A stretch of 64,000 nucleotides of DNA from Opisthocomus hoazin (lineage: Eukaryota > Chordata > Aves > Opisthocomiformes > Opisthocomidae), in contig NC_134433.1 in assembly GCF_030867145.1 (NCBI RefSeq), positions 16,217,896 to 16,281,895 of the forward strand, given 5' to 3'. The stretch's first letter is position 1; each line of letters starts with the position of its first letter. The position numbers and the translations under genes are program-made. Below the pieces are notes generated by a model. It saw only the letters and a program-made list of their open reading frames with translations, made no database searches and was not told the origin of the DNA. Below, one piece after another: positions 1-64,000 of this stretch.

Positions 1-1130
1 CTCCTGCACAGCTACAGCACAGCTTCTTCCCCCCTCCCCGGGAGGGACAACTGGCAGGCGACCTGAGGCAAAGTCACCCAGGCTGCCTGCGACAGCGGCA
101 GAGAGGCTGCGCACGCACAGCCCAGCACGCCTCGCACCGCGCTCAGGGTGCCAACGTGTTACCCACCCGCACCGCAAGCAGCCAGCTACCAAATTTCCAC
201 CGGGAGATCATGCCCGATGGCGAAAGCCATCCCTCGGCAGATTCTTGAGGCTAGCAAGGCCGGAGAAGCCCTGTGAAGTGAAACCCCCCTTCCTGGGGGG
301 AGAACAAGGAGGGACATTGCCGAACATTGCTGACTTCCAACCCCGCTACTCCCCCACCAACATCCCCACGTTTTGTTCTTCACCTGCTACTTGCCTAAGC
401 AGCACAAAGTTGTAGTCCAGAGCATCTACAGCTTGTGTGTATAACTCTGCAATGAACCCAATGGATTGGTTTCAACCCTTGAGATCAGGCAGACTGACAT
501 CTGGAAGCCTGAAGAACCGCGTGCGCACGTGCACGCATCCCCAGACCAAAGGCAGCACTCGAGTCCAAGGCCTTTTGCTCTGTGCAGCCCTGGCGCAGCC
601 AGCCCAGCCCACGCCTTCGCTTGTTTTCCAGGCGGAGAGCGTGAGCACGTCCTGCTGCAAGAACGGACTTTTCCAGCTGGGAGGCTCTCCAGCACCAGGG
701 GGTAAGGGCAAACTGCTCACCGGGACACCACTTCACAGCACTGCTGGGCTTGGACAAGAAACCCGTCAACACTTTAAAGAGGGGATTTTATAGCCTGCGC
801 AATAGAAAGACTCCCAAGTTTCACTTCTCAACACAAAAGTGGGACAAAACGGATGTCCTGGGTCCAGAGTAAATGAATTCCACAAATACATAACAGTTTC
901 AACAGCCTTGAGCACCAGTGCTCAGACTAAGGCTTCCCAATAAGCAGTTCTTCATAAAAATAATCCCAGTTTTCAGCTGGAAGTAAAAGGAACCCCCGGC
1001 GATCTGAAGCTCGACCTTTCTGCGCCTGCTGAAAAACCATCAGGATCGTCTCACCTGCTCACCCCAGCGAGCTCCCTTCCCAACTCTACATCGCAGCAAG
1101 TCGGGAAATGAAGGCTCTCAGTCATCACAG
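1..1130. other. Unassigned sequence, no gene recognised
   Basis: The open frames here are short, overlap on both strands around 430-790 and resemble no protein I know. I see no splice-bounded exon or repeat family. It lies beyond the likely 3' end of AKAP1, so it is either intergenic or an intron of a further gene outside the window. Confidence 0.4.
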
Positions 1131-1139
1131 TTTGATTAA

Positions 1140-2697
1140 GACAGCTTAAAATTCGAGCTTTAATTGAAACGGAAAGACACATTGCAAGAGGATATATGTT
1201 TTATAGATTTAACCGAGTAACCAAATTTAGTTGTCATTGGATGTTATTGCAAACATGAACATTAAATCATAAGCGCCACATAGGAGAGAACTCAAAAAAG
1301 GATATAACCATACTGTATCAGAGATCGGACCAAATGCTTTTGTAGGCAACTCCCCAAACGTGTGATGCACGGACGTGTCAGCTCACAGGATGTAAGGACA
1401 TCCTTGAATCCACCTGAAAAAACTTCTCAGGACTGACTACATCAACATTTTCCTGGCAAGTATCTTCTCCGCCAGCAACAAACCCCAGCTCCACACATAT
1501 CCAAAATGATATACACTAGAGGGGCATGAGTTTAAGAGTACTAAGTCAGCTTAAATTACTGGAGCAAAATTTTAAATACGTGATAGAAATCTAAAAAGGA
1601 GAAAAAAAAAAATGAGAGAAAACACCACCGCAATATTAATGCCAAATTGTAACTTTTTTTTTTTTTAAACAGATCTGTACAGCAACATAGCAAAGAATGC
1701 AGTGCTCACGATTCGAACCAGACAGCAATCCAGGGGAATGCTAATCCTGCATACAGCAGAGCTGAAACACTCGCAGCATTCAGATGCTCCAAGCATGTCG
1801 GCTACCCTAATGCACTCCAAACCAGTTCTACCTACATCGGACATTTTGGTATGAAAAAGTTTCTGTAAAGTTCCCTTTGTTTCCAGTGTTTTTCTTGTAC
1901 AAAATATTACAATGTTTTTTTATATATATTTACAGACTTGCACAGCTAGAAAAATATAAACTACAATTGGGCTTGGCAATCAGTTTTTTTCTTTAAATAC
2001 ATGACATTTCAGAGGAAAAACCGTAGTGGTAACATCCTGCCCTTCGAGCTCTGCACAGAGAAGCTTTCCTCCTCAAGTGCATCAAGCCTAAAAACCACGA
2101 CTGTGGCGAGACACGTGCCACAGCAAGCGCAACGAACGCAATTCATCTACCTCCCGGCATCAGAAAGACGCAGATGAATGTTGTTTGTGCAGGTTAGTGG
2201 CACAATACCAAAAAATCCATAATTGAACATTAAATTCCTTAATTACATTCATTAATTTCATAGGCAGAGCCTGTTAAAAACAGGACAACCGATGTAACTT
2301 TCAGGAAAAGCAGACACGAAGTTCACGGGGCACGGGACATCTCGAACAAAAACGCGACCGCAGTTAGTGTTTCAGGGGCATTTGCTGGCTGCAGGCAAGC
2401 CCCAAGGTTTTTCCCATTCCGCTTTTGAGCGGCCAGGGAGGATTTTTTGCTTTAAAGCTACAGTATCTGTCATTATGGCTTTTAACACCCGCCCTTCACC
2501 GAGATGAGGTATGTGTTTCTAGTGACATGGTAACAGCTGAGCAAAACCGGTTTCAATGGACCACACAACTCGGGACACAGGTGTAAACAGGTCGTCTACG
2601 AAAGGTTGCCAAACCAAATTGTAACAGTGCAAAACAAGACTTATTCTTTTGTTTTTCTCTGCAGAAAGCGTCGAGGCATCTAGGACATTGCTAGTAG
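1140..2697 (-). other. AKAP1: AKAP1 3' untranslated region (extent inferred)
   Basis: This follows the AKAP1 stop codon on the minus strand. It is AT-rich in parts (about 1590-2000 and 2200-2290) and has no coding potential. The first convincing poly(A) signal on the minus strand is ATTAAA at 1159-1164, which would place the 3' end near 1140. The stop-proximal boundary is certain; the distal end is a guess from that single signal. Confidence 0.5.
1159..1164 (-). terminator. Candidate AKAP1 poly(A) signal ATTAAA
   Basis: ATTAAA on the minus strand, about 1.5 kb past the AKAP1 stop codon. I found no canonical AATAAA between it and the stop codon. Confidence 0.4.
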
Positions 2698-2751
2698 TCA
2701 AGCCACTGAGCAAATCCTCTTTCCACCAGAGTTCTGTTTATGGACACCACC
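2698..2751 (-). CDS. AKAP1: AKAP1 exon 11, coding part
   Basis: The acceptor is CCCTTCAG. It encodes [17 protein letters not shown] and then TGA. As I recall it, human AKAP1 continues a few residues past the equivalent Trp, so this copy ends early. Confidence 0.9.
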   Translation of the reverse strand, partial: GGVHKQNSGGKRICSVA

Positions 2752-5700
2752 TGAAGGGAGGTGAAAGAAAAGTAGAAAGGTGAACAAACCACTAGCAAGA
2801 AACATCAGCAAGTTCCTAACCAACAATGAGAAGTCTGCAGAAACATAAACTTTAACAGTGCTGAAAAAATGCGTATGTTGACATACACACCTCATCTCCC
2901 ATCAAGTTCCACAGCTGTATCAGCGGCAGACCTGTCGCACTGTCATAATTCGTGACCTGGAAACACAGAAGAACATCAGCATGCAGCAATTCTGGTCTCA
3001 GCCATGGCGGATGGGGGCTGGCATCATTCACCGCCTAGCAGATACTCCGTACTTCAACTCACGTGGAGGCTAGAGGAACAGCAGCTGCTGCCACCAGGCA
3101 GCGGGGACACCGTGCTGCCAAGCTGGCTCCAGTCACTCAAAGCCAGGCCCTTGCCAGCATCAGCGACGCATTTGAGCACTGCATCAAACCAAGCCGTGAG
3201 ACTGAGCATCACAAACGCTGCCAGCTGCCCCCTCCTCCCAGCTAGCTCACGTGGACAGCTACAGCCACTGTCAGGAGCCCTTCAGAGCTAAAGGTCTCAT
3301 CAAGATCACGCACTGCGTGCAGAAGCCTTCGGGACACTGCCAGCAGCCTTACTTCTCCCTCTGGCCAGCCCAAGGCCAGCACCTGGCCAATGGCGTTGTA
3401 AAGGCAGCAGAGACCAGCAAAGCAGCGCAGACCCAGGCGAATACTTGATCTGTGGACAACGGGCTGCTTTGTGCTCTGCAAACCCACCCAGGTGCCCTTC
3501 CTCCCTGTCCGCACCCCTAACAAGAGGCAATAGTCCTCCCTTCCCAGCCACAGTCCCAAACGATGCTGGTGCTACACGAGGAAGCCCTCCGCACCAGGAT
3601 TTCTCGACAAGAACCCTGCCCAGCTGCCGGGCTTAAAGGCTCTGGCTTTGCTTTCAGTTTTAGCATGCACAGCGTGCTCGGGGACAGAGAGGGTACCAGT
3701 AGCGGTCAACTCAGCAACGAGGCTTTTCCAGACAGCTCTCGCGTACCTGTGCCACCAGGACTGCGCCTCTGGTCATCTCTCTAACAGCCGCGTCAGCTTC
3801 AGATGAAAAGTGATCCTCATCTTTGGAAAGAAAAGAGAAGAAAACAAATGAGATTCACAGGCTTTAAAGGCCAGAAGGGACTATTAAGCTCATCTTGCCC
3901 AACCTCCCACATCAGTTAGGCCAGGGAACCCTCACTGTTGCTGTAGGCATTGGCCGAAACCGGTCTATTCAGCTGGAGATCACGCAGCACCATGCCCGCT
4001 GCGCTGCTGAAGGCAAGGATGAAGTACTCTCTAAAGCCACTAGCTAAGCTAACGTTGATGCAAGTGGCTGCTGAATTAGGAGGCTTTGAAGACAGAAGAG
4101 TATACTTCCGCAGTACCTTTGAGCTGCCGTTAGTGTTTTGATCCTTAATAAGCTAAGCTTAGGGCTCTCAGGACTTTACTGACCCTGCACAGAGTGCAAT
4201 GCTGTAAGCAGAACTCAAAGGTGTTTTTGTGGTGTTATGGTTCGGCTGCGGCCGGCAACAAAAGCGCCACGTGGCCGCCCCTCCCCCTGCCGGGGTGCGG
4301 AGGAGAATGAGAACAAAACAGGCAGAAACCGGTGGGTTGGGATAAGGGCAGTTTAACAGAACAGCAAACAGAGGGAACAGGAACAACAACGATACAGAAA
4401 AGGGGAATACGCAAAACAAACCCACAGAACAGAGCCGCTCTCTCCTGGACCGGCGCCACGCGCTCCCGAGCCGCGAGTGAGTTCCCGCCGCCCAGCTCCC
4501 CCCCACCGGCACCCAGCATGAGGGCACATGGTATGGAATACCCTGCTCTGTTTGGCCAGGTTGGGTCAGCCCGCCTGGCTGTGCCCCTTCCTGGATTCCA
4601 GTGAAAATTAACCCTGTCCTGGCCAAACCCAGGACATACAGCAGGCTGGCTGGCACCCGGACAGTGCCAAACGGCGTCTCGGCAAGCCCTGGCAGCTCTA
4701 AGCTCTCAGCCTGCACAGCTTACGTGGGTCCCGCTGCTAACTCCATACCTCCTGCTGCAGGAAACCCCTGTGTCCTTGGCAATACAGTTACAGCCTACAC
4801 TGTGGACCGGACATAAGTGTTTTCATTTTGGAGGAAAGTTGCTTATTTCCAACCAATTTGCTGCAAATAAAGTTTCTCCTTTGTGCTCTCCACCCTGAGA
4901 CCACCTCCAGCAGCAAGCGAGCTCCTGACAACCCCACAAATACTGGCAGGAGCCGATGACCTCAGGGAACACGCAGAACACTGACTGCGGCTAGAAGCAG
5001 CCTAAACCTTGTGTCCACCAACAGCAGAGGCAGAACCTGTACCTCCCGCAGTGCCGCCAGCCAAAGCCCCGCGGCGAAGCCTGGCCGGACCCCTCGCTCC
5101 TGCAGCCACCCCTTCCACACCCAGAGGGGTGGTGTCAGACGCCAGCACAGCACGCGGCCCTAACACCACTAGGAAAGGGGAAAAATGCATAACAGAAAGC
5201 ATTTCTAGGCAGTGACTGACATTCTTCCAGTGCCTGGAGGGTAGTCTTTTGAACACAGAACTATACACCTCAGTCAATTTAGTAGGAAAAATGTCAGATA
5301 CTTCTCTAGCAGATTAAAAACTAAGTTTGTATTTACAGCTACTCTATGACAGAAGAAGGCAGAGTAGTTACAGCTACTTCACCTACACTCTGCCAGTCCT
5401 GCCAACTTGCTGTTTCAGAAAGTAATTCACTCTCTCCTTCATGCAGGAAAAAGCCTGGACGTTTTATCATCTTTCCCCTGGAGTCTGACAGCTTATGCTG
5501 TGCTAGCACATCTAGAAGAACACAATACAATTTTTCCAGTCCTTGCTTTAGTCACATCAGAGGCTGTGGTTGCAATAGTAGGGAGAAAGTTTAGACAGAA
5601 TTATTGCTTCAACACAGTTGGCAACCATTTAAATCTGCAGGAGGAGTGCCAATGGTACGTCTCGAGAGCTCCATTACCTGGAAGCGGCACCACGTTGTCT

Positions 5701-8700
5701 AGTAAAACTTCCGCTCCTTGGAAAGGTAGTGATAAAAAGTCAGACCTTAAAGAAAACAGAATCAGAATAAGAACATGGCTTTAAGTTACTCTCATATTCT
5801 TTAAGGGGACACTGATTAATCAATTGTTCTCATAGGAAATCAGTTTAAAACTGATGACAGTCAGAAAAAAACAAAAACAAAAAACAGACTACTCTCCCTG
5901 CACTCCAAGCAGCAGCAATAAACCATCCGATGAGGTGATTAGCATGCTGAGCTGGACTGGGCTCCAAGCAAAAAACACCTCCGTAACGGAGACCACTCTG
6001 CTTTTCTCCCACCTCTGGGGCACAATCAAGTATTCAGTGGCCTTGTGTAAGAAAACCCTCATCCAATATGGCTCACCCAGCCAAAGAGGCCAGGCCATAG
6101 CGAATCTGAATCCTGTTCCTAGCTCAATTAACTACACTTTGGGCCTCCTGAAGGCATCCTTTTGTTCAGCTTCCATGCTGAAGTGGCAGCAGTTGCCATT
6201 TCCTTTCCCCTCCCCTTCAAAAAAGCCTTGCAAGAGCTTGCTGTGCTCCCAAGGAATCCACAGCCGCTGCCGAGACAAACTTTCCTACCATTTCCCACTT
6301 CAGCTGTGGAAAAACCCATAAGCAATGCAAATGACATGGATGGCTCTGATGAAGATTCAAGCCAGCTATGGCCTCAGGCTATGGAAGAGGAGCTACAGAC
6401 CTGATTTGTCTGAGTGTGTTGATCTTCACTTTGTCATATCCTCCATAGTCCACGTATCTGAGCTCCACTTCATCAGTCTCTTCGAAGTAGCTAATAACTT
6501 GAGCCCGTAACCACGCCCCATCCAGGCCTGGAGCCGCGCAGATAATACCAACTGCAAAACGTAAGAGTACAGAGGAGAAAGGCTCAGTATAAGTGGATTT
6601 CCAGAAATCAGCACTTCTAGCATTAGTAGTGCTGCACAGTTATCTACCGAGAATCAACAGCTTTTCTTACGCTGCTTCCATCTTCTTTCAACGCCACCCA
6701 CAGCCCCATCAGACCAGGCCTGCAGCTGGGACACCGGAGAGGTGGGTTTTACTCTCAAGTCTGTTTGCCAGTACCATGCTGTCCTACCCAGGTGTCCAGT
6801 TCCCTTCCAGCCTTTGGGCACTAATGGTGAGGTCTGCCTCCGAAAAGGAACATAAGCGCTAACAAACCCTTCCATGTGATGCCCCCTCTGCTTTACACCA
6901 AGTGCAGACAGTGCCACTATGAAGATCTGGGAGTAGTTCCACACTTTGTTAACAATCACACACCAAATGACAAGCTGATTAGAAACAACCTGCGATGGAC
7001 TTTATCTCATTCTGAATTTCAACATGCAGCTAAGTGGCTGAGCAAGCACTCCAGGGATGGTCGTGGGGTAAGGAGGAGCAGAACACCTGTACTCTGGCAG
7101 TGACTTAAAAAAAGATGAAATGACAGGTCATCTACCCCATTGTCATCCACTGCAAAGCTTCCCAAGCCTGACTCAGGGGCACCAGGCTTTTGCATGACCC
7201 TAAAAGAAGGGTTCTCAGCTGACCAGTCTGTAAGAAGTCAAGTTACTTGCCTTCTACTGGAGTTGGTAGGGTTGGAATTTCAGGTTGAGAATAGCAGACA
7301 CACATCTGCTGGTCCAGGCTACGCAGGACGTGGAACGTGGGGTGTGTATGCTGCTGTAGAAACATGTGCCCTGCATCAACTTGGTTTGCCACGACCACCT
7401 CTATAGTGACTCCATCCGGGAGGAACAGCTGTCGCGTGGAGGAAAGAAATTCTCATTAGTGTTCATTGCAACACAAGCTTCATTCACAGCAACTCCACGT
7501 TCCACCAGCAGCTCCTGAGGCTTACAGCCATGGGTGGAAGAGCCCTGGCACACTGGTATTTTCACCTCCAAAGGCCACTTTGGATCAGGAGCAGAAAGCT
7601 ACTCACTGTTACTCCATGCTGTTCTAAAGGAAATCAGACTTGGGGTGGGGCCCATCTTGTACACAAAAAGGCTATCGCCACAGAGCAGCTGTAGGACCGA
7701 CTTACCCAAGAGATCAGTGAGCAGAGTCAGACGCGATGCAAGCCAAGTCACGCTGCGCTATCAACACAGTACAACTTGCAAGAACTCCCTGCCCACGGGC
7801 TTTTTAAAGATCAAGGTAACCTTTGCAGAGATTGTCCAAGATTTGTCACAGAGGCCTCATTTTCAAGTAATTTGCCCTGGCTGCTAGAGAGCCGTTGTGC
7901 TGGGCAGCTTCCAAGCATTACTTTGCTTGGGATGCATCTAAAATGCCTTTAATTTTTTCTCAGGAGGACTACAAGGATGTCATGAGGTTATGCAAGGAGA
8001 AAATCAGAAGGGCCAAAGCCCAACTAGAACTTTATCCAGCTACTGCTGTAAAAGAGAATAAAACATGTTTCTGTAAATACATTAGCAACAAAAGGAGGGA
8101 TAAGGAGAATCTCCATCCTTTACTGGTTGTGGCGGGGAAACAGTGACAAAGGATGAGGAAAACACTGAGGTACTCAATGCCTTCTTTGCCTCAGTCTTCA
8201 ATAGTAAGACCAGTTGTTCTCAGGGTACCCAGCCCCCTAACCTAGAAGACCGCGACGAGGAGCAGAATGAAGCCCCCATAATCCAAGGGGAAATGGTTAA
8301 TGACTTGCTACACTGATTAGACACACACAGGTCCATGGGGTCAGATGGGATCCACCCGTAGGTACTGAGGAGCTGGCGGAAGCACTCACTGAGCCACTTT
8401 CAGCCATTTATCAGCAGTCCTGACGAGGCAGGCAGGTCTCGGTTGACTGGAGGTTAGCAAATGATGCCCATCTACAAGAATGGCCAGAAGGAGGATCCAG
8501 GGAACCACCAGCCTGTCAGCCTGACCTCGGTACTGGGGAAGGTTATGGAGAAGCTCATCTTGAGTGCCATCAAACAGCACATACAGGACCAACCAGGCAA
8601 TCAGGCCCAGCCAGCATGGGTTCATGAAAGGCAGGTCCTGCTTGACTAACCTGATCTCCTTCTAGGACAAGGTGACTTGCTTAGTGGATGAGGGAAAGGC

Positions 8701-11700
8701 TGTGAATGTTGTCTACGTGGACTTCAGGAATGCGTTTGACACCGTTTCTCACAGCATTCTCCTGGAGAAAGTGGCTGCTCATGGCCTGAATGGGTGTAGT
8801 CTTCGCTGGGTAAAAACACTGGCTGGATGGCCAAGCCCAAAGAGTTGTCGTGAGTGGAGTTAAATCCACCGTGCAGCTGGTCATGAATGGTGTTCCCCAG
8901 GGTTCAGTACTGGGGCCAGTTCTGTTTAACATCTTTATCCACTATCTGGACAAGGGGATGCAGTGCACCCTCAGTAAGTCTGCAGATGACACCAAGGGGG
9001 GCAAGAGTGTTGATGCTGCTTGAGGGTAGGAAGGCTCTGCTGCAGGGTCTGGACAGGTTGGATTGATTGGCCCAGGCCAAAAGTATGAGATACAAGGCTA
9101 AGTGCTGGGTCCTACACTTCGGTCACAACAACCCCACACAAAGCCACAGGTTTGGGGAAGAGTGGCTAGAAAGCTGTCTGGCAGAAAAGGACCTTGGGGT
9201 GCTGGTTGACAGCCAGCTGAACATAAGCCAGCAGTGTGCCCAGGTGGCCAAGAAAGCCAGTGGCACCCTGGCTAGTATCAGGAACAGTGTGGCCAGCACC
9301 AGGGCAGTGATCGTCCCCCTGTACTCAGCACTGCCGAGGCTGCACGTCGAATAGTTTTGGGCCCCTCACTACAAGAAGGACATTGAGGTGCTGCAGTGCG
9401 TGCAGAGAAGAGCAGCGAAGCTGGTGAAGGGTGTGAACAACTCTTATGAGGAGTGGCTCAGGGAACTGGGGTTGTTTAGCCTGGAGAAAAAGGAGGCTCA
9501 GGGGAGACCTTATCACTCTGCTTGGACTTGATGATCTTAGAGTTCTTTTCCAATCTAAATTATTCTACGATTCTACATTTCTCAGCTCAGGCAGAATGGA
9601 AACAGTAGTGAAAGAATAGGTAGATAAATCTGATCTGCAACAGTCACACAAGCTGGACGACAGATAGCCACACAAAATCAAACTGGTTTTGAGGGCATTT
9701 GTGAAGCAGCCACACAGATCCAGCACACCATGACAGCAGTGACCAGCAACAGCCTTCCCCCCTAATATCAGCAAGGCCAGCAAGCTGGGACTTACCCAGG
9801 CAGTCATAAGGAGGGAATGAAGCGTCAATGGTGTCGGCGGAGGTAGACCGTAGATGTTGGTGAGACACAGCTCTTTGAACTTCTTGCCAATCAGGCTCAG
9901 TGCTTTTTCTACTTGATCCGGGTAGCCTGGAAGACAAAAATTCCACAGAAAGTCTGTAGCACACATATGCTGGGGACACTCCCAGCATGCAAAGCAATAC
10001 AGCTAACAGAAGCCTTCTGCACTACATCAATAATTTCAGTTTTAATAGATTGGCCGTGTAACCTGGTATCAGACCAACATGAGCAGCTCAGACCGCCAGG
10101 CCCCAGTTTCAACAGCTTTAGCCTCCGGTATAAACCCAATTCACTGGCAGATATTTTTCAGCCACAATTAATCTAACATCCTTCCCAGTCAAGACTGCAA
10201 TTGCTGATACACATCCCATAGCTCCTCCTTCAAGCCTGTGATCCTGCAAAAGGTGTTGGTTAAACTGCAGCAGCCAAAGATGCTAAAGTGCACTCTCACC
10301 TCTAGAACAGAGGGTTCACATGCCAAGGCACAAGCGACTTGACATATACCTCTACTGTAACAGCATGGAACAGAACAGGTTTGTAAAGCACTGGACTTAC
10401 CAAGCCACCAAATCTGTCTAAATTCCTTGCCCATCCAATTAAGGCCCCCAAGCTACATATTAGACCATGAATAAAGAGACATTCCACTTACCTTCGATGT
10501 GACAGATCTGGGAGTCACAGAAATAAGGCAGTGTTGAGACATAAATTTTGGCACCAGACGCTTGCCTCAAGAAGTTCATATATCTTCCTTGTTTGCCAAT
10601 CAAGCGGCCAACTAACTCCTTGATGAAAGGGACAAGAAAGCAACAGTCAGGAAGAGAAACACCGATCAAACAACACTGTTCTCTGGAGCTTATTTCACCC
10701 ATGTTCCCAGTTCCCGTAGTGCAAGGCCAGGCAGGACAAATATAAGGCAATGCTGGACCAGTGCAGAGTTCAGCTGGTCTGTGAGAAGTCAAGGCAGATA
10801 GAGATCAGCAAGCACAGCTTATTTTGATAGATCCATCTTCATATCTTGCAGAATGACACAAAGACACAATGGGACAAAACCAGGCTACTGTCTTCCTACA
10901 GTCAACTGAAGTCACATCCTCTCTCCATCTTCCACCATTTTTTTTTTTCAAAAAGCATGCTACATGCATTTTCCATTCAAATACGAAATACTAAGTTTTG
11001 GCAATTTTTAAACAAGCTAATTAGATTAGAAAGGGATTGGACACATACACAGGAGAGTAAACCAGGCTACCATGCCCATTAGACTGCAGCGTCCCCGGAC
11101 AGCCATGCGGGGTGATGAGGAGATGTCTGTGGTCTGTGCAAGCCCTGCCACTGACTCCTCCACTGGTACCTGCCACCACTTGCTCTCAGAGCCCAGACTC
11201 CAGAAGCATTGGGCCCGAGTCAGTATGGGTAACCCTGCGCAATGGGAAGTTAGCTACTTCAAGAACAGTGCCAGCCTGTCTGCACTAACCACTGAAATGT
11301 ACATATCTGCTGCAGAGCTGCTTCCTTAGCCTGTGTTTTACTGACCCATTAAAAGCACGTTACGTGCCTTCCCCGGGCTCACAGCACCCAAGCACCAAAG
11401 CAGCGTGCTTGTCCTGCTGGGAGCTGCTGTCTCCTGGTACCGGCTGTCAGCATTCGGGTCGGCTGAGAAGCAGAACTGCAAGAGCAATGCTGTGCAGGAC
11501 AGCCACTGGTGATTTTACATATACAAAGACAGGAAGAAGGTATAAACTGGCCCAAAAATCACAAGCTCTCTCTCAACCCAAAAGAAAGCTCACTATGAAG
11601 ACAGAGGTACAGCAGCTCCACAGAATAGCTCAGATGAGCATTCAGCTTCCGAGGAAGGGTTTGGATGGGCAATTGAAACATAACCCTCCTGCACACTGGA

Positions 11701-14700
11701 AAGAAAAAAATTATCATCTGCTCTTAATAACTGTGTACCCTCAAAGCCTTAGTCTGATGCTTTGAAAGCATTCTGAACAGATTGAGGTGGAAGATAATGG
11801 GCAATAATGAGCCCCACAACCAACATTAGCCTGGATGCAGCCCTGACATGCCTCTTGTTTGCAGCTGCGTATTGGCTCTTCATTCCTGGCCTAATGGGAG
11901 CTAAATGCTAAAATCCTCCTTGCTTTGTTGTTGATCTCCCTGGGACGGCACCGAGCCAGTACCAGACTGGAAGAACCAGAAGATGGCTGTGTAGGGCAGG
12001 GCAGGGCAGGGCAGGGCACGCGAGCAGGCCAGCGGCTGGTTACCTTTGGGACCTCTATTTCCCAGATAATGAAGTCAGAATTGCTGGATTTTCTTCCTAG
12101 CTTACAGTTCTGGTGAGTCACTGTCTTCCTCATGGCACAGCCACTGTCCACAAATTCCACGCTATTTATCTCCAAACCTACAAGACATGCAGATGGGTCA
12201 GCCTTCAGACAGCCCACACAACCCAGCTACCAGACACACTGCCACGAAAACACGTCATTTCATTGAGAGATTACATTGAGCTCTTCCTGTGCATTCAGTT
12301 GGGATGTTCCTGTACCTGGTTCGTCAGTATTTCAGAAAGGGTAAAGTCCTGTCACACACAGCCTACTGAAATCTTCCCTTCATTCCTGGAGAAAGACCTG
12401 CATGCCTCTGGGAATGTGACAGAAGGGGGCCCATGTTCGGCAGGAGTCCTTCCGACACCTCACACAGCCGCAGAGACAAGGCACTAGAAGTCAAAGTTAC
12501 CAGCTGAACGAGAGCTATGCTAACACCAACACTGAGCTGCTGCAGCAAGGTATTCTGCTTTTTCCCCATGGCTTACCCGGGGCTCTTCACAGGGAGTTCA
12601 GCAGGCAGGGAGGGACCTGCAGTCTCTTGCCCTGCTCTCTGCTCTGCCACTGCCTGTCCCACGGGCGTTGCGCAGGGACCCGAGCGCCCATCACTAGCCG
12701 TGGTAGGTGGTGGCCTCTTGCCCACATTTCTCATATGCTTCAAGAAACAAGGTGCCAGAGCTGAGCTGTTTGTTCCCAAACCATCAGCCAACACCAGGAA
12801 CATTTCCACTCGGGAAGGGGACAAACTCAAGCAGCTTCCTCCTGGTCAGATCCCAGACAGTCCGTGCAACACCAGGTTGATCCTTACTCCAGATTAACAA
12901 GCAGAAGCATGAAGATCCTCACTTGCTTGCAAGTATTCAGACCATCCAGCGTAAGACCAAAAGGGAAAAACAAACCAAACAGCTGCTCCACGTTTGCCAC
13001 ATCTTAAATAGCAGCACAGCACAGAAGCCCTGAAAGCCAAAGATAAACAGTGCAGCTGTTTGCCATAGACTTCCTAGACGAGGACAAAGACTTAAGTCTC
13101 ACAGCCTGGGTGTGAAGGTCAGCTGTAGGACCTCTTATCCAGCATAGCCACATCATCAACTTTACCTGCTAGATCCCCTGTCCCTACCCTTCAGCTGTCT
13201 CAGTGCAGAGCTTTCAGCCCTTGTCATCACCTGGCTCCACAACACACTCTTGTACCTTGTTGCCACACCAGCATTCACAAGAAGACAAAACCATCCTCTT
13301 CCTCGGTTACTCTCACTAGTGAAAATGTTCTGTGGGTTTAATCCTTAATTGTTGGCACACTCAATCCCCACGTCTTGCAACAAGTAGCGTTCCAACTACT
13401 TTGTAGCAATTACAAAGACATCCTGTCATTATGGTCTGTTGGCACCACAGGGTCCTATAAAGGATTTTCACATCCACCCCCAAGGTCACACAGGTTAACA
13501 TTTGCCCAGGCAGCTTTGTATTCTGCCAGGCACACAGCATCCAGGACCTAGAAGGCAAGAGCAACACAGAGACAGATGGAGAAACTCCACGAACGTTGCT
13601 CCCTGTTGGGATTTCTTGGCATGCACCTACCCTTCCAAGCTAAAGGGCTTCAGGGTAATTGGTCTGCAACCAACTGATTTTATCACAGTTCATCAGAGCA
13701 CTTCCCGGGTTCGTCCAGCAGCACCTCAGAAGCCTGCCTTACAGCTTCCTTTCAGCAGCAGCCCACAGACACAGATAAGAACCCAGTACTTACTAGAGGC
13801 TGCCTGAACTTAAGCAGAAACCACGTGTATTAGCAGGTCTCAAACCAGCAAGGTGCTCAGCAGCCTGGCCGACATCCAGGCACCGTCCATTTCACTGGGC
13901 CACTCCAGAACATGGTTAGCTTTGGACAGTACACTTTGTGCCGAAAGGGGACCGGCCTGTTCACCCCCTGCAGTACACCCTGAGGATCACCGGGCTAACA
14001 CTGGATCCTACAGAGATGCGAATTCCCAGAGCAAAGGCACACCCACCTGCACCAGAGGGCTACCTACTCATCCACTGGGGCAGTTAACATGAAGAGGATT
14101 TATCCAAACATGTTCTGAAGCAGAAGGGTTACAGCACGTAAAATGCACATTCACCACGTTTTTGTAGGAAGATTTTCAAATCCCTTACCTCCTGAGTGAT
14201 CTTCATCCATCCCTGCTGCCCTGCTACACCCATGGCACAAGTCTGGACCATCCTCTTTCAGTATCCCATTACTGTACGGTACTTCGCTGTCTTCAAGTAG
14301 CTTCAGAGTAGGAGGCTTTTCACCCGGTACTAAGTTCTGCTCAGCAGACGTGTCTTGGATGGCAGATATGCTCAGCGAGACCAAATGCTGGCCTGACGCG
14401 ACAGCCAGCATCGTGTTCTGCAACGCGTCCTCAACACTTGTGCCACCTTCGGATGCATACAAGCTGCACACAGAGTCCTCCATAACCAAAGGCAACTTTT
14501 CCAGTGCCTCTCCATGGTTTTCCACAAGAGTCCTATCAACTCCTCTGGACTCACTGCACACACGGTTCTTCATCCGACAGTCTTCTGTGTCTCCCTGAGC
14601 AGGGCCAGATAAACAGCCGTGTGTTAAACAGCTGGAACCTGCCACACTCTGAACCTGTTCCCCTGTCTGCAGGGATGTCAGTACCACAGCATCACTCTTT

Positions 14701-15980
14701 ACAGCAGTGTTCTCATCTGCTCTCGTAGCCTCCTCCACAAGCACCTTGGAGGAAACAAAGCTGGCCATCTCCAGAGGTCTCTCAACTCGGCCGGCAGCAG
14801 CCTGGCAGATCCGAGTGGACCCATCGCTTGCAGAACCAGACAGCACCTCCTCGCTGCACACGCTGTTCTCCATCCGACAGTCTTTTGTGTCTCCTTGAAC
14901 AGGGCCAGATAAACAGCCGTGTGCTGAACAGCTGGAACCTGCCACACTCTGATCCCATTGCCGTGTTTGCAGGGATGTCAGTACCGCAACATCACCCTTC
15001 GCAGCAGCGTTCCCATCTGCTCCCGCAGCTTCCTGCACGAGCATCTGATCAGAGGAAACAACACTGGCCGCCTTCTCTCTTTCCAGTTCATCTTCTTTTG
15101 GCTGTGCGTCCTCCTCCTGACACACAGGTACAGTACTGGCAATTGGCTCAGACATCTCTTCCTCCCTGGACAGCTCCAGACAGGCAGGCTCCAAGCTATC
15201 CGGTAACACGCTCACGGCAGAATCCTTGTGACTTGATACAACTTCAGTTTCACTATTGAGAAAGGCTTGTGGGGTACTGGCTTCCTTCTCCCATCCCAAG
15301 CAGAGGGCTGTCACAGAGCCAGGATCCGACAGCACAGTTTCTGGCATCTTGCTTTCCTTAGGGGGCTTAAGTGAAGAATCATCTGACTGCTCTGCATTGC
15401 TGTTCTCTGTGATTCCCAAGGGCTTTTGCGTCAGTGTCACCGATGCTGACGGCCACCGGTCTTGGTTTGCACTAGAGCCCGAATCCTGTACGAGGCTCAC
15501 TGCTGCACTGCCGTGACACTCTGCGCTCTCTGAGACCAGAGGGAGAGAAACACAAGCAGGGATGCTGCTTTCATCTTCAGATCCTATTGTTTCTAGTTTT
15601 TCACTGTCGTCTTCCAGGGTGCTGGGCTGAATAGTCGTTACTGACAGGTCTGGAAGGTCCTGTGAGAGATCTAGCCTCTCGTGACTTCGACACAGAAGAG
15701 AGGGTGTCGTCGACCCTGCTGACAGCAGGGAGGTCGAGGTTTCATTCTCTGGGCATTCCTCTTCAGATGAGACAGGCAGTCTTCGAGGAACATGTGCTTC
15801 TGTTCCGGCTGTTGAATCATTCTCTGGTACTTCTTCCAGGTGCTCTTCTTCAATGGCTATTGCCTGTTTGTCGTGATAGCTTGCATGCTTTTTTCTATGG
15901 GAATAGATCCACCAGCAGCTAAGAAGTGCCAGCACTCCAGGTATGGCATATGGCATGAAACTGCGGAAGCGTAAAGCCAT
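2698..15980 (-). CDS. AKAP1: A-kinase anchoring protein 1, mitochondrial (AKAP1 / D-AKAP1 / AKAP149)
   Basis: AKAP1 tethers protein kinase A, and by its KH and Tudor domains RNA, to the outer mitochondrial membrane. Ten coding exons: 15980-14189, 12177-12044, 10618-10492, 9926-9796, 7428-7251, 6551-6401, 5745-5678, 3820-3747, 2956-2891 and 2751-2698. All phases agree, giving 924 residues; human AKAP1 is about 900. Residues 1-31 are the membrane anchor: basic residues, a hydrophobic segment (about 9-26), then SHRKK. Residues 30-600 are acidic, Ser-rich and probably disordered, with a tandem repeat (about 303-378 and 404-478). A KH domain spans about 637-705 with the GKQG loop, and a Tudor domain spans about 780-840 with [11 protein letters not shown]. 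The start is the ATG of MALRFRSF, matching the mammalian N-terminus; an in-frame TTG six codons upstream was not used. Oddities are a GC-AG intron after exon 6 and a C-terminus shorter than I recall for human. Identity is secure. Confidence 0.96.
2891..2956 (-). CDS. AKAP1: AKAP1 exon 10
   Basis: 66 bp, phase 0 to 0, bounded by TTCCAG and GTGTGT. It encodes [20 protein letters not shown] then DE. Confidence 0.92.
2957..3746 (-). other. AKAP1 intron 9
   Basis: Between exons 9 and 10. It contains GC-rich patches with short antisense frames that have no homology I recognise. No RNA gene or repeat seen. Confidence 0.6.
3747..3820 (-). CDS. AKAP1: AKAP1 exon 9
   Basis: 74 bp, bounded by TCCAAAG and GTACGC. 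It encodes [20 protein letters not shown] then VLVAQ. Too short to stand out as an open frame; placed by homology and phase. Confidence 0.9.
3856..3935 (+). repeat. Probable ancient amniote interspersed repeat fragment
   Basis: The stretch around GGCCAGAAGGGACTATTAAG, then CATCTTGCCCAACCTCC and GGCCAGGGAACC, resembles a diverged repeat common in reptile and bird genomes, which I believe is a CR1/L3-type 3' end. It lies 36 bp upstream of AKAP1 exon 9. The family name is from memory. Confidence 0.4.
3936..5677 (-). other. AKAP1 intron 8, remainder
   Basis: Apart from the solo LTR at 4233-4636 I see no gene or RNA in this intron. The short open frames on either strand do not resemble known proteins. 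Confidence 0.6.
4233..4636 (-). mobile_element. Solo LTR, same family as the retrovirus at 16615-23224
   Basis: 404 bp, alignable end to end with the two LTRs of the nearby retrovirus. It shares the GGCAACAAAAGCGCCACG block, the GGGATAAGGGCAGTTTAACA block and the GTGAAAATTAACCCTG...CCAAACCCAGGACA end. It starts TGTTATGG rather than TGTCTTGG and lacks the TGACGTCA site. Flanks are GTGG and TACAG, so no target duplication is visible. It lies in AKAP1 intron 8 in AKAP1 sense orientation. Confidence 0.9.
5678..5745 (-). CDS. AKAP1: AKAP1 exon 8
   Basis: 68 bp, bounded by TTTAAG and GTAATG. It encodes [20 protein letters not shown], part of the Tudor/SNase-like fold after the core. Confidence 0.93.
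6401..6551 (-). CDS. AKAP1: AKAP1 exon 7 (Tudor domain core)
   Basis: 151 bp, bounded by TTGCAG and GTCTGT. It encodes [20 protein letters not shown] and then [15 protein letters not shown]. The Y-x-D-Y-G core is the Tudor signature. Confidence 0.95.
7251..7428 (-). CDS. AKAP1: AKAP1 exon 6 (start of extended Tudor domain)
   Basis: 178 bp, encoding [20 protein letters not shown], then QQHTHPTF and SLDQQM...TPVE. The acceptor is GCGACAG. The donor is AAG|GCAAGT, a GC rather than a GT donor but otherwise a perfect match to the consensus. The neighbouring exon phases fit only this junction. Confidence 0.93.
7962..9578 (+). mobile_element. CR1 LINE, 5'-truncated, internally deleted
   Basis: Plus-strand copy of the avian CR1 non-LTR retrotransposon, opposite to AKAP1. 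It begins within the reverse transcriptase ORF at GAGGACTACAAGGATGTC. It keeps the RT block [20 protein letters not shown] (about 8710-8770) and the end [11 protein letters not shown]...[12 protein letters not shown], but with frameshifts and stops throughout, so it is dead. At about 9513-9523 several hundred bases of the usual 3' ORF end are missing: the ACCTTATC segment joins straight to the terminal TTGGACTTGATGATCTTAGA. It finishes with the typical ATTCTACGATTCTAC end. Confidence 0.93.
9796..9926 (-). CDS. AKAP1: AKAP1 exon 5 (KH end and linker)
   Basis: 131 bp, bounded by TTCCAG and GTAAGT. It encodes [20 protein letters not shown] followed by a Pro-rich linker ending LLMTAW. This is the last KH helix and the connection to the Tudor region. 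Confidence 0.94.
10492..10618 (-). CDS. AKAP1: AKAP1 exon 4 (KH domain core)
   Basis: 127 bp, bounded by ATCAAG and GTAAGT. It encodes [20 protein letters not shown] and then [11 protein letters not shown]...ICHIEG. GKQG is the RNA-binding GxxG loop of a type I KH domain. Confidence 0.95.
10619..12043 (-). other. AKAP1 intron 3
   Basis: No repeat family or RNA gene recognised. It contains the pentamer array at 11993-12016. Plus-strand open frames here (11072-11329, 11364-11765) show no homology I recognise. Confidence 0.6.
11993..12016 (+). repeat. GGGCA pentamer microsatellite
   Basis: About five tandem copies of GGGCA, reading CCCTG in the AKAP1 transcript. It starts 26 nt downstream of the exon 3 donor, close enough to matter for splice-site recognition. 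Confidence 0.85.
12044..12177 (-). CDS. AKAP1: AKAP1 exon 3 (entry to KH domain)
   Basis: 134 bp, bounded by TTGTAG and GTAACC. It encodes VEFVDSG...[12 protein letters not shown], the strand that opens the KH domain, and ends in phase 0. A short GGGCA repeat lies 26 bp beyond the donor. Confidence 0.92.
12178..14188 (-). other. AKAP1 intron 2
   Basis: No exon, repeat family or RNA gene recognised in this 2 kb. The open frames are short and unlike known proteins. Confidence 0.6.
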
Positions 15981-16004
15981 TTTACAGAGCCTCAGCAATT
16001 ATAT
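14189..16004 (-). CDS. AKAP1: AKAP1 exon 2 (first coding exon)
   Basis: The acceptor is a pyrimidine tract followed by CTAG at 16005-16008. There are 24 nt of 5' UTR, then ATG at 15980-15978. The exon encodes residues 1-597: the mitochondrial anchor [20 protein letters not shown], then the long acidic region with the duplicated segment. It ends in HSGG just before the GTAAGG donor, leaving phase 1. The segment [14 protein letters not shown] near the end also resembles mammalian AKAP1. Confidence 0.95.
14550..15074 (-). repeat. AKAP1: 300-bp in-frame tandem duplication within AKAP1 exon 2
   Basis: Sequence around 14850-15070 recurs around 14550-14770 at an offset of exactly 300 bp for most of its length. 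For example CATCCGACAGTCTT is at both 14571 and 14871. A 3-bp indel sits at the upper end. In the protein the pair is about 303-378 and 404-478, sharing AVLTSLQT / [23 protein letters not shown] and DCRM. Both copies stay open, so the repeat is part of the protein. Confidence 0.92.
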
Positions 16005-16609
16005 CTAGAAGGAGAAACAGAAGCCACGTTAAAGTAGTCACAGGGAAAATAACAGGAAGGCTAAGGTTTTATAAACATCTTGGGCTATTTCTATTAGCAT
16101 GGACAGGCTTGTTTTCTAGCCACTCTAAATTCGTATCTCTGCCAGCAGACCACAGAACAACATCCCCACCTAAGACTCGAGGTGTCTGGACATTTCTCAC
16201 CATTGCACTCATCAATTTCACCTTACTTCACCTTTACACTTCAAACAATTTCACCATCTTTCTCCTGGCTCACCACTGCAGGGCAGTACTACGGACCAGC
16301 ACAGCACCCAGCACCGCAAGCTCCTCCAGCATCGGGCTGGCTTCACAGCACGGCATTCCCAGACACACATTTGCTGCACCGCAGCTCTCCCCAGTTCTCC
16401 TCCTGAAAGGCAGCACCGCATGCCGGAGAGTTTCAGAGGCTGACAACACACACTCCTCCAAAACAGAACAGCTCGCCGAAGGTGAAGCACTTTGCAAACG
16501 CTCTCACCCACGGCGCTGCGAGAGGCTGGTGTGCAGGCACACGACAGAAGTCTGCAGTTGTGCAGGAGCCAGACAGCAACACGCAGCCACTCCGTTCACT
16601 TTTACGCAC

Positions 16610-16614
16610 ACAGC
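16610..16614 (+). repeat. Target site duplication ACAGC, left copy
   Basis: ACAGC lies immediately outside the left LTR and matches 23225-23229 exactly. A 5-bp duplication is typical of many ERV groups. Confidence 0.9.
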
Positions 16615-17019
16615 TGTCTTGGTTTCGGCTGCCGCCGGCAACAAAAGCGCCACGCGGCCGCCCCTCCCCCCGCCGGCGTGCGGAGGAGAATGGAAAGAAA
16701 GAGGCAGAAACCGGTGGGTCGGGATAAGGGCAGTTTAACAGAACAGCAAACAGAGGGAAACAGGAACAACAACGATACAAATAAGGAGAAAAAAACCACA
16801 ACAACGAACCGCAGGAACCAGACAGCACCGGCACCGCGCCCCCCCCAAGCCGCGAGAGCCTTCCCGCCGCGCCGCCCCCCCCACCGGAACCCAGCGTGAC
16901 GTCACACAGTATGGAACACCGGGCTCTGTTTGGCCAGGTGGGGTCAGCCCCCACCCCCCGGCTGTGCCCCTTCCTGGATTCCGGTGAAAATTAACCCTGT
17001 TCTGGCCAAACCCAGGACA
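16615..17019 (-). repeat. 3' LTR of the endogenous retrovirus
   Basis: 405 bp. In element sense it starts TGTCCTGGGTTTGG and ends CCGAAACCAAGACA, giving the standard TG...CA ends. It holds TGACGTCA (16897-16904) and a GC-rich block. It ends 610 bp upstream of the AKAP1 exon 2 acceptor, in the same sense. I found no AATAAA or ATTAAA on the sense strand. Confidence 0.95.
16897..16904. promoter_or_regulatory. CRE palindrome TGACGTCA in 3' LTR
   Basis: A perfect ATF/CREB consensus palindrome, also present in the 5' LTR at 23102-23109 and lost from the solo LTR. Binding is inferred from consensus only. Confidence 0.55.
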
Positions 17020-17040
17020 TTATCCACCCCTTATTCCATA
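17020..17040 (-). other. Polypurine tract of the retrovirus (imperfect)
   Basis: In element sense the bases before the 3' LTR read GGAATAAGGGGTGGATAA. This purine-rich run is where plus-strand DNA synthesis would be primed. It is interrupted by T, so it is weaker than a classic tract. Confidence 0.55.
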
Positions 17041-17512
17041 CCATCTACGTCATGCCCAGGTCCCCCATTGTCCAGTTGATCACCACCACTTCTCCTGTCT
17101 CCAGATATCATTCCCTTAGTCTATGGATCATCACTCTAAAGTGTCCGTTGAGTTCATTTAATCCATGACTTCGGGCTCCATCTGTCGTAATGGTCTTCCG
17201 TGGCAGGAGAGGTGATGCGTGGTGATGGGCGGTCACTTGCTGCTTCCGGAGCTCACGGCTGATGTATCTGGTGCGGCCCGTGCCCACAGTCTGCAGGAGA
17301 TGTTGATCTTGATGAAGTTGCGGGATGCCAGTTGTTGAAAACCAGGTCCAGTTCCATCATCGCTGTGCTCTGCTAGGTTTTCATCGAAAAAGTTCATCCT
17401 TCTTTAATCTGGACAATTCTTACTATGCTACTACTGGTACAAAATATAACAATTATAACAGTGATAACAGACAGTGACAGGGTTATTTAACAACTAACTT
17501 TGTACAATTTAT
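17041..17512 (-). other. Retroviral region after pol, no env
   Basis: About 470 bp between the integrase stop codon and the polypurine stretch. No open frame of note and no envelope-like signal peptide, furin site or fusion segment. It appears to be 3' untranslated sequence of an element without env. Confidence 0.7.
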
Positions 17513-18772
17513 TTATGGACTATTCTCGCCCAAAATTAAATCCCCATGAGGTACACATCGGACTTCCCCATCCTTCCGCATTACCCACCAGGTACACCCA
17601 GGTCCTTGAGCAAAAGCAATCCCGCAGACGGGCTTGCCTTTGCCCGAGGCAGGACTAACCCAAACCGTCTTCCCTAACATGTTCCGCATGTGCACTACAG
17701 GGACTTTATCCCCTTCCACGGGGCGCTGAGGTTTTGACTGGGCAGGACCAGCCCGGTTGGTGGACCCTCTGGTGTTAACCAACCAGGTGGCCTTTGCTAA
17801 ATGGGTATCCCAATTTTTGAAAGTCCCACCCCCCACTGCCCTCAAAGTGGTTTTTAGCAGCCCATTGTAACGTTCGATCTTTCCAGAGGCTGGTGCATGG
17901 TAGGGGATATGATACACCCACTCGATACCGTGTTCTTTGGCCCAGGTGTCTATGAGGCTGTTGTGAAAGTGAGTCCCGTTGTCCGACTCGATTCTTTCGG
18001 GGGTGCCATGTCGCCACAGGACTTGTTTTTCCAGGCCCAGGATGGTATTCCGGGCGGTGGCATGGGGCACAGGGTAGGTTTCCAGCCATCCGGTGGTGGC
18101 CTCCACCATTGTGAGCACATAGGGCTTGCCTTGGCGGGTCTGTGGCAGTGTGATGTAATCAATCTGCCAAGCCTCCCCATATTGATATTTTAGCCATCGT
18201 CCTCCATACCACTGAGGCTTTACCCGCTTGGCTTGCTTGATTGCAGCGCATGTCTCACATTCATGGATAACCTGTGCGATGGTATCCATGGTCAAGTCCA
18301 CCCCTCGGTCACGAGCCCATCTGTATGTCGCGTCTCTTCCTTGGTGGCCCGAGGTGTCATGGGCCCACCGAGCTATAAAGAGTTCACCCTTATGTTGCCA
18401 GTCCAGATCCACCTGAGCCACTTCAATCTTAGCAGCCTGATCTACCTGGTGGTTGTTTTGATGTTCTTCAGTGGCCCGACTCTTAGGGACGTGGGCGTCC
18501 ACGTGACGGACTTTTACAGCCAACTGCTCTAGCCGGGCAGCAATATCTTGCCACAATGGGGCAGCCCAGATGGGTTTGCCTCTGCGCTGCCAGTTGTTCC
18601 TCTTCCATTGCTGCAGCCACCCCCACAAGGCATTGGCCACCATCCAAGAGTCGGTGTAAAGATAGAGCACTGGCCACTTCTCTCGACTGGCAATGTCTAA
18701 AGCCAGCTGGATGGCTTTCACTTCTGCAAACTGGCTGGACTCACCTTCTCCCTCGGCAGTTTCCGCGACTTG
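17513..18772 (-). pseudogene. Retroviral pol, RNase H end and integrase
   Basis: Continuation of pol, in the same frame, after an in-frame TGA at 18775-18773. The first part is the rest of RNase H, with the conserved Glu soon after the break and the Asp in YTDSWMVA. Integrase follows: an N-terminal zinc-binding domain (H-x4-H in AHDTSGH, C-x2-C in CETC), the DDE core with Asp in WQIDYI, Asp in ESDNGTHF and Glu in GKIERYNG, and a C-terminal domain ending near DLILGENSP with TAA. All three catalytic acidic residues are present. No dUTPase follows. Confidence 0.88.
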
Positions 18773-20698
18773 TCATGTAGGGCTCCATACAGCAGCCTTC
18801 CACCTCCGCTGCTTCCCCACAATGCGACAGGACCCATCCGTGAACAGGGCATACTGTTTCTTATCTTCTGGCAGCTGGTTATACAGTGGGGCCTCTTCAG
18901 CACGTGTCACCTCCTCCTCTGGCGATGCTCCAAAATCTTTGCCTTCTGGCCAGTCCATGATTACCTCCAGAATTCCTGGGCGACTGGGGTTTCCCATTCG
19001 GGCGCGCTGGGTGATCAGCGCGACCCACTTACTCCACGTAGCATCGGTGGCATGATGCGTAGAGGGGACCCTCTCTTTGAACATCCAGCCCAGGACCTGC
19101 AATCGTGGAGCTAGGAGGAGCTGTGCTTCAGTGCCGACCACTTCTGAAGCACCTCGAACGCCTTCATATGCTGCCAGAATCTCTTTTTCGGTGGGAGTAT
19201 AGCGGGCCTCGGATCCTTTGTATCCCCGGCTCCAGAACCCCAGGGGTCGACCTCGAGTCTCCCCTGGTGCTTTCTGCCAGAGACTCCAGGTTGGGCCATT
19301 CTCCCCGGCTGCGGTGTAGAGCACGTTTTTAACATCTTGCCCTGACCGGACTGGACCAAGGGCTACGGCATGAACTATCTCCCGTTTAATCTGTTCAAAT
19401 GCCTGTCGTTGCTCAGGGCCCCATTCAAAATCATTCTTCTTCCGGGTCACGTGGTACAGAGGACTTACAATCTGGCTGTAATTTGGGATGTGCATCCCCC
19501 AAAAACCCACAACACCCAGGAAGGCCTGTGCTTCCTTTTTGCTGGTTGGTGGAGACATAGCTGCTATTTTGTTGATGACATCCATTGGGATTTGACGGCG
19601 CCCATCCTGCCACTTTATTCCCAAAAACTGGATCTCTTGTGCAGGTCCCTTGACTTTACTTCGCTTAATGGCGAAACCGGCTTTCAGAAGGATCTGAACT
19701 ATTTTCTCCCCTTTCTCAAAAACTTCCTCCGCTGTGTCGCCCCATATAATGATGTCATCGATGTACTGCAGATGTTCTGGGGCTTCATCCTTTTCCAGTG
19801 CAGTCTGGATTAGTCCATGGCAAATGGTGGGACTGTGTTTCCACCCCTGGGGCAGTCGATTCCAGGTGTACTGGATGCCCCTCCAGATGAAAGCAAACTG
19901 TGGCCTGCACTCTGCTGCCAAAGGGATGGAGAAGAATGCATTAGCAATGTCAATTGTAGCGTACCACTTGGCTGCCTTTGACTCCAGCTGATATTGAAGT
20001 TCTAGCATGTCTGGCACGGCAGCACTCAGCGGTGGTGTGACTTCATTCAGGCCACGGTAGTCTATTGTCAGTCTCCACTCTCCAGTAGATTTTCTCACTG
20101 GCCATATGGGACTATGAAAGGGTGAGCGAGTTTTGCTGATCACTCCTTGACTCTCCAGTTGATGGATCAGCTGATGAATGGGGAGAAGGGAGTCTCGGTT
20201 GGTACGATACTGTCGCCGGTGCACCGCTGTGGTTGCAATTGGCACCTGTTGTTCTTCCACCCTCAGCAACCCCACAACGGAAGGATCCTCCGAGAGACCA
20301 GGGAAAATGGACAGCTGTTTAATTTCTTCCGTCTCCACAGCAGCTATGCCAAAAGCCCACCGATACCCCTTTGGGTCCTTGAAATACCCTCTCCTAAGAT
20401 AGTCTATCCCAAGGATGCACGGAGCCTCGGGGCCAGTTACAATGGGGTGCTTCTGCCAGTCCTTCCCAGTGAGGCTCACTTCAGCCTCCAGTACACTCAG
20501 CTCTTGGGACCCCCCTGTCACTCCCGAAATGCAAATGGACTCTGACCCTTTGAACTCTGATGGCATTAAAGTACACTGTGCACCAGTGTCCACTAGAGCT
20601 TTATACTCTTGTGGATCTGACGTGCCAGGCCACCGAATCCACACCGTCCAATAGACACGGTTGTCCCTTTCCTCCACCTGGCTGGAGGCAGGGCCCCT
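18773..20698 (-). pseudogene. Retroviral pro-pol: protease, reverse transcriptase, RNase H start
   Basis: Same reading frame as gag, beginning right after the gag UAG and with no AUG of its own near the start, so expression would be as a Gag-Pol fusion. The protease has the active-site motif ALVDTGAQ near the start and a glycine-rich flap-like ILGIDYL. Reverse transcriptase follows with WRLTIDYRGLNEV, LPQGW and the catalytic YIDDIII. The connection and RNase H start include FTDGSC. The frame is stopped by TGA at 18775-18773 within RNase H. The change is consistent with CpG decay, as the codon begins where a CGA would fit. The break is described only. Confidence 0.9.
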
Positions 20699-20701
20699 CT
20701 A
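20665..20701 (-). promoter_or_regulatory. Gag-pol UAG with downstream stem-loop, candidate readthrough signal
   Basis: The gag frame ends with UAG (20701-20699). After a 5-nt spacer there is a stem: CCCU (20693-20690) and CCUCCA (20688-20683) pair with UGGAGG (20676-20671) and AGGG (20668-20665) around a GCCAGG loop. Pol continues in the same frame. This layout matches stop-codon readthrough as used by gammaretroviruses. The function is inferred. Confidence 0.55.
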
Positions 20702-22690
20702 ATCCTCGTCAGAGAATTTGCTGCTCACCTGCTGTAAAAATGACTTGGAGGTCCCCTCCAGAGGATCGGAATCAAGGTCAAACTGTCTACCTGGTCTGGA
20801 GAGCTGGCTGCTGGAAACTGGAGCGGCACTTTTCCTAACAGAATCCCCTTTTGTGATTGTTTTACCTCGCAACTCACGGACTCGTGCCTCTAGACTTGAG
20901 GTGGGTTTTCCATCCCACTTCCTCATGTCCTCTCCGTGGTCACACAGGTAGAACCACAGGGTGCCCCGGGGTGTATAGCCTCTGTATTCCCTCTCCTGAG
21001 CAGAGAAACGCCTGCCCCTAATAGCTGAGACACTGGCCCGTACAGGTGGGGAGTAGGACATATTCCTGTCTAGTCGCTTGACCAGTTTCTCCACGGCTGA
21101 GACAAGGGAAGAAGAGAGACTTTCCTCATATTGGCGGAGTCTGACAGCCACCTCGTCCACTGTTGGTGCGTCTTTACCTTTCCAGTTTACAACTGCCAGT
21201 GAGTTGGCATGCGAGGAGGGTGCACTCCGCACAAACTTCCTCCACATGGATTGTGAGCACTGGAGTTCATCTGGGTCTGTGGGTACCTGCTCATCGTCTG
21301 TGTCACAGTAAACCAGCTCCCGCACAGCCAATTCCCTCAAGTACTGAATACCCCTTTCCATATTGGTCCACTTGCCAGGATAGCATACAAAATCGTCACT
21401 GAAGGGGTACCTCTCCCTCACGCCTGACAGAAGTCTCCTCCAGAGGCTGAGGATTTGTTCCTTTTTCCCAATGGCCTTGTCAATGCCCCCATCCCTGGCC
21501 AGGGATCCCAGCTGCTTGGCTTCCTTGCCCTCTAACTCCAAGCTGCTGGCCCCGTTATCCCAGCACCGCAGCAGCCAGGTGGCAATGTGCTCTCCTGGGT
21601 GGCGGCTGAAATCTTTCCGCATGTCTCGCAGCTCGCCCAGGGACAGGGACCGGGTGATGATCTCTGTCTCTATCTCCCGTGATGACCCTGGCTCATCGTC
21701 ATCCCTCCCGGAGCGATCTGCTCTCTTTGCATCTTTCTTTAGTTTTACAGGGGCGACTGCTACCGGCACAGGTTGGTCATTGGGCTCAGCTGCGATGCCT
21801 GCAGCTGGAGCTGGGGCTGGAGCAGCTGCTGTGCCTGCCAGGGAAACCGAGGCAGACCCTGCAGCTGTGGCTGCAGCAGCCGTGGTGCCAGTTGGGGGGG
21901 CTGTGACTGCCTGCTGGGCTGGAGGGGCTGCAGGGCCGCCTGGGGGGGCAGCGCCAGCCGCAGTGCCTGCTGCTTCGTTTCCCCCTCTTTCCCCTTTAGG
22001 GCACTGAACAGTGTTGAACAGGGCTCGGTAGGCGTGGGCCAGACCCCAGCACGTTGCAGTGATTTGTGTCTCTCTGGAGTTCCCCGGGTGGCAGCACACT
22101 TTTTGCAGATATTTTACTAGACTGTCTGGATTCTTTATTTGTTCAGGGGTGAGTTTAAAAAACACCGGTGGTGCCCACTGCCCTAGGTACTTGCCCATGT
22201 TGTCCCACACACCCAGCCACTCACAGCTATCCGGCCCCGGGGCAGGTCTCTGCACGATGTTCTTAACGACTTGCTTAACCCTAAACAAAACCTGCAACCC
22301 ATTCAGGAGGCATAACAAAAGGAGAGTGCTGCCCTGAGCATCCCACGGGTACTCGAAATTCTCAAAAGCAGTTAGGACCAGCCTGAGGGAGAGAGGGGGG
22401 GCGAAAGAGTGGGGGAAGGTATCCCCTTCGGCTTTCTCCACAGGCTGGGTTTGATTATTAACAAATTCTAAGACATAGGATCCAAGGTATGGAAATGACC
22501 GTAGTGCCGCATGCAAATACAAGACTAATTTCATGCACAGTGATGTTATCATATCATAAGTCGATATCGTAAGGTAGAGCAAAATTATCATCCTGATCTT
22601 TTTCCCAGCGATGATGAACAGCACGGCATTGAATACATACTGCAAATAAGGATTCAGAAACCACAGCCATCTGATCAAAGACAGAAACAT
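20699..22690 (-). CDS. Retroviral gag
   Basis: An intact frame of 663 codons from ATG at 22690 to TAG. It encodes the structural polyprotein that would assemble particles. The N-terminus is unusual: residues 1-28 and about 33-63 are strongly hydrophobic, like two membrane segments, and there is no Gly at position 2 for myristoylation. Residues about 235-315 form an Ala/Pro/Gly-rich linker. Residues about 345-560 (from LGELRDMRKDFSRHPGEHIA on) look like a capsid-type helical region. I see no C-x2-C-x4-H-x4-C zinc knuckle. The tail ends in acidic SSKFSDED. It is followed in frame by pro-pol. Confidence 0.85.
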   Translation of the reverse strand: MFLSLIRWLWFLNPYLQYVFNAVLFIIAGKKIRMIILLYLTISTYDMITSLCMKLVLYLHAALRSFPYLGSYVLEFVNNQTQPVEKAEGDTFPHSFAPPLSLRLVLTAFENFEYPWDAQGSTLLLLCLLNGLQVLFRVKQVVKNIVQRPAPGPDSCEWLGVWDNMGKYLGQWAPPVFFKLTPEQIKNPDSLVKYLQKVCCHPGNSRETQITATCWGLAHAYRALFNTVQCPKGERGGNEAAGTAAGAAPPGGPAAPPAQQAVTAPPTGTTAAAATAAGSASVSLAGTAAAPAPAPAAGIAAEPNDQPVPVAVAPVKLKKDAKRADRSGRDDDEPGSSREIETEIITRSLSLGELRDMRKDFSRHPGEHIATWLLRCWDNGASSLELEGKEAKQLGSLARDGGIDKAIGKKEQILSLWRRLLSGVRERYPFSDDFVCYPGKWTNMERGIQYLRELAVRELVYCDTDDEQVPTDPDELQCSQSMWRKFVRSAPSSHANSLAVVNWKGKDAPTVDEVAVRLRQYEESLSSSLVSAVEKLVKRLDRNMSYSPPVRASVSAIRGRRFSAQEREYRGYTPRGTLWFYLCDHGEDMRKWDGKPTSSLEARVRELRGKTITKGDSVRKSAAPVSSSQLSRPGRQFDLDSDPLEGTSKSFLQQVSSKFSDED

Positions 22691-22793
22691 TTTTACCGGC
22701 GACTATTTAACACAGAAAAATGCATATAACAAAATTTAACAAAATCTAAGAAAGCTGTTTTAACACCTGCTGCTCAGCCCTGCCGTTATCCCT

Positions 22794-22812
22794 GCCCCAC
22801 GCTTGGGCGCCA
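22794..22812 (-). other. Primer binding site, tRNA-Lys type with one extra base
   Basis: Reads TGGCGCCCAAGCGTGGGGC in element sense, 6 nt inside the 5' LTR. It matches the tRNA-Lys(1,2) complement as I know it except for one inserted G after the tenth base. Confidence 0.7.
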
Positions 22813-22818
22813 AATTAA

Positions 22819-23224
22819 TGTCTTGGTTTCGGCTGCTGCCGGCAACAAAAGCGCCACGCGGCCGCCCCTCCCCCCGCCGGCGTGCGGAGGAGAATGGAAA
22901 GAAAGAGGCAGAAACTGGTGGGTCGGGATAAGGGCAGTTTAACAGAACAGCAAACAGAGGGAAACAGGAACAACAACGATACAAATAAGGAGAAAAAAAC
23001 CACAACAACGAACCGTATGGTCCAGACAGCACCGGTGCCGCGCCCCCCCAAGCCGCGAGTCAGTTCCCTCCGCGCCGCCCCCCCACCACCGGAACCCAGC
23101 GTGACGTCACATGGTATGGAACACCGGGCTCTGTTTGGCCAGGTGGGGTCAGCCCCCACCCCCCGGCTGTGCCCCTTCCTGGATTCCGGTGAAAATTAAC
23201 CCTGTTCTGGCCAAACCCAGGACA
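22819..23224 (-). repeat. 5' LTR of the endogenous retrovirus
   Basis: 406 bp, TG...CA ends, closely matching 16615-17019. It carries TGACGTCA at 23102-23109. Differences from the 3' LTR cluster at about 23024-23030 and 23058-23066. Confidence 0.95.
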
Positions 23225-23229
23225 ACAGC
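23225..23229 (+). repeat. Target site duplication ACAGC, right copy
   Basis: ACAGC immediately outside the right LTR, identical to 16610-16614. Confidence 0.9.
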
Positions 23230-26200
23230 GTAGGAACTCCTAAACAAAGAGCAACTACAGCCTGATGAAGCAAAAGTCTCCCAAAACCAGAAGTCTCTCT
23301 AAAAGATTTTGCAGCAGTGAAGATGGGATATATGCTATAACACCCTTATAACTTCGGTACTTGCATACCAAAAGCAGCCTGGATGGAGACACTACTACTT
23401 AGGAACCCAGCTCCAAACTTTGTTCTGCATCTAGTTTACTACATTGACAGCTGCTACACCTCTGACTTCCTAGAGTTGAAAGAGCTGTCCCTTCTACTCT
23501 AGGAAGTGTGTGGACCCTTCCCAGCCATGCTCCTCCAGGTACAAGCCTCACCTGGGTTACACGAGGCAGGGCGGACATGCCTTTCCTTTTCCTGAAGGGA
23601 AGTCTGCAGCTGGAACACAAAGCTGAACAGTATCCCCAGACAGCCCTGCTGCAAAGCACTCCCAGTTTATACTTTCACTGGGCAGGAATTAAAGCAAAAC
23701 ACCACGTGCCTGACGATGCTTACACACGACAGGCTTTTCTCCAAACAGGTCTCAAGACTTTTGCCAATGAGCAACAAAAATAAAGATTGTTTTCAGCAGA
23801 TAGCAAAGTCCTAGAAACGGGAACCACCCACTGGAAAAGAGTATTATCTAGCTCCTCTTCAGAAGCACGATATTTCTTAGACAGGAGAAGACAATCAAGT
23901 CAGTCTGTCAACTATGCTTAGTCTGGCTCAACTGGAAAAAACCTTCTGTTATCAGAGCAAGTGTTCTGACCACTGCTTCCAAATACAACTCTCCTTCGGG
24001 GCCTCAATCTTCACAAGGAGCTGATTACATTCTAGCTAGGGGACACAAACATGCCTCCCTCCGGCTCAAACCGAGTGCCCGAGCCTCAGATAGTTTCATA
24101 TTCTCTCCAGATTCCTCACCTCCCCCAGCTCCACGAGCAAACACACAACATTATCCAAGCCAGCTCGGACACCAGCCTTGCTTCTGTACTGTTTAACGCA
24201 GAGCCCCAACGACGGAGGCAAGTAAATCAATGCATGGCAAAACCAGTGACTAGACAACTGCTTGCTCAATCCCAAATCACAGGTCAGCTGCAGACATGAT
24301 CTAAGAAATCCAGTAGCATCTCCAGTATATCACGAATGAGGTATTTAATTTGTTCTACACAGGAAACTTCAGTCTGCATTCATTGGCCATTCATATCCGA
24401 TACCTTCTAAATACAAGTGACTTCCAGCTGACTTTATAGAGCAGGGCTCACTGCCGACTACGAAATTCCACTTAACGACAACATCTAAGATTTGGAATTA
24501 AAAAAAACCCCAAACCTACGCAATAACTTGGATGCTTGGTTTTTGGAACTCGGTAAACAGCAAGGGTGAAGCCCGTGCATTCCTGAGACACAAGGTTCAC
24601 GTTTCTGCTCTGCAGCACAATGGCACACTGTGAGCCACTGCAAGCACTCATCTGCTGTCTGCTGAAGCTGTTCTAATTAACGCAGAACCACCCCACAAGC
24701 TGTCTCACTGGCGTACCACAAACTCACATTGAAGTAGCTCACAAGTCCATTCCCAGCGAGCTTTCCTGATTAAACCGACAGCCCTATTATTATCCAGTTC
24801 CCTGTTCAGCTGCACCCACTGTACAAACAATGGTCCCACCGCGTTCTGTGGCACAGGAGGGCAGCAGCAGGATGCCCCGGAGAGGGACAAGCCTGTCACA
24901 AAGCCTGCCAGACAAAAGAGTTCCAAGAGTCACTTTAAACACTAGTGTCATTTAAGATAAAGATCTCCACTCTTCTAAGATATTTAGATCAGTGAGGGCT
25001 GGTGGACTAGCTGACTACTCCTTGCAAAGCTCATTTGATGTCATGGGGTTTATTTGACTAGTTTTAGCAAGAGCTGCATTCTACTACCAGTGATGATGTT
25101 AAGTGATCAGCTAGCAAGGGATAAAGGCCATGGCTCTGCACAAGATGCCTGCAGACATCCTAAAGCACTGGGCTGGCTAGGGCTAACGCCAACAAACACC
25201 TCCTTACGTCAATACCACAGGAAGACTTTGGTGGCCTGATCTTGATACGCTGGGCACAACGTCGCTTTTTATGTGATGCCAAGGAGATGGACGATTTTTA
25301 ACCTGCTCAACCGAACAGCTGTGAGATGCAGCACATAATTCTCTTTCATTTCCTCCACAGGACTGCTCCTATATGCGTTTTCCAACATGTTTAACAGCAA
25401 CAAAACCCTCCCTCCATCGCCAGTTTGACAGCCAGTTCGGGACTGCAGCAGCAATGGGATCCTTTAAACACGTGGGGGGAGGAAAGCCTGGGATTTTCCT
25501 GCCAGCAGCAGAACAGAAGATGGCACCCTGTCAAATCACGTGGCCTTGGGCACTGCCAGAGCGGCGGGCACCCGGCCCGACAGCCCTCGCGCTCTCCAGG
25601 CAGGAGCAGCCAGCCCCTCCAGAGGCTTTGGACCAGAGACGAGCAGTTTGCAAAAGCCAGGACCAGTGCGAAGCATCCAGCTGGATGCCCAGCGCCGTTT
25701 CTCAACACGCAGGGCCTCGTGCAGTCCCGTACCAGAAACAGAGCTGAGCTAGTGCCGAGCTCGCACACTGTACACGCTCGCCCCGCACCACCAGCCCCTG
25801 CCACTTCCCTCTGGCACGTCGGGAATCCCGTCTAAATGTCACACCTGATGTCAAGGCACGGCTGGAGAGCTGTAGCTCGGACATGAGACTTCTCCAGCTT
25901 GCTAAATAATCCCCATGGTAGGTCAGAATTGGATTAAGACACCAAGGGGAGAGTAGGGGTCAGTCGGCTCTCCAAATCTGTATCCTGACTTGATCTACGG
26001 AAAACTCCTATTAGAAATCAGGGAGATGAGGACAAGAATGAGTGTACTCACTTCTCCTATCTTAAAAAAAAAAAAAAAAAGCCAAGGACATTCAACTTAC
26101 TCTGCTTGTTCACACTGTTGCACTGGGGTCCCAGAGCAGTTTTCAGCCACCTTGTTTCTCTAGCCAGGACAAACAACTCCTCAGTACACACATCCTTATA

Positions 26201-29200
26201 AGGTTAGAAATGTTTGCAGCACGAGGTTCACAGAGAAGCCAGATAATTCATTCTCAAGGTCCGAGAGGAGACTTCAGCAAGCACTCGTTCCAGATTTTCA
26301 GGGCTTTCTACACACGAGGAGGTCTGTTCTGGGGCAAGCTGCTTCAAGTCTCTACAAGCAGAGTGACGAGGACAGACCCCACGTGACTGAGCCCCACGCT
26401 CTGCAGGGACGTACGCCGCAGTGCTGCTGGCCCCTGCCGCCTCCGCTCCCCTCCTGCCCCAGCACTTGAGAGGTTACGCTTCCAGACGCCAAAAGCAGTA
26501 GAAATCAAGGCTGGAATTACAGATCATCCTGAAGGATCACAAAGCAAACAAGCACACAGCTAAATTGGAAATGTAGCTTCAACAGCAAGGCCGGGATGCC
26601 TGCCTACAAACCCTATAGTTAGCAATACAGCACACGGGAAATAAATATTCTCTTGGTGAAAGAGAACTGGACAAGGCTGGCACAGTTAAAACTACATCAG
26701 ACCACGTGTGCTCTTAAAACTTTCCATGCTAAAAATAACCAGTAGCACATGCTCTGCCTTACAGAAGGCATAAGAACAGGAGCTGAAAAAAACCTAAAGA
26801 ACATGAGGCCCTACCATTAAGATTAAAATAAGAGAAATTACTGCACAGAAACAGACGTAGAAGGACTTACTTGACCCCACCCTTAGCACAGCACATATTT
26901 CCATCGAAAGCTGAATTGGCATACAGCATGGCAACATCCAAACTGCAGCTTCGCTGCTTTTCATGCAGAGATAAAGGAGGTAGAGCGTCCACAACGGAGG
27001 AGCCACCTGCTTCTTCCACGTCCTGCATGGAAGCCTCTCTGAAGCATCGTTCACAGGTGGGATCTGCGAGGTCTCCGCGGCTGCAAGCCCTTGCCTCGCA
27101 CTCCTGGTCACCAGTGTGTCAGCACGACCCAGCAGCCTTCCCCACGATCTTCTCCTGGCCAGCCTGGTGTGCCACCAGCAAAATCAGCATCGCCCGGAGG
27201 CGAGAGCTCCGCAAACAACACTGCGTAGCTACAAACACCCAGAGCCAGGCAGGAGCCAGGCAAGCGGCACGCCAAACTGGATGGCACTTATCTCAAAGAA
27301 GCAAACAGGTAAGTTTCTCTGTACTTAAACACTTGAAGGTAAGTGTTCTGCACCAATTTCTGCTTCAAACACCAGTACTGAGAGGCAGGAGCAGCAAGAG
27401 ACAGCCCTTTTGGCAATACCACCTTCACACAGCCCAGCTAACACAGGCTACAGAGATCAAGAGTCTTCTCTGTGAATGCAAACTACTGATGAAGCCACTC
27501 CACAACCTTCAATATTTCAGAATCAACAGTCCTATTTGCAGAGGGATAAATCATGACAGAAGTTAAAGGCTGGAAAAGCTGGTTGTTGTAGAGCTAAACT
27601 GGAGCTCTGGGACAAGAAACACCACCGACACCAGGCTGCCTTTTATCTCCAAGATAAAAACTGCTTGCGGCGTAATCAGCTTCCCTGATGTTCCTACAAC
27701 AGCTCAGTCCCCTCCTTTGCAGCTGAAGCTGCTACACTGATGGCCCAGGCTTTATTAATATTTCATTTTATGGTCGCTGCTTCTGTGGATTTTCTCCCAC
27801 TCCGGAGCCAAAGAGCAGCCCAGTATAGCCCCGCACCCCACCAGCATCGCTCCGAGGCCGAAGCATGAGTCGGAACAGTTCCTATTTGCTTTTACTGCAA
27901 ACCTCTGCTTTCTAGCGTGTATCAGCCCAGCCACACTGCAGGGGAGGTTGGTTGGTTGTTTTGCAGATGTCTTGGCAATCCCCAAGCTGCTCACATACAC
28001 GCAAACACCGACCACCAGCAGCCCTCACCCCTGCACTGCCTCCGGGATCAGCGCAAGGCACCGAGCCGATCACTCCCGCTATGCAATAAGCCACAGGTTA
28101 CACTTTGTAATTAACATTAACCCTATCAGATTATCAAGCTCCTTACTGCACTTTGTATCTTATTACCTTCCTGCTCCCAACCGTTTCATTATTTATAGTT
28201 TCCTCAACCAAGCCAGTGTCTCCCTGTGAATCCCCTATGACAGAGGAAGGCAAGGCCAGTTTTTCACGGCGTTGCCAGAAAGGTCTCTCAGATACAGAAG
28301 CAAACTTCAGAAACGGCTTCTGCACCACCTTACCAACACCACCTCTAGCTTTCTTGGCTATCCCTCAAAATTTGGTGGGGGTTGGGTTCTTTGCCAGTTT
28401 TGCAGCCCACTCCAGAAACGGAGCCAGACCCAGTGTTCTGCTTCCAGCTAGCCAAAAGAGTTCAGCACACAAGCCAGAGACCACACGACCTTTCGCTTCC
28501 CAGCCGGCTTTAAACTGCAGAGAACGTCCTCCGGCGCAGGCGAACCCACTCCGCGCGCAGGTAGCCCTGACCGGGGAGTGAACACCACTTCCACAGCCGA
28601 GAGGCTAAGCCAGCCGTTGTCGGGACTCTTCCTGGACAGCCACCTCCTCGACACACCTACCAGGCCAGATTCAACTCTCTTAAAAGCATTTTTCACAGAA
28701 GACTAAAGAGAATCGGTCCTCCACAGTAAAGGCAAAGCAGCTTTTATTACACTTATAATCCACGAACACATTACAAAAATTCTCCCCACATTCAGATTCT
28801 TTCTGCATTTTCACCCAGGTTGGAGTGAAATTACTTTCCAGAATTTCTGCACAAATTATTTTCCAGAATTTCAGAAAAACTACACCCAATGCATAGCATT
28901 TTGTTTGCTTCTGTACCAATGAAGCCAATGCAGCCCTGGCTATGTGGAACACAGTGCAGTGTCCACTACAGGTGCAGCTGATAAATTAGAATTTGAAATC
29001 ATCCAGCTAAGTCAGACGCCTGGCACCTGCATTAACCTCCACCAAACAGGCATGCACAACACTGGGGAGCAGAGACCAAGCTAACCAGAGGCTTCCAGTA
29101 TGCTCTGCACACAGGACAGAAAACAGGCGTGAATTCTCAAGGAGACAGAAGCGTGAGGTTTACATCACAACACACTGATATCGCTGTAAGAGACGGCGAG

Positions 29201-32200
29201 AAAAGAGGCAGCGCTGAGACCAAACAGGTATCTGGAGGACAGCATCAAGACCTGCTCACCAGGAGGTTTACTGGGCCCAGCAACAAGACCTTGATAAACA
29301 GCTGCTCAAAACAAAAGCTGGACTAGACTTAAACAGAAAAGCAAAAAGGAGTGTTGTTCAGTTGGAAGCCTTGTGCCCAGAGCTTGGCTTGCTGAGAACG
29401 AGCCGCAGCAGCACAGAGAAAGGAAGAACAGAGAGGAAGAATATCAGACATTTGTGGAAAAGGCACTCGATATCCACCTGCCCTAGGAGGGAACGGCAAA
29501 GGTTTTGCCAAGAGTCATTCAGACTGAACAAGAGCAGGAAGATAACTTGTCTGCTTTAACAAGCTTGCTACAAGAAGCTGCACAACATACTTGCGAGCTC
29601 ACCAGGGAGAGACACGCTTCGCTTTGATCCCCAGTCGGGCAGCACCTACACGCCCTCGCCCAAATTACGCTCGGGGCTGTTTGACACAGAACAGCCTCCC
29701 CCAGAGATTGCAGGCTGCCTCCTCTCCTCAGCCCTTTTGTTAAAAAGCAAAGCCCAGACTCAGATTAAGTAACCTTCCCAGAGTCACGTCGAGTTGGAGG
29801 AAAGGAGTAGAAAATGGGTACTCCAGCTCGAGAGACGGGAGCCCATTCTCTTTACCAGGCAGCAAACAGAACACTATACTCCATTCAACCTGAAATATTT
29901 CAGGGAAGTGATGTGCAAATCTCTTTCCTGCACCCCTGAACACCAAAAAATATCTCCTGGCCCTGCATTTCAACAAGAAAGGGACTAAAAGTCCGAGCTC
30001 CTAACAAAAGGGGCCCCTCTTTAAGGAAGGGGAGGCTGCAGGGTCACAGCCCTAAGATTTAGGGGGATACACACCGCAATCCTTGTTCCAGAGACTTCAG
30101 GCTTCCAGTTCAGAGCTTTATGCCCATGCCCAGCTAACGGCCCGAGACAAGAGGCACATGCAGATCACGAGCTTTTGCCAGGAATCCCCGCTATTTATAC
30201 ACAGGGAGTCAAAAATCAGCTGGAGCACACGGCAAGCTCCTCCTCGCCATTGCCAGGTGGCAGCGGAGGTCAGAGGCAACCCGGACCTCTTTGGGCCTAC
30301 AAGCAGTGATTTGTTTGCTGAAGAATGTTTTTAAATGATCTTTTTATGAAGTGTTCAACTCCGCTAACAGTAATGTACAGGGCCTATAAATTCAGAGTCA
30401 GCTTTCAGCCAGGAGCAAAGTTAAGACAGAATCCATACAGTGGACAATAAAACACTCACAGTAAAACAGCCGAAGACAGACCATTTGCAAAAGCTGTGAG
30501 TGACATACAAACACATCACTTTCAGCAACCCCCACGAGAAGCAAACCTGACAACTTTAATTTCCAGGAAATATTAAGTACCTGCTGAATAAAAAAAAAAG
30601 CTCCTTCCAACTATCTGAAAGTGGCCACCCGAAGTTAATCATCACTTCATAAAGTTTAACCAGCCATTTGCATTAAGAGCTCCACAGAAACACTGTAGTT
30701 AGAAATCAGAATTTAAAACAGGCTAGTCATTAGATCTGAAACATTAGAAAAAGTAATTAATGTTTGAATTAACGTTTTTATTGCTTCTAGATGTTGCTAA
30801 GGGCACCTGGGATACCAGCCCTGATCTTATTACAGTCTCCCTGGACACTGGAAATACCTCAAGTAATTTTTGCCCATCAGTTACGCGCACCTGAAAGAGG
30901 AGAGCCATAGGTAAGCGTGGTACGCTGCTTTTGAAGCGTTATGCTCTTCAGGTGACTGCTACTGCACAAGTACACTCGCTCTCAAATGCCCCCGAAGTCA
31001 GCCTGCGCTGTTTCCAAAGTGAGCACAAGAGTCTCAACACAGCCATCAACTGCTGCTGGCTCGGAACAGCTTTGGCTGCAGCCCTCCAATAAACAAACTC
31101 CAGCCACGGCTGGCTCCCAAGGGAATCTGCACGAACTGGGAACCCACGCACCGTGGCAGCCCCGAACTGCAGGTACCTCCACCTGGCACCCGGGGCGGCG
31201 AGGGGAATTCCTGTTGTCTAATTTCAGGCATGGGGGAATGTCTCGGTTAAAGCCAAGGCTTTCTAGGCAGCTGATGATCGTTAGCGTTAGTATCCCAAAG
31301 CATCTCTGGAGATCTTTAAGGAGGAATCTGGTTCCTAGGAGGAGTAGCTGAATTCAGTGTGAGTAAGGAGAGCACACCTTAGTGCGGGGCAGCTACCACA
31401 ACACGCAACATCTGGGCACCTGCAGCACCCTCCACACCGCATCCTTCACTGCACATCCCAGAGGAAACAGCCCGCAGCCCCCTTGTACAGCAGACTGCTA
31501 CAGCCATGGCGAGAGCCACCCGCCTACATCCCCAGCGCTGGTGTCCCACCAGAGCTCTTAAACGTCCTGCAAGAGCTCAGTGGAACACTGAAACAGCAGC
31601 TGAGGGACTGTCAGATGAGTGGTACCAGGACAGCAGGCGATGCAATTAGAGCTTCAAGCACAGCTCAAGTCCTACAGGCTTCTTGCTCCTTTTAACTTAC
31701 TAAAAGGTTGTCATTTCCTTCAGCGCACCACGCGCCAGCAAAGCAGTTAATCAAGAACTAAACTGTACCATCAAGACACATGCAGTAAAGCTGCACTATC
31801 CTTCCTCAGAATCACAGGGACCCTGAGATTACGAGATGACAGGTACAGCAGCTCAGCAGACGCCCGCAGAGTATTCCACCCCTTACAGAGGAAGCTCATT
31901 AAAGAAGGCAGAGGTTAAGCGACTCGAACTGGGTCATGCAGTGACCCCCGGCAGAGGAGGGAGCTCGCTGCAGTTGCTCTGACAGCTCTGGTCCACACGC
32001 CACCAAGAAGTGGCCGTAGCAGCCTCGGGAGCAGCCGTGCCGCACTCCAGCGTGCCACGTGCTCTTCCTCGGCTGTACCGCGCACACACGGAGGGCTGTA
32101 ACACCAGAGAGCAGTCACAGGCACAAAACAAACAGGAGAAAAGTAAAGTTACCATCCCCTGCTCCTACTTTCCCCAGCAACGAGCCGTTTCCTTTCACCT

Positions 32201-33036
32201 GAGACAAAGTCCACAGAGGCTCTGATAAGACGCAGCGGGTGCTAGCACGGCCGCCGACCTGCCCTCGGCAGCACCGCTCCCGAGCTGCAGCCCCTCACCT
32301 CCCCGCAACGGACAGACTGCGGGGTCCGACGCAGCTTTTGGTGCCGTTTCCTGCTATTACGGGTAACTTTCACGAGCAGGATGCCCTCACCGAAGCGTCC
32401 GTCCATTTGGTGCTCCAACACCCCAGCCTGCAACGCAGACCTCAGCCAGACACGGACCAGGCTGCCCAGTTCTGGAACGTCACTGAGCTCTTACTCCCTT
32501 CGAGGAAGGAGAAGAAAAAAGAAAGAAGGGAAAAAAGTCAGAGAAGGAGGATTCTTCCAGGAGAGCGGGGCTACTGGAGCACGGCTTCCTCGGCGCCTAG
32601 CTGCGGGCTGTCCCCCGCGCCGGCTCCCCGGACAGCAGTCGCTGCCGTACGCAACGCATTCGCTCTGGACGGTCTGTCCCAGCCCTCCCCGCAGCGGGAG
32701 CCGCGCCGAGCCGCCCCGCACACCGGGGCACAGCGCGGGGCCCCCCGCCCCTGCCCGCCGAGAGGTACGCACGGAGACTCCCGAGCCTGGCAACGGCCCC
32801 GCCGAGGGAGTCGTGTGTCCGCCCCCCCCTCCCCGGGCCCCAGTGCTGCGGGCGGCCCCGCCGGGGTGAGCTCCGGGCCGGGCCGGGGGCCGAGCGCGGC
32901 GGCGCTGACCTTGGGAGCGCTCCCGCGGCCTAGCGAGCGGCGGGGAGGCGGCGGCGGCCAGCACGGCAGCCAGCCGGGGGCAGCGGGCTCCGCCGCTCGA
33001 CCGAGGGCCCTGCCGGGAGCCCGTCGCGGTACTTAC

Positions 33037-33240
33037 GGACTGTCGGGCGCGGCGCCGCTCCCCGCGCCGGTGCCCGGAGCAGGCCCCGGCCCCGGCCCCG
33101 GTCCCGGTCCCGCCCGCCGCGCCGAGCCCCACGTGCAGCCCGGCCGGGCCGGGACATGCAGCGGCTCCCGCCGCCCCGCCCGCGCGCCACGCCCCTCTCG
33201 CGAGAGCCTCCTCCCCGCGCGCGGCGCCTGCGCAGTGCGC
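33037..33240 (-). other. AKAP1: AKAP1 exon 1 (5' UTR, 5' end inferred)
   Basis: The 3' boundary is a strong donor, CAGTCC|GTAAGT. It is the only good minus-strand donor I see in the island and would splice to the exon 2 acceptor at 16005. The 5' end is placed about 60 bp downstream of the CCAAT box and is approximate. It contains a G-rich repeat at 33120-33081. Confidence 0.6.
33081..33120 (-). repeat. GGGGCC-type G-rich repeat in AKAP1 5' UTR
   Basis: On the transcribed-sense strand it reads GGGCGGGACCGGGACC and then three GGGGCC units, giving seven runs of three or four G within 40 nt. This fits the G-quadruplex pattern. Confidence 0.75.
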
Positions 33241-33720
33241 CCGCCGCCGGTAGCTGAGGGGAGCGGCGCGCCCGGCTCCGGGTTCCGGCCTGGTCCCATT
33301 GGCGCGGCTCGGGGCGGGCGCTCGGTCCGCCGCCCCCTTCCTCCGCTCCTTCTCCTGCGCTCGGTGGAGAGGGGGCCGCGCTCTGCCTGAGGCGAGCGGA
33401 GCTGAGCCGGGCCGCCGAGGCCCGGTCAGCACCTGCCGCGGCGGCGAGGCCGGGCCTTGTGGTTTTCCTAAGTCCCCGGTCCAGCGCCTCGCCCGGCGGC
33501 AGAGCGCGGGCTGCGGTAATGGCGGGTTCGGCCCGGCCCGTCTGGCGGCCCGCTCCGCCCCGGGGCCCGCCGGGTGCCGCGCCGCCTCCCCGCGTAGCGG
33601 CCGGGCCTGCGGCCTGCCCCGCTGCGGGGCCTCGGCGGGCTGAGTCACCTCCCCGCAGCGCTGGGAGCGGCTCTCAAGGGCCGCGTCTGAGCACTCTCCT
33701 CCGCCCCAGCCGCTGAGTCC

Positions 33721-36700
33721 TGTCCTCCGCCGGGATCACCAGGTTCCTCAGCCCCGGAGCCAAAGCTCTTGATCTCCTGACAGAGCCCGACACTGCTAGC
33801 TGCCACCGTGCTGGTCAAACGAGTCAACAGAGGTGAATCTGCTTCATAAGAAGTTCCAGGCAGATGCTGCGAGCGCTTAGATGGTGGCAAAATGTCAGGC
33901 AGTAAGCAGATGGACTGGCAAGCAGCCGCAGCAATGCAAGTTTGGAGCTGCCGTCTGCCCGGGCTGCACCAGAACGAGAGATGAAAATCTGTGTTCAGGC
34001 GAGGTTACTGCTTAGCTGCAGTCACACAAAGTTGAAGTTAATGGAGACTTTTGTTTTCATCTTGTTAAATACTTGCAACGTTTCTCCCTAGAGCTTTTTT
34101 CATCCTTAAAGAAAATATGGTGTGTAAATGATTTGTGTCCTGAGGAATCCCCAGGGCTTGCGGGGGAATACGTGGTAGAAAAGCGTGGTCTGTCGTTGCT
34201 GGCACTGGCACGCGCTTTGGGGTGCCAGGGCCTGTTTGACAGTAGCTTGAAGGACAGCTCTGGGCAAGTCACTTGGAGGAGACTGTGGGAAATTGTTGTA
34301 GTTATTCTAAGGAGCCTGGGAGGTGGCACAGCAGGCTGGTACGAAAGAGGAAAAGGATGTGGGGTGTGGCTCGAGCAATCTGAGAAGCAGCCATGCCCTG
34401 GGAGAAGTTCTGCGCTGACCTTGATGGGGAATCGTTGTTGATTTCTGTGTTAATAACCTGGGAGGGGGGAGTTTGGCCCCCGCACGTGGTGTGTGCAGGA
34501 AGAGCAGTTGGGGAGTGGCGTGTCTACTCCGCATAATCCAGCACGGTTGCATGGAAAGGCATGAAATCACAGGAGTCAGCTGCGTCTGGGTGCTTCTCCT
34601 TCCCGGGCAGCCTGGCACTGTGTTGGCATCTGCTGCCTCCGGGCCCTGGGACGCTGCGGAACCGGCACCTTTCCAGGATTCGGTTCTGCGGCGACGAGGA
34701 CGCTGTTCGTGGTTTGTCACTGGACCTGTGTATTTTGTGGTGACAGAGACGGCTCTGGATTTCCCAGCGGAACAGCTTAGGTTCCTGTTGTATCTTTTGG
34801 AAACTTGGAGGCAAAGTCAGGGGGAAGAAATAGGCCAGGGAGAGATGGCTCATGCAAGCATGCATAGGGGCAAGAAGACGTAGCAGGGAACAGCAGAGCA
34901 AGGTGAAGTGAGGCTACAAACCGGAGTAATTCCTGGTGGTAACCAGTGGGAGCTGCAGCAGTGTAGGAAAGCGTCGGTCTCCTTGCAGCCTGCGTACCTG
35001 TGAAAGCCTGATCTTCCCTTTCATCTAGAGTTAATAGATTACTCCAAAATTAGCCTCCTTTTTCCAGTAACCAAGTCTTTAATTCTGCAGAGCCTTTTCC
35101 GTTCCTCTGAGCTTGCCCGGCTGTTAGCAGCATGCTCTGCGCTATGTAGTGATGCAGGAAATCTCCTGTTGTAAACACCTTACCAGCGGGGCACCAGGGC
35201 GGTTTTATTGGCCTAACCAACTGGGCTGGCTGGAGCTGAACCTGCTCAGTTGTTTACTTACACATGTATGCAGCAAGCAGTTGCTACATTAGTGTAAATG
35301 AGTAACTTGGAAAAATCACAGCATCATGTCTGAGCGGGGTTGTCCTTCCTAAATTACTAATTTGTGTAAGTATTTTTCTGTGACAAGTTCCTGATGTGCC
35401 TCAATCTTTTTGTCTAGAGCGGTGGGAAATGGGTAACAAATATCTGCTTAAAGACTACAAACATGAAGCAGAAAAAATACAACAGCGGTAAGACTTTGCC
35501 CTTTTAATGTCTTTAATCTGAAGATCTCAGGAGTTTGTCTGTTAAGAATTCCCCCAACTGATGGCCATCCGGGACTGTTACAGTTGGGCAATTTGGGCGT
35601 TTATGATGCCTGAGCGTAAGATGACGAGAGATGTGTCCAAGGTCACAGCCAGCCCGAGGCAGACACGCGTGGTGACCATAAACATTTTAAGCTCTCGGGG
35701 CAAAACCAGTATCTTGCTCTGTGTGCAGTGCATAGCTGAGCTCTTACAGCAGTCAAAGTCCATAAGCTTTACTATAAAGAAAAATATATTCTACTGAGTA
35801 ATAACAAAATTATACCGATGTCAAATAAAACAAACACTGCTAACAGAACGATGAACTGCTTCCATGGCTGACAAGCCACGTTCTTCTTACAGAAACAGTT
35901 CATGTCTCTGAATTTTTCATGAGTGGGAAGCAGCTTTCTAGCCTGCTAGTTCAATTTTCGTGATGATTTAAAAAGCAAATAAATGTTCCCAGCAAGAAAA
36001 ATTGGCACCATACAAATTAAAGGGATGACTGAAAAGGAGAAGAGAACAGGTAAGGTACGTCAGCATCCCCGAGGCCAATTTATTCTTCTTTGTTGTAAAT
36101 TACAGGTATACCCATGAACATCTCCAACAGACCTGGAAAATGAAGGCCAGCAGAGGTGTACTCGTCGAGCTGCTTTGCAGGGTCTCTGATCCAGTGCTGC
36201 AGTAGTTCCCAGCGCTCGGCGTGAGTCTGGTTTCGTGTCTGTACGCTCCTCCTGCGTCGCAGGGGCACGTGGCTGCCAGCATCCCGCTCCACGGCCAGCG
36301 CTGGGGCAGGGAGCTGCACTGGCGAGGGCTGGGTCGCTTCCGAGCGCCGCGCCGGCCTCTGCGGGGCTGGCTCTGAGCAGCGCGGCTGTGTTTGCACTGC
36401 AGCTGGTGCAGCAGGTAGCAGCGATTTTTCCCTCTCTCAGGAACTGTGTGAGACCAGGGTTTAAAAACAGGGACGGGCCCAGCTGGAGGCAGAGCGGAGG
36501 AGAATCGGCCCTTGGAGACAAAACGACGCAGCGCAGCCTTCGGAAGGACCGAGCGCGCAGAGCTGGCGATGGCCCCTTCTCCCCTTTCGGTGAGCGTCTC
36601 TTCACGTGAGTACTTCAACATACAGCGGGATTCGGCAGCACAGAGACAGCCTTTGCTTCTTGATCCCTGCTGCACGGAGACTTGGATGCTAAGAGTTTTG

Positions 36701-39189
36701 GGAAATGCAGAAGTTCCTTCCCTCGCTGTGCTGCGCTGCCCCACCCACCCCAGTGGCCTCCCTCGCGTCTGTGGTGTGGGGCCTTGAAGCCGTTGTCTGT
36801 TTTGCATTTCTCCCAACCAGCCTCCTGTTTGGCTCTGCGCCGCTGTTCTGCGCTGTCTCTGGCCCACGCTCAGTCATGCCTGTTCCTGACAGCTGGGTGG
36901 GTCTCTCACACCACGCAGAGCTTTTCCTTGTGCCCTCTTTGCCTGTGCTACCACTGTGAGCAGAGCCGAAAGCCTCCTTTTTTCCTTGCCTGGTACTGCA
37001 CGAAGTGGACTCCAGGCTTCTCAGAAATGAGAAGGGCTGTCAGGCCGGGAGGGGCGGGGGGCAGTTAGGAAAGGGAAAGGGGAAAACCCCACGGCTGATA
37101 CTGCAGGGAGCTGGGGAGCACAGCCAGCAAGTGGGGGAACTTCACAGAAAGCAAACAAGGGCAAAGGGAACGGAGCCCGGGGCGGGTGAGGCAGAGGCAC
37201 CCGCTTCTGTCTGGAACAAATGGAGCTGCAGGGAGTGGGGCTTGGAAAACTCACTCCCCGCCAGGCCTGTCCCAGATCCGCCGCTTCTGGACCCATTTCG
37301 ATCGCCTGTGTCGCAGGCGCAGAGGAGGTCTGGATGACCAGCTCTGCTTGGGTTTATGCCATGTGTTCTACTGAGTGCCCGGCTCTCCCAGGCAGACCTC
37401 GCTCTCTAGGTACGCTAACCAGGGGTAGAAGCAGTGGAACAGGTACCTCGAGTTTTTCTGAAGGACAGTATGCTATGAGGAAAAAAAATTAAAACACAAT
37501 TTAATAGTTCCGTGGGATTTTCTTGAAAAAAGTTATCACTATTTATAGCACTATCATTTGAATATCCCTAAAGATGCAGTCATCAGACTTTTTTTCATTA
37601 CTGCTTTGAAGAACAAACCTGTACTTGTTCCAACAAGTCGCATCATGGGAGATGTTGTTCTGCACTCTCCACCCACACAGCCCTGGGATTTATTGTCATC
37701 TGAGAGCTTGTTAAACACAGCCGCAGTCACTGAAGACACCCATGTTCCAAGACACACAGGATTCGCACCTGTAAATCATGAACCATAGTAGTGGGAAAAG
37801 ACCATCATGCTCTGAGAGGGGTCGGTGGCACTATTCACAGCTGCAAGAGGTTGGCTTTAGTTTTTAGTTCTGCAACGCTGAACGACTGGTCACATCGTAT
37901 CTGTTTCGGTTCGGGGGTTTGCTGTCCACCTTCCCTATAGGGATGGGCCTAAGGGGCAGGTAGAAAAGTAAAAAGCATTTGGCAGTCTCGGAAGGGACAA
38001 ACTTGCAGAAGAATTGAATCCTGTGGTAGGACGGAAGGGACCAGACATGGTCGCTGGAGCAGCAGTTCACCGGTGACAGCGTGCGGGCACCCACAGGGAT
38101 GGCTCCAAGCCCCTTGGGGGGCAGCCACAGCCAAGAGGACATGGTCTCCCTCTGACCGCGCAGCATCTCGCTGTGACACAGGGCAGCTGCTTCCCTTCAC
38201 GCCCCATGCATTTTCCTAAGCCCGCTGCTCGGCGCGGCGGCCGGAGATGCTGATGCTCGCAGCGAGGCATCGCGCTCATCCCAAGATCCGTGCCGTGGTT
38301 TCCCCCAGGGGCAGCATCCCACCAGCCTCGGGAGAGGCCGTGCACTTCTGCTGTTTGTGCACGGTGGTTCAGTGTGCTTAGTAACATCTCCTATCAAGGG
38401 AATTACAAGTTTAGTACAAAACTTCTCGGATATCTAAAATCTGAATATTGTGAAGACTTATTATTCCAAGCCAGAGGTATTTGGAAATATTTATGCCAGT
38501 CAGAGAGAGAAAATACTGAACTCCTAATATTTAGGAATTACCCACTCACATTATGGGTCAGCCTTACTGCCTGGGATTAACAAGCTCCTTTCTCTTCCTC
38601 CTCGTGCAGTTTTGCCCTGCTTAACTCTAGAACAGAATTTATGCCCCCACATCAAGAAAGTTCCGAGTTTTTATTTTTTCCCCTTTGTAAAATACTTTAG
38701 CAGCACCAGCGTCAGCTAGGCAGGGATGTTGAAGCTGTCATTCTAAGACAGAACTGCTGGCTCCAAAGGTGCATTTTTTCCCCTAAGTACAGCTTTTCCA
38801 ACTGCATAAAGCTGTAACTAAAATAGAATTCTTTCTCCTTTCATTCCCTCCCTGTGGCTACACTGTATTTTGGTGATCTCCAGTAGCCAGGAAGCTCAAC
38901 CGTCCAAAAGAGGAACTCTGAGAATGTTTGTAGCAGCAGTGATTTCACGCTCCCGTAGGGCTCCCCGCGCTGGGCAGTGCCGCTATTTCTGATTTAGGAT
39001 TAATGAACATTTCCTCTAAGGTAAAGAAAATGTGCTCCTGATATTTAACAGTTCGGGAACTGCAGCTCGTCCGTTCACGCGATCCCTGCCCGTGAGAGGA
39101 GCGCTGCGGAGCCCCCGCGCCCGCCTGCCTTCAGCTGCGCAGGCCTAATGCTGCGGTCGGTGCGCAGGAACAAGACGATGTCGCAGAGG
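33721..39189. other. Intergenic region between AKAP1 and NF1
   Basis: I find no coding exon of a known gene on either strand. The longest open frames (minus 36060-36605 and 36100-36867, plus 36682-37068) overlap one another in GC-rich sequence and resemble nothing known. One splice-bounded plus-strand candidate is at 35417-35486. No repeat family recognised. Confidence 0.55.
35417..35486 (+). other. Candidate plus-strand exon, possible divergent transcript
   Basis: A stretch bounded by CTTTTTGTCTAG on the left and CAGCG|GTAAGA on the right. It contains ATGGGTAACAAATATCTGC, which begins a short frame MGNKYLLKDYKHEAEKIQQR that runs into the donor. I recognise no family. Splice-site quality is the only evidence. 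It could be a noncoding transcript starting in the AKAP1 CpG island. Confidence 0.25.
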
Positions 39190-39207
39190 GAGTCAATGCA
39201 GTCACGC

Positions 39208-39213
39208 TTTAAT
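39208..39213 (-). terminator. Candidate distal NF1 poly(A) signal ATTAAA
   Basis: ATTAAA on the minus strand at the end of an AU-rich block, followed by a change to GC-rich sequence below 39190. This is the most distal good candidate. Confidence 0.35.
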
Positions 39214-39887
39214 GTGTTTTTACATCCTTTCACGATTCGCAAAGCCAGAATATAAGTACTTATACATTTTTTAATAGGAAAGTAATATATTCCTTTAAAA
39301 GAAAAATAGATTTGATTAATCATTTGTCATAAAAGTTGCCTGACAGTTGAAACTTGTTCAAGCTTCTAAGCTAGAAAAGCTCAAATAGACAAATTCTACT
39401 GAAATGTTCTTTAAAGACCAAGCAGCTGTTTTATTAAAATATTAAATTTACATTTTAAAAAGAAATACTCTGATGCATTATTCAGTTACGATAATCTTAT
39501 TGAAGTGACACGAAATTCATGACAACGGACTTTACTCATTCCATGCTCTGTCCTCAGTTATCCACAGGCAATCGCTTCTGCCATTATTTGGAACTGTGCA
39601 AGATCACGCACGCACTCAGAGAAGCGCCCTTGGGAAAGACCAATCCGAGACCCCGCATTGCAACTCGATTCTGATTTTCCCCAGAGAAAGGGGCTTTTCA
39701 GGTCTGGGACGAGCGCTGGATCCAGCGCGGGCTGCGCGGAGGCCCCTGGGTCGGACCCAAAGGACCCCCCCCCAACCTCCGGTCACACGAAACGGAGAGA
39801 GGACTGCAGAGCACACCGACCTCATCCCGCAGCACCAGTGAATGACCTTCGAACAACGTGAAGCAGGTTGAATTTACATTTTACTTC

Positions 39888-39909
39888 AAAAAAAAAAAAA
39901 AAAAAAAAA
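39888..39909 (+). repeat. Poly(A) run of 22
   Basis: 22 consecutive A on the plus strand, reading as oligo-U in the NF1 transcript if the 3' UTR extends this far. Confidence 0.9.
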
Positions 39910-42322
39910 GGGAAAGTACATACATGAGGGGAAAATGGGGCGAACAATTCTCGGAACCCAGGCTTCCAGCGTTTGCACCCCCAGGCGCCAGCTGCCCCGG
40001 GGCAGCGGGGCTCCTGCCAGCTGTCGCACACTTGCTCACAACAGGAACAGGATTCTGGATCAAGGAAACATTTGCAAAGTGGAGGCCCAAATGGAAATAG
40101 TAAGATATACACAGTGTAAGTTTATAGTACACAGCATTTTTTTTTTAAATGATGTAACGCAACAGCAGGAAGGAGTAGTAGTAGTTAACAGTTACTAACA
40201 CTAATCAAATTTGTATGTTATACATATACAGCAACTAACTGCTTTACAAAAAAAGCAAAATAATACAATATATTGTCACATGTATTTACAGTGTAGTAAA
40301 TATACTTTTCTGTCAAATTTTACACAAAAACTATTTACAGGTGAATATACTGCATTAAAAAAAAATTGTGGGACCAACACTAAAAGTGACTTTCTGTGGT
40401 AAGTTTGTTGCATAACAATAAGACGTGCTTCATTACATTAAAAAAAAAAAAAAATTAACCTTAGAATGAAACAGAACAAAGCCCTAAACCCTACAACCCA
40501 GTTAGGAATCGAGCACTGGAAGGCTCCTGGGTGCTCAGTCCACAATACTCACCGACAGGCTTCCCGCTCGTGGAAACCTCATGCACGTTAAAGCAGAAAC
40601 ATTGGCATCATTAACAGGTAGGTTATGCACTATTCAAATACTACTGAATTATCTTTAAGTCAGGGAAAATACAAACACAAACAAAACGTTAATCATCTTT
40701 ACAGTACTTAACTGTGGTTAGTGCGTAACGGTAACGCGTTCTGAACAGGGGTGTCAAACGTACAGTCCCCGTGACGTAGCCGTCTGGTCCACACGTTCAG
40801 ATCGGGTGTTTCTACATCTAAGTTCTCCTTTCAGCGCACGCAGACTCCACGGCTGCAGCAGCGGCTGCCCCATCGTCCGCAGGCTGCCGGGAGCAGCGAC
40901 ACGAAGGCCGAACTCCCGGATCTCTCCCCCTCGCCAGGTCAGGTCTCACCTCGCCGTCACCGGCAGCGACCCGCTGCTCCCGGCGGGAATGGAGCAAGGG
41001 GATGCGGGGCAGGCGGGAGCGGGAACGGAGAGCGGTGCTCCGCGGGACGGAGCGGAGCAGCATGGAGAATACTCAAAAGAGGAGAAGGGAACAAACAAAG
41101 GAGGATGTGCGAAAGAAAATGGAAAGGCAAACCAGTGGCTGCGGCAGGGAGCAGGCCAAGTGACGAGCGCGACAGTAAGGCACCGAACACCTACTCACTG
41201 ACAGAGGGCAGTCACTAAGGAAAGGCCGTGCTTCCCCCTTGGTCTGAGCACACGCTTCCCAGCGGCTGGCACTGCGAGACAACGGTCCTGCGTATCGGCG
41301 CGCACCTGACCCTGAATTGGACCTCGGCCACCGACTGTAACTACACCCAACCTCAGCCCCCGCTACCCAACGTGTGTGACACCCCTGCTCTAAGAACGCT
41401 CAGGTCCTCTCGCTGAACCACACAGTGAAAACACCAAGTGACTCTCCCTCCTTCCAGGAAACAGAATAAATTCAATTTTGTCGACTTGCTTCATGAAGAT
41501 AGCAGTTTTTGTCAGCTGGGACTGAGAGCCTGGAGTAGTTCTAGTTCCCATGTGAAAGGTAATTTTAATCACTGCCCACTCTGAGTTCACATTATATGTA
41601 TTTCAAAGAATGCGTTCCTTCTAATTTAGGGACACTTATTTTTTTATACAGGTAACGCAAAACACTGAAAAAGCTGCTCTCAAATGCACCCAGGCCAAAC
41701 AAAACGGATTTGGTCATTCATCTGGAATTACTACTGTTTAAAGAAAATCTGCTCGTAGCAGAAACAACGGAAAGCTGTATTGTTCTAACAGCAAATTATG
41801 TTTACAAGAAACTCCTTCCTCCTCCTACCTACAAATCTTCAGGCTTCTACAATTCATTGTCTTCAGCACCACAGAAAGGGCTGGAGTTCGCTTGACTCAG
41901 CAGAACCAAGCGCAAACCGCAGCGACGCTGCAGGCGGCTCCCCGCAATCTGACGTACGAGGCGAGAACGATTTTACCTCGGCGCCTCCCCGAGCTCCACA
42001 CGCGCGGCAGCGCAGGGCACGGCCCGAGTCGCTGCTCTGCTCCCACACTCACTCCGAGCCTCCCAGTCCCTGTCAGAGCTCTGACCAGCCCAGTAACCAC
42101 GCTTCCACTGCAGCTCCTACACGGCCAGGAATAAAAACGTTTGGTTAATTGCACAAGTCTTCGTATTTTTTCCAAAATCTCCAACTCAAGACTGCTAATT
42201 CTAAGTTTTCCTCTTCTGGCAAACTATTTGCATATTAAGTATGTGTTCATAGTTTTTCCAGGACTGTAAACAAATTAAAGAAATTAAATTGTTATTTTAT
42301 GAATCAATACAATAAAGGTATT

Positions 42323-42328
42323 TTTATT
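42323..42328 (-). terminator. Candidate proximal NF1 poly(A) signal AATAAA
   Basis: AATAAA within an AU-rich block about 1.5 kb after the stop codon. Another AATAAA lies at 42474-42469. Confidence 0.35.
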
Positions 42329-43847
42329 TACATAAATGTTACATTGTTACTGTGTGGATACATGTGAATGATGTGCTCTATCAATGAAACCGGAACACTT
42401 CGTTGTACCATTCTCTAATAGTTTAGCTGTGGAGTTTGATTTACTGACAGCCACTAACACTAGAGGGTTTTATTTTACAGAGCGGATATACTTTTTTCCT
42501 TTAACACCACTCCGGGACCGTTAGTTTCTGTCATACAGCAGGGATCTGAAATGGGGCAGCTGGAGCGCTCCTGAGCAGGAGCCCACGCAGCCTGGCGCAG
42601 GCTCCGCTCGCCATCGTCTGCGGCACCCCCGGCGCAGCCTGTTCTCGTGGTCGTCCACGTGGCTGGTGAGTCCTTCACAGTGACAGCGATTTCAGCTTCG
42701 TGCAGCCCTCGAGTGCGAGCCCTCCCAAACCGGACCCCCGGAGAGCTCTGCGAGGCGGCCATGGCTGCCGCCGGCTGCGCGGGCGCTGGGATGGCGCCGC
42801 AAACCTGACTGTGACACAGCGTCAGTTATTTTCAAATTCATGTACCTTACGCAAACGTTACTGTTTTCGTCTCACCACTTGGGCAGCACAAAAGCAGCTT
42901 TGCCAAACACCGTGTCCCAGAGCTGGAGGCCAATTCATCAATTCTCCGCTCCGCGCCCCGCGGGCTGTTCTGCCGAGGCGGCTCAAAGGCGCGTACTGGC
43001 AGGAAGGGCAGAACTAAAGGACGTGCGAAGTGGAAGAAAGAAGCAATAGATCTTCAATTCTGCTACAATGACAGCTTAATAGTCAGTTCTCAGCGACTTT
43101 CTTTCCACTACACAACCTTTTTTAGTGCAGGTAACGTACAGCAAAAAAAAACTGCTTTGGAAAAAAGCCCGTTAGTCCAGTCTGGTAGGCATACGGTCCA
43201 AGTGTGTGGAGCTACGGTCTGGGGAATGGAAGGGGCTCATGCAGCCTCCTTGTCCTCTCAAATTTATTGCTAATTACTCGGAATTTAATCTAATCAACCA
43301 CTTCTGGTTAAGCTCCTTGTACTGTGGCTATCATAAGTTGCTTTTAAATATGGTAAAAAAAAGTCCACAGCTAAAAAACTTACAGGTTTGAAATAAAACC
43401 AGGATGACGGTAACTTCCCGCGGCTCACACAGCCACCACCTCGCCAAGGGCACCAACAGGCCTGAGGACGAACACCTTCCCGAGGAGCAGACACGAACGG
43501 GGCAGGCAACAGCAGCGAGGCAGAACCGTCCGCGGGAAATGGCTTTCGCGTCTGGGCAGGGGACGGTTCTGCAGCGCTAAAGGGCTCCACACCTCCTTCG
43601 GCTACAAAGTCTGTCAGGGTCTACACGAGCGGCTCTGAAACACCGGCTTAAACCAAGAACAGAAGGAAAGAAATGAAGGCATTAAAATTCAGGTCATGTT
43701 TCAGGAGTTGATCATCTGGCAACATGGCTGACAGGGTGGGTACTTTAAAAATTAAGTGCAGCATCACAACCAGGGAGGGCCCTTTGCGAGAGGCCCGCGA
43801 GTGTCAGTCAGTCTCCAACATCAACAAAAAAGAATTAAAATAAACAG

Positions 43848-43990
43848 TCACACAATCTTTTTGATGCTGTGACGTTTGAAACTGCCCGCGCTGCGCTGCT
43901 TCTGCACTTGGCTGGCGGAGCCGTGGCGCATCCTCCCGCCGCTGGCGTGTCCAGCGCTGGGCGAGAGCTCCACGTTCTCCTTGTCGATCC
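43848..43990 (-). CDS. NF1: NF1 last coding exon
   Basis: 143 bp of coding sequence; acceptor TCCGCAG. It encodes [20 protein letters not shown], then [18 protein letters not shown] and IKKIV followed by TGA (43850-43848). It is GC-rich compared with other NF1 exons here. Confidence 0.97.
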
Positions 43991-46900
43991 CTGCGGAGAC
44001 ACAAGCACCGGTGACCCACGCGTGGCCCGGAGGACGCTGCTCCCGCAGGTCGGGGCAACAGCCCCGCAAACCGGCGTGCTGGCCGGCAGCGGCTCGTCCA
44101 AACCAGCGGTGCCGCCCCGCCCGGGAGAGCGCTGCCGAGCCGGGGCCTCTGCAAACCCCGACCCAGGATCTGCAGGAGCGCCGCCCCGCAGCGAGGTACG
44201 TGCCAGGCACCGCTCACTCTTCCCCCCACCCCAGCGGGGCTGGAGTGGAGAGGAAGAGTCAAAAGCAAGAAAATGGGGGCAAAGATTAAGAAAATGATCT
44301 AATAAGTGAGGAGCTCCCTGCCCTGCGCAAACGCTGCTCGGCCCCACTCTGTGCTGGTCACGGAGCGGAACCACAGCCCCACGCCAGCCGCTGGAAACGG
44401 ACCCCAGCGCAGCCGGGCGCGGGACACTGGGTTAGCCGACGTCCTACAACCTCACTGCTGATGGTGCCTGACAAACGGCAGATCTGAGGCAGCTGTTTTA
44501 CTGCAGCTCTGTGGTGTTTTTTCAGGATCTGATGTACAATCTGATGTTCAGTGGAAGCCTGGACTTTGACCAGATACGACACCTCCCCAGGTTACAGCGC
44601 GATGCCGGCTCACGCAGACGTATGCACTCACCTACACACAACGTGACTCGCATGACGCGTCTGAATACTCTTCCCTGCCCCCCCCCAGTTGCAGACAGAG
44701 TTTGATGTTAGTTTAATCTGCCTCCAACAACAAAAGACAAAATACTCTGGCCTACAGGCACTGGCTGATCTATTTCAATCCGTGCTACTTCCCTGAAACC
44801 ATATGAAAATAGAGAGGGGTATGAACTGTTCACTGAGTGCACCTTACAGCTCTTGAAACAGAAATAGGAATTTTATTTCGTATGGGAAATAGCACTCAAA
44901 AATGTTCACCTGGCAGATGAAGGGTTCCCCTCCATCCGCAAAGCATTCGCACCAGCACCCGTACCCACGGAACACACCAAATGCAAGCCCTCCCTTCCTG
45001 ACGCGTTCTGAGAGGACCAAGCAATGACAGAGTTTGACTCCAGGCTCTTCCAGCTGTTGCGCTCTCTAGGAGGAAGAATCGACAGACTCGGATCTGTCTG
45101 CTCCTTCCAGCCAAAAATCCACGACTGCTACGAAACAGGGGAATGGCGGAGTGGGGAAGGCTCAGTTCTGAACCCGCAGAACTCTGCTGCAATGGCAGAG
45201 GCTGATTCTTGCTACCAGGGAAGATCCGTATGTATTCGAGCACCTAAAACTCCCCTCCACGCTGAATCTTGGCTCACAAACGAAGATCAGTACAAGTACA
45301 GAACGTACAAATCAATGTCTGGAGGACTCTGTCTCATTGCCAGGAGGCAGGAAAGGCTCAGCTGGCTTCTTTTGCACACAGCAGAACAGAACTGATGCAG
45401 GTATTCACTTCCAGAGTGAAGTGTCCAAGTGCAGACACCAATTGCAATGATGTAAACTCTGGCGAATTGAGAGTAAAAAAAAAGAATCAACATTAACTTC
45501 TAACAAGGACAACTACAGAACCAGTTGTCTAAGCAGGGTGTTAACAGGAAACACAGCGGGAACAGAGGAGTCTGGAAATCCTTCCAAGATCTGCTGTCGC
45601 AGAAGTTCAGCTCCACCAAAAGCAGGAGGCAGGTTATGGCGTACGAGCTGTGGATGGAACCTGACGGGCTTTATATCGCAGTGCACACTCTTTTCTGTGA
45701 AGCTTTGGACGTTCTCTGCAGGACAAAGTAACTCTATTATGTTTTGCTGAAAGAACAACACCAAACCAACCTCAAAATGAACTGCTTTAGCCTAAGTGTC
45801 ATGCTGACGTGACGACAGCACCCGAAAGCCTTGCTGTGAGCCATTAACTCCAACGCTTTGGACACGGGAACCTGAAGATATAAAAGCTGAGACTTCCGTC
45901 TAACACAGACATGCTTCCAATCAATTATTACTTCTATGCTCACGCTACCATGAGTTAATTGTTCCTGCAGCAGTATCTCAGTGTAGCTGTCACACTATTT
46001 CTGCAAAAAAACGGGTACGTTTGACGTGTGTTTGGCAACACTCTCCACACTTCTGGTACATGTGCAGCATCAGAATGAATAGCAGGAGGGGTGCTTTTAT
46101 GCGAGAGGCTAAAAGTACCATCAGCAGCAAAAATTACAATGTCTGACAGTGAATAAAGAGGTTAGAACAAAATCCTATTACTGTAAATGACATATCCCAC
46201 AGTTATGTCTCGTTCCCATAAGAAACTGATTCTGACTGGCATTAGCAAGAACAAAGACCGCTCTGCATTGCACAGACGTATAGGGACAATTCCAAAGCTC
46301 CAGCCAGAAGCCGGCTGCAGGCTACATCGTCCTTCCCCTCCTCGTATGAGCTCACAAAAACCACACACTATGATGGGAATAGGAAGCAACCCACAGGTGT
46401 GAGCAAAAAACCCTCTCCTGCAGCTTTTTCTTATTTCTCCATACAGCAGCAGAAATCCAGCGGTGCTGAGTACCCACTTGAGTGAGCTTCTGTCTGCTGC
46501 AATTTCGTCCAAAGAACTCCTGTCTGGTTGCCGGTAGCGGGTCACTGAAGTTACAGCTGACTCCCTGTGAACCTAAAGAGCTCACATGAAACAGTTCTTC
46601 ATTTTAGCTTCACTCCTGCAGCGGAGCAATTTCACACACCAAGCAGCCAAATCTATTCCCTATTGCCAAATCTATGTCCTCCTTACGCATCTGACTGACC
46701 TGCTTTGCCCGCACTGTCATCGGCTGTTACTAGCATCACACAAGGAAAGCCACAGCTTTGCACTTACATTGCAGCCATTCCCATCTCAAAAGATCAGTGA
46801 ACCACTTCTCACGCCACAAGCCCGACCGTGAAGCAGCAGATCAAGCAGTATTTTGTGCAAATACGATGAAAGTAGTGTACCTTGATGAGGAAGCTGCATG

Positions 46901-49900
46901 AAAGCTGCCTATTTAGAGCAAGGCAGAGAAGCTTCACAGACACAGAATGAAAGAAAAAAATGTAAGTGAACCATGTCCACGACAAGGGGAAGGGAAAGGA
47001 GAAGGGACGATGACAGACAAAACATTTCTAAAGAATGATCTCACCTAGTTGCCTCCAGATGCAAGAAAACATTTTTTCATCTATCTGCAACTTAATATAT
47101 TTGTAACCATAATAAACAACTCACTTGGCTGAAACTAACTTGGTGTGAAGAAGTAACTCAGCTAAATACTTGATTCTCTTGCCCAGCAGCTCTCACATCC
47201 GCGTAAGGGGATGACAGATCTGCATCCCTTATTAGTCCCACAGCTGCCTTGCTGTTACAACAAATCCTGTGGCCCACCTCCACGTTCTGTGACTCTTTCA
47301 GCAATGATTATCATCTTGGCAGGCATCAGGTCTTCCACCGCTTCCTCCCTCGCTCTCGTCTCTACAGTGTAAACATGACAGCAACGACAATGCCATCCCA
47401 CACCTCTGGGCACAGCTAATGAGAATGCAAAATTCATGTACGCAGCCATAGAGCTGTACGAAGTGCCAGAGACCAATTACATTTTTAATACAATTAAACA
47501 ACGTAAGCAGCAAAGCATGTTTTATGCTAAGTTGCACTGGTTAACGTACCAGTTTAAACTAGTGAAACTGTACTTGGACTAAAGTGGAGCAGTGTGATAA
47601 ATATGGGATGAAGGAGCAGAACGAAAAGCTCCGTGTCGTGACCTGGTCCACAGCTTGAGAGAGCTGGAGATCCTGATCAAACCCCAAGGCTTTGTATTCA
47701 AACCGCTAGACTGACGCGAGCATGCTCAAGGACATGGGCAAGACACTAATGAACCGCAAGCGATGATGGGCAAACGCCGCTTGGACTGCACAGCAAGAGC
47801 AAGGCTTTCGTAGAGCAGTCAGCACTCCAGGCTGTTCCACACCAGCCGGAAACACCTGGCAAGGCCGACTCTGCATAAAGATGCCTCCAGTCTGGTTACA
47901 GAAAAATGGAACCGTTCGTAATCTCCTGGCCTTCATATTGGTCTTTCAAAATTTAATTTCCAAGCAAACCATGCCCAGAGCGTCACAACTGCATTGGCAC
48001 AGACCCCACAGTCTCCTGAACACGCTCACTAGCTCCTAACTCCAGCCATGGGCATGGGTTTGTAACCAGCGTTTGCTAAAAGCCATCTGTTTGCAGAACA
48101 CTTAAAGAAATTTTTGACGAGCTGGATTGTTTCCTTCCTCTTAGCTAACAAAGGAAGAAGGAATAGAAAGTGAGGCATAAGGAAGGAAGACATTCACGTA
48201 GTGAAGCGCTTTTTTCACTAGTAGAGGGCCTAATTCTGCATCACCACTTCATCCTCGCAAAAAGAACCGGCAGAGCTGCCGCCGACACCACGTTCTGAGT
48301 GGAAAGATGCTGCCATAACGTGCCTGCTTTCACACTGACAGCAAGGGCTATTTTTTCCCTGTTTAATTTTATCCTTCTCCCTGTTCTAACATCACAGATA
48401 ATTCTTAGCTGTATATTAAATAAGAAAGTTTCTATTGCACCACTTTCCTTTTCCATAACCTTGGTTGTTATCTGTACCTGCAGTCTGTTAGGAGTTTTAA
48501 TACAGAAATATTTCTATATACCAGACGAATTGCATGACGATATAATACAGAGGCTGCATTACATATTCATAACATATAACGGACATAGTGAACTGTTAAG
48601 TAGAACAGCAGTCTGTAGAACTCCTTCAAACTCAGCTTCTGCCTGTTCCCATCACCCAAATCCCACGGGATTCCCGGACGGCCCCAGGAAGCCCCTTTCA
48701 GGCCAGCGCTCCCGGTGTTCTCAGGCAGGAACACAGGACAGGGAACAGCAGCAACAGCTGTCTCCTTCAGGCTACAAAGTAGCAGAGAAAGAGGTAACAA
48801 CTGGGCAAAATATGCTTCATCCCACTTTCTCTCCTCACTTTGGATAATGGTATTTAATGGAACAAATCATCTTGAATTGGCAGGAAACTGGAAAGCAAAT
48901 CCTGGTTTGAGTCTATTTAGACCGACAGGCATCTTCAAATCGAAGTCTAGAACACAGCACCAGTGTCAAGAAGGCGATCTCCCCAGATCTGAACTGTTTA
49001 AACTGGCTTCTCATACTGGGAAATATCAAGTAGTAATCATTTTTCACTGCATTAAACAGAAATCCCTATTCCCAAATACTCGCACACAGAGCACTGTCTC
49101 CCCTCTGCACGTGCCTCGCGCCTGCGCCACCCACCACAGCGCACAGAGCACACGCGCAGCATCTCTGAGCAAAGCGGTACCCAGAGGAGCAGATTTCTCG
49201 CAGAGAGCTAAATGAAGCTCAGCAGAGCTCACTGCAGGGCCGGCAGAAACCAGCGAACAAGAGAGTGAAAAAACCCAGCACCCTCTGTAAATGTGACCCC
49301 TAAACACAAATGGTTTCCAGCCCTCCATCGAGGGTAGCAACAAAGCAGAAACAAAAGTCGACTGACTTCAGTGTTTGGAACTGCAACAGCTAAATCATCC
49401 TTTAAGAAGTATCACACAGTATAACTTCTATGACAAAGAAGAGTAAAGAACCTCCTCAGTATACCAGACACTAATCCAAAATCACTTCAGGAAGAGTCTT
49501 CATGCAGATTTCTTTGACGTAAATTCCATTTTCTTCCTATATTTAACTTCCTCTAGCTTATGCCTCATCTGCTATACTGAGTAATTTTTACTCTCTTTTT
49601 TTCATTTTTCACCCTGAACGTTTATGCTGTTGAATTTAACCCCTGCATTTCCCTGGAACCCCCTTCTCCCCAAGCCAGAAGGAATTTAGTGGGTTTTTTC
49701 ATTTACCACCTTTGATGGCTATTGTTTTCCTGAATGCCTTCATTTCCTCAGCAGCATGTTTCTGACAATCCAATAGTCTGAACTGACCCAGCATTCCACA
49801 CATATCCCCATGAACACTTTTCTTCCTTCAAGGGAGAATACGACCGCCATGGATGCTGCCTACAAGAGCCCTGGCATAAATCATCTCGTCAGCTGCCACC

Positions 49901-52900
49901 GTGCCAGCCCAGACACCCTCTTCCAAGGCACAGTGCCGCACTATTTTTCCTACTATGTGCTACCTTGGAGTGCCCAGACAGGTGTTATTCTCCTTGCAAA
50001 ATATCGTTCTTGCATATTTATATTTATCAGTTTACAAGGCTCCACTGCTGCATATGTTCCACATCAAGATGCAGTTGCCGTTCGTTCTGATGCATTGAAT
50101 GCTATTTCTGTCACGTGTAACGACCTGGAAGACAGCTTTGGTGCTGGACAAAATCCAGCATCGGAAAGAGCAGTGCAGCAGCTTAGTGAACAGTTTGATC
50201 TTCATTTGACTTCAGAATGCAGTGATGTTTGATGCACAAACACACCCAAAGAGACGAGGAGACTAAGTGTTTGGCTACAAAACCAGTAAATTCACTACGT
50301 TTCCCTCATGGATGTAGTACCAGAAGAGCTACTGACCTGGGGAGTGCTGGGAAGTCGCGAGCGAGGTCATGGAATTGGAAAGGTTAAGGTTAGCAGTAAT
50401 GCTAAGCTGGCTCTGCACTGCAGGAGGATACGGAGATGTGGGCGTCAGGAGAGATTCTTCACTGGTCTCCTCATCAATTCCAGGCAAATACGTGTCAATC
50501 AAGGCATCAAGAAACTTCACTATGAGCTCAGCATAATCTGGGATTTGTGTTTGCTGTGGGTGACAGGACAGGGAAGGAAAAAAAATATTACATCTTTTCT
50601 TTCTACTTGTCTGTCCATATGAGCTTCGCCCCAGAACTCACTCTAATACCGCACTGGTTTTCCGTGAAAATTTTAAGAAGCATTTGGTGTGAGTATGCGT
50701 AAAACCTGATCTGTGGTCTTTGCCAGATTAATCTAAATGCACAACTAAAGACCACCTGTAGGCATAATTTCAGGAGTGCGTGGAAGGACGAAGCCAAAAA
50801 GCAGAGACTGCTTGGGCCCTGAGGTGAGCTGCCACCGCCCCCCGCCCCCACCCCGCTCCCGAAGGCCACGGCCCCGTGCGCTGCCTCTCCTGCTGCGATG
50901 CCAGAGGCAACAACCGGCAGCACAGCTGGCCAGTGCTCGATGCATTGGTTCTGCTGTAACACTGAACTTATCCTTACGGAATTCTCACACCAATTATCAG
51001 CTTAATCCCCTACACTGTAAGAGGGACACAGCGAACCAAGGACTCTGAACTACGCTGCACACCCAAGGCCCCTCAGGGAATTTGGGAGCAGTAGCCAGGT
51101 GCCTTCCCACACCCGACTGCTTCCACCCAGCTTCGGGAACTGGACCTTACTGAGTCTATCAAGGTATCTGCTGCAGGCTCAGAAACTGTTGTACCTATAA
51201 AAGTGAGCCTGACATTGCTAACTTTCTTGTATAAATTCTACGGCTTGTCATTTATCAGCATCTTTCCTGGAGCACCAATGTGCTTTACACAGAAAATGAA
51301 GACAGATCACCCATGAATTTATACACAGTGTGCTGTTCTTACCTTAGAAAATGGGCCAGCGAACCTCCATAACCCATTAAATCCGAAACCTACAACAACA
51401 AATTGAACGTTAGCACAAAACCACAGTGGTCACCTGACAGAAAACAACAGAAAGTACAGGCAGGTCATCACCGGGACTCGCTTAGGCACGGAAATGAAAT
51501 ATTTTGAGTTGGAAACGCAACACTAGATGCTGTCCAAACCATGTAGAAGATAAAATCCCAACATTTTAATTTGTATATGAAATACGTGAGTTAGAAAAAC
51601 CTTGAGATCTCAGGACTGTTATGCAAGAAATTCTGGATGGTATTTTAAAAGGTAAATTTAGCCTGTGAATACACATTTCACTTTAAAAGTTACATCAACA
51701 TTTACGTTTTTCTCAGCTGTCATCTGTTTCTCATGGATCTTCCTGGCAAGTTCTTGATTAAGGACTACAAAAAAATATTTAGGTTTTAAGTGCTGACGTG
51801 TCACATGAAATTGAGCTTATGCACTGAAAAACAAACACTGTTCTATGGAATTTACCAATAGTTACATCAACCCCTAACTTACAAGGTTAACTTAAAACTC
51901 ATCGTTTATCACCACCATTCATGTTCTGTATTTCTCTGAATTGGTTAGTGGAAACAGAATACTGAGTTTCAACTTCTTTGGACTCATGTACATGGTGTAA
52001 TACTTTTAATTTTTGGTGCACAGCTGCAGCAAGCAGTTTTGATATTCGTGTCAGCAGGGTTTTATTAACACACAACTCTTATTTTTACTAGGATATATGA
52101 CGTTGGAGAGATGCCACACGAGACTGACTGCCTGTTCTATTAGGGCTGCAATAATTTTGAAACATTTTCGGTAGTAAATCTGACTTAAAATACAGCGTTT
52201 TTAAAAAAAAAAAAACAGGAAAATATTTACTCTGTAGATAAGAAGTTTGGTACTGGGGTGGAGACTCTTCATGGTAGACAACACTCTGAACAATCCCATG
52301 AATCGGATTCAACAAATTTGGATCCTGGCACAGCGATAACAGGGTATTGATCTTGGAATCCAATAAATTATGCCTGAAGAAAAGAGAAGTGGCTTGGTTT
52401 TTGTTCATTAAACAAAATAATTCTGCAGTTCCCAACTGACTTTAGCAAACAGCAGTTCAGGTGGGATTTTCAAAACCTCCGTGATTTCAGAAGCAGAACA
52501 CAATTCCTATACATGGTCAGCGAGAACTCTTACGATCTGTAATACTTTCGAAAAATTGTACCAACCAGATAACCCATTAAAGCATTTACCTAGCACTTGA
52601 AATTGCAAGTATTTTAATTGTTTTCAACCAGAAAATTATTCACTGGATCTGTGCACATGTCAGAGCTGGAATTTCAAGGCAGCTTTTTACAGGGTTCTGC
52701 CTCGTTCGAGCTCCCTTGCGGATCTCATGCACTTTTGGGGTTTTTTTATACAAATGCCAGTTACTTACAATTGTGGTTTCAATAAGTCACAGAACTTGTA
52801 TGTGGCTTTGACCATTACTTTATAAAGCCAGAAAAAGGTAGCGTCATTTTTAACTCAGGCACAGGTCAGTTTTAAAAGTCTACTGATGTTAATCTCTGAT

Positions 52901-55900
52901 AGTTGGCTTCCCCTTACACACACTGACTCCAGCGAATACTACTTTTAACTGGTATCCAAAGAAATACGTCCAAAAAATATCCTGAACAATGCTTCCAACC
53001 AGTTTTGATACACACTTGGGGTACTGATTAAAAAACCTGAGTCTGACTGGGGACAAAACAATATTCAAGCAGCAGTATATGCTGCCTTCTACGGGAAGGT
53101 ACATGAACGCATGACGATGTAATCGGAGTCTCCGCAGTAAGTGCTAACGCCATGCCAGGTCACCAGCGCAGAGCAACGGCAGCAGGGATGCCGCAAGCTG
53201 CTGGACGCAGCCGGTGGCTGCACAGCCAGCTCCCCCGCCGCAGGCACAGAGCTCTGCCACCCTCTGCCACCCGCCTGGCCAGGTGACGCTGCACAGCGTG
53301 GCGGGGGACCACCCGTGGCGGGGGGATCTGAGGATGCCTCTTCTGGTAAGGACACTATATTCACTTAACACAGGGAAAAAGGATGATTCTCAGATTGCTA
53401 TGGACATCTGTCTCCACCAGCCACGGACAGATGGCAGCGAGTGACCTGCAAGTCAGCAGGCACCCTGCACACGCTTGTGCTGCTCCAGAGACCTCTCGCA
53501 GGAAGGGCCGAGCACAGAGTCATCAGAAACAGAGCTCTGGATACTCACACAACAGGAAAGACCTTTGGGAAGACAACACTGGCTTCTGCCAGATACTCGT
53601 ACAGAATCCGCTGGTCAAACTCATCAGTAGTGTACTTCACTAATGTTGCCTGTCATAAGGTAAAGGATTTAATTAGCACGCGTCTAACGCAGTTTGAGTA
53701 GTTACAGGTTTCTGTTCTCGTTGAGCTTAAGGTTTTAAGATTTCTGAATCGCAGAGAGCAGCATTACCAAAAGATTAATTTATGTCCTCTTTGGACATGG
53801 AATCACGTTATTTTATGTGTATGTGGGAAACAATAAAAACAGTTGGTAATAGCTTCTATTTCGGAAAAAAATTCAGCTAGTCAATTTTTGACAGAAGTGG
53901 GCAACTGAGTCTTTCTGAATTATATCAGGAGTGGTAACTGTATCGGTACACCTGAAGAAAGCATGACCATACTGTACTCGGATTACTAGTTAACCATTTT
54001 GAAATGGAATCATGCTGCAATTCCAACAATTTTCATTTCTTAACTTTACCTATATTAATACTGTTTTATTATATAAAATTGGTTCGTGATAAAAATCTGC
54101 CAGGAAAACGGGACAATTGTTGGACATGTTCTACAAAACAACACAGAATAATGAAAATTCAGTATTTGCTCTTAAAGAGCATTTAAATACATTTCTAAAG
54201 GTGATTCCTAGAAAGTTGGAAGCACAGCATCAAAAGAATGGACTTGACCATCACAGTGGCTCTGATCTATGTGAATTTCAAAACACTGCGGGGAACGCGT
54301 ATGCTTCTTTGGAAGACAAGAGAGAATCAGCAAATAACAGACAGCACACAGAAAGAAAGCTTACAAGAACTGTAAGCAGCAGGGCTTGAATTTTTGGGTC
54401 AGTCAGAACTTCTTCATCTAGGAGGACATTGGACTCCGAAACAGAAACCTTTCGAAGATGTGGGTGTTGCTGCGGTGATATTCTCTGGGTTTCTGCCAGA
54501 CAAAAAAGAGCAACTCATCCAAAGCAAAATACACCCAAACTCAAAACAGAATTAGCTCTTGCACAACAACTTCAGACACACGCAAACTTCAGAATTCAGC
54601 AGCCTTTTCATAAAGTAGAAAAGCAACAACTACGCTGTCAGACTAGACCACTACATGGGATGTATTACCAAATGGTAGAGAAGAACCCCAATTTCCCACT
54701 TAGTGAAATACAGGCCCAGGGGTGTAAGTACCATCCTCGGGGTCAGGCAGCAGACTGACGTCAGATGCAACAGAAGAACCCTGGTCTTGCATTGCAATTG
54801 GGGATGGGGGCACAGGAAGCAGATGTGGGAGAAGATGAAGAGAGGCATTCTAGGCATTAGGTCACATTCCATCTCCTGCAGAAATCTGCAGCTAGGGCTT
54901 ATTCACTTCTAAAAAGCCAAATTTTATTTATTTCATTTCACTCCTGTATGCAGTACTTTCTAGCGGCCCTTTATTCTGCACCTGCAAACTGAGCGACTCT
55001 AATTCAAACCTCAGTTGCCAGCAATATGGCAGACTCTGCTCTCCAGAAGCCACTGTTTCTAAGAAAGATATTTCTCCCTTACCTTGTAGTAACCTAGGCA
55101 CATCAACATTGAATTTTGAAATAATCCTTTGTATATATATACAAAGCATTTATAATTAGTATTACTCTTAAAATGTTAGTCCTGTTTCTCACCCATTTCA
55201 TAATCATTTTCGGCTACTCTCCTCATTTTGGGAGGCGTTGTGATTCCAGATTCCATGTCTTGCCTTTTAGGAGCCTTTGTGTCCGATATCAAATGGTCAA
55301 AACTTTTCCTTGTACCTAAAAACAATTTATCAGGCAATTAAAAACATTAAACCTAAATCCATTTCCTAACTATTTCTGATTTTCTGGCCAAGCCACTCTC
55401 CTATCTACAACGTATTGATAGGAATCTGGGGACATTTTCACCATTTTCAGGGATGGTACAGAAAATACGATCACACCATGCCGCTCTCCATCACAGTTTC
55501 CAAAATGCTTCACAATACATATGAGGAAAGCATGCAATTTATTCAAATATGTAAGCTGTGGGCATGCTATGGTTTCCTGGTCAACACATCACATCAAATA
55601 AACATGCCAAAATGTGACTACTGAAAAGGAAGCAGTAATAGGATTGTCATGAAAGAAATGCCCTTCTTCTTCCACATACACCGTATAACGTAAAAGGGTA
55701 ACCACAAGTTACGCAAAGCAACTCATCTCGTCTCTCTGGTATTAAGACTTTGCTTGTAAACACGATGCACTGAGAAGCCATGGACAAAAATCAGATTGCT
55801 TCCAAAACATGCACGATGTTTTGGGACCATCTCTTCTAGCGCAGGACACAGCATCCAATGTAGTAGCTAAGCTAAGGTGCTCAGCTTCTCGGTTTTGCTG

Positions 55901-58900
55901 AAAGAGGGCTGGTGGCAGAAAATTGGCACTATGACACTTCAGTATCTGCAATATCTTTTTTTTCTTCTTTTTTTTTTAAATTTTTTCTTTTTTCTCCACT
56001 GTAACATGCACATTTTGAGTGTCATTCTTGCTTCCCTCCCCATGATCAAAAGAACAGCATTAGTCCTCTTTAACTGTACAGTGTTCTCTGACTTGTATTT
56101 TGTAGAAAGTGCATATATTCCTCTGAATCAGGAATAAGCACCTAATGTCAGAATAAATACAAGTATAATTTTTTGCCAGTAACACTTCCTGAGGTATTCT
56201 GTAAACAAATTAGTAAATTAGTTATCTTAGTAACCTAGAAGCTTTTTAGTGTTCGCTTGTGAAGGCTGCCCCATATCCAAACTCATGGACTTTCGTGTTC
56301 GAGGGCTTATCTGTCCCACTGTCGGGTAACTGGCAGCCAGATGTCTGTCTGACCCCTTTGGTGATGACCAGGGTTGATTTTCCTTTAGTGTCCTGAAAGT
56401 GCAGAAAAATTAAATTAAGAAAAATCTTCAAAACTGCGCACATTTAGGCAAAAAACTGTCTTACTTATAACTAGCCAAACTATTCTTTGTTAAATCCTTC
56501 TTTCCTAACCAGGTTAATCTCCCAAAAATACATATTAAGAAATAGTAATTACTTTCCTTGCAAAAAAAGTCTGAGCTAGTAATAACTACCAGTCTGATAT
56601 AAATGTAACGATCAAGACATAAAATATAAAGCATGGAAAGAACACAGGCAAATCAGCCTAAGAGGCAAGATAAAAGATATTTAGTAATCAGCTACTCCAT
56701 ACTGGATGCTAAACAGAGAGACACTGAGTGAAGTGCTCCCCGTTGAGAGCAACTGGCTCTCCACGTCACTTCTAGGCTGATTTCTTAGCTTATCGCTGTG
56801 GCTGCTTAAAGACAGGCCATGAGGTGTCAAGATTTTCCAGCGACCCGGACCAAGTGATTACTCAGCACATGCCTTGAAGCTCTTCAAAGCATAAACAAAA
56901 CTTTCTTCTAAAATACAAACAAAACATGAGCTGAACTAGGTCTTGTAGAAAGACCTTAGGCAAAGACTTTAACAACCTCCAAAGCAGTTAAGCTCTGAAA
57001 TGGCTTTACCAATCTCAAAATTAAATCTATAGGAATTTGACACCCAAATTTCTTTGATTCTCGATCACAGAGTAAGTAGCACATTGATCTGGAAACCGTA
57101 ACAGAACATTAACTTAGCTTTATGAATGTGGGTTTCAGTTTTCAATATACCACAAGTTACCTTTAGATAGCTTACTAAAGCAAACAGACATTGAGATTTG
57201 GATAACTTCTAAAAGCTAGACAACCAACCTATAGCTAGTGTCACTGTGATGTACGGGATATGTATCCATAGGAACATTCTCCATTGAAACGTCTGTCAAC
57301 AGGAGAGACTTCCTATGTTTTAGGCTGCAGCGACTTCGAACTTCCTCAGATACCGTCAGCAAAGCTAAAAATTCACAGAAAGCTAACGTAAGTTTTCCAC
57401 AGCAGGAATACATTGAAGAATGTAAGCAATATTGCATCAATTTCATTTTTTACTTAGTATAAAGAAGATCTTTGAGATGTAATTACACCTTACTGAAATG
57501 TACAGACTAAAAGCAGATCATTTAAAAAGAATCACAGCCCCCACCCAGTTACAATTACGTGATTTAAACGTTTGCCCTCACATGGTCCCAATTTCTATTT
57601 CCAGACCACTAGAAGTTTGAATGTTCTAAGGCACGCACTTAAAGCAAGCAGCCTTCAGCCTCCCTGAAGTATTTCCAAAGTCGCACCGTGGGTCCTGCGC
57701 TGGAAGCCTTCAGTCCACAAAAAGCTTTATTGATGTACCCCAGCCTAGCCCAGACTCCTGTCCACCCCCAGTTATGAGTTTCCTTTACGCTGGTACAATT
57801 TTATCAACCTAAACCCACCAGGATTCCCACAATAACCCATTCCTGTTCAGTTAGCACAAATTTAAAACAATGTCTGTTTCATTTTACCTGCCAGGTAAGC
57901 CACACTCTGGGTGTTCACCTCAAACTTGTCGCAGTTCCTATGTTTGTTAACCAGAGCTAGTAGTGTATGTAAAATCCTTACTGTCCTTGCTACAGTGGTA
58001 GGAGAAGGATGCCTGTACCCTAAGAAATGAGGTTAAGAAACCAAATATTGTATTTAATTTTTAATGCACATTTATGCAGCATTAATACGTTGAAAACATG
58101 TATAAATATTTTTCAGCATGTTCTCAGGAAACCTCATGTGAACAGTATGGAAGCACAATGTTAACAGAAATTGCACACTGAAGACTAATTTTTTTCTGTC
58201 CCTCCCCTCAAAATCACTAACTTCAAATGTCTGTACATATATTGTATCTCCTAAAAGAAACGGTGAGCCTGAACACAAGCAAACATACAAAGACAGCATT
58301 CTTGGAGGAAGCAGTAAAGAACGGCAGCAAACGAAGCCACACATCCTGTGACAGTCACGAATCTGTATCATCAGCACTAAGGACCTTCACAGGACATGTC
58401 CATGGGACACCTGGCAAAGTCCTTTAGTCAAAGAACATTTAATTCTGGATCTAGTCTGTAACCCGAGTTACTTAAAATCCACCACTCATTTTTTCCCCTT
58501 TATACTTAGACTTGTTTTTATCTCTGAACTGAGAGTGTTCATTGAAACAAACAGCAAGACGTATTCTTACCTTTCAGGAGGTGTCCCACAAGTGCGAAGT
58601 TGAAGTTGGAATTAAAATTTAGCCCAACAAAATGATCCATCTGCTTGCAGTGCCATTCGAGTGGTCTCCTGATCTCCATAAACACCTCTTCTGGGCTCTG
58701 ACCCAGAAAAAATAAAATACAGGAGTACCTCATAGAAAGTTACTCATCATATCTCAAGTTTAAGAGGTGACAAATCAGTAATTTAAGCGGGCTTGCTTAC
58801 CTTATCATTGAATACTCGAAGGCTATCCAAGGTATGCAGATTCTGCTCGAGCAGCGCTGTGCCTGCGGAGTACAAGTTGACTTCATCCAGCTGCAGTACG

Positions 58901-61900
58901 GCCATCGCTACCCAAAAGAGCGCCTTGTGCATGGGCGAGTCCTAGCAGGGAAAACAAAGCTCCAGGACTGCACTTTCAGGTCAGTTCCTGTCAATGCAGG
59001 ACTGGCAGTGGTTTTGTATGTGCAGCTCTGTCCTCCTCGTAGCAGGTTCTGTCCTCAGCCGCATCCATTCCAACAGAACAGATGCTCCCGTGAACCTGCA
59101 GTCTTCATGCACTTATCAGCCAAAGAGCAGAAAGGAAGCGAATTTGGAGCCTCCCCCCAAGCCATTCCTTCTCTCTTCTATTCCATCCCTTGCTTACAGA
59201 AACGTCAGGTGCATCCTGCTCTACACCAGACTGGACAGGAACGTGGCTTTTGTTCACAATTTGAGAGCACACACTGAAAATGGATTACAATTCTGCACAT
59301 ACAACTGGCCAGAAAATTTCTTCTCCAAATCAAAAAAGCATGCAGAAAAGAACTGGCATTCAACACATTCTGGGTCTCTTAAGCAGCACATTTGGCCAGG
59401 AACAAGTTTTATTTACTAACAGTAACTAGAGGAAGCTCTTCATTAACGGCATACCCATCGGCACGCAGATCAAACCATGAACTTGGACGTAACATACAGA
59501 TGGGTAACTTCACGCCAGATCAGGCAAGACTGACGTTTGTTACAAGCCGTGATCTGAAAGGCACACATTAGCCACCAAACATTTGAAAGCCAAGACTGAA
59601 AATCTTTTGGAAAGAATTAAGCGAGCCTGCTACGGCCTTTGCCTACATCGCTGCGGCCCAGTTTGCTGGAGCGGAACAGGACATTCCGCAGCCTTTCCAA
59701 CGCCTCCGCGCAGGCCCCACACGAGCACCTGTCGCCGTTTCCCACACGCAGCACTTTCGAGCGTGAGTCACAGCAGTGAAGTGTGAACTACAGATACCAC
59801 AACACTTCCTTGCATTTTTGAGATTATACCCATACTTATAATTTTCATTTACAAAACATGTTCTCTGTTTACACTAAAATTGCAGTTGTTTACCTTATTC
59901 AGAAGCGGCTGCAGCTTGGTGAGTGCTATAACCGTAGCTTCTATCAGAACTTGGCTATTGTAATTATCAGGGCCTTTTAAACAGCTCTCAAGTCCCTTTT
60001 CGTTGGGAAAAAAAAGAGTAATTAAAAAGACAATAATAATTAGATTTTGCTTTGCAAAAAGACCATCAAAGCTCTAAACAATAATTGTTGCTCCTAACTA
60101 GTTTACAAAGCTTGAGCTCATTTTAAACCAATTCTCAAGAACTTTTACAAACAGGCATTTACACAGCAGTGATCCACACGTTGCTGAAAGGAACCGCACA
60201 ATGTGCATTAAAAAAACAAGAGGTGCAGGACAGGGTGCAAGAATTAGAGAACAGCTCTTTTACAATTCAGATGCTGTTCAGTTCCAGCTATGGAACTCAG
60301 ACTTCTTTAGAAAATATGGAACATCATTACCAAGCTAGGCAGTCTGTTTTGAAGATTTTCCTATGAATGTCCTGCTCTTTACTGTCTTACTTGTAACACA
60401 TCAGTTAATTAACTTCCTTTAAAGAAAAAAAAAAAGGAAGTTGTGAATCATGTGCATGCAGCTAAATGCCTTAACAGAAAATTTCTCATTTATTTAAATA
60501 CTGACTTCTGGATCAATCTCAGGATCTCACATTTTAAACTCAATATTGAAAACTACTGTTAATCCAGGAGTCTCAGCACTGACCAAACTTATCGCCACCA
60601 AATCAATTTATGGTATATGGGTCTATTACCTTGCTAAGAATTCGGATTATTTGTTTTATTTGTCCGTGAGACACACGTTTACTTATACAGCCGAAGACAA
60701 CAAGTGCTCTTGGCTGCAGGGATGGGTTATATTGGAATGCAAACCTGTGAAGAGAGAGTACACTATATTAAACAAATATACAACAACTAGGCTGTGCAAT
60801 GGGAAGTGGAGAATTCTAAGTGTACTACACAGGCGGGCAGGGGTTGTCACGTTTTGGGATCTGTGACATACTTTTGAGCTAGTTCAGTCCACTGGTCCAG
60901 CCACTTGCACGTTGGAATATCTCTCATACAAGCCTAAAAGGAATGATATTGTTTCAATACACATAACATTAAGAAAAAGTCCTTTTAAAATTCAGACTAT
61001 ACAGTTACATTAGTTCTCAGAAGTCAGCTACTTAGCTATCTACTACGACATCATGGGAGGTACAGCTCACTTGCACTGCCTGCCTGCAGAAAGTGTAAGC
61101 AGTGCCATTTTTACCCCTAACGGATAATTTCTTTTGTCTTGACCCACGTACCTCCATGATCTCCAACAAAGCTTCAGTAACAGTCTCCAGTGAAGTCAGT
61201 GCAAAAGTCTCCCTCTCATAGGACCCAGGTGAAAAGGACCTGTCTCGATAGCTGGAGCGGAACGCTATGACTGCGGCTGATTTCACTTTGCTGATTCCAA
61301 ACAGCAAATAAAATTTGGGCAGAGAGAACTCAGTCAGGCTCAGCCTTAACACTTGCTTGGTCTCCTCTGTTGAAAAATTTGTACGCATTAGACTTAAACC
61401 ACTGAAATTCAATCCGTATTTTAAACACTCTCAGGCTCACCCTCCCGCGAACACAAAAGCAGACAGTCATCCCATGTGCACTGGTCTGCTGCACAGACTG
61501 CTGCTACCAGTCACCAGGAAGATGCGTTCTAAAAACGGGTAGAAAGAAACTTGTTTAAAGATGTGGCTCCGTGAGACTTCTCCTCACATTGGTTCAGAAA
61601 ATGGAAACCTGGAGAGTTCCTGCTTTGAAGTACCACCAACACTGTGAGCTCAAACTGCCACCAGATTCTGCTTTTGGCTCTGGCACTAAAGTGAAGAAAG
61701 CCACTTAAATCAGAAGAAAACGATGGCTGTGCTAGTAGCACTGAACATTTTTACAATTCTGAACTTTCATTTTGTTTCAGTGTACTTCAAATTCATTGTT
61801 TAAAAAGGAAGGCTTGCCTTTCTGTGCGTCAAAGCAAAGCTTTTCTTTATACAGATATATCTATGTGTGTGTGTCTTCACACACTCACTCTGTCAATATA

Positions 61901-63126
61901 TATAGATATAAAATGAGCTTTCAGCTACTTAAAAGACAAGATTACATAATTTTTAATTTTTTTTTCCTGCACAAAATCTAGCCTGGTTTTATACTGTAGT
62001 TCTGCGGTAACAAGTGACAGCTACATATTTGCTAATACAAATTATTTTAGGACTGCTAAAATACAGCAGTATGCAAAAATACCTGTTTTAACAGTATAGT
62101 TTCACAATTCCCTTATGTAATTGGTATTTTTATTAACACATTATGCAACCCTTCAAAAGATGCACATCAGCCAGTTTTAGCACAGACGTATTTTCTCCTT
62201 TCTCTGCATTACAGGAACTCACTGGTACTTTCTTCTCTTTTTCTAAAACTCGTTATAGAAACAATCTACTTTATGCACCTGCTCTATACCAGAGTCATTT
62301 TTAAATCTCATACTCATTTGTTGTAGATCGTATCCTCATTCTGACTTGGACGCAAGCTGAACTACAACATGGTATTTTCAGACACTTGGAATAGTTTAAA
62401 GAGACAAAGACGACTCAAGTATTTCTCAAACAAACTAAGGAGTAATCAGCTTAATGGAGAATCTGAAAAAAACTTACCACTAAAGTGAAGCTGTGAACAA
62501 GTGCAAAGAGAATGAATGATGTTGATGACGAGACCATGCGTGGAAGCTCTGAGAGAAAGGGGACCAGTGGCCACCAACAAAGTAACAACGTGAAAGAGGT
62601 AGGGGAGATGTGCTGCCACATCCAGAGAATTGTTAAAGGAGAGCATCAGCATGTAACGTGCTAGAATAGCGATATCATCCCACATCAGGTGCTGTTCCAG
62701 CGTAGGAGTTGGAGACAGACAAGTCTTGTCGATTATTTTACACATCCTCCCGATCACCTGAGAAGACAGCAACCATTTTGTTGCACTCTAACGAAGAGCA
62801 CAGATCAAAATTTCAGTAAAGACTATTACAGTTTAACATTGGAATTGTTCTAGTGCTTGGAACCTATTTTATCATGTCTTTCGCATTACTGCCTGTACTG
62901 AGTTATCAGGAAGCATCTCAGTGCACACGATTATGTAAGTTGAAATTAGTACATAAAAGGAAATCAAGGCAAAGAGGGAACTCACTTTGCTTGAAACCAA
63001 TTTGACGTTTCCAGAAGCGAGCGCTACAGCCGTGTCTGCCATAACCTCAGCCTTGATGGATCCCAAGCCCCCCGTGGCGCTAGTTTTGATGAAACTGTCC
63101 AGCACTACATCAAGGAGATCTGTTAT
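43848..63126 (-). CDS. NF1: Neurofibromin, C-terminal part (NF1)
   Basis: NF1 is a Ras GTPase-activating protein. The GAP and Sec14-PH parts lie upstream, outside the window. Eighteen exons here encode the last 836 residues, the C-terminal HEAT-like region: 63126-62986, 62757-62478, 61366-61152, 60933-60872, 60744-60630, 59995-59894, 58941-58801, 58697-58571, 58019-57888, 57364-57229, 56392-56235, 55315-55193, 54492-54365, 53649-53549, 52373-52231, 51389-51343, 50553-50337 and 43990-43848. All phases match, and most lengths equal the human exons as I recall them; one is 3 bp shorter. The bipartite nuclear signal (KR...KMRR) is intact. The protein ends [12 protein letters not shown] possible alternative exon lies at 46881-46931. 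The 5' end is cut by the window. Confidence 0.98.
43991..50336 (-). other. Last NF1 intron
   Basis: 6.3 kb. It holds the 48a-like segment at 46881-46931. I see no other gene, RNA or repeat family. The plus-strand frames at 48299-48847 and 48715-49215 resemble nothing known. Confidence 0.6.
46881..46931 (-). pseudogene. NF1: NF1 alternative exon 48a homologue with in-frame stop
   Basis: A 51-bp segment in the last NF1 intron with a long pyrimidine tract and CTGTGAAG acceptor on one side and AAG|GTACAC donor on the other. In the phase set by both neighbouring exons it reads ASLPCSK, stop, AAFMQLPHQ. Mammalian exon 48a, as I remember it, encodes an 18-residue insert of very similar sequence, one residue longer and with no stop. 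Here TAG sits at 46911-46909. It is either a decayed exon or one whose inclusion would truncate the protein before the last 47 residues. Confidence 0.75.
50337..50553 (-). CDS. NF1: NF1 exon 17 of 18 in window
   Basis: 217 bp, bounded by CCCACAG and GTCAGT. It contains [20 protein letters not shown] and [16 protein letters not shown]. Confidence 0.97.
51343..51389 (-). CDS. NF1: NF1 exon 16 of 18 in window (47-bp micro-exon)
   Basis: 47 bp, bounded by TTGTAG and GTAAGA. It encodes [15 protein letters not shown]. The length and phase match the short human exon. Confidence 0.95.
52231..52373 (-). CDS. NF1: NF1 exon 15 of 18 in window
   Basis: 143 bp, bounded by CTTCAG and GTAAAT. It contains [20 protein letters not shown] and YQTSYLQ. 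Confidence 0.96.
53549..53649 (-). CDS. NF1: NF1 exon 14 of 18 in window
   Basis: 101 bp, bounded by ATGACAG and GTGAGT. It encodes [20 protein letters not shown] and [12 protein letters not shown]. Confidence 0.96.
54365..54492 (-). CDS. NF1: NF1 exon 13 of 18 in window
   Basis: 128 bp, bounded by CTGGCAG and GTAAGC. It contains [20 protein letters not shown]. It appears one codon shorter than in human, within the Ser/Gln run. Confidence 0.94.
55193..55315 (-). CDS. NF1: NF1 exon 12 of 18 in window (nuclear signal)
   Basis: 123 bp, bounded by TTTTTAG and GTGAGA. It encodes [20 protein letters not shown] and [16 protein letters not shown]. The two basic clusters form the bipartite nuclear localisation signal described for neurofibromin. 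Confidence 0.96.
56235..56392 (-). CDS. NF1: NF1 exon 11 of 18 in window
   Basis: 158 bp, bounded by TTTCAG and GTTACT. It contains [19 protein letters not shown]. The open frame listed for this stretch by simple translation is a different frame; phase from both neighbours fixes this one. Confidence 0.95.
57229..57364 (-). CDS. NF1: NF1 exon 10 of 18 in window
   Basis: 136 bp, bounded by TTTTTAG and GTTGGT. It contains [20 protein letters not shown] and [13 protein letters not shown]. Confidence 0.96.
57888..58019 (-). CDS. NF1: NF1 exon 9 of 18 in window
   Basis: 132 bp, bounded by TTCTTAG and GTAAAA. It contains [20 protein letters not shown] and ends SVAYLA. Confidence 0.96.
58571..58697 (-). 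CDS. NF1: NF1 exon 8 of 18 in window
   Basis: 127 bp, bounded by GGGTCAG and GTAAGA. It contains [20 protein letters not shown] and FALVGHLLK. Confidence 0.97.
58801..58941 (-). CDS. NF1: NF1 exon 7 of 18 in window
   Basis: 141 bp, bounded by TGCTAG and GTAAGC. It encodes [20 protein letters not shown] and ends SLRVFNDK. Confidence 0.96.
59894..59995 (-). CDS. NF1: NF1 exon 6 of 18 in window
   Basis: 102 bp, bounded by ACGAAAAG and GTAAAC. It contains [20 protein letters not shown]. The acceptor lacks a pyrimidine immediately before AG but has an upstream T-run. Confidence 0.95.
60630..60744 (-). CDS. NF1: NF1 exon 5 of 18 in window
   Basis: 115 bp, bounded by TTCACAG and GTAATA. It contains [20 protein letters not shown] and ends IIRILSK. 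Confidence 0.96.
60872..60933 (-). CDS. NF1: NF1 exon 4 of 18 in window
   Basis: 62 bp, bounded by TTTTAG and GTATGT. It encodes [20 protein letters not shown]. Confidence 0.95.
61152..61366 (-). CDS. NF1: NF1 exon 3 of 18 in window
   Basis: 215 bp, bounded by TCAACAG and GTACGT. It contains [20 protein letters not shown] and ends EALLEIME. Confidence 0.97.
62478..62757 (-). CDS. NF1: NF1 exon 2 of 18 in window
   Basis: 280 bp, bounded by TTCTCAG and GTAAGT. It contains [20 protein letters not shown] and [20 protein letters not shown]. Confidence 0.97.
62986..63126 (-). CDS. NF1: NF1 exon 1 of 18 in window
   Basis: 141 bp, encoding [20 protein letters not shown] and on to [10 protein letters not shown]. 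The donor is GTGAGT. The acceptor is CTAACAG; a second AG lies 6 nt inside, so the exact start could shift by two codons. Confidence 0.92.
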
Positions 63127-64000
63127 CTGTTAGAGAAAAAAAATCCTCTTTTATCCATCAGATTAACTTTATTTTTCCACAGTAAACCGCCTTTTAAATA
63201 AGCAATCATTCCTTTTATTAGTTGAAGATGCATAACTACCGTAAACTGAAGTATCAGTTTCAGTCATTGGTCATCCTTGTGGAAAAAAGCCTAATGTAAA
63301 TTTTGGAAGTGTAAAGCTGAATTCCATCAGGTTTTACTCCAGATCAAAGTGCTTCAGAACTGTGGAAAACTATAATTTAGTTTGTATTATTTTAATTTTC
63401 TTTTCCATTTTGAAGTATTTATAAAATGCTGAACCTAAGAAGAAGAAATTGGATTTGAAGTGGAAGAAAAAAAGCATTTCCAAGAAAATAAGCCAGATCT
63501 CATCTGTCAAAGATTTTGCTTAGAGCACTAGCCACGTGTGAATATGGCTACTAGTAAAACAAAGTTGTTCTCATGTTAAACAAAAAAAAAAAAAAAGGAC
63601 ATGTAATATATGCAGGTAAGAACCAAATCTGTCCACGTGCACAGAGAACTCTACCACGCAGGCCAAGATTAATGCTATTTCAGTAGTGGTTCAAATTCAG
63701 CTCTCATTGCGTTATGAAAGATGACCCAGAATGGCAACCAGTTAAGTCAGTAATAACATTTCCGACTGCTGTGGAATATTTAATCTTTTAATTTTGCGTT
63801 TTCCATATTTACCTGTTAACAGCCTTTCACACTGGACATAACAGTCATATTGCTCTCAGCGTGACTTTAGCTTTCAAAACACATTGTGTTTTGTTTTCGG
63901 TTGGGTTTTTTGGGGGGTCTTTTTTTTTTGTTTTTTTGTTTGTTTGTTTCTTTCTTTCCAATTGGACCAAGTAAGAAAACGTGCTCATGCATCCACTTGA
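63127..64000 (-). other. NF1 intron, incomplete
   Basis: Upstream of the first NF1 exon seen. No further exon found. It holds a run of 15 A near 63583-63597 and a T/G-rich low-complexity stretch at 63888-63959. Confidence 0.6.
63888..63959 (+). repeat. T/G-rich low-complexity stretch
   Basis: Runs of T interrupted by G, including TTTGTTTGTTTGTTTC and TCTTTCTTTCC. In the NF1 transcript it reads A/C-rich. Confidence 0.8.

Follow-up and report, generated by a model that had tools for sequence, protein, structure and literature searches.

Introduction

Is exon 48a of NF1 still a working insertion exon in the hoatzin (Opisthocomus hoazin), or has an in-frame stop codon left it decaying or turned it into a switch? 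The question arises from the window, a 64,000-nucleotide stretch of hoatzin DNA, in which an initial annotation had recognised such an exon. According to excerpts of PMC7692384, known exon 48a has 54 nt, encodes 18 residues and is expressed in heart and muscle, in agreement with the 54-bp muscle-enriched mammalian exon that the annotation had described; parts of the same paper and of PMC4171599 describe it as a tissue-specific muscle exon. For chicken, as one of several species, the excerpts of PMC7692384 note types 1 and 2 but not type 3. The literature searched, which excludes most subscription papers, yielded no account of exon 48a in birds or of its evolution, and the human 48a peptide had no match in its text.

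Results

The NF1 gene and its surroundings

The 3' part of NF1 occupies the minus strand of the window, where 18 exons were mapped with a grouse model (Lagopus muta, P0009). All 17 introns are of the GT-AG type. At 16 of the 17 junctions the spliced residues nearby agree fully; at the remaining junction 22 of 23 positions do. The joined exons give 837 codons with a single stop at the end, and the NF1 gene itself is therefore intact; its product is identical to the grouse model at 830 of 837 residues. Five of the seven differences fall in the last 46 residues, within the last coding exon, where one stretch reads SPTAGHTNSGRMRHGS in grouse and SPTAGHANSGRMRHGS in songbird models and the window differs. 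The penultimate exon ends at CCAG/gtcagt (50337; the slash marks the exon border) and the last exon begins at cag/GGATCGAC (43990).

Elsewhere in the window, an endogenous retrovirus lies on the minus strand (16615-23224), with separate frames for RT and RNase H (18776-20698) and for RNase H and integrase (17516-18772) and a 667-codon frame (20702-22702). Its direct repeats (16615-17019 and 22819-23224) are 96-97% alike, and this similarity points to a rather recent insertion. The repeat occurs a third time at 4232-4636, in an older copy (62-63% alike) that is probably a lone LTR. The minus strand also carries a KH-domain exon and a 615-codon frame within 10463-15998; the frame, which we take to be like the AKAP1 N-terminal exon, contains an internal direct repeat (14550-14746 and 14850-15046, 86% alike).

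A 51-nt segment with splice signals and an in-frame TAG

Inside the last NF1 intron (50336 to 43991), the minus strand holds a 51-nt segment (46931..46881) with an AG acceptor, a GT donor and a phase matching both flanking exons (Table 1). Read 5' to 3', its flanks consist of a CTTAC motif, branch-point-like by its consensus, a pyrimidine tract and the AG, with GTACAC after the exon. Spliced between the neighbouring exons, the segment reads ...SQHSPASLPCSK and then a stop, the TAG being its codon 8 (46911..46909, minus strand). The coordinates, 51-nt length, AG, GT, phase, peptide and TAG given by the initial annotation were all recovered, on the minus strand throughout, and the stop that it had placed about 30 nt before the final junction is followed by 28 nt of the exon.

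The annotation had described a good pyrimidine tract with an AG acceptor and a GT donor. All three are there, but both sites score weaker than this suggested: on a hand-entered weight matrix the donor reaches 0.39, against -1.7 to 7.1 for 17 constitutive NF1 donors, and the acceptor reaches 0.9, against -0.1 to 8.9 for 17 NF1 acceptors. Both would thus be weak sites within the range of constitutive NF1 sites. Past the exon end, the models that read through in monitor lizard, whale shark and shad continue with residues G-T and imply a G/GTAC donor, and the window has G/GTACAC; the gar models (R-Y-S) do not fit such a donor, so that three of four read-through species fit. A weak, old donor would suit a regulated exon.

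Table 1. Features of the last NF1 intron and its borders (window coordinates).
Feature	Position	Strand	Basis or remark
Penultimate NF1 coding exon, ends in phase 1	50337..50553	-	grouse-model mapping, sequence
CTTAC, branch-point-like motif, 31-35 nt upstream of exon	46962..46966	-	sequence
AG of 3' splice site	46932..46933	-	sequence; matrix score 0.9
Exon 48a orthologue, 51 nt	46881..46931	-	tblastn with kiwi peptide, 15/17 identities; sequence
In-frame TAG, codon 8; serine in 54/54 models	46909..46911	-	sequence, model comparison
First exon bases after two internal AGs	46904..46908	-	46908 leaves 28 nt and shifts the frame; 46904 leaves 24 nt in frame (AFMQLPHQ) and skips TAG
GT of 5' splice site (AAG/GTACAC)	46879..46880	-	sequence; matrix score 0.39
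Stretch related to kiwi further exon, presumed neutral yardstick	45562..45713	-	stop, 4-nt frame slip
Last NF1 coding exon, with TGA stop; tail residues 36 and 41 correspond to human S2808 and S2813	43848..43990	-	

The segment corresponds to exon 48a

The kiwi exon peptide ASLPCSKSAVFMQLPHQ matches the segment at 15 of 17 residues with a score of 77 (tblastn against the window, E 2.6e-10). The next best place in the window scores 31, and 12 shuffled kiwi peptides reach at most a score of 40 and 8/17 identities, so the match is not due to chance. The peptide is related to ASLPCSKSAVF..., as seen with kiwi and with the 54 models described below, and the segment shares the last NF1 intron, the phase-1 borders and a length divisible by 3. 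Identity by descent is close to certain, and the annotation's recognition of exon 48a is borne out by the kiwi residues, the intron and the phase. The reading frame is closed by the TAG and the tail is not kept; the segment is accordingly an exon 48a orthologue by descent, yet no working insertion exon. A scan for the exon pattern in GTDB genome contigs and viral contigs gave 0 matches, as expected for bird DNA.

Exon 48a across vertebrate NF1 models

NF1 models were collected by three protein searches, the first scoring the last exon only (285 proteins, best 120 used), the second scoring the part of a turtle model around 48a (best 120 of 179 proteins used) and the third for fragments of 102-325 residues (54 proteins, all taken). 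Among the 217 proteins fetched, 54 match, close to the C-terminus, a 48a pattern in which S6, K7 and F11 are fixed and residue 8 may vary; the remaining 163 do not match it and were left out of the count. By listed names the 54 models represent 34 species: 17 ray-finned fishes, 11 frogs and 2 caecilians, with a single species each for whale shark, turtle, monitor lizard and kiwi. Several models are isoforms of one species and hence not independent. This range would date exon 48a back to the divergence of sharks and bony vertebrates.

All 54 models have serine at residue 8, where the hoatzin has a stop; at residue 10, 52 models have V and two have I, against A in the hoatzin. Residues 6-8 (SKS) are invariant throughout, residues 6 and 7 being fixed by the search pattern. 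Since every model has serine at residue 8, the TAG is the derived state, and we infer that it entered the bird lineage later than the divergence from kiwi. The peptide has 17 residues in the kiwi, monitor lizard and turtle models and 18 in frogs and sturgeons. Because the former three share the 17 residues, the 51-nt length is a sauropsid form rather than damage.

The lack of neognath 48a models in the protein searches was not taken as a sign of loss: none of nine mammalian models checked carries the peptide either, despite the presence of the exon in mammals. Clustering of the database at 90%, with most birds in one cluster (P0009, 735 members), accounts for such absences. Several ray-finned fish models (P0118-P0122, P0137-P0141, P0148-P0150) have another insert before 48a or the last exon, related to VYRRSPT...; no credible trace of this fish exon was seen in the window, the best tblastn match (E 0.36) lying elsewhere in the window.

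Eight of the 54 models continue past 48a with something other than the canonical tail, or end there: those of kiwi, monitor lizard, Salmo, whale shark and shad, two of gar and a 200-residue trout fragment. All eight were predicted automatically, and clustering of a database tends to leave unusual isoforms as entries of their own. Even so, 48a may be an old way of reaching a different C-terminus.

Age of the damage

In the kiwi model 48a is followed by another exon, of 54 residues, which matches the same hoatzin intron at 45713-45562 in the right order and on the right strand (two tblastn pieces, E 4e-5). The related stretch (45562-45716 with its cag acceptor at 45716) has a broken frame, and GT is absent at its aligned end. 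Taken as a yardstick, it agrees with kiwi at 20 of 52 residues, whereas 48a does so at 15 of 17 (Fisher one-sided p 3.3e-4); it is one 52-codon stretch found by search, so that its identity is if anything overstated, its neutrality is presumed, and it could itself have been constrained or unusually fast. On this comparison a long-dead relic, which should have diverged like neutral intron, was ruled out.

In simulations, whose starting exon has two assumed codons and in which kiwi is represented by a protein model, the yardstick fits about 0.35-0.6 substitutions per site, and 48a would keep 15/17 residues there with P <= 0.0015. Free drift of 0.15 gives a probability of 0.14 for keeping 15/17, and drift of 0.2 gives 0.03. 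These values indicate that exon 48a stayed under constraint over much of the period after the divergence from kiwi; a loss covering part of the bird's own branch would be compatible with drift of 0.15 to 0.2. The TAG is either fairly young or carried by an exon still kept.

Predicted consequence of inclusion

A stop codon more than 50-55 nt before the last exon junction generally triggers nonsense-mediated decay (NMD). With 48a joined straight to the last exon, the 28 nt after the TAG fall inside this limit, so the mRNA is predicted to escape NMD and to be stable. If a further exon followed 48a, as in kiwi, the stop would lie beyond the limit and NMD would be expected. Inclusion would likely end neurofibromin in ...SPASLPCSK, seven residues replacing a 47-residue tail. 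The NMD escape and truncated neurofibromin that the initial annotation had envisaged thus follow from the sequence as a prediction, and its figure of 47 lost residues holds with the split glycine counted. No fragment with this ending occurs among the 54 short matches, which is weak evidence in a clustered database.

The human chain has 2818 residues and its SPG ends at 2772, so tail residues 36 and 41 are S2808 and S2813; the hoatzin counterparts of both are serine. In excerpts of PMC7692384, S2808 is phosphorylated by PKC-epsilon for nuclear entry, and S2813 is named for 14-3-3 together with S2576, S2578, S2580 and T2556. Only S2813 of these five residues falls in the lost tail.

Discussion

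The reading we consider probable is that the segment is an ancient optional NF1 exon 48a, recently nonsense-mutated and probably mostly skipped, rather than a selected switch. The ancestral exon would have acquired the TAG at its serine codon and recently lost its insertion function, and residual inclusion would give neurofibromin without its tail, lacking the counterparts of S2808 and S2813. As expected of decay, both changes at conserved residues (S8 to stop, V10 to A) would damage the peptide. Against decay, the intact splice dinucleotides and the codons kept past the stop would also fit a maintained switch, the gar models are at odds with the GTAC donor, and the hoatzin window is the sole neognath sequence showing the exon among those examined.

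That a bird lineage made the 17-residue insertion exon a regulated truncation, with tail-less neurofibromin in muscle, is unlikely. Such a switch would account for the kept splice dinucleotides and most codons, for a TAG close enough to the last junction to leave the mRNA predicted stable, and for the eight models without the canonical tail. However, recency accounts for the kept codons as well, the eight models carry the caveats of automatic prediction and clustering given above, the ...SPASLPCSK ending is absent from the short matches, and the RBFOX motif GCATG does not occur within 400 nt of the exon. Were the switch real, an insertion cassette would have turned into an NMD-proof switch that removes the phosphorylated neurofibromin tail, and the muscle form would be freed from PKC-epsilon and part of 14-3-3 control.

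An assembly error or a rare allele of the sequenced individual has a small probability: a single window is the basis, but a second conserved residue (V10) is changed too, and the 18 exons run through 838 codons without another stop.

Splicing to an internal acceptor could rescue the frame, since the GCAG before 46904 is correctly placed to skip the TAG and to leave an in-frame 8-residue exon with the tail kept. We regard this as very unlikely, as that site scores only -1.53, whereas the AG that the TAG creates before 46908, 4 nt further upstream, scores 3.93, more than the exon's own acceptor, and its use would shift the frame into a different tail. It is just as improbable that the exon acts as a poison exon, with a further exon after 48a placing the stop far upstream of the last junction and the mRNA being destroyed; the kiwi model has such an exon and the hoatzin intron a related stretch with an acceptor, but the latter carries a frame slip and a stop and lacks the GT at its aligned end.

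The least probable reading is RNA editing of UAG, a favoured editing triplet, to UGG, which would restore the reading; an edited stop calls for stable double-stranded RNA around the site, but no editing hairpin was found around the exon, where 591 nt fold less stably than shuffles (z +2.18) and nearby inverted repeats measure only 10-19 nt.

A bird without the 48a reading frame would be a natural knockout of the type 3 insertion, and what this insertion and the last 47 residues contribute could be tested in the heart and flight muscle of the hoatzin.

Poison exons, that is, NMD-coupled cassette exons, are likewise cassette exons with an in-frame stop; the hoatzin exon differs in that its stop lies 28 nt from the last junction, where NMD is predicted to be inactive if the last exon is joined directly. 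With nonsense-mutated, decaying alternative exons it shares a coding origin, a lineage-restricted stop and splice dinucleotides that are still there, although its residues and donor remain near the ancestral form. The kiwi NF1 model with 48a (P0132) has an exon of equal length with 15 of 17 residues in common, and differs by serine at codon 8 and by the further exon after 48a. Mammalian exon 48a, found in neurofibromin types 3 and 4 according to parts of PMC7692384 and PMC4171599, lies in the same intron, and the models examined have the same phase and a closely similar peptide; the hoatzin exon departs from it by the TAG at codon 8, by the change of V10 to A and by its 51 nt, as in other sauropsids, instead of 54.
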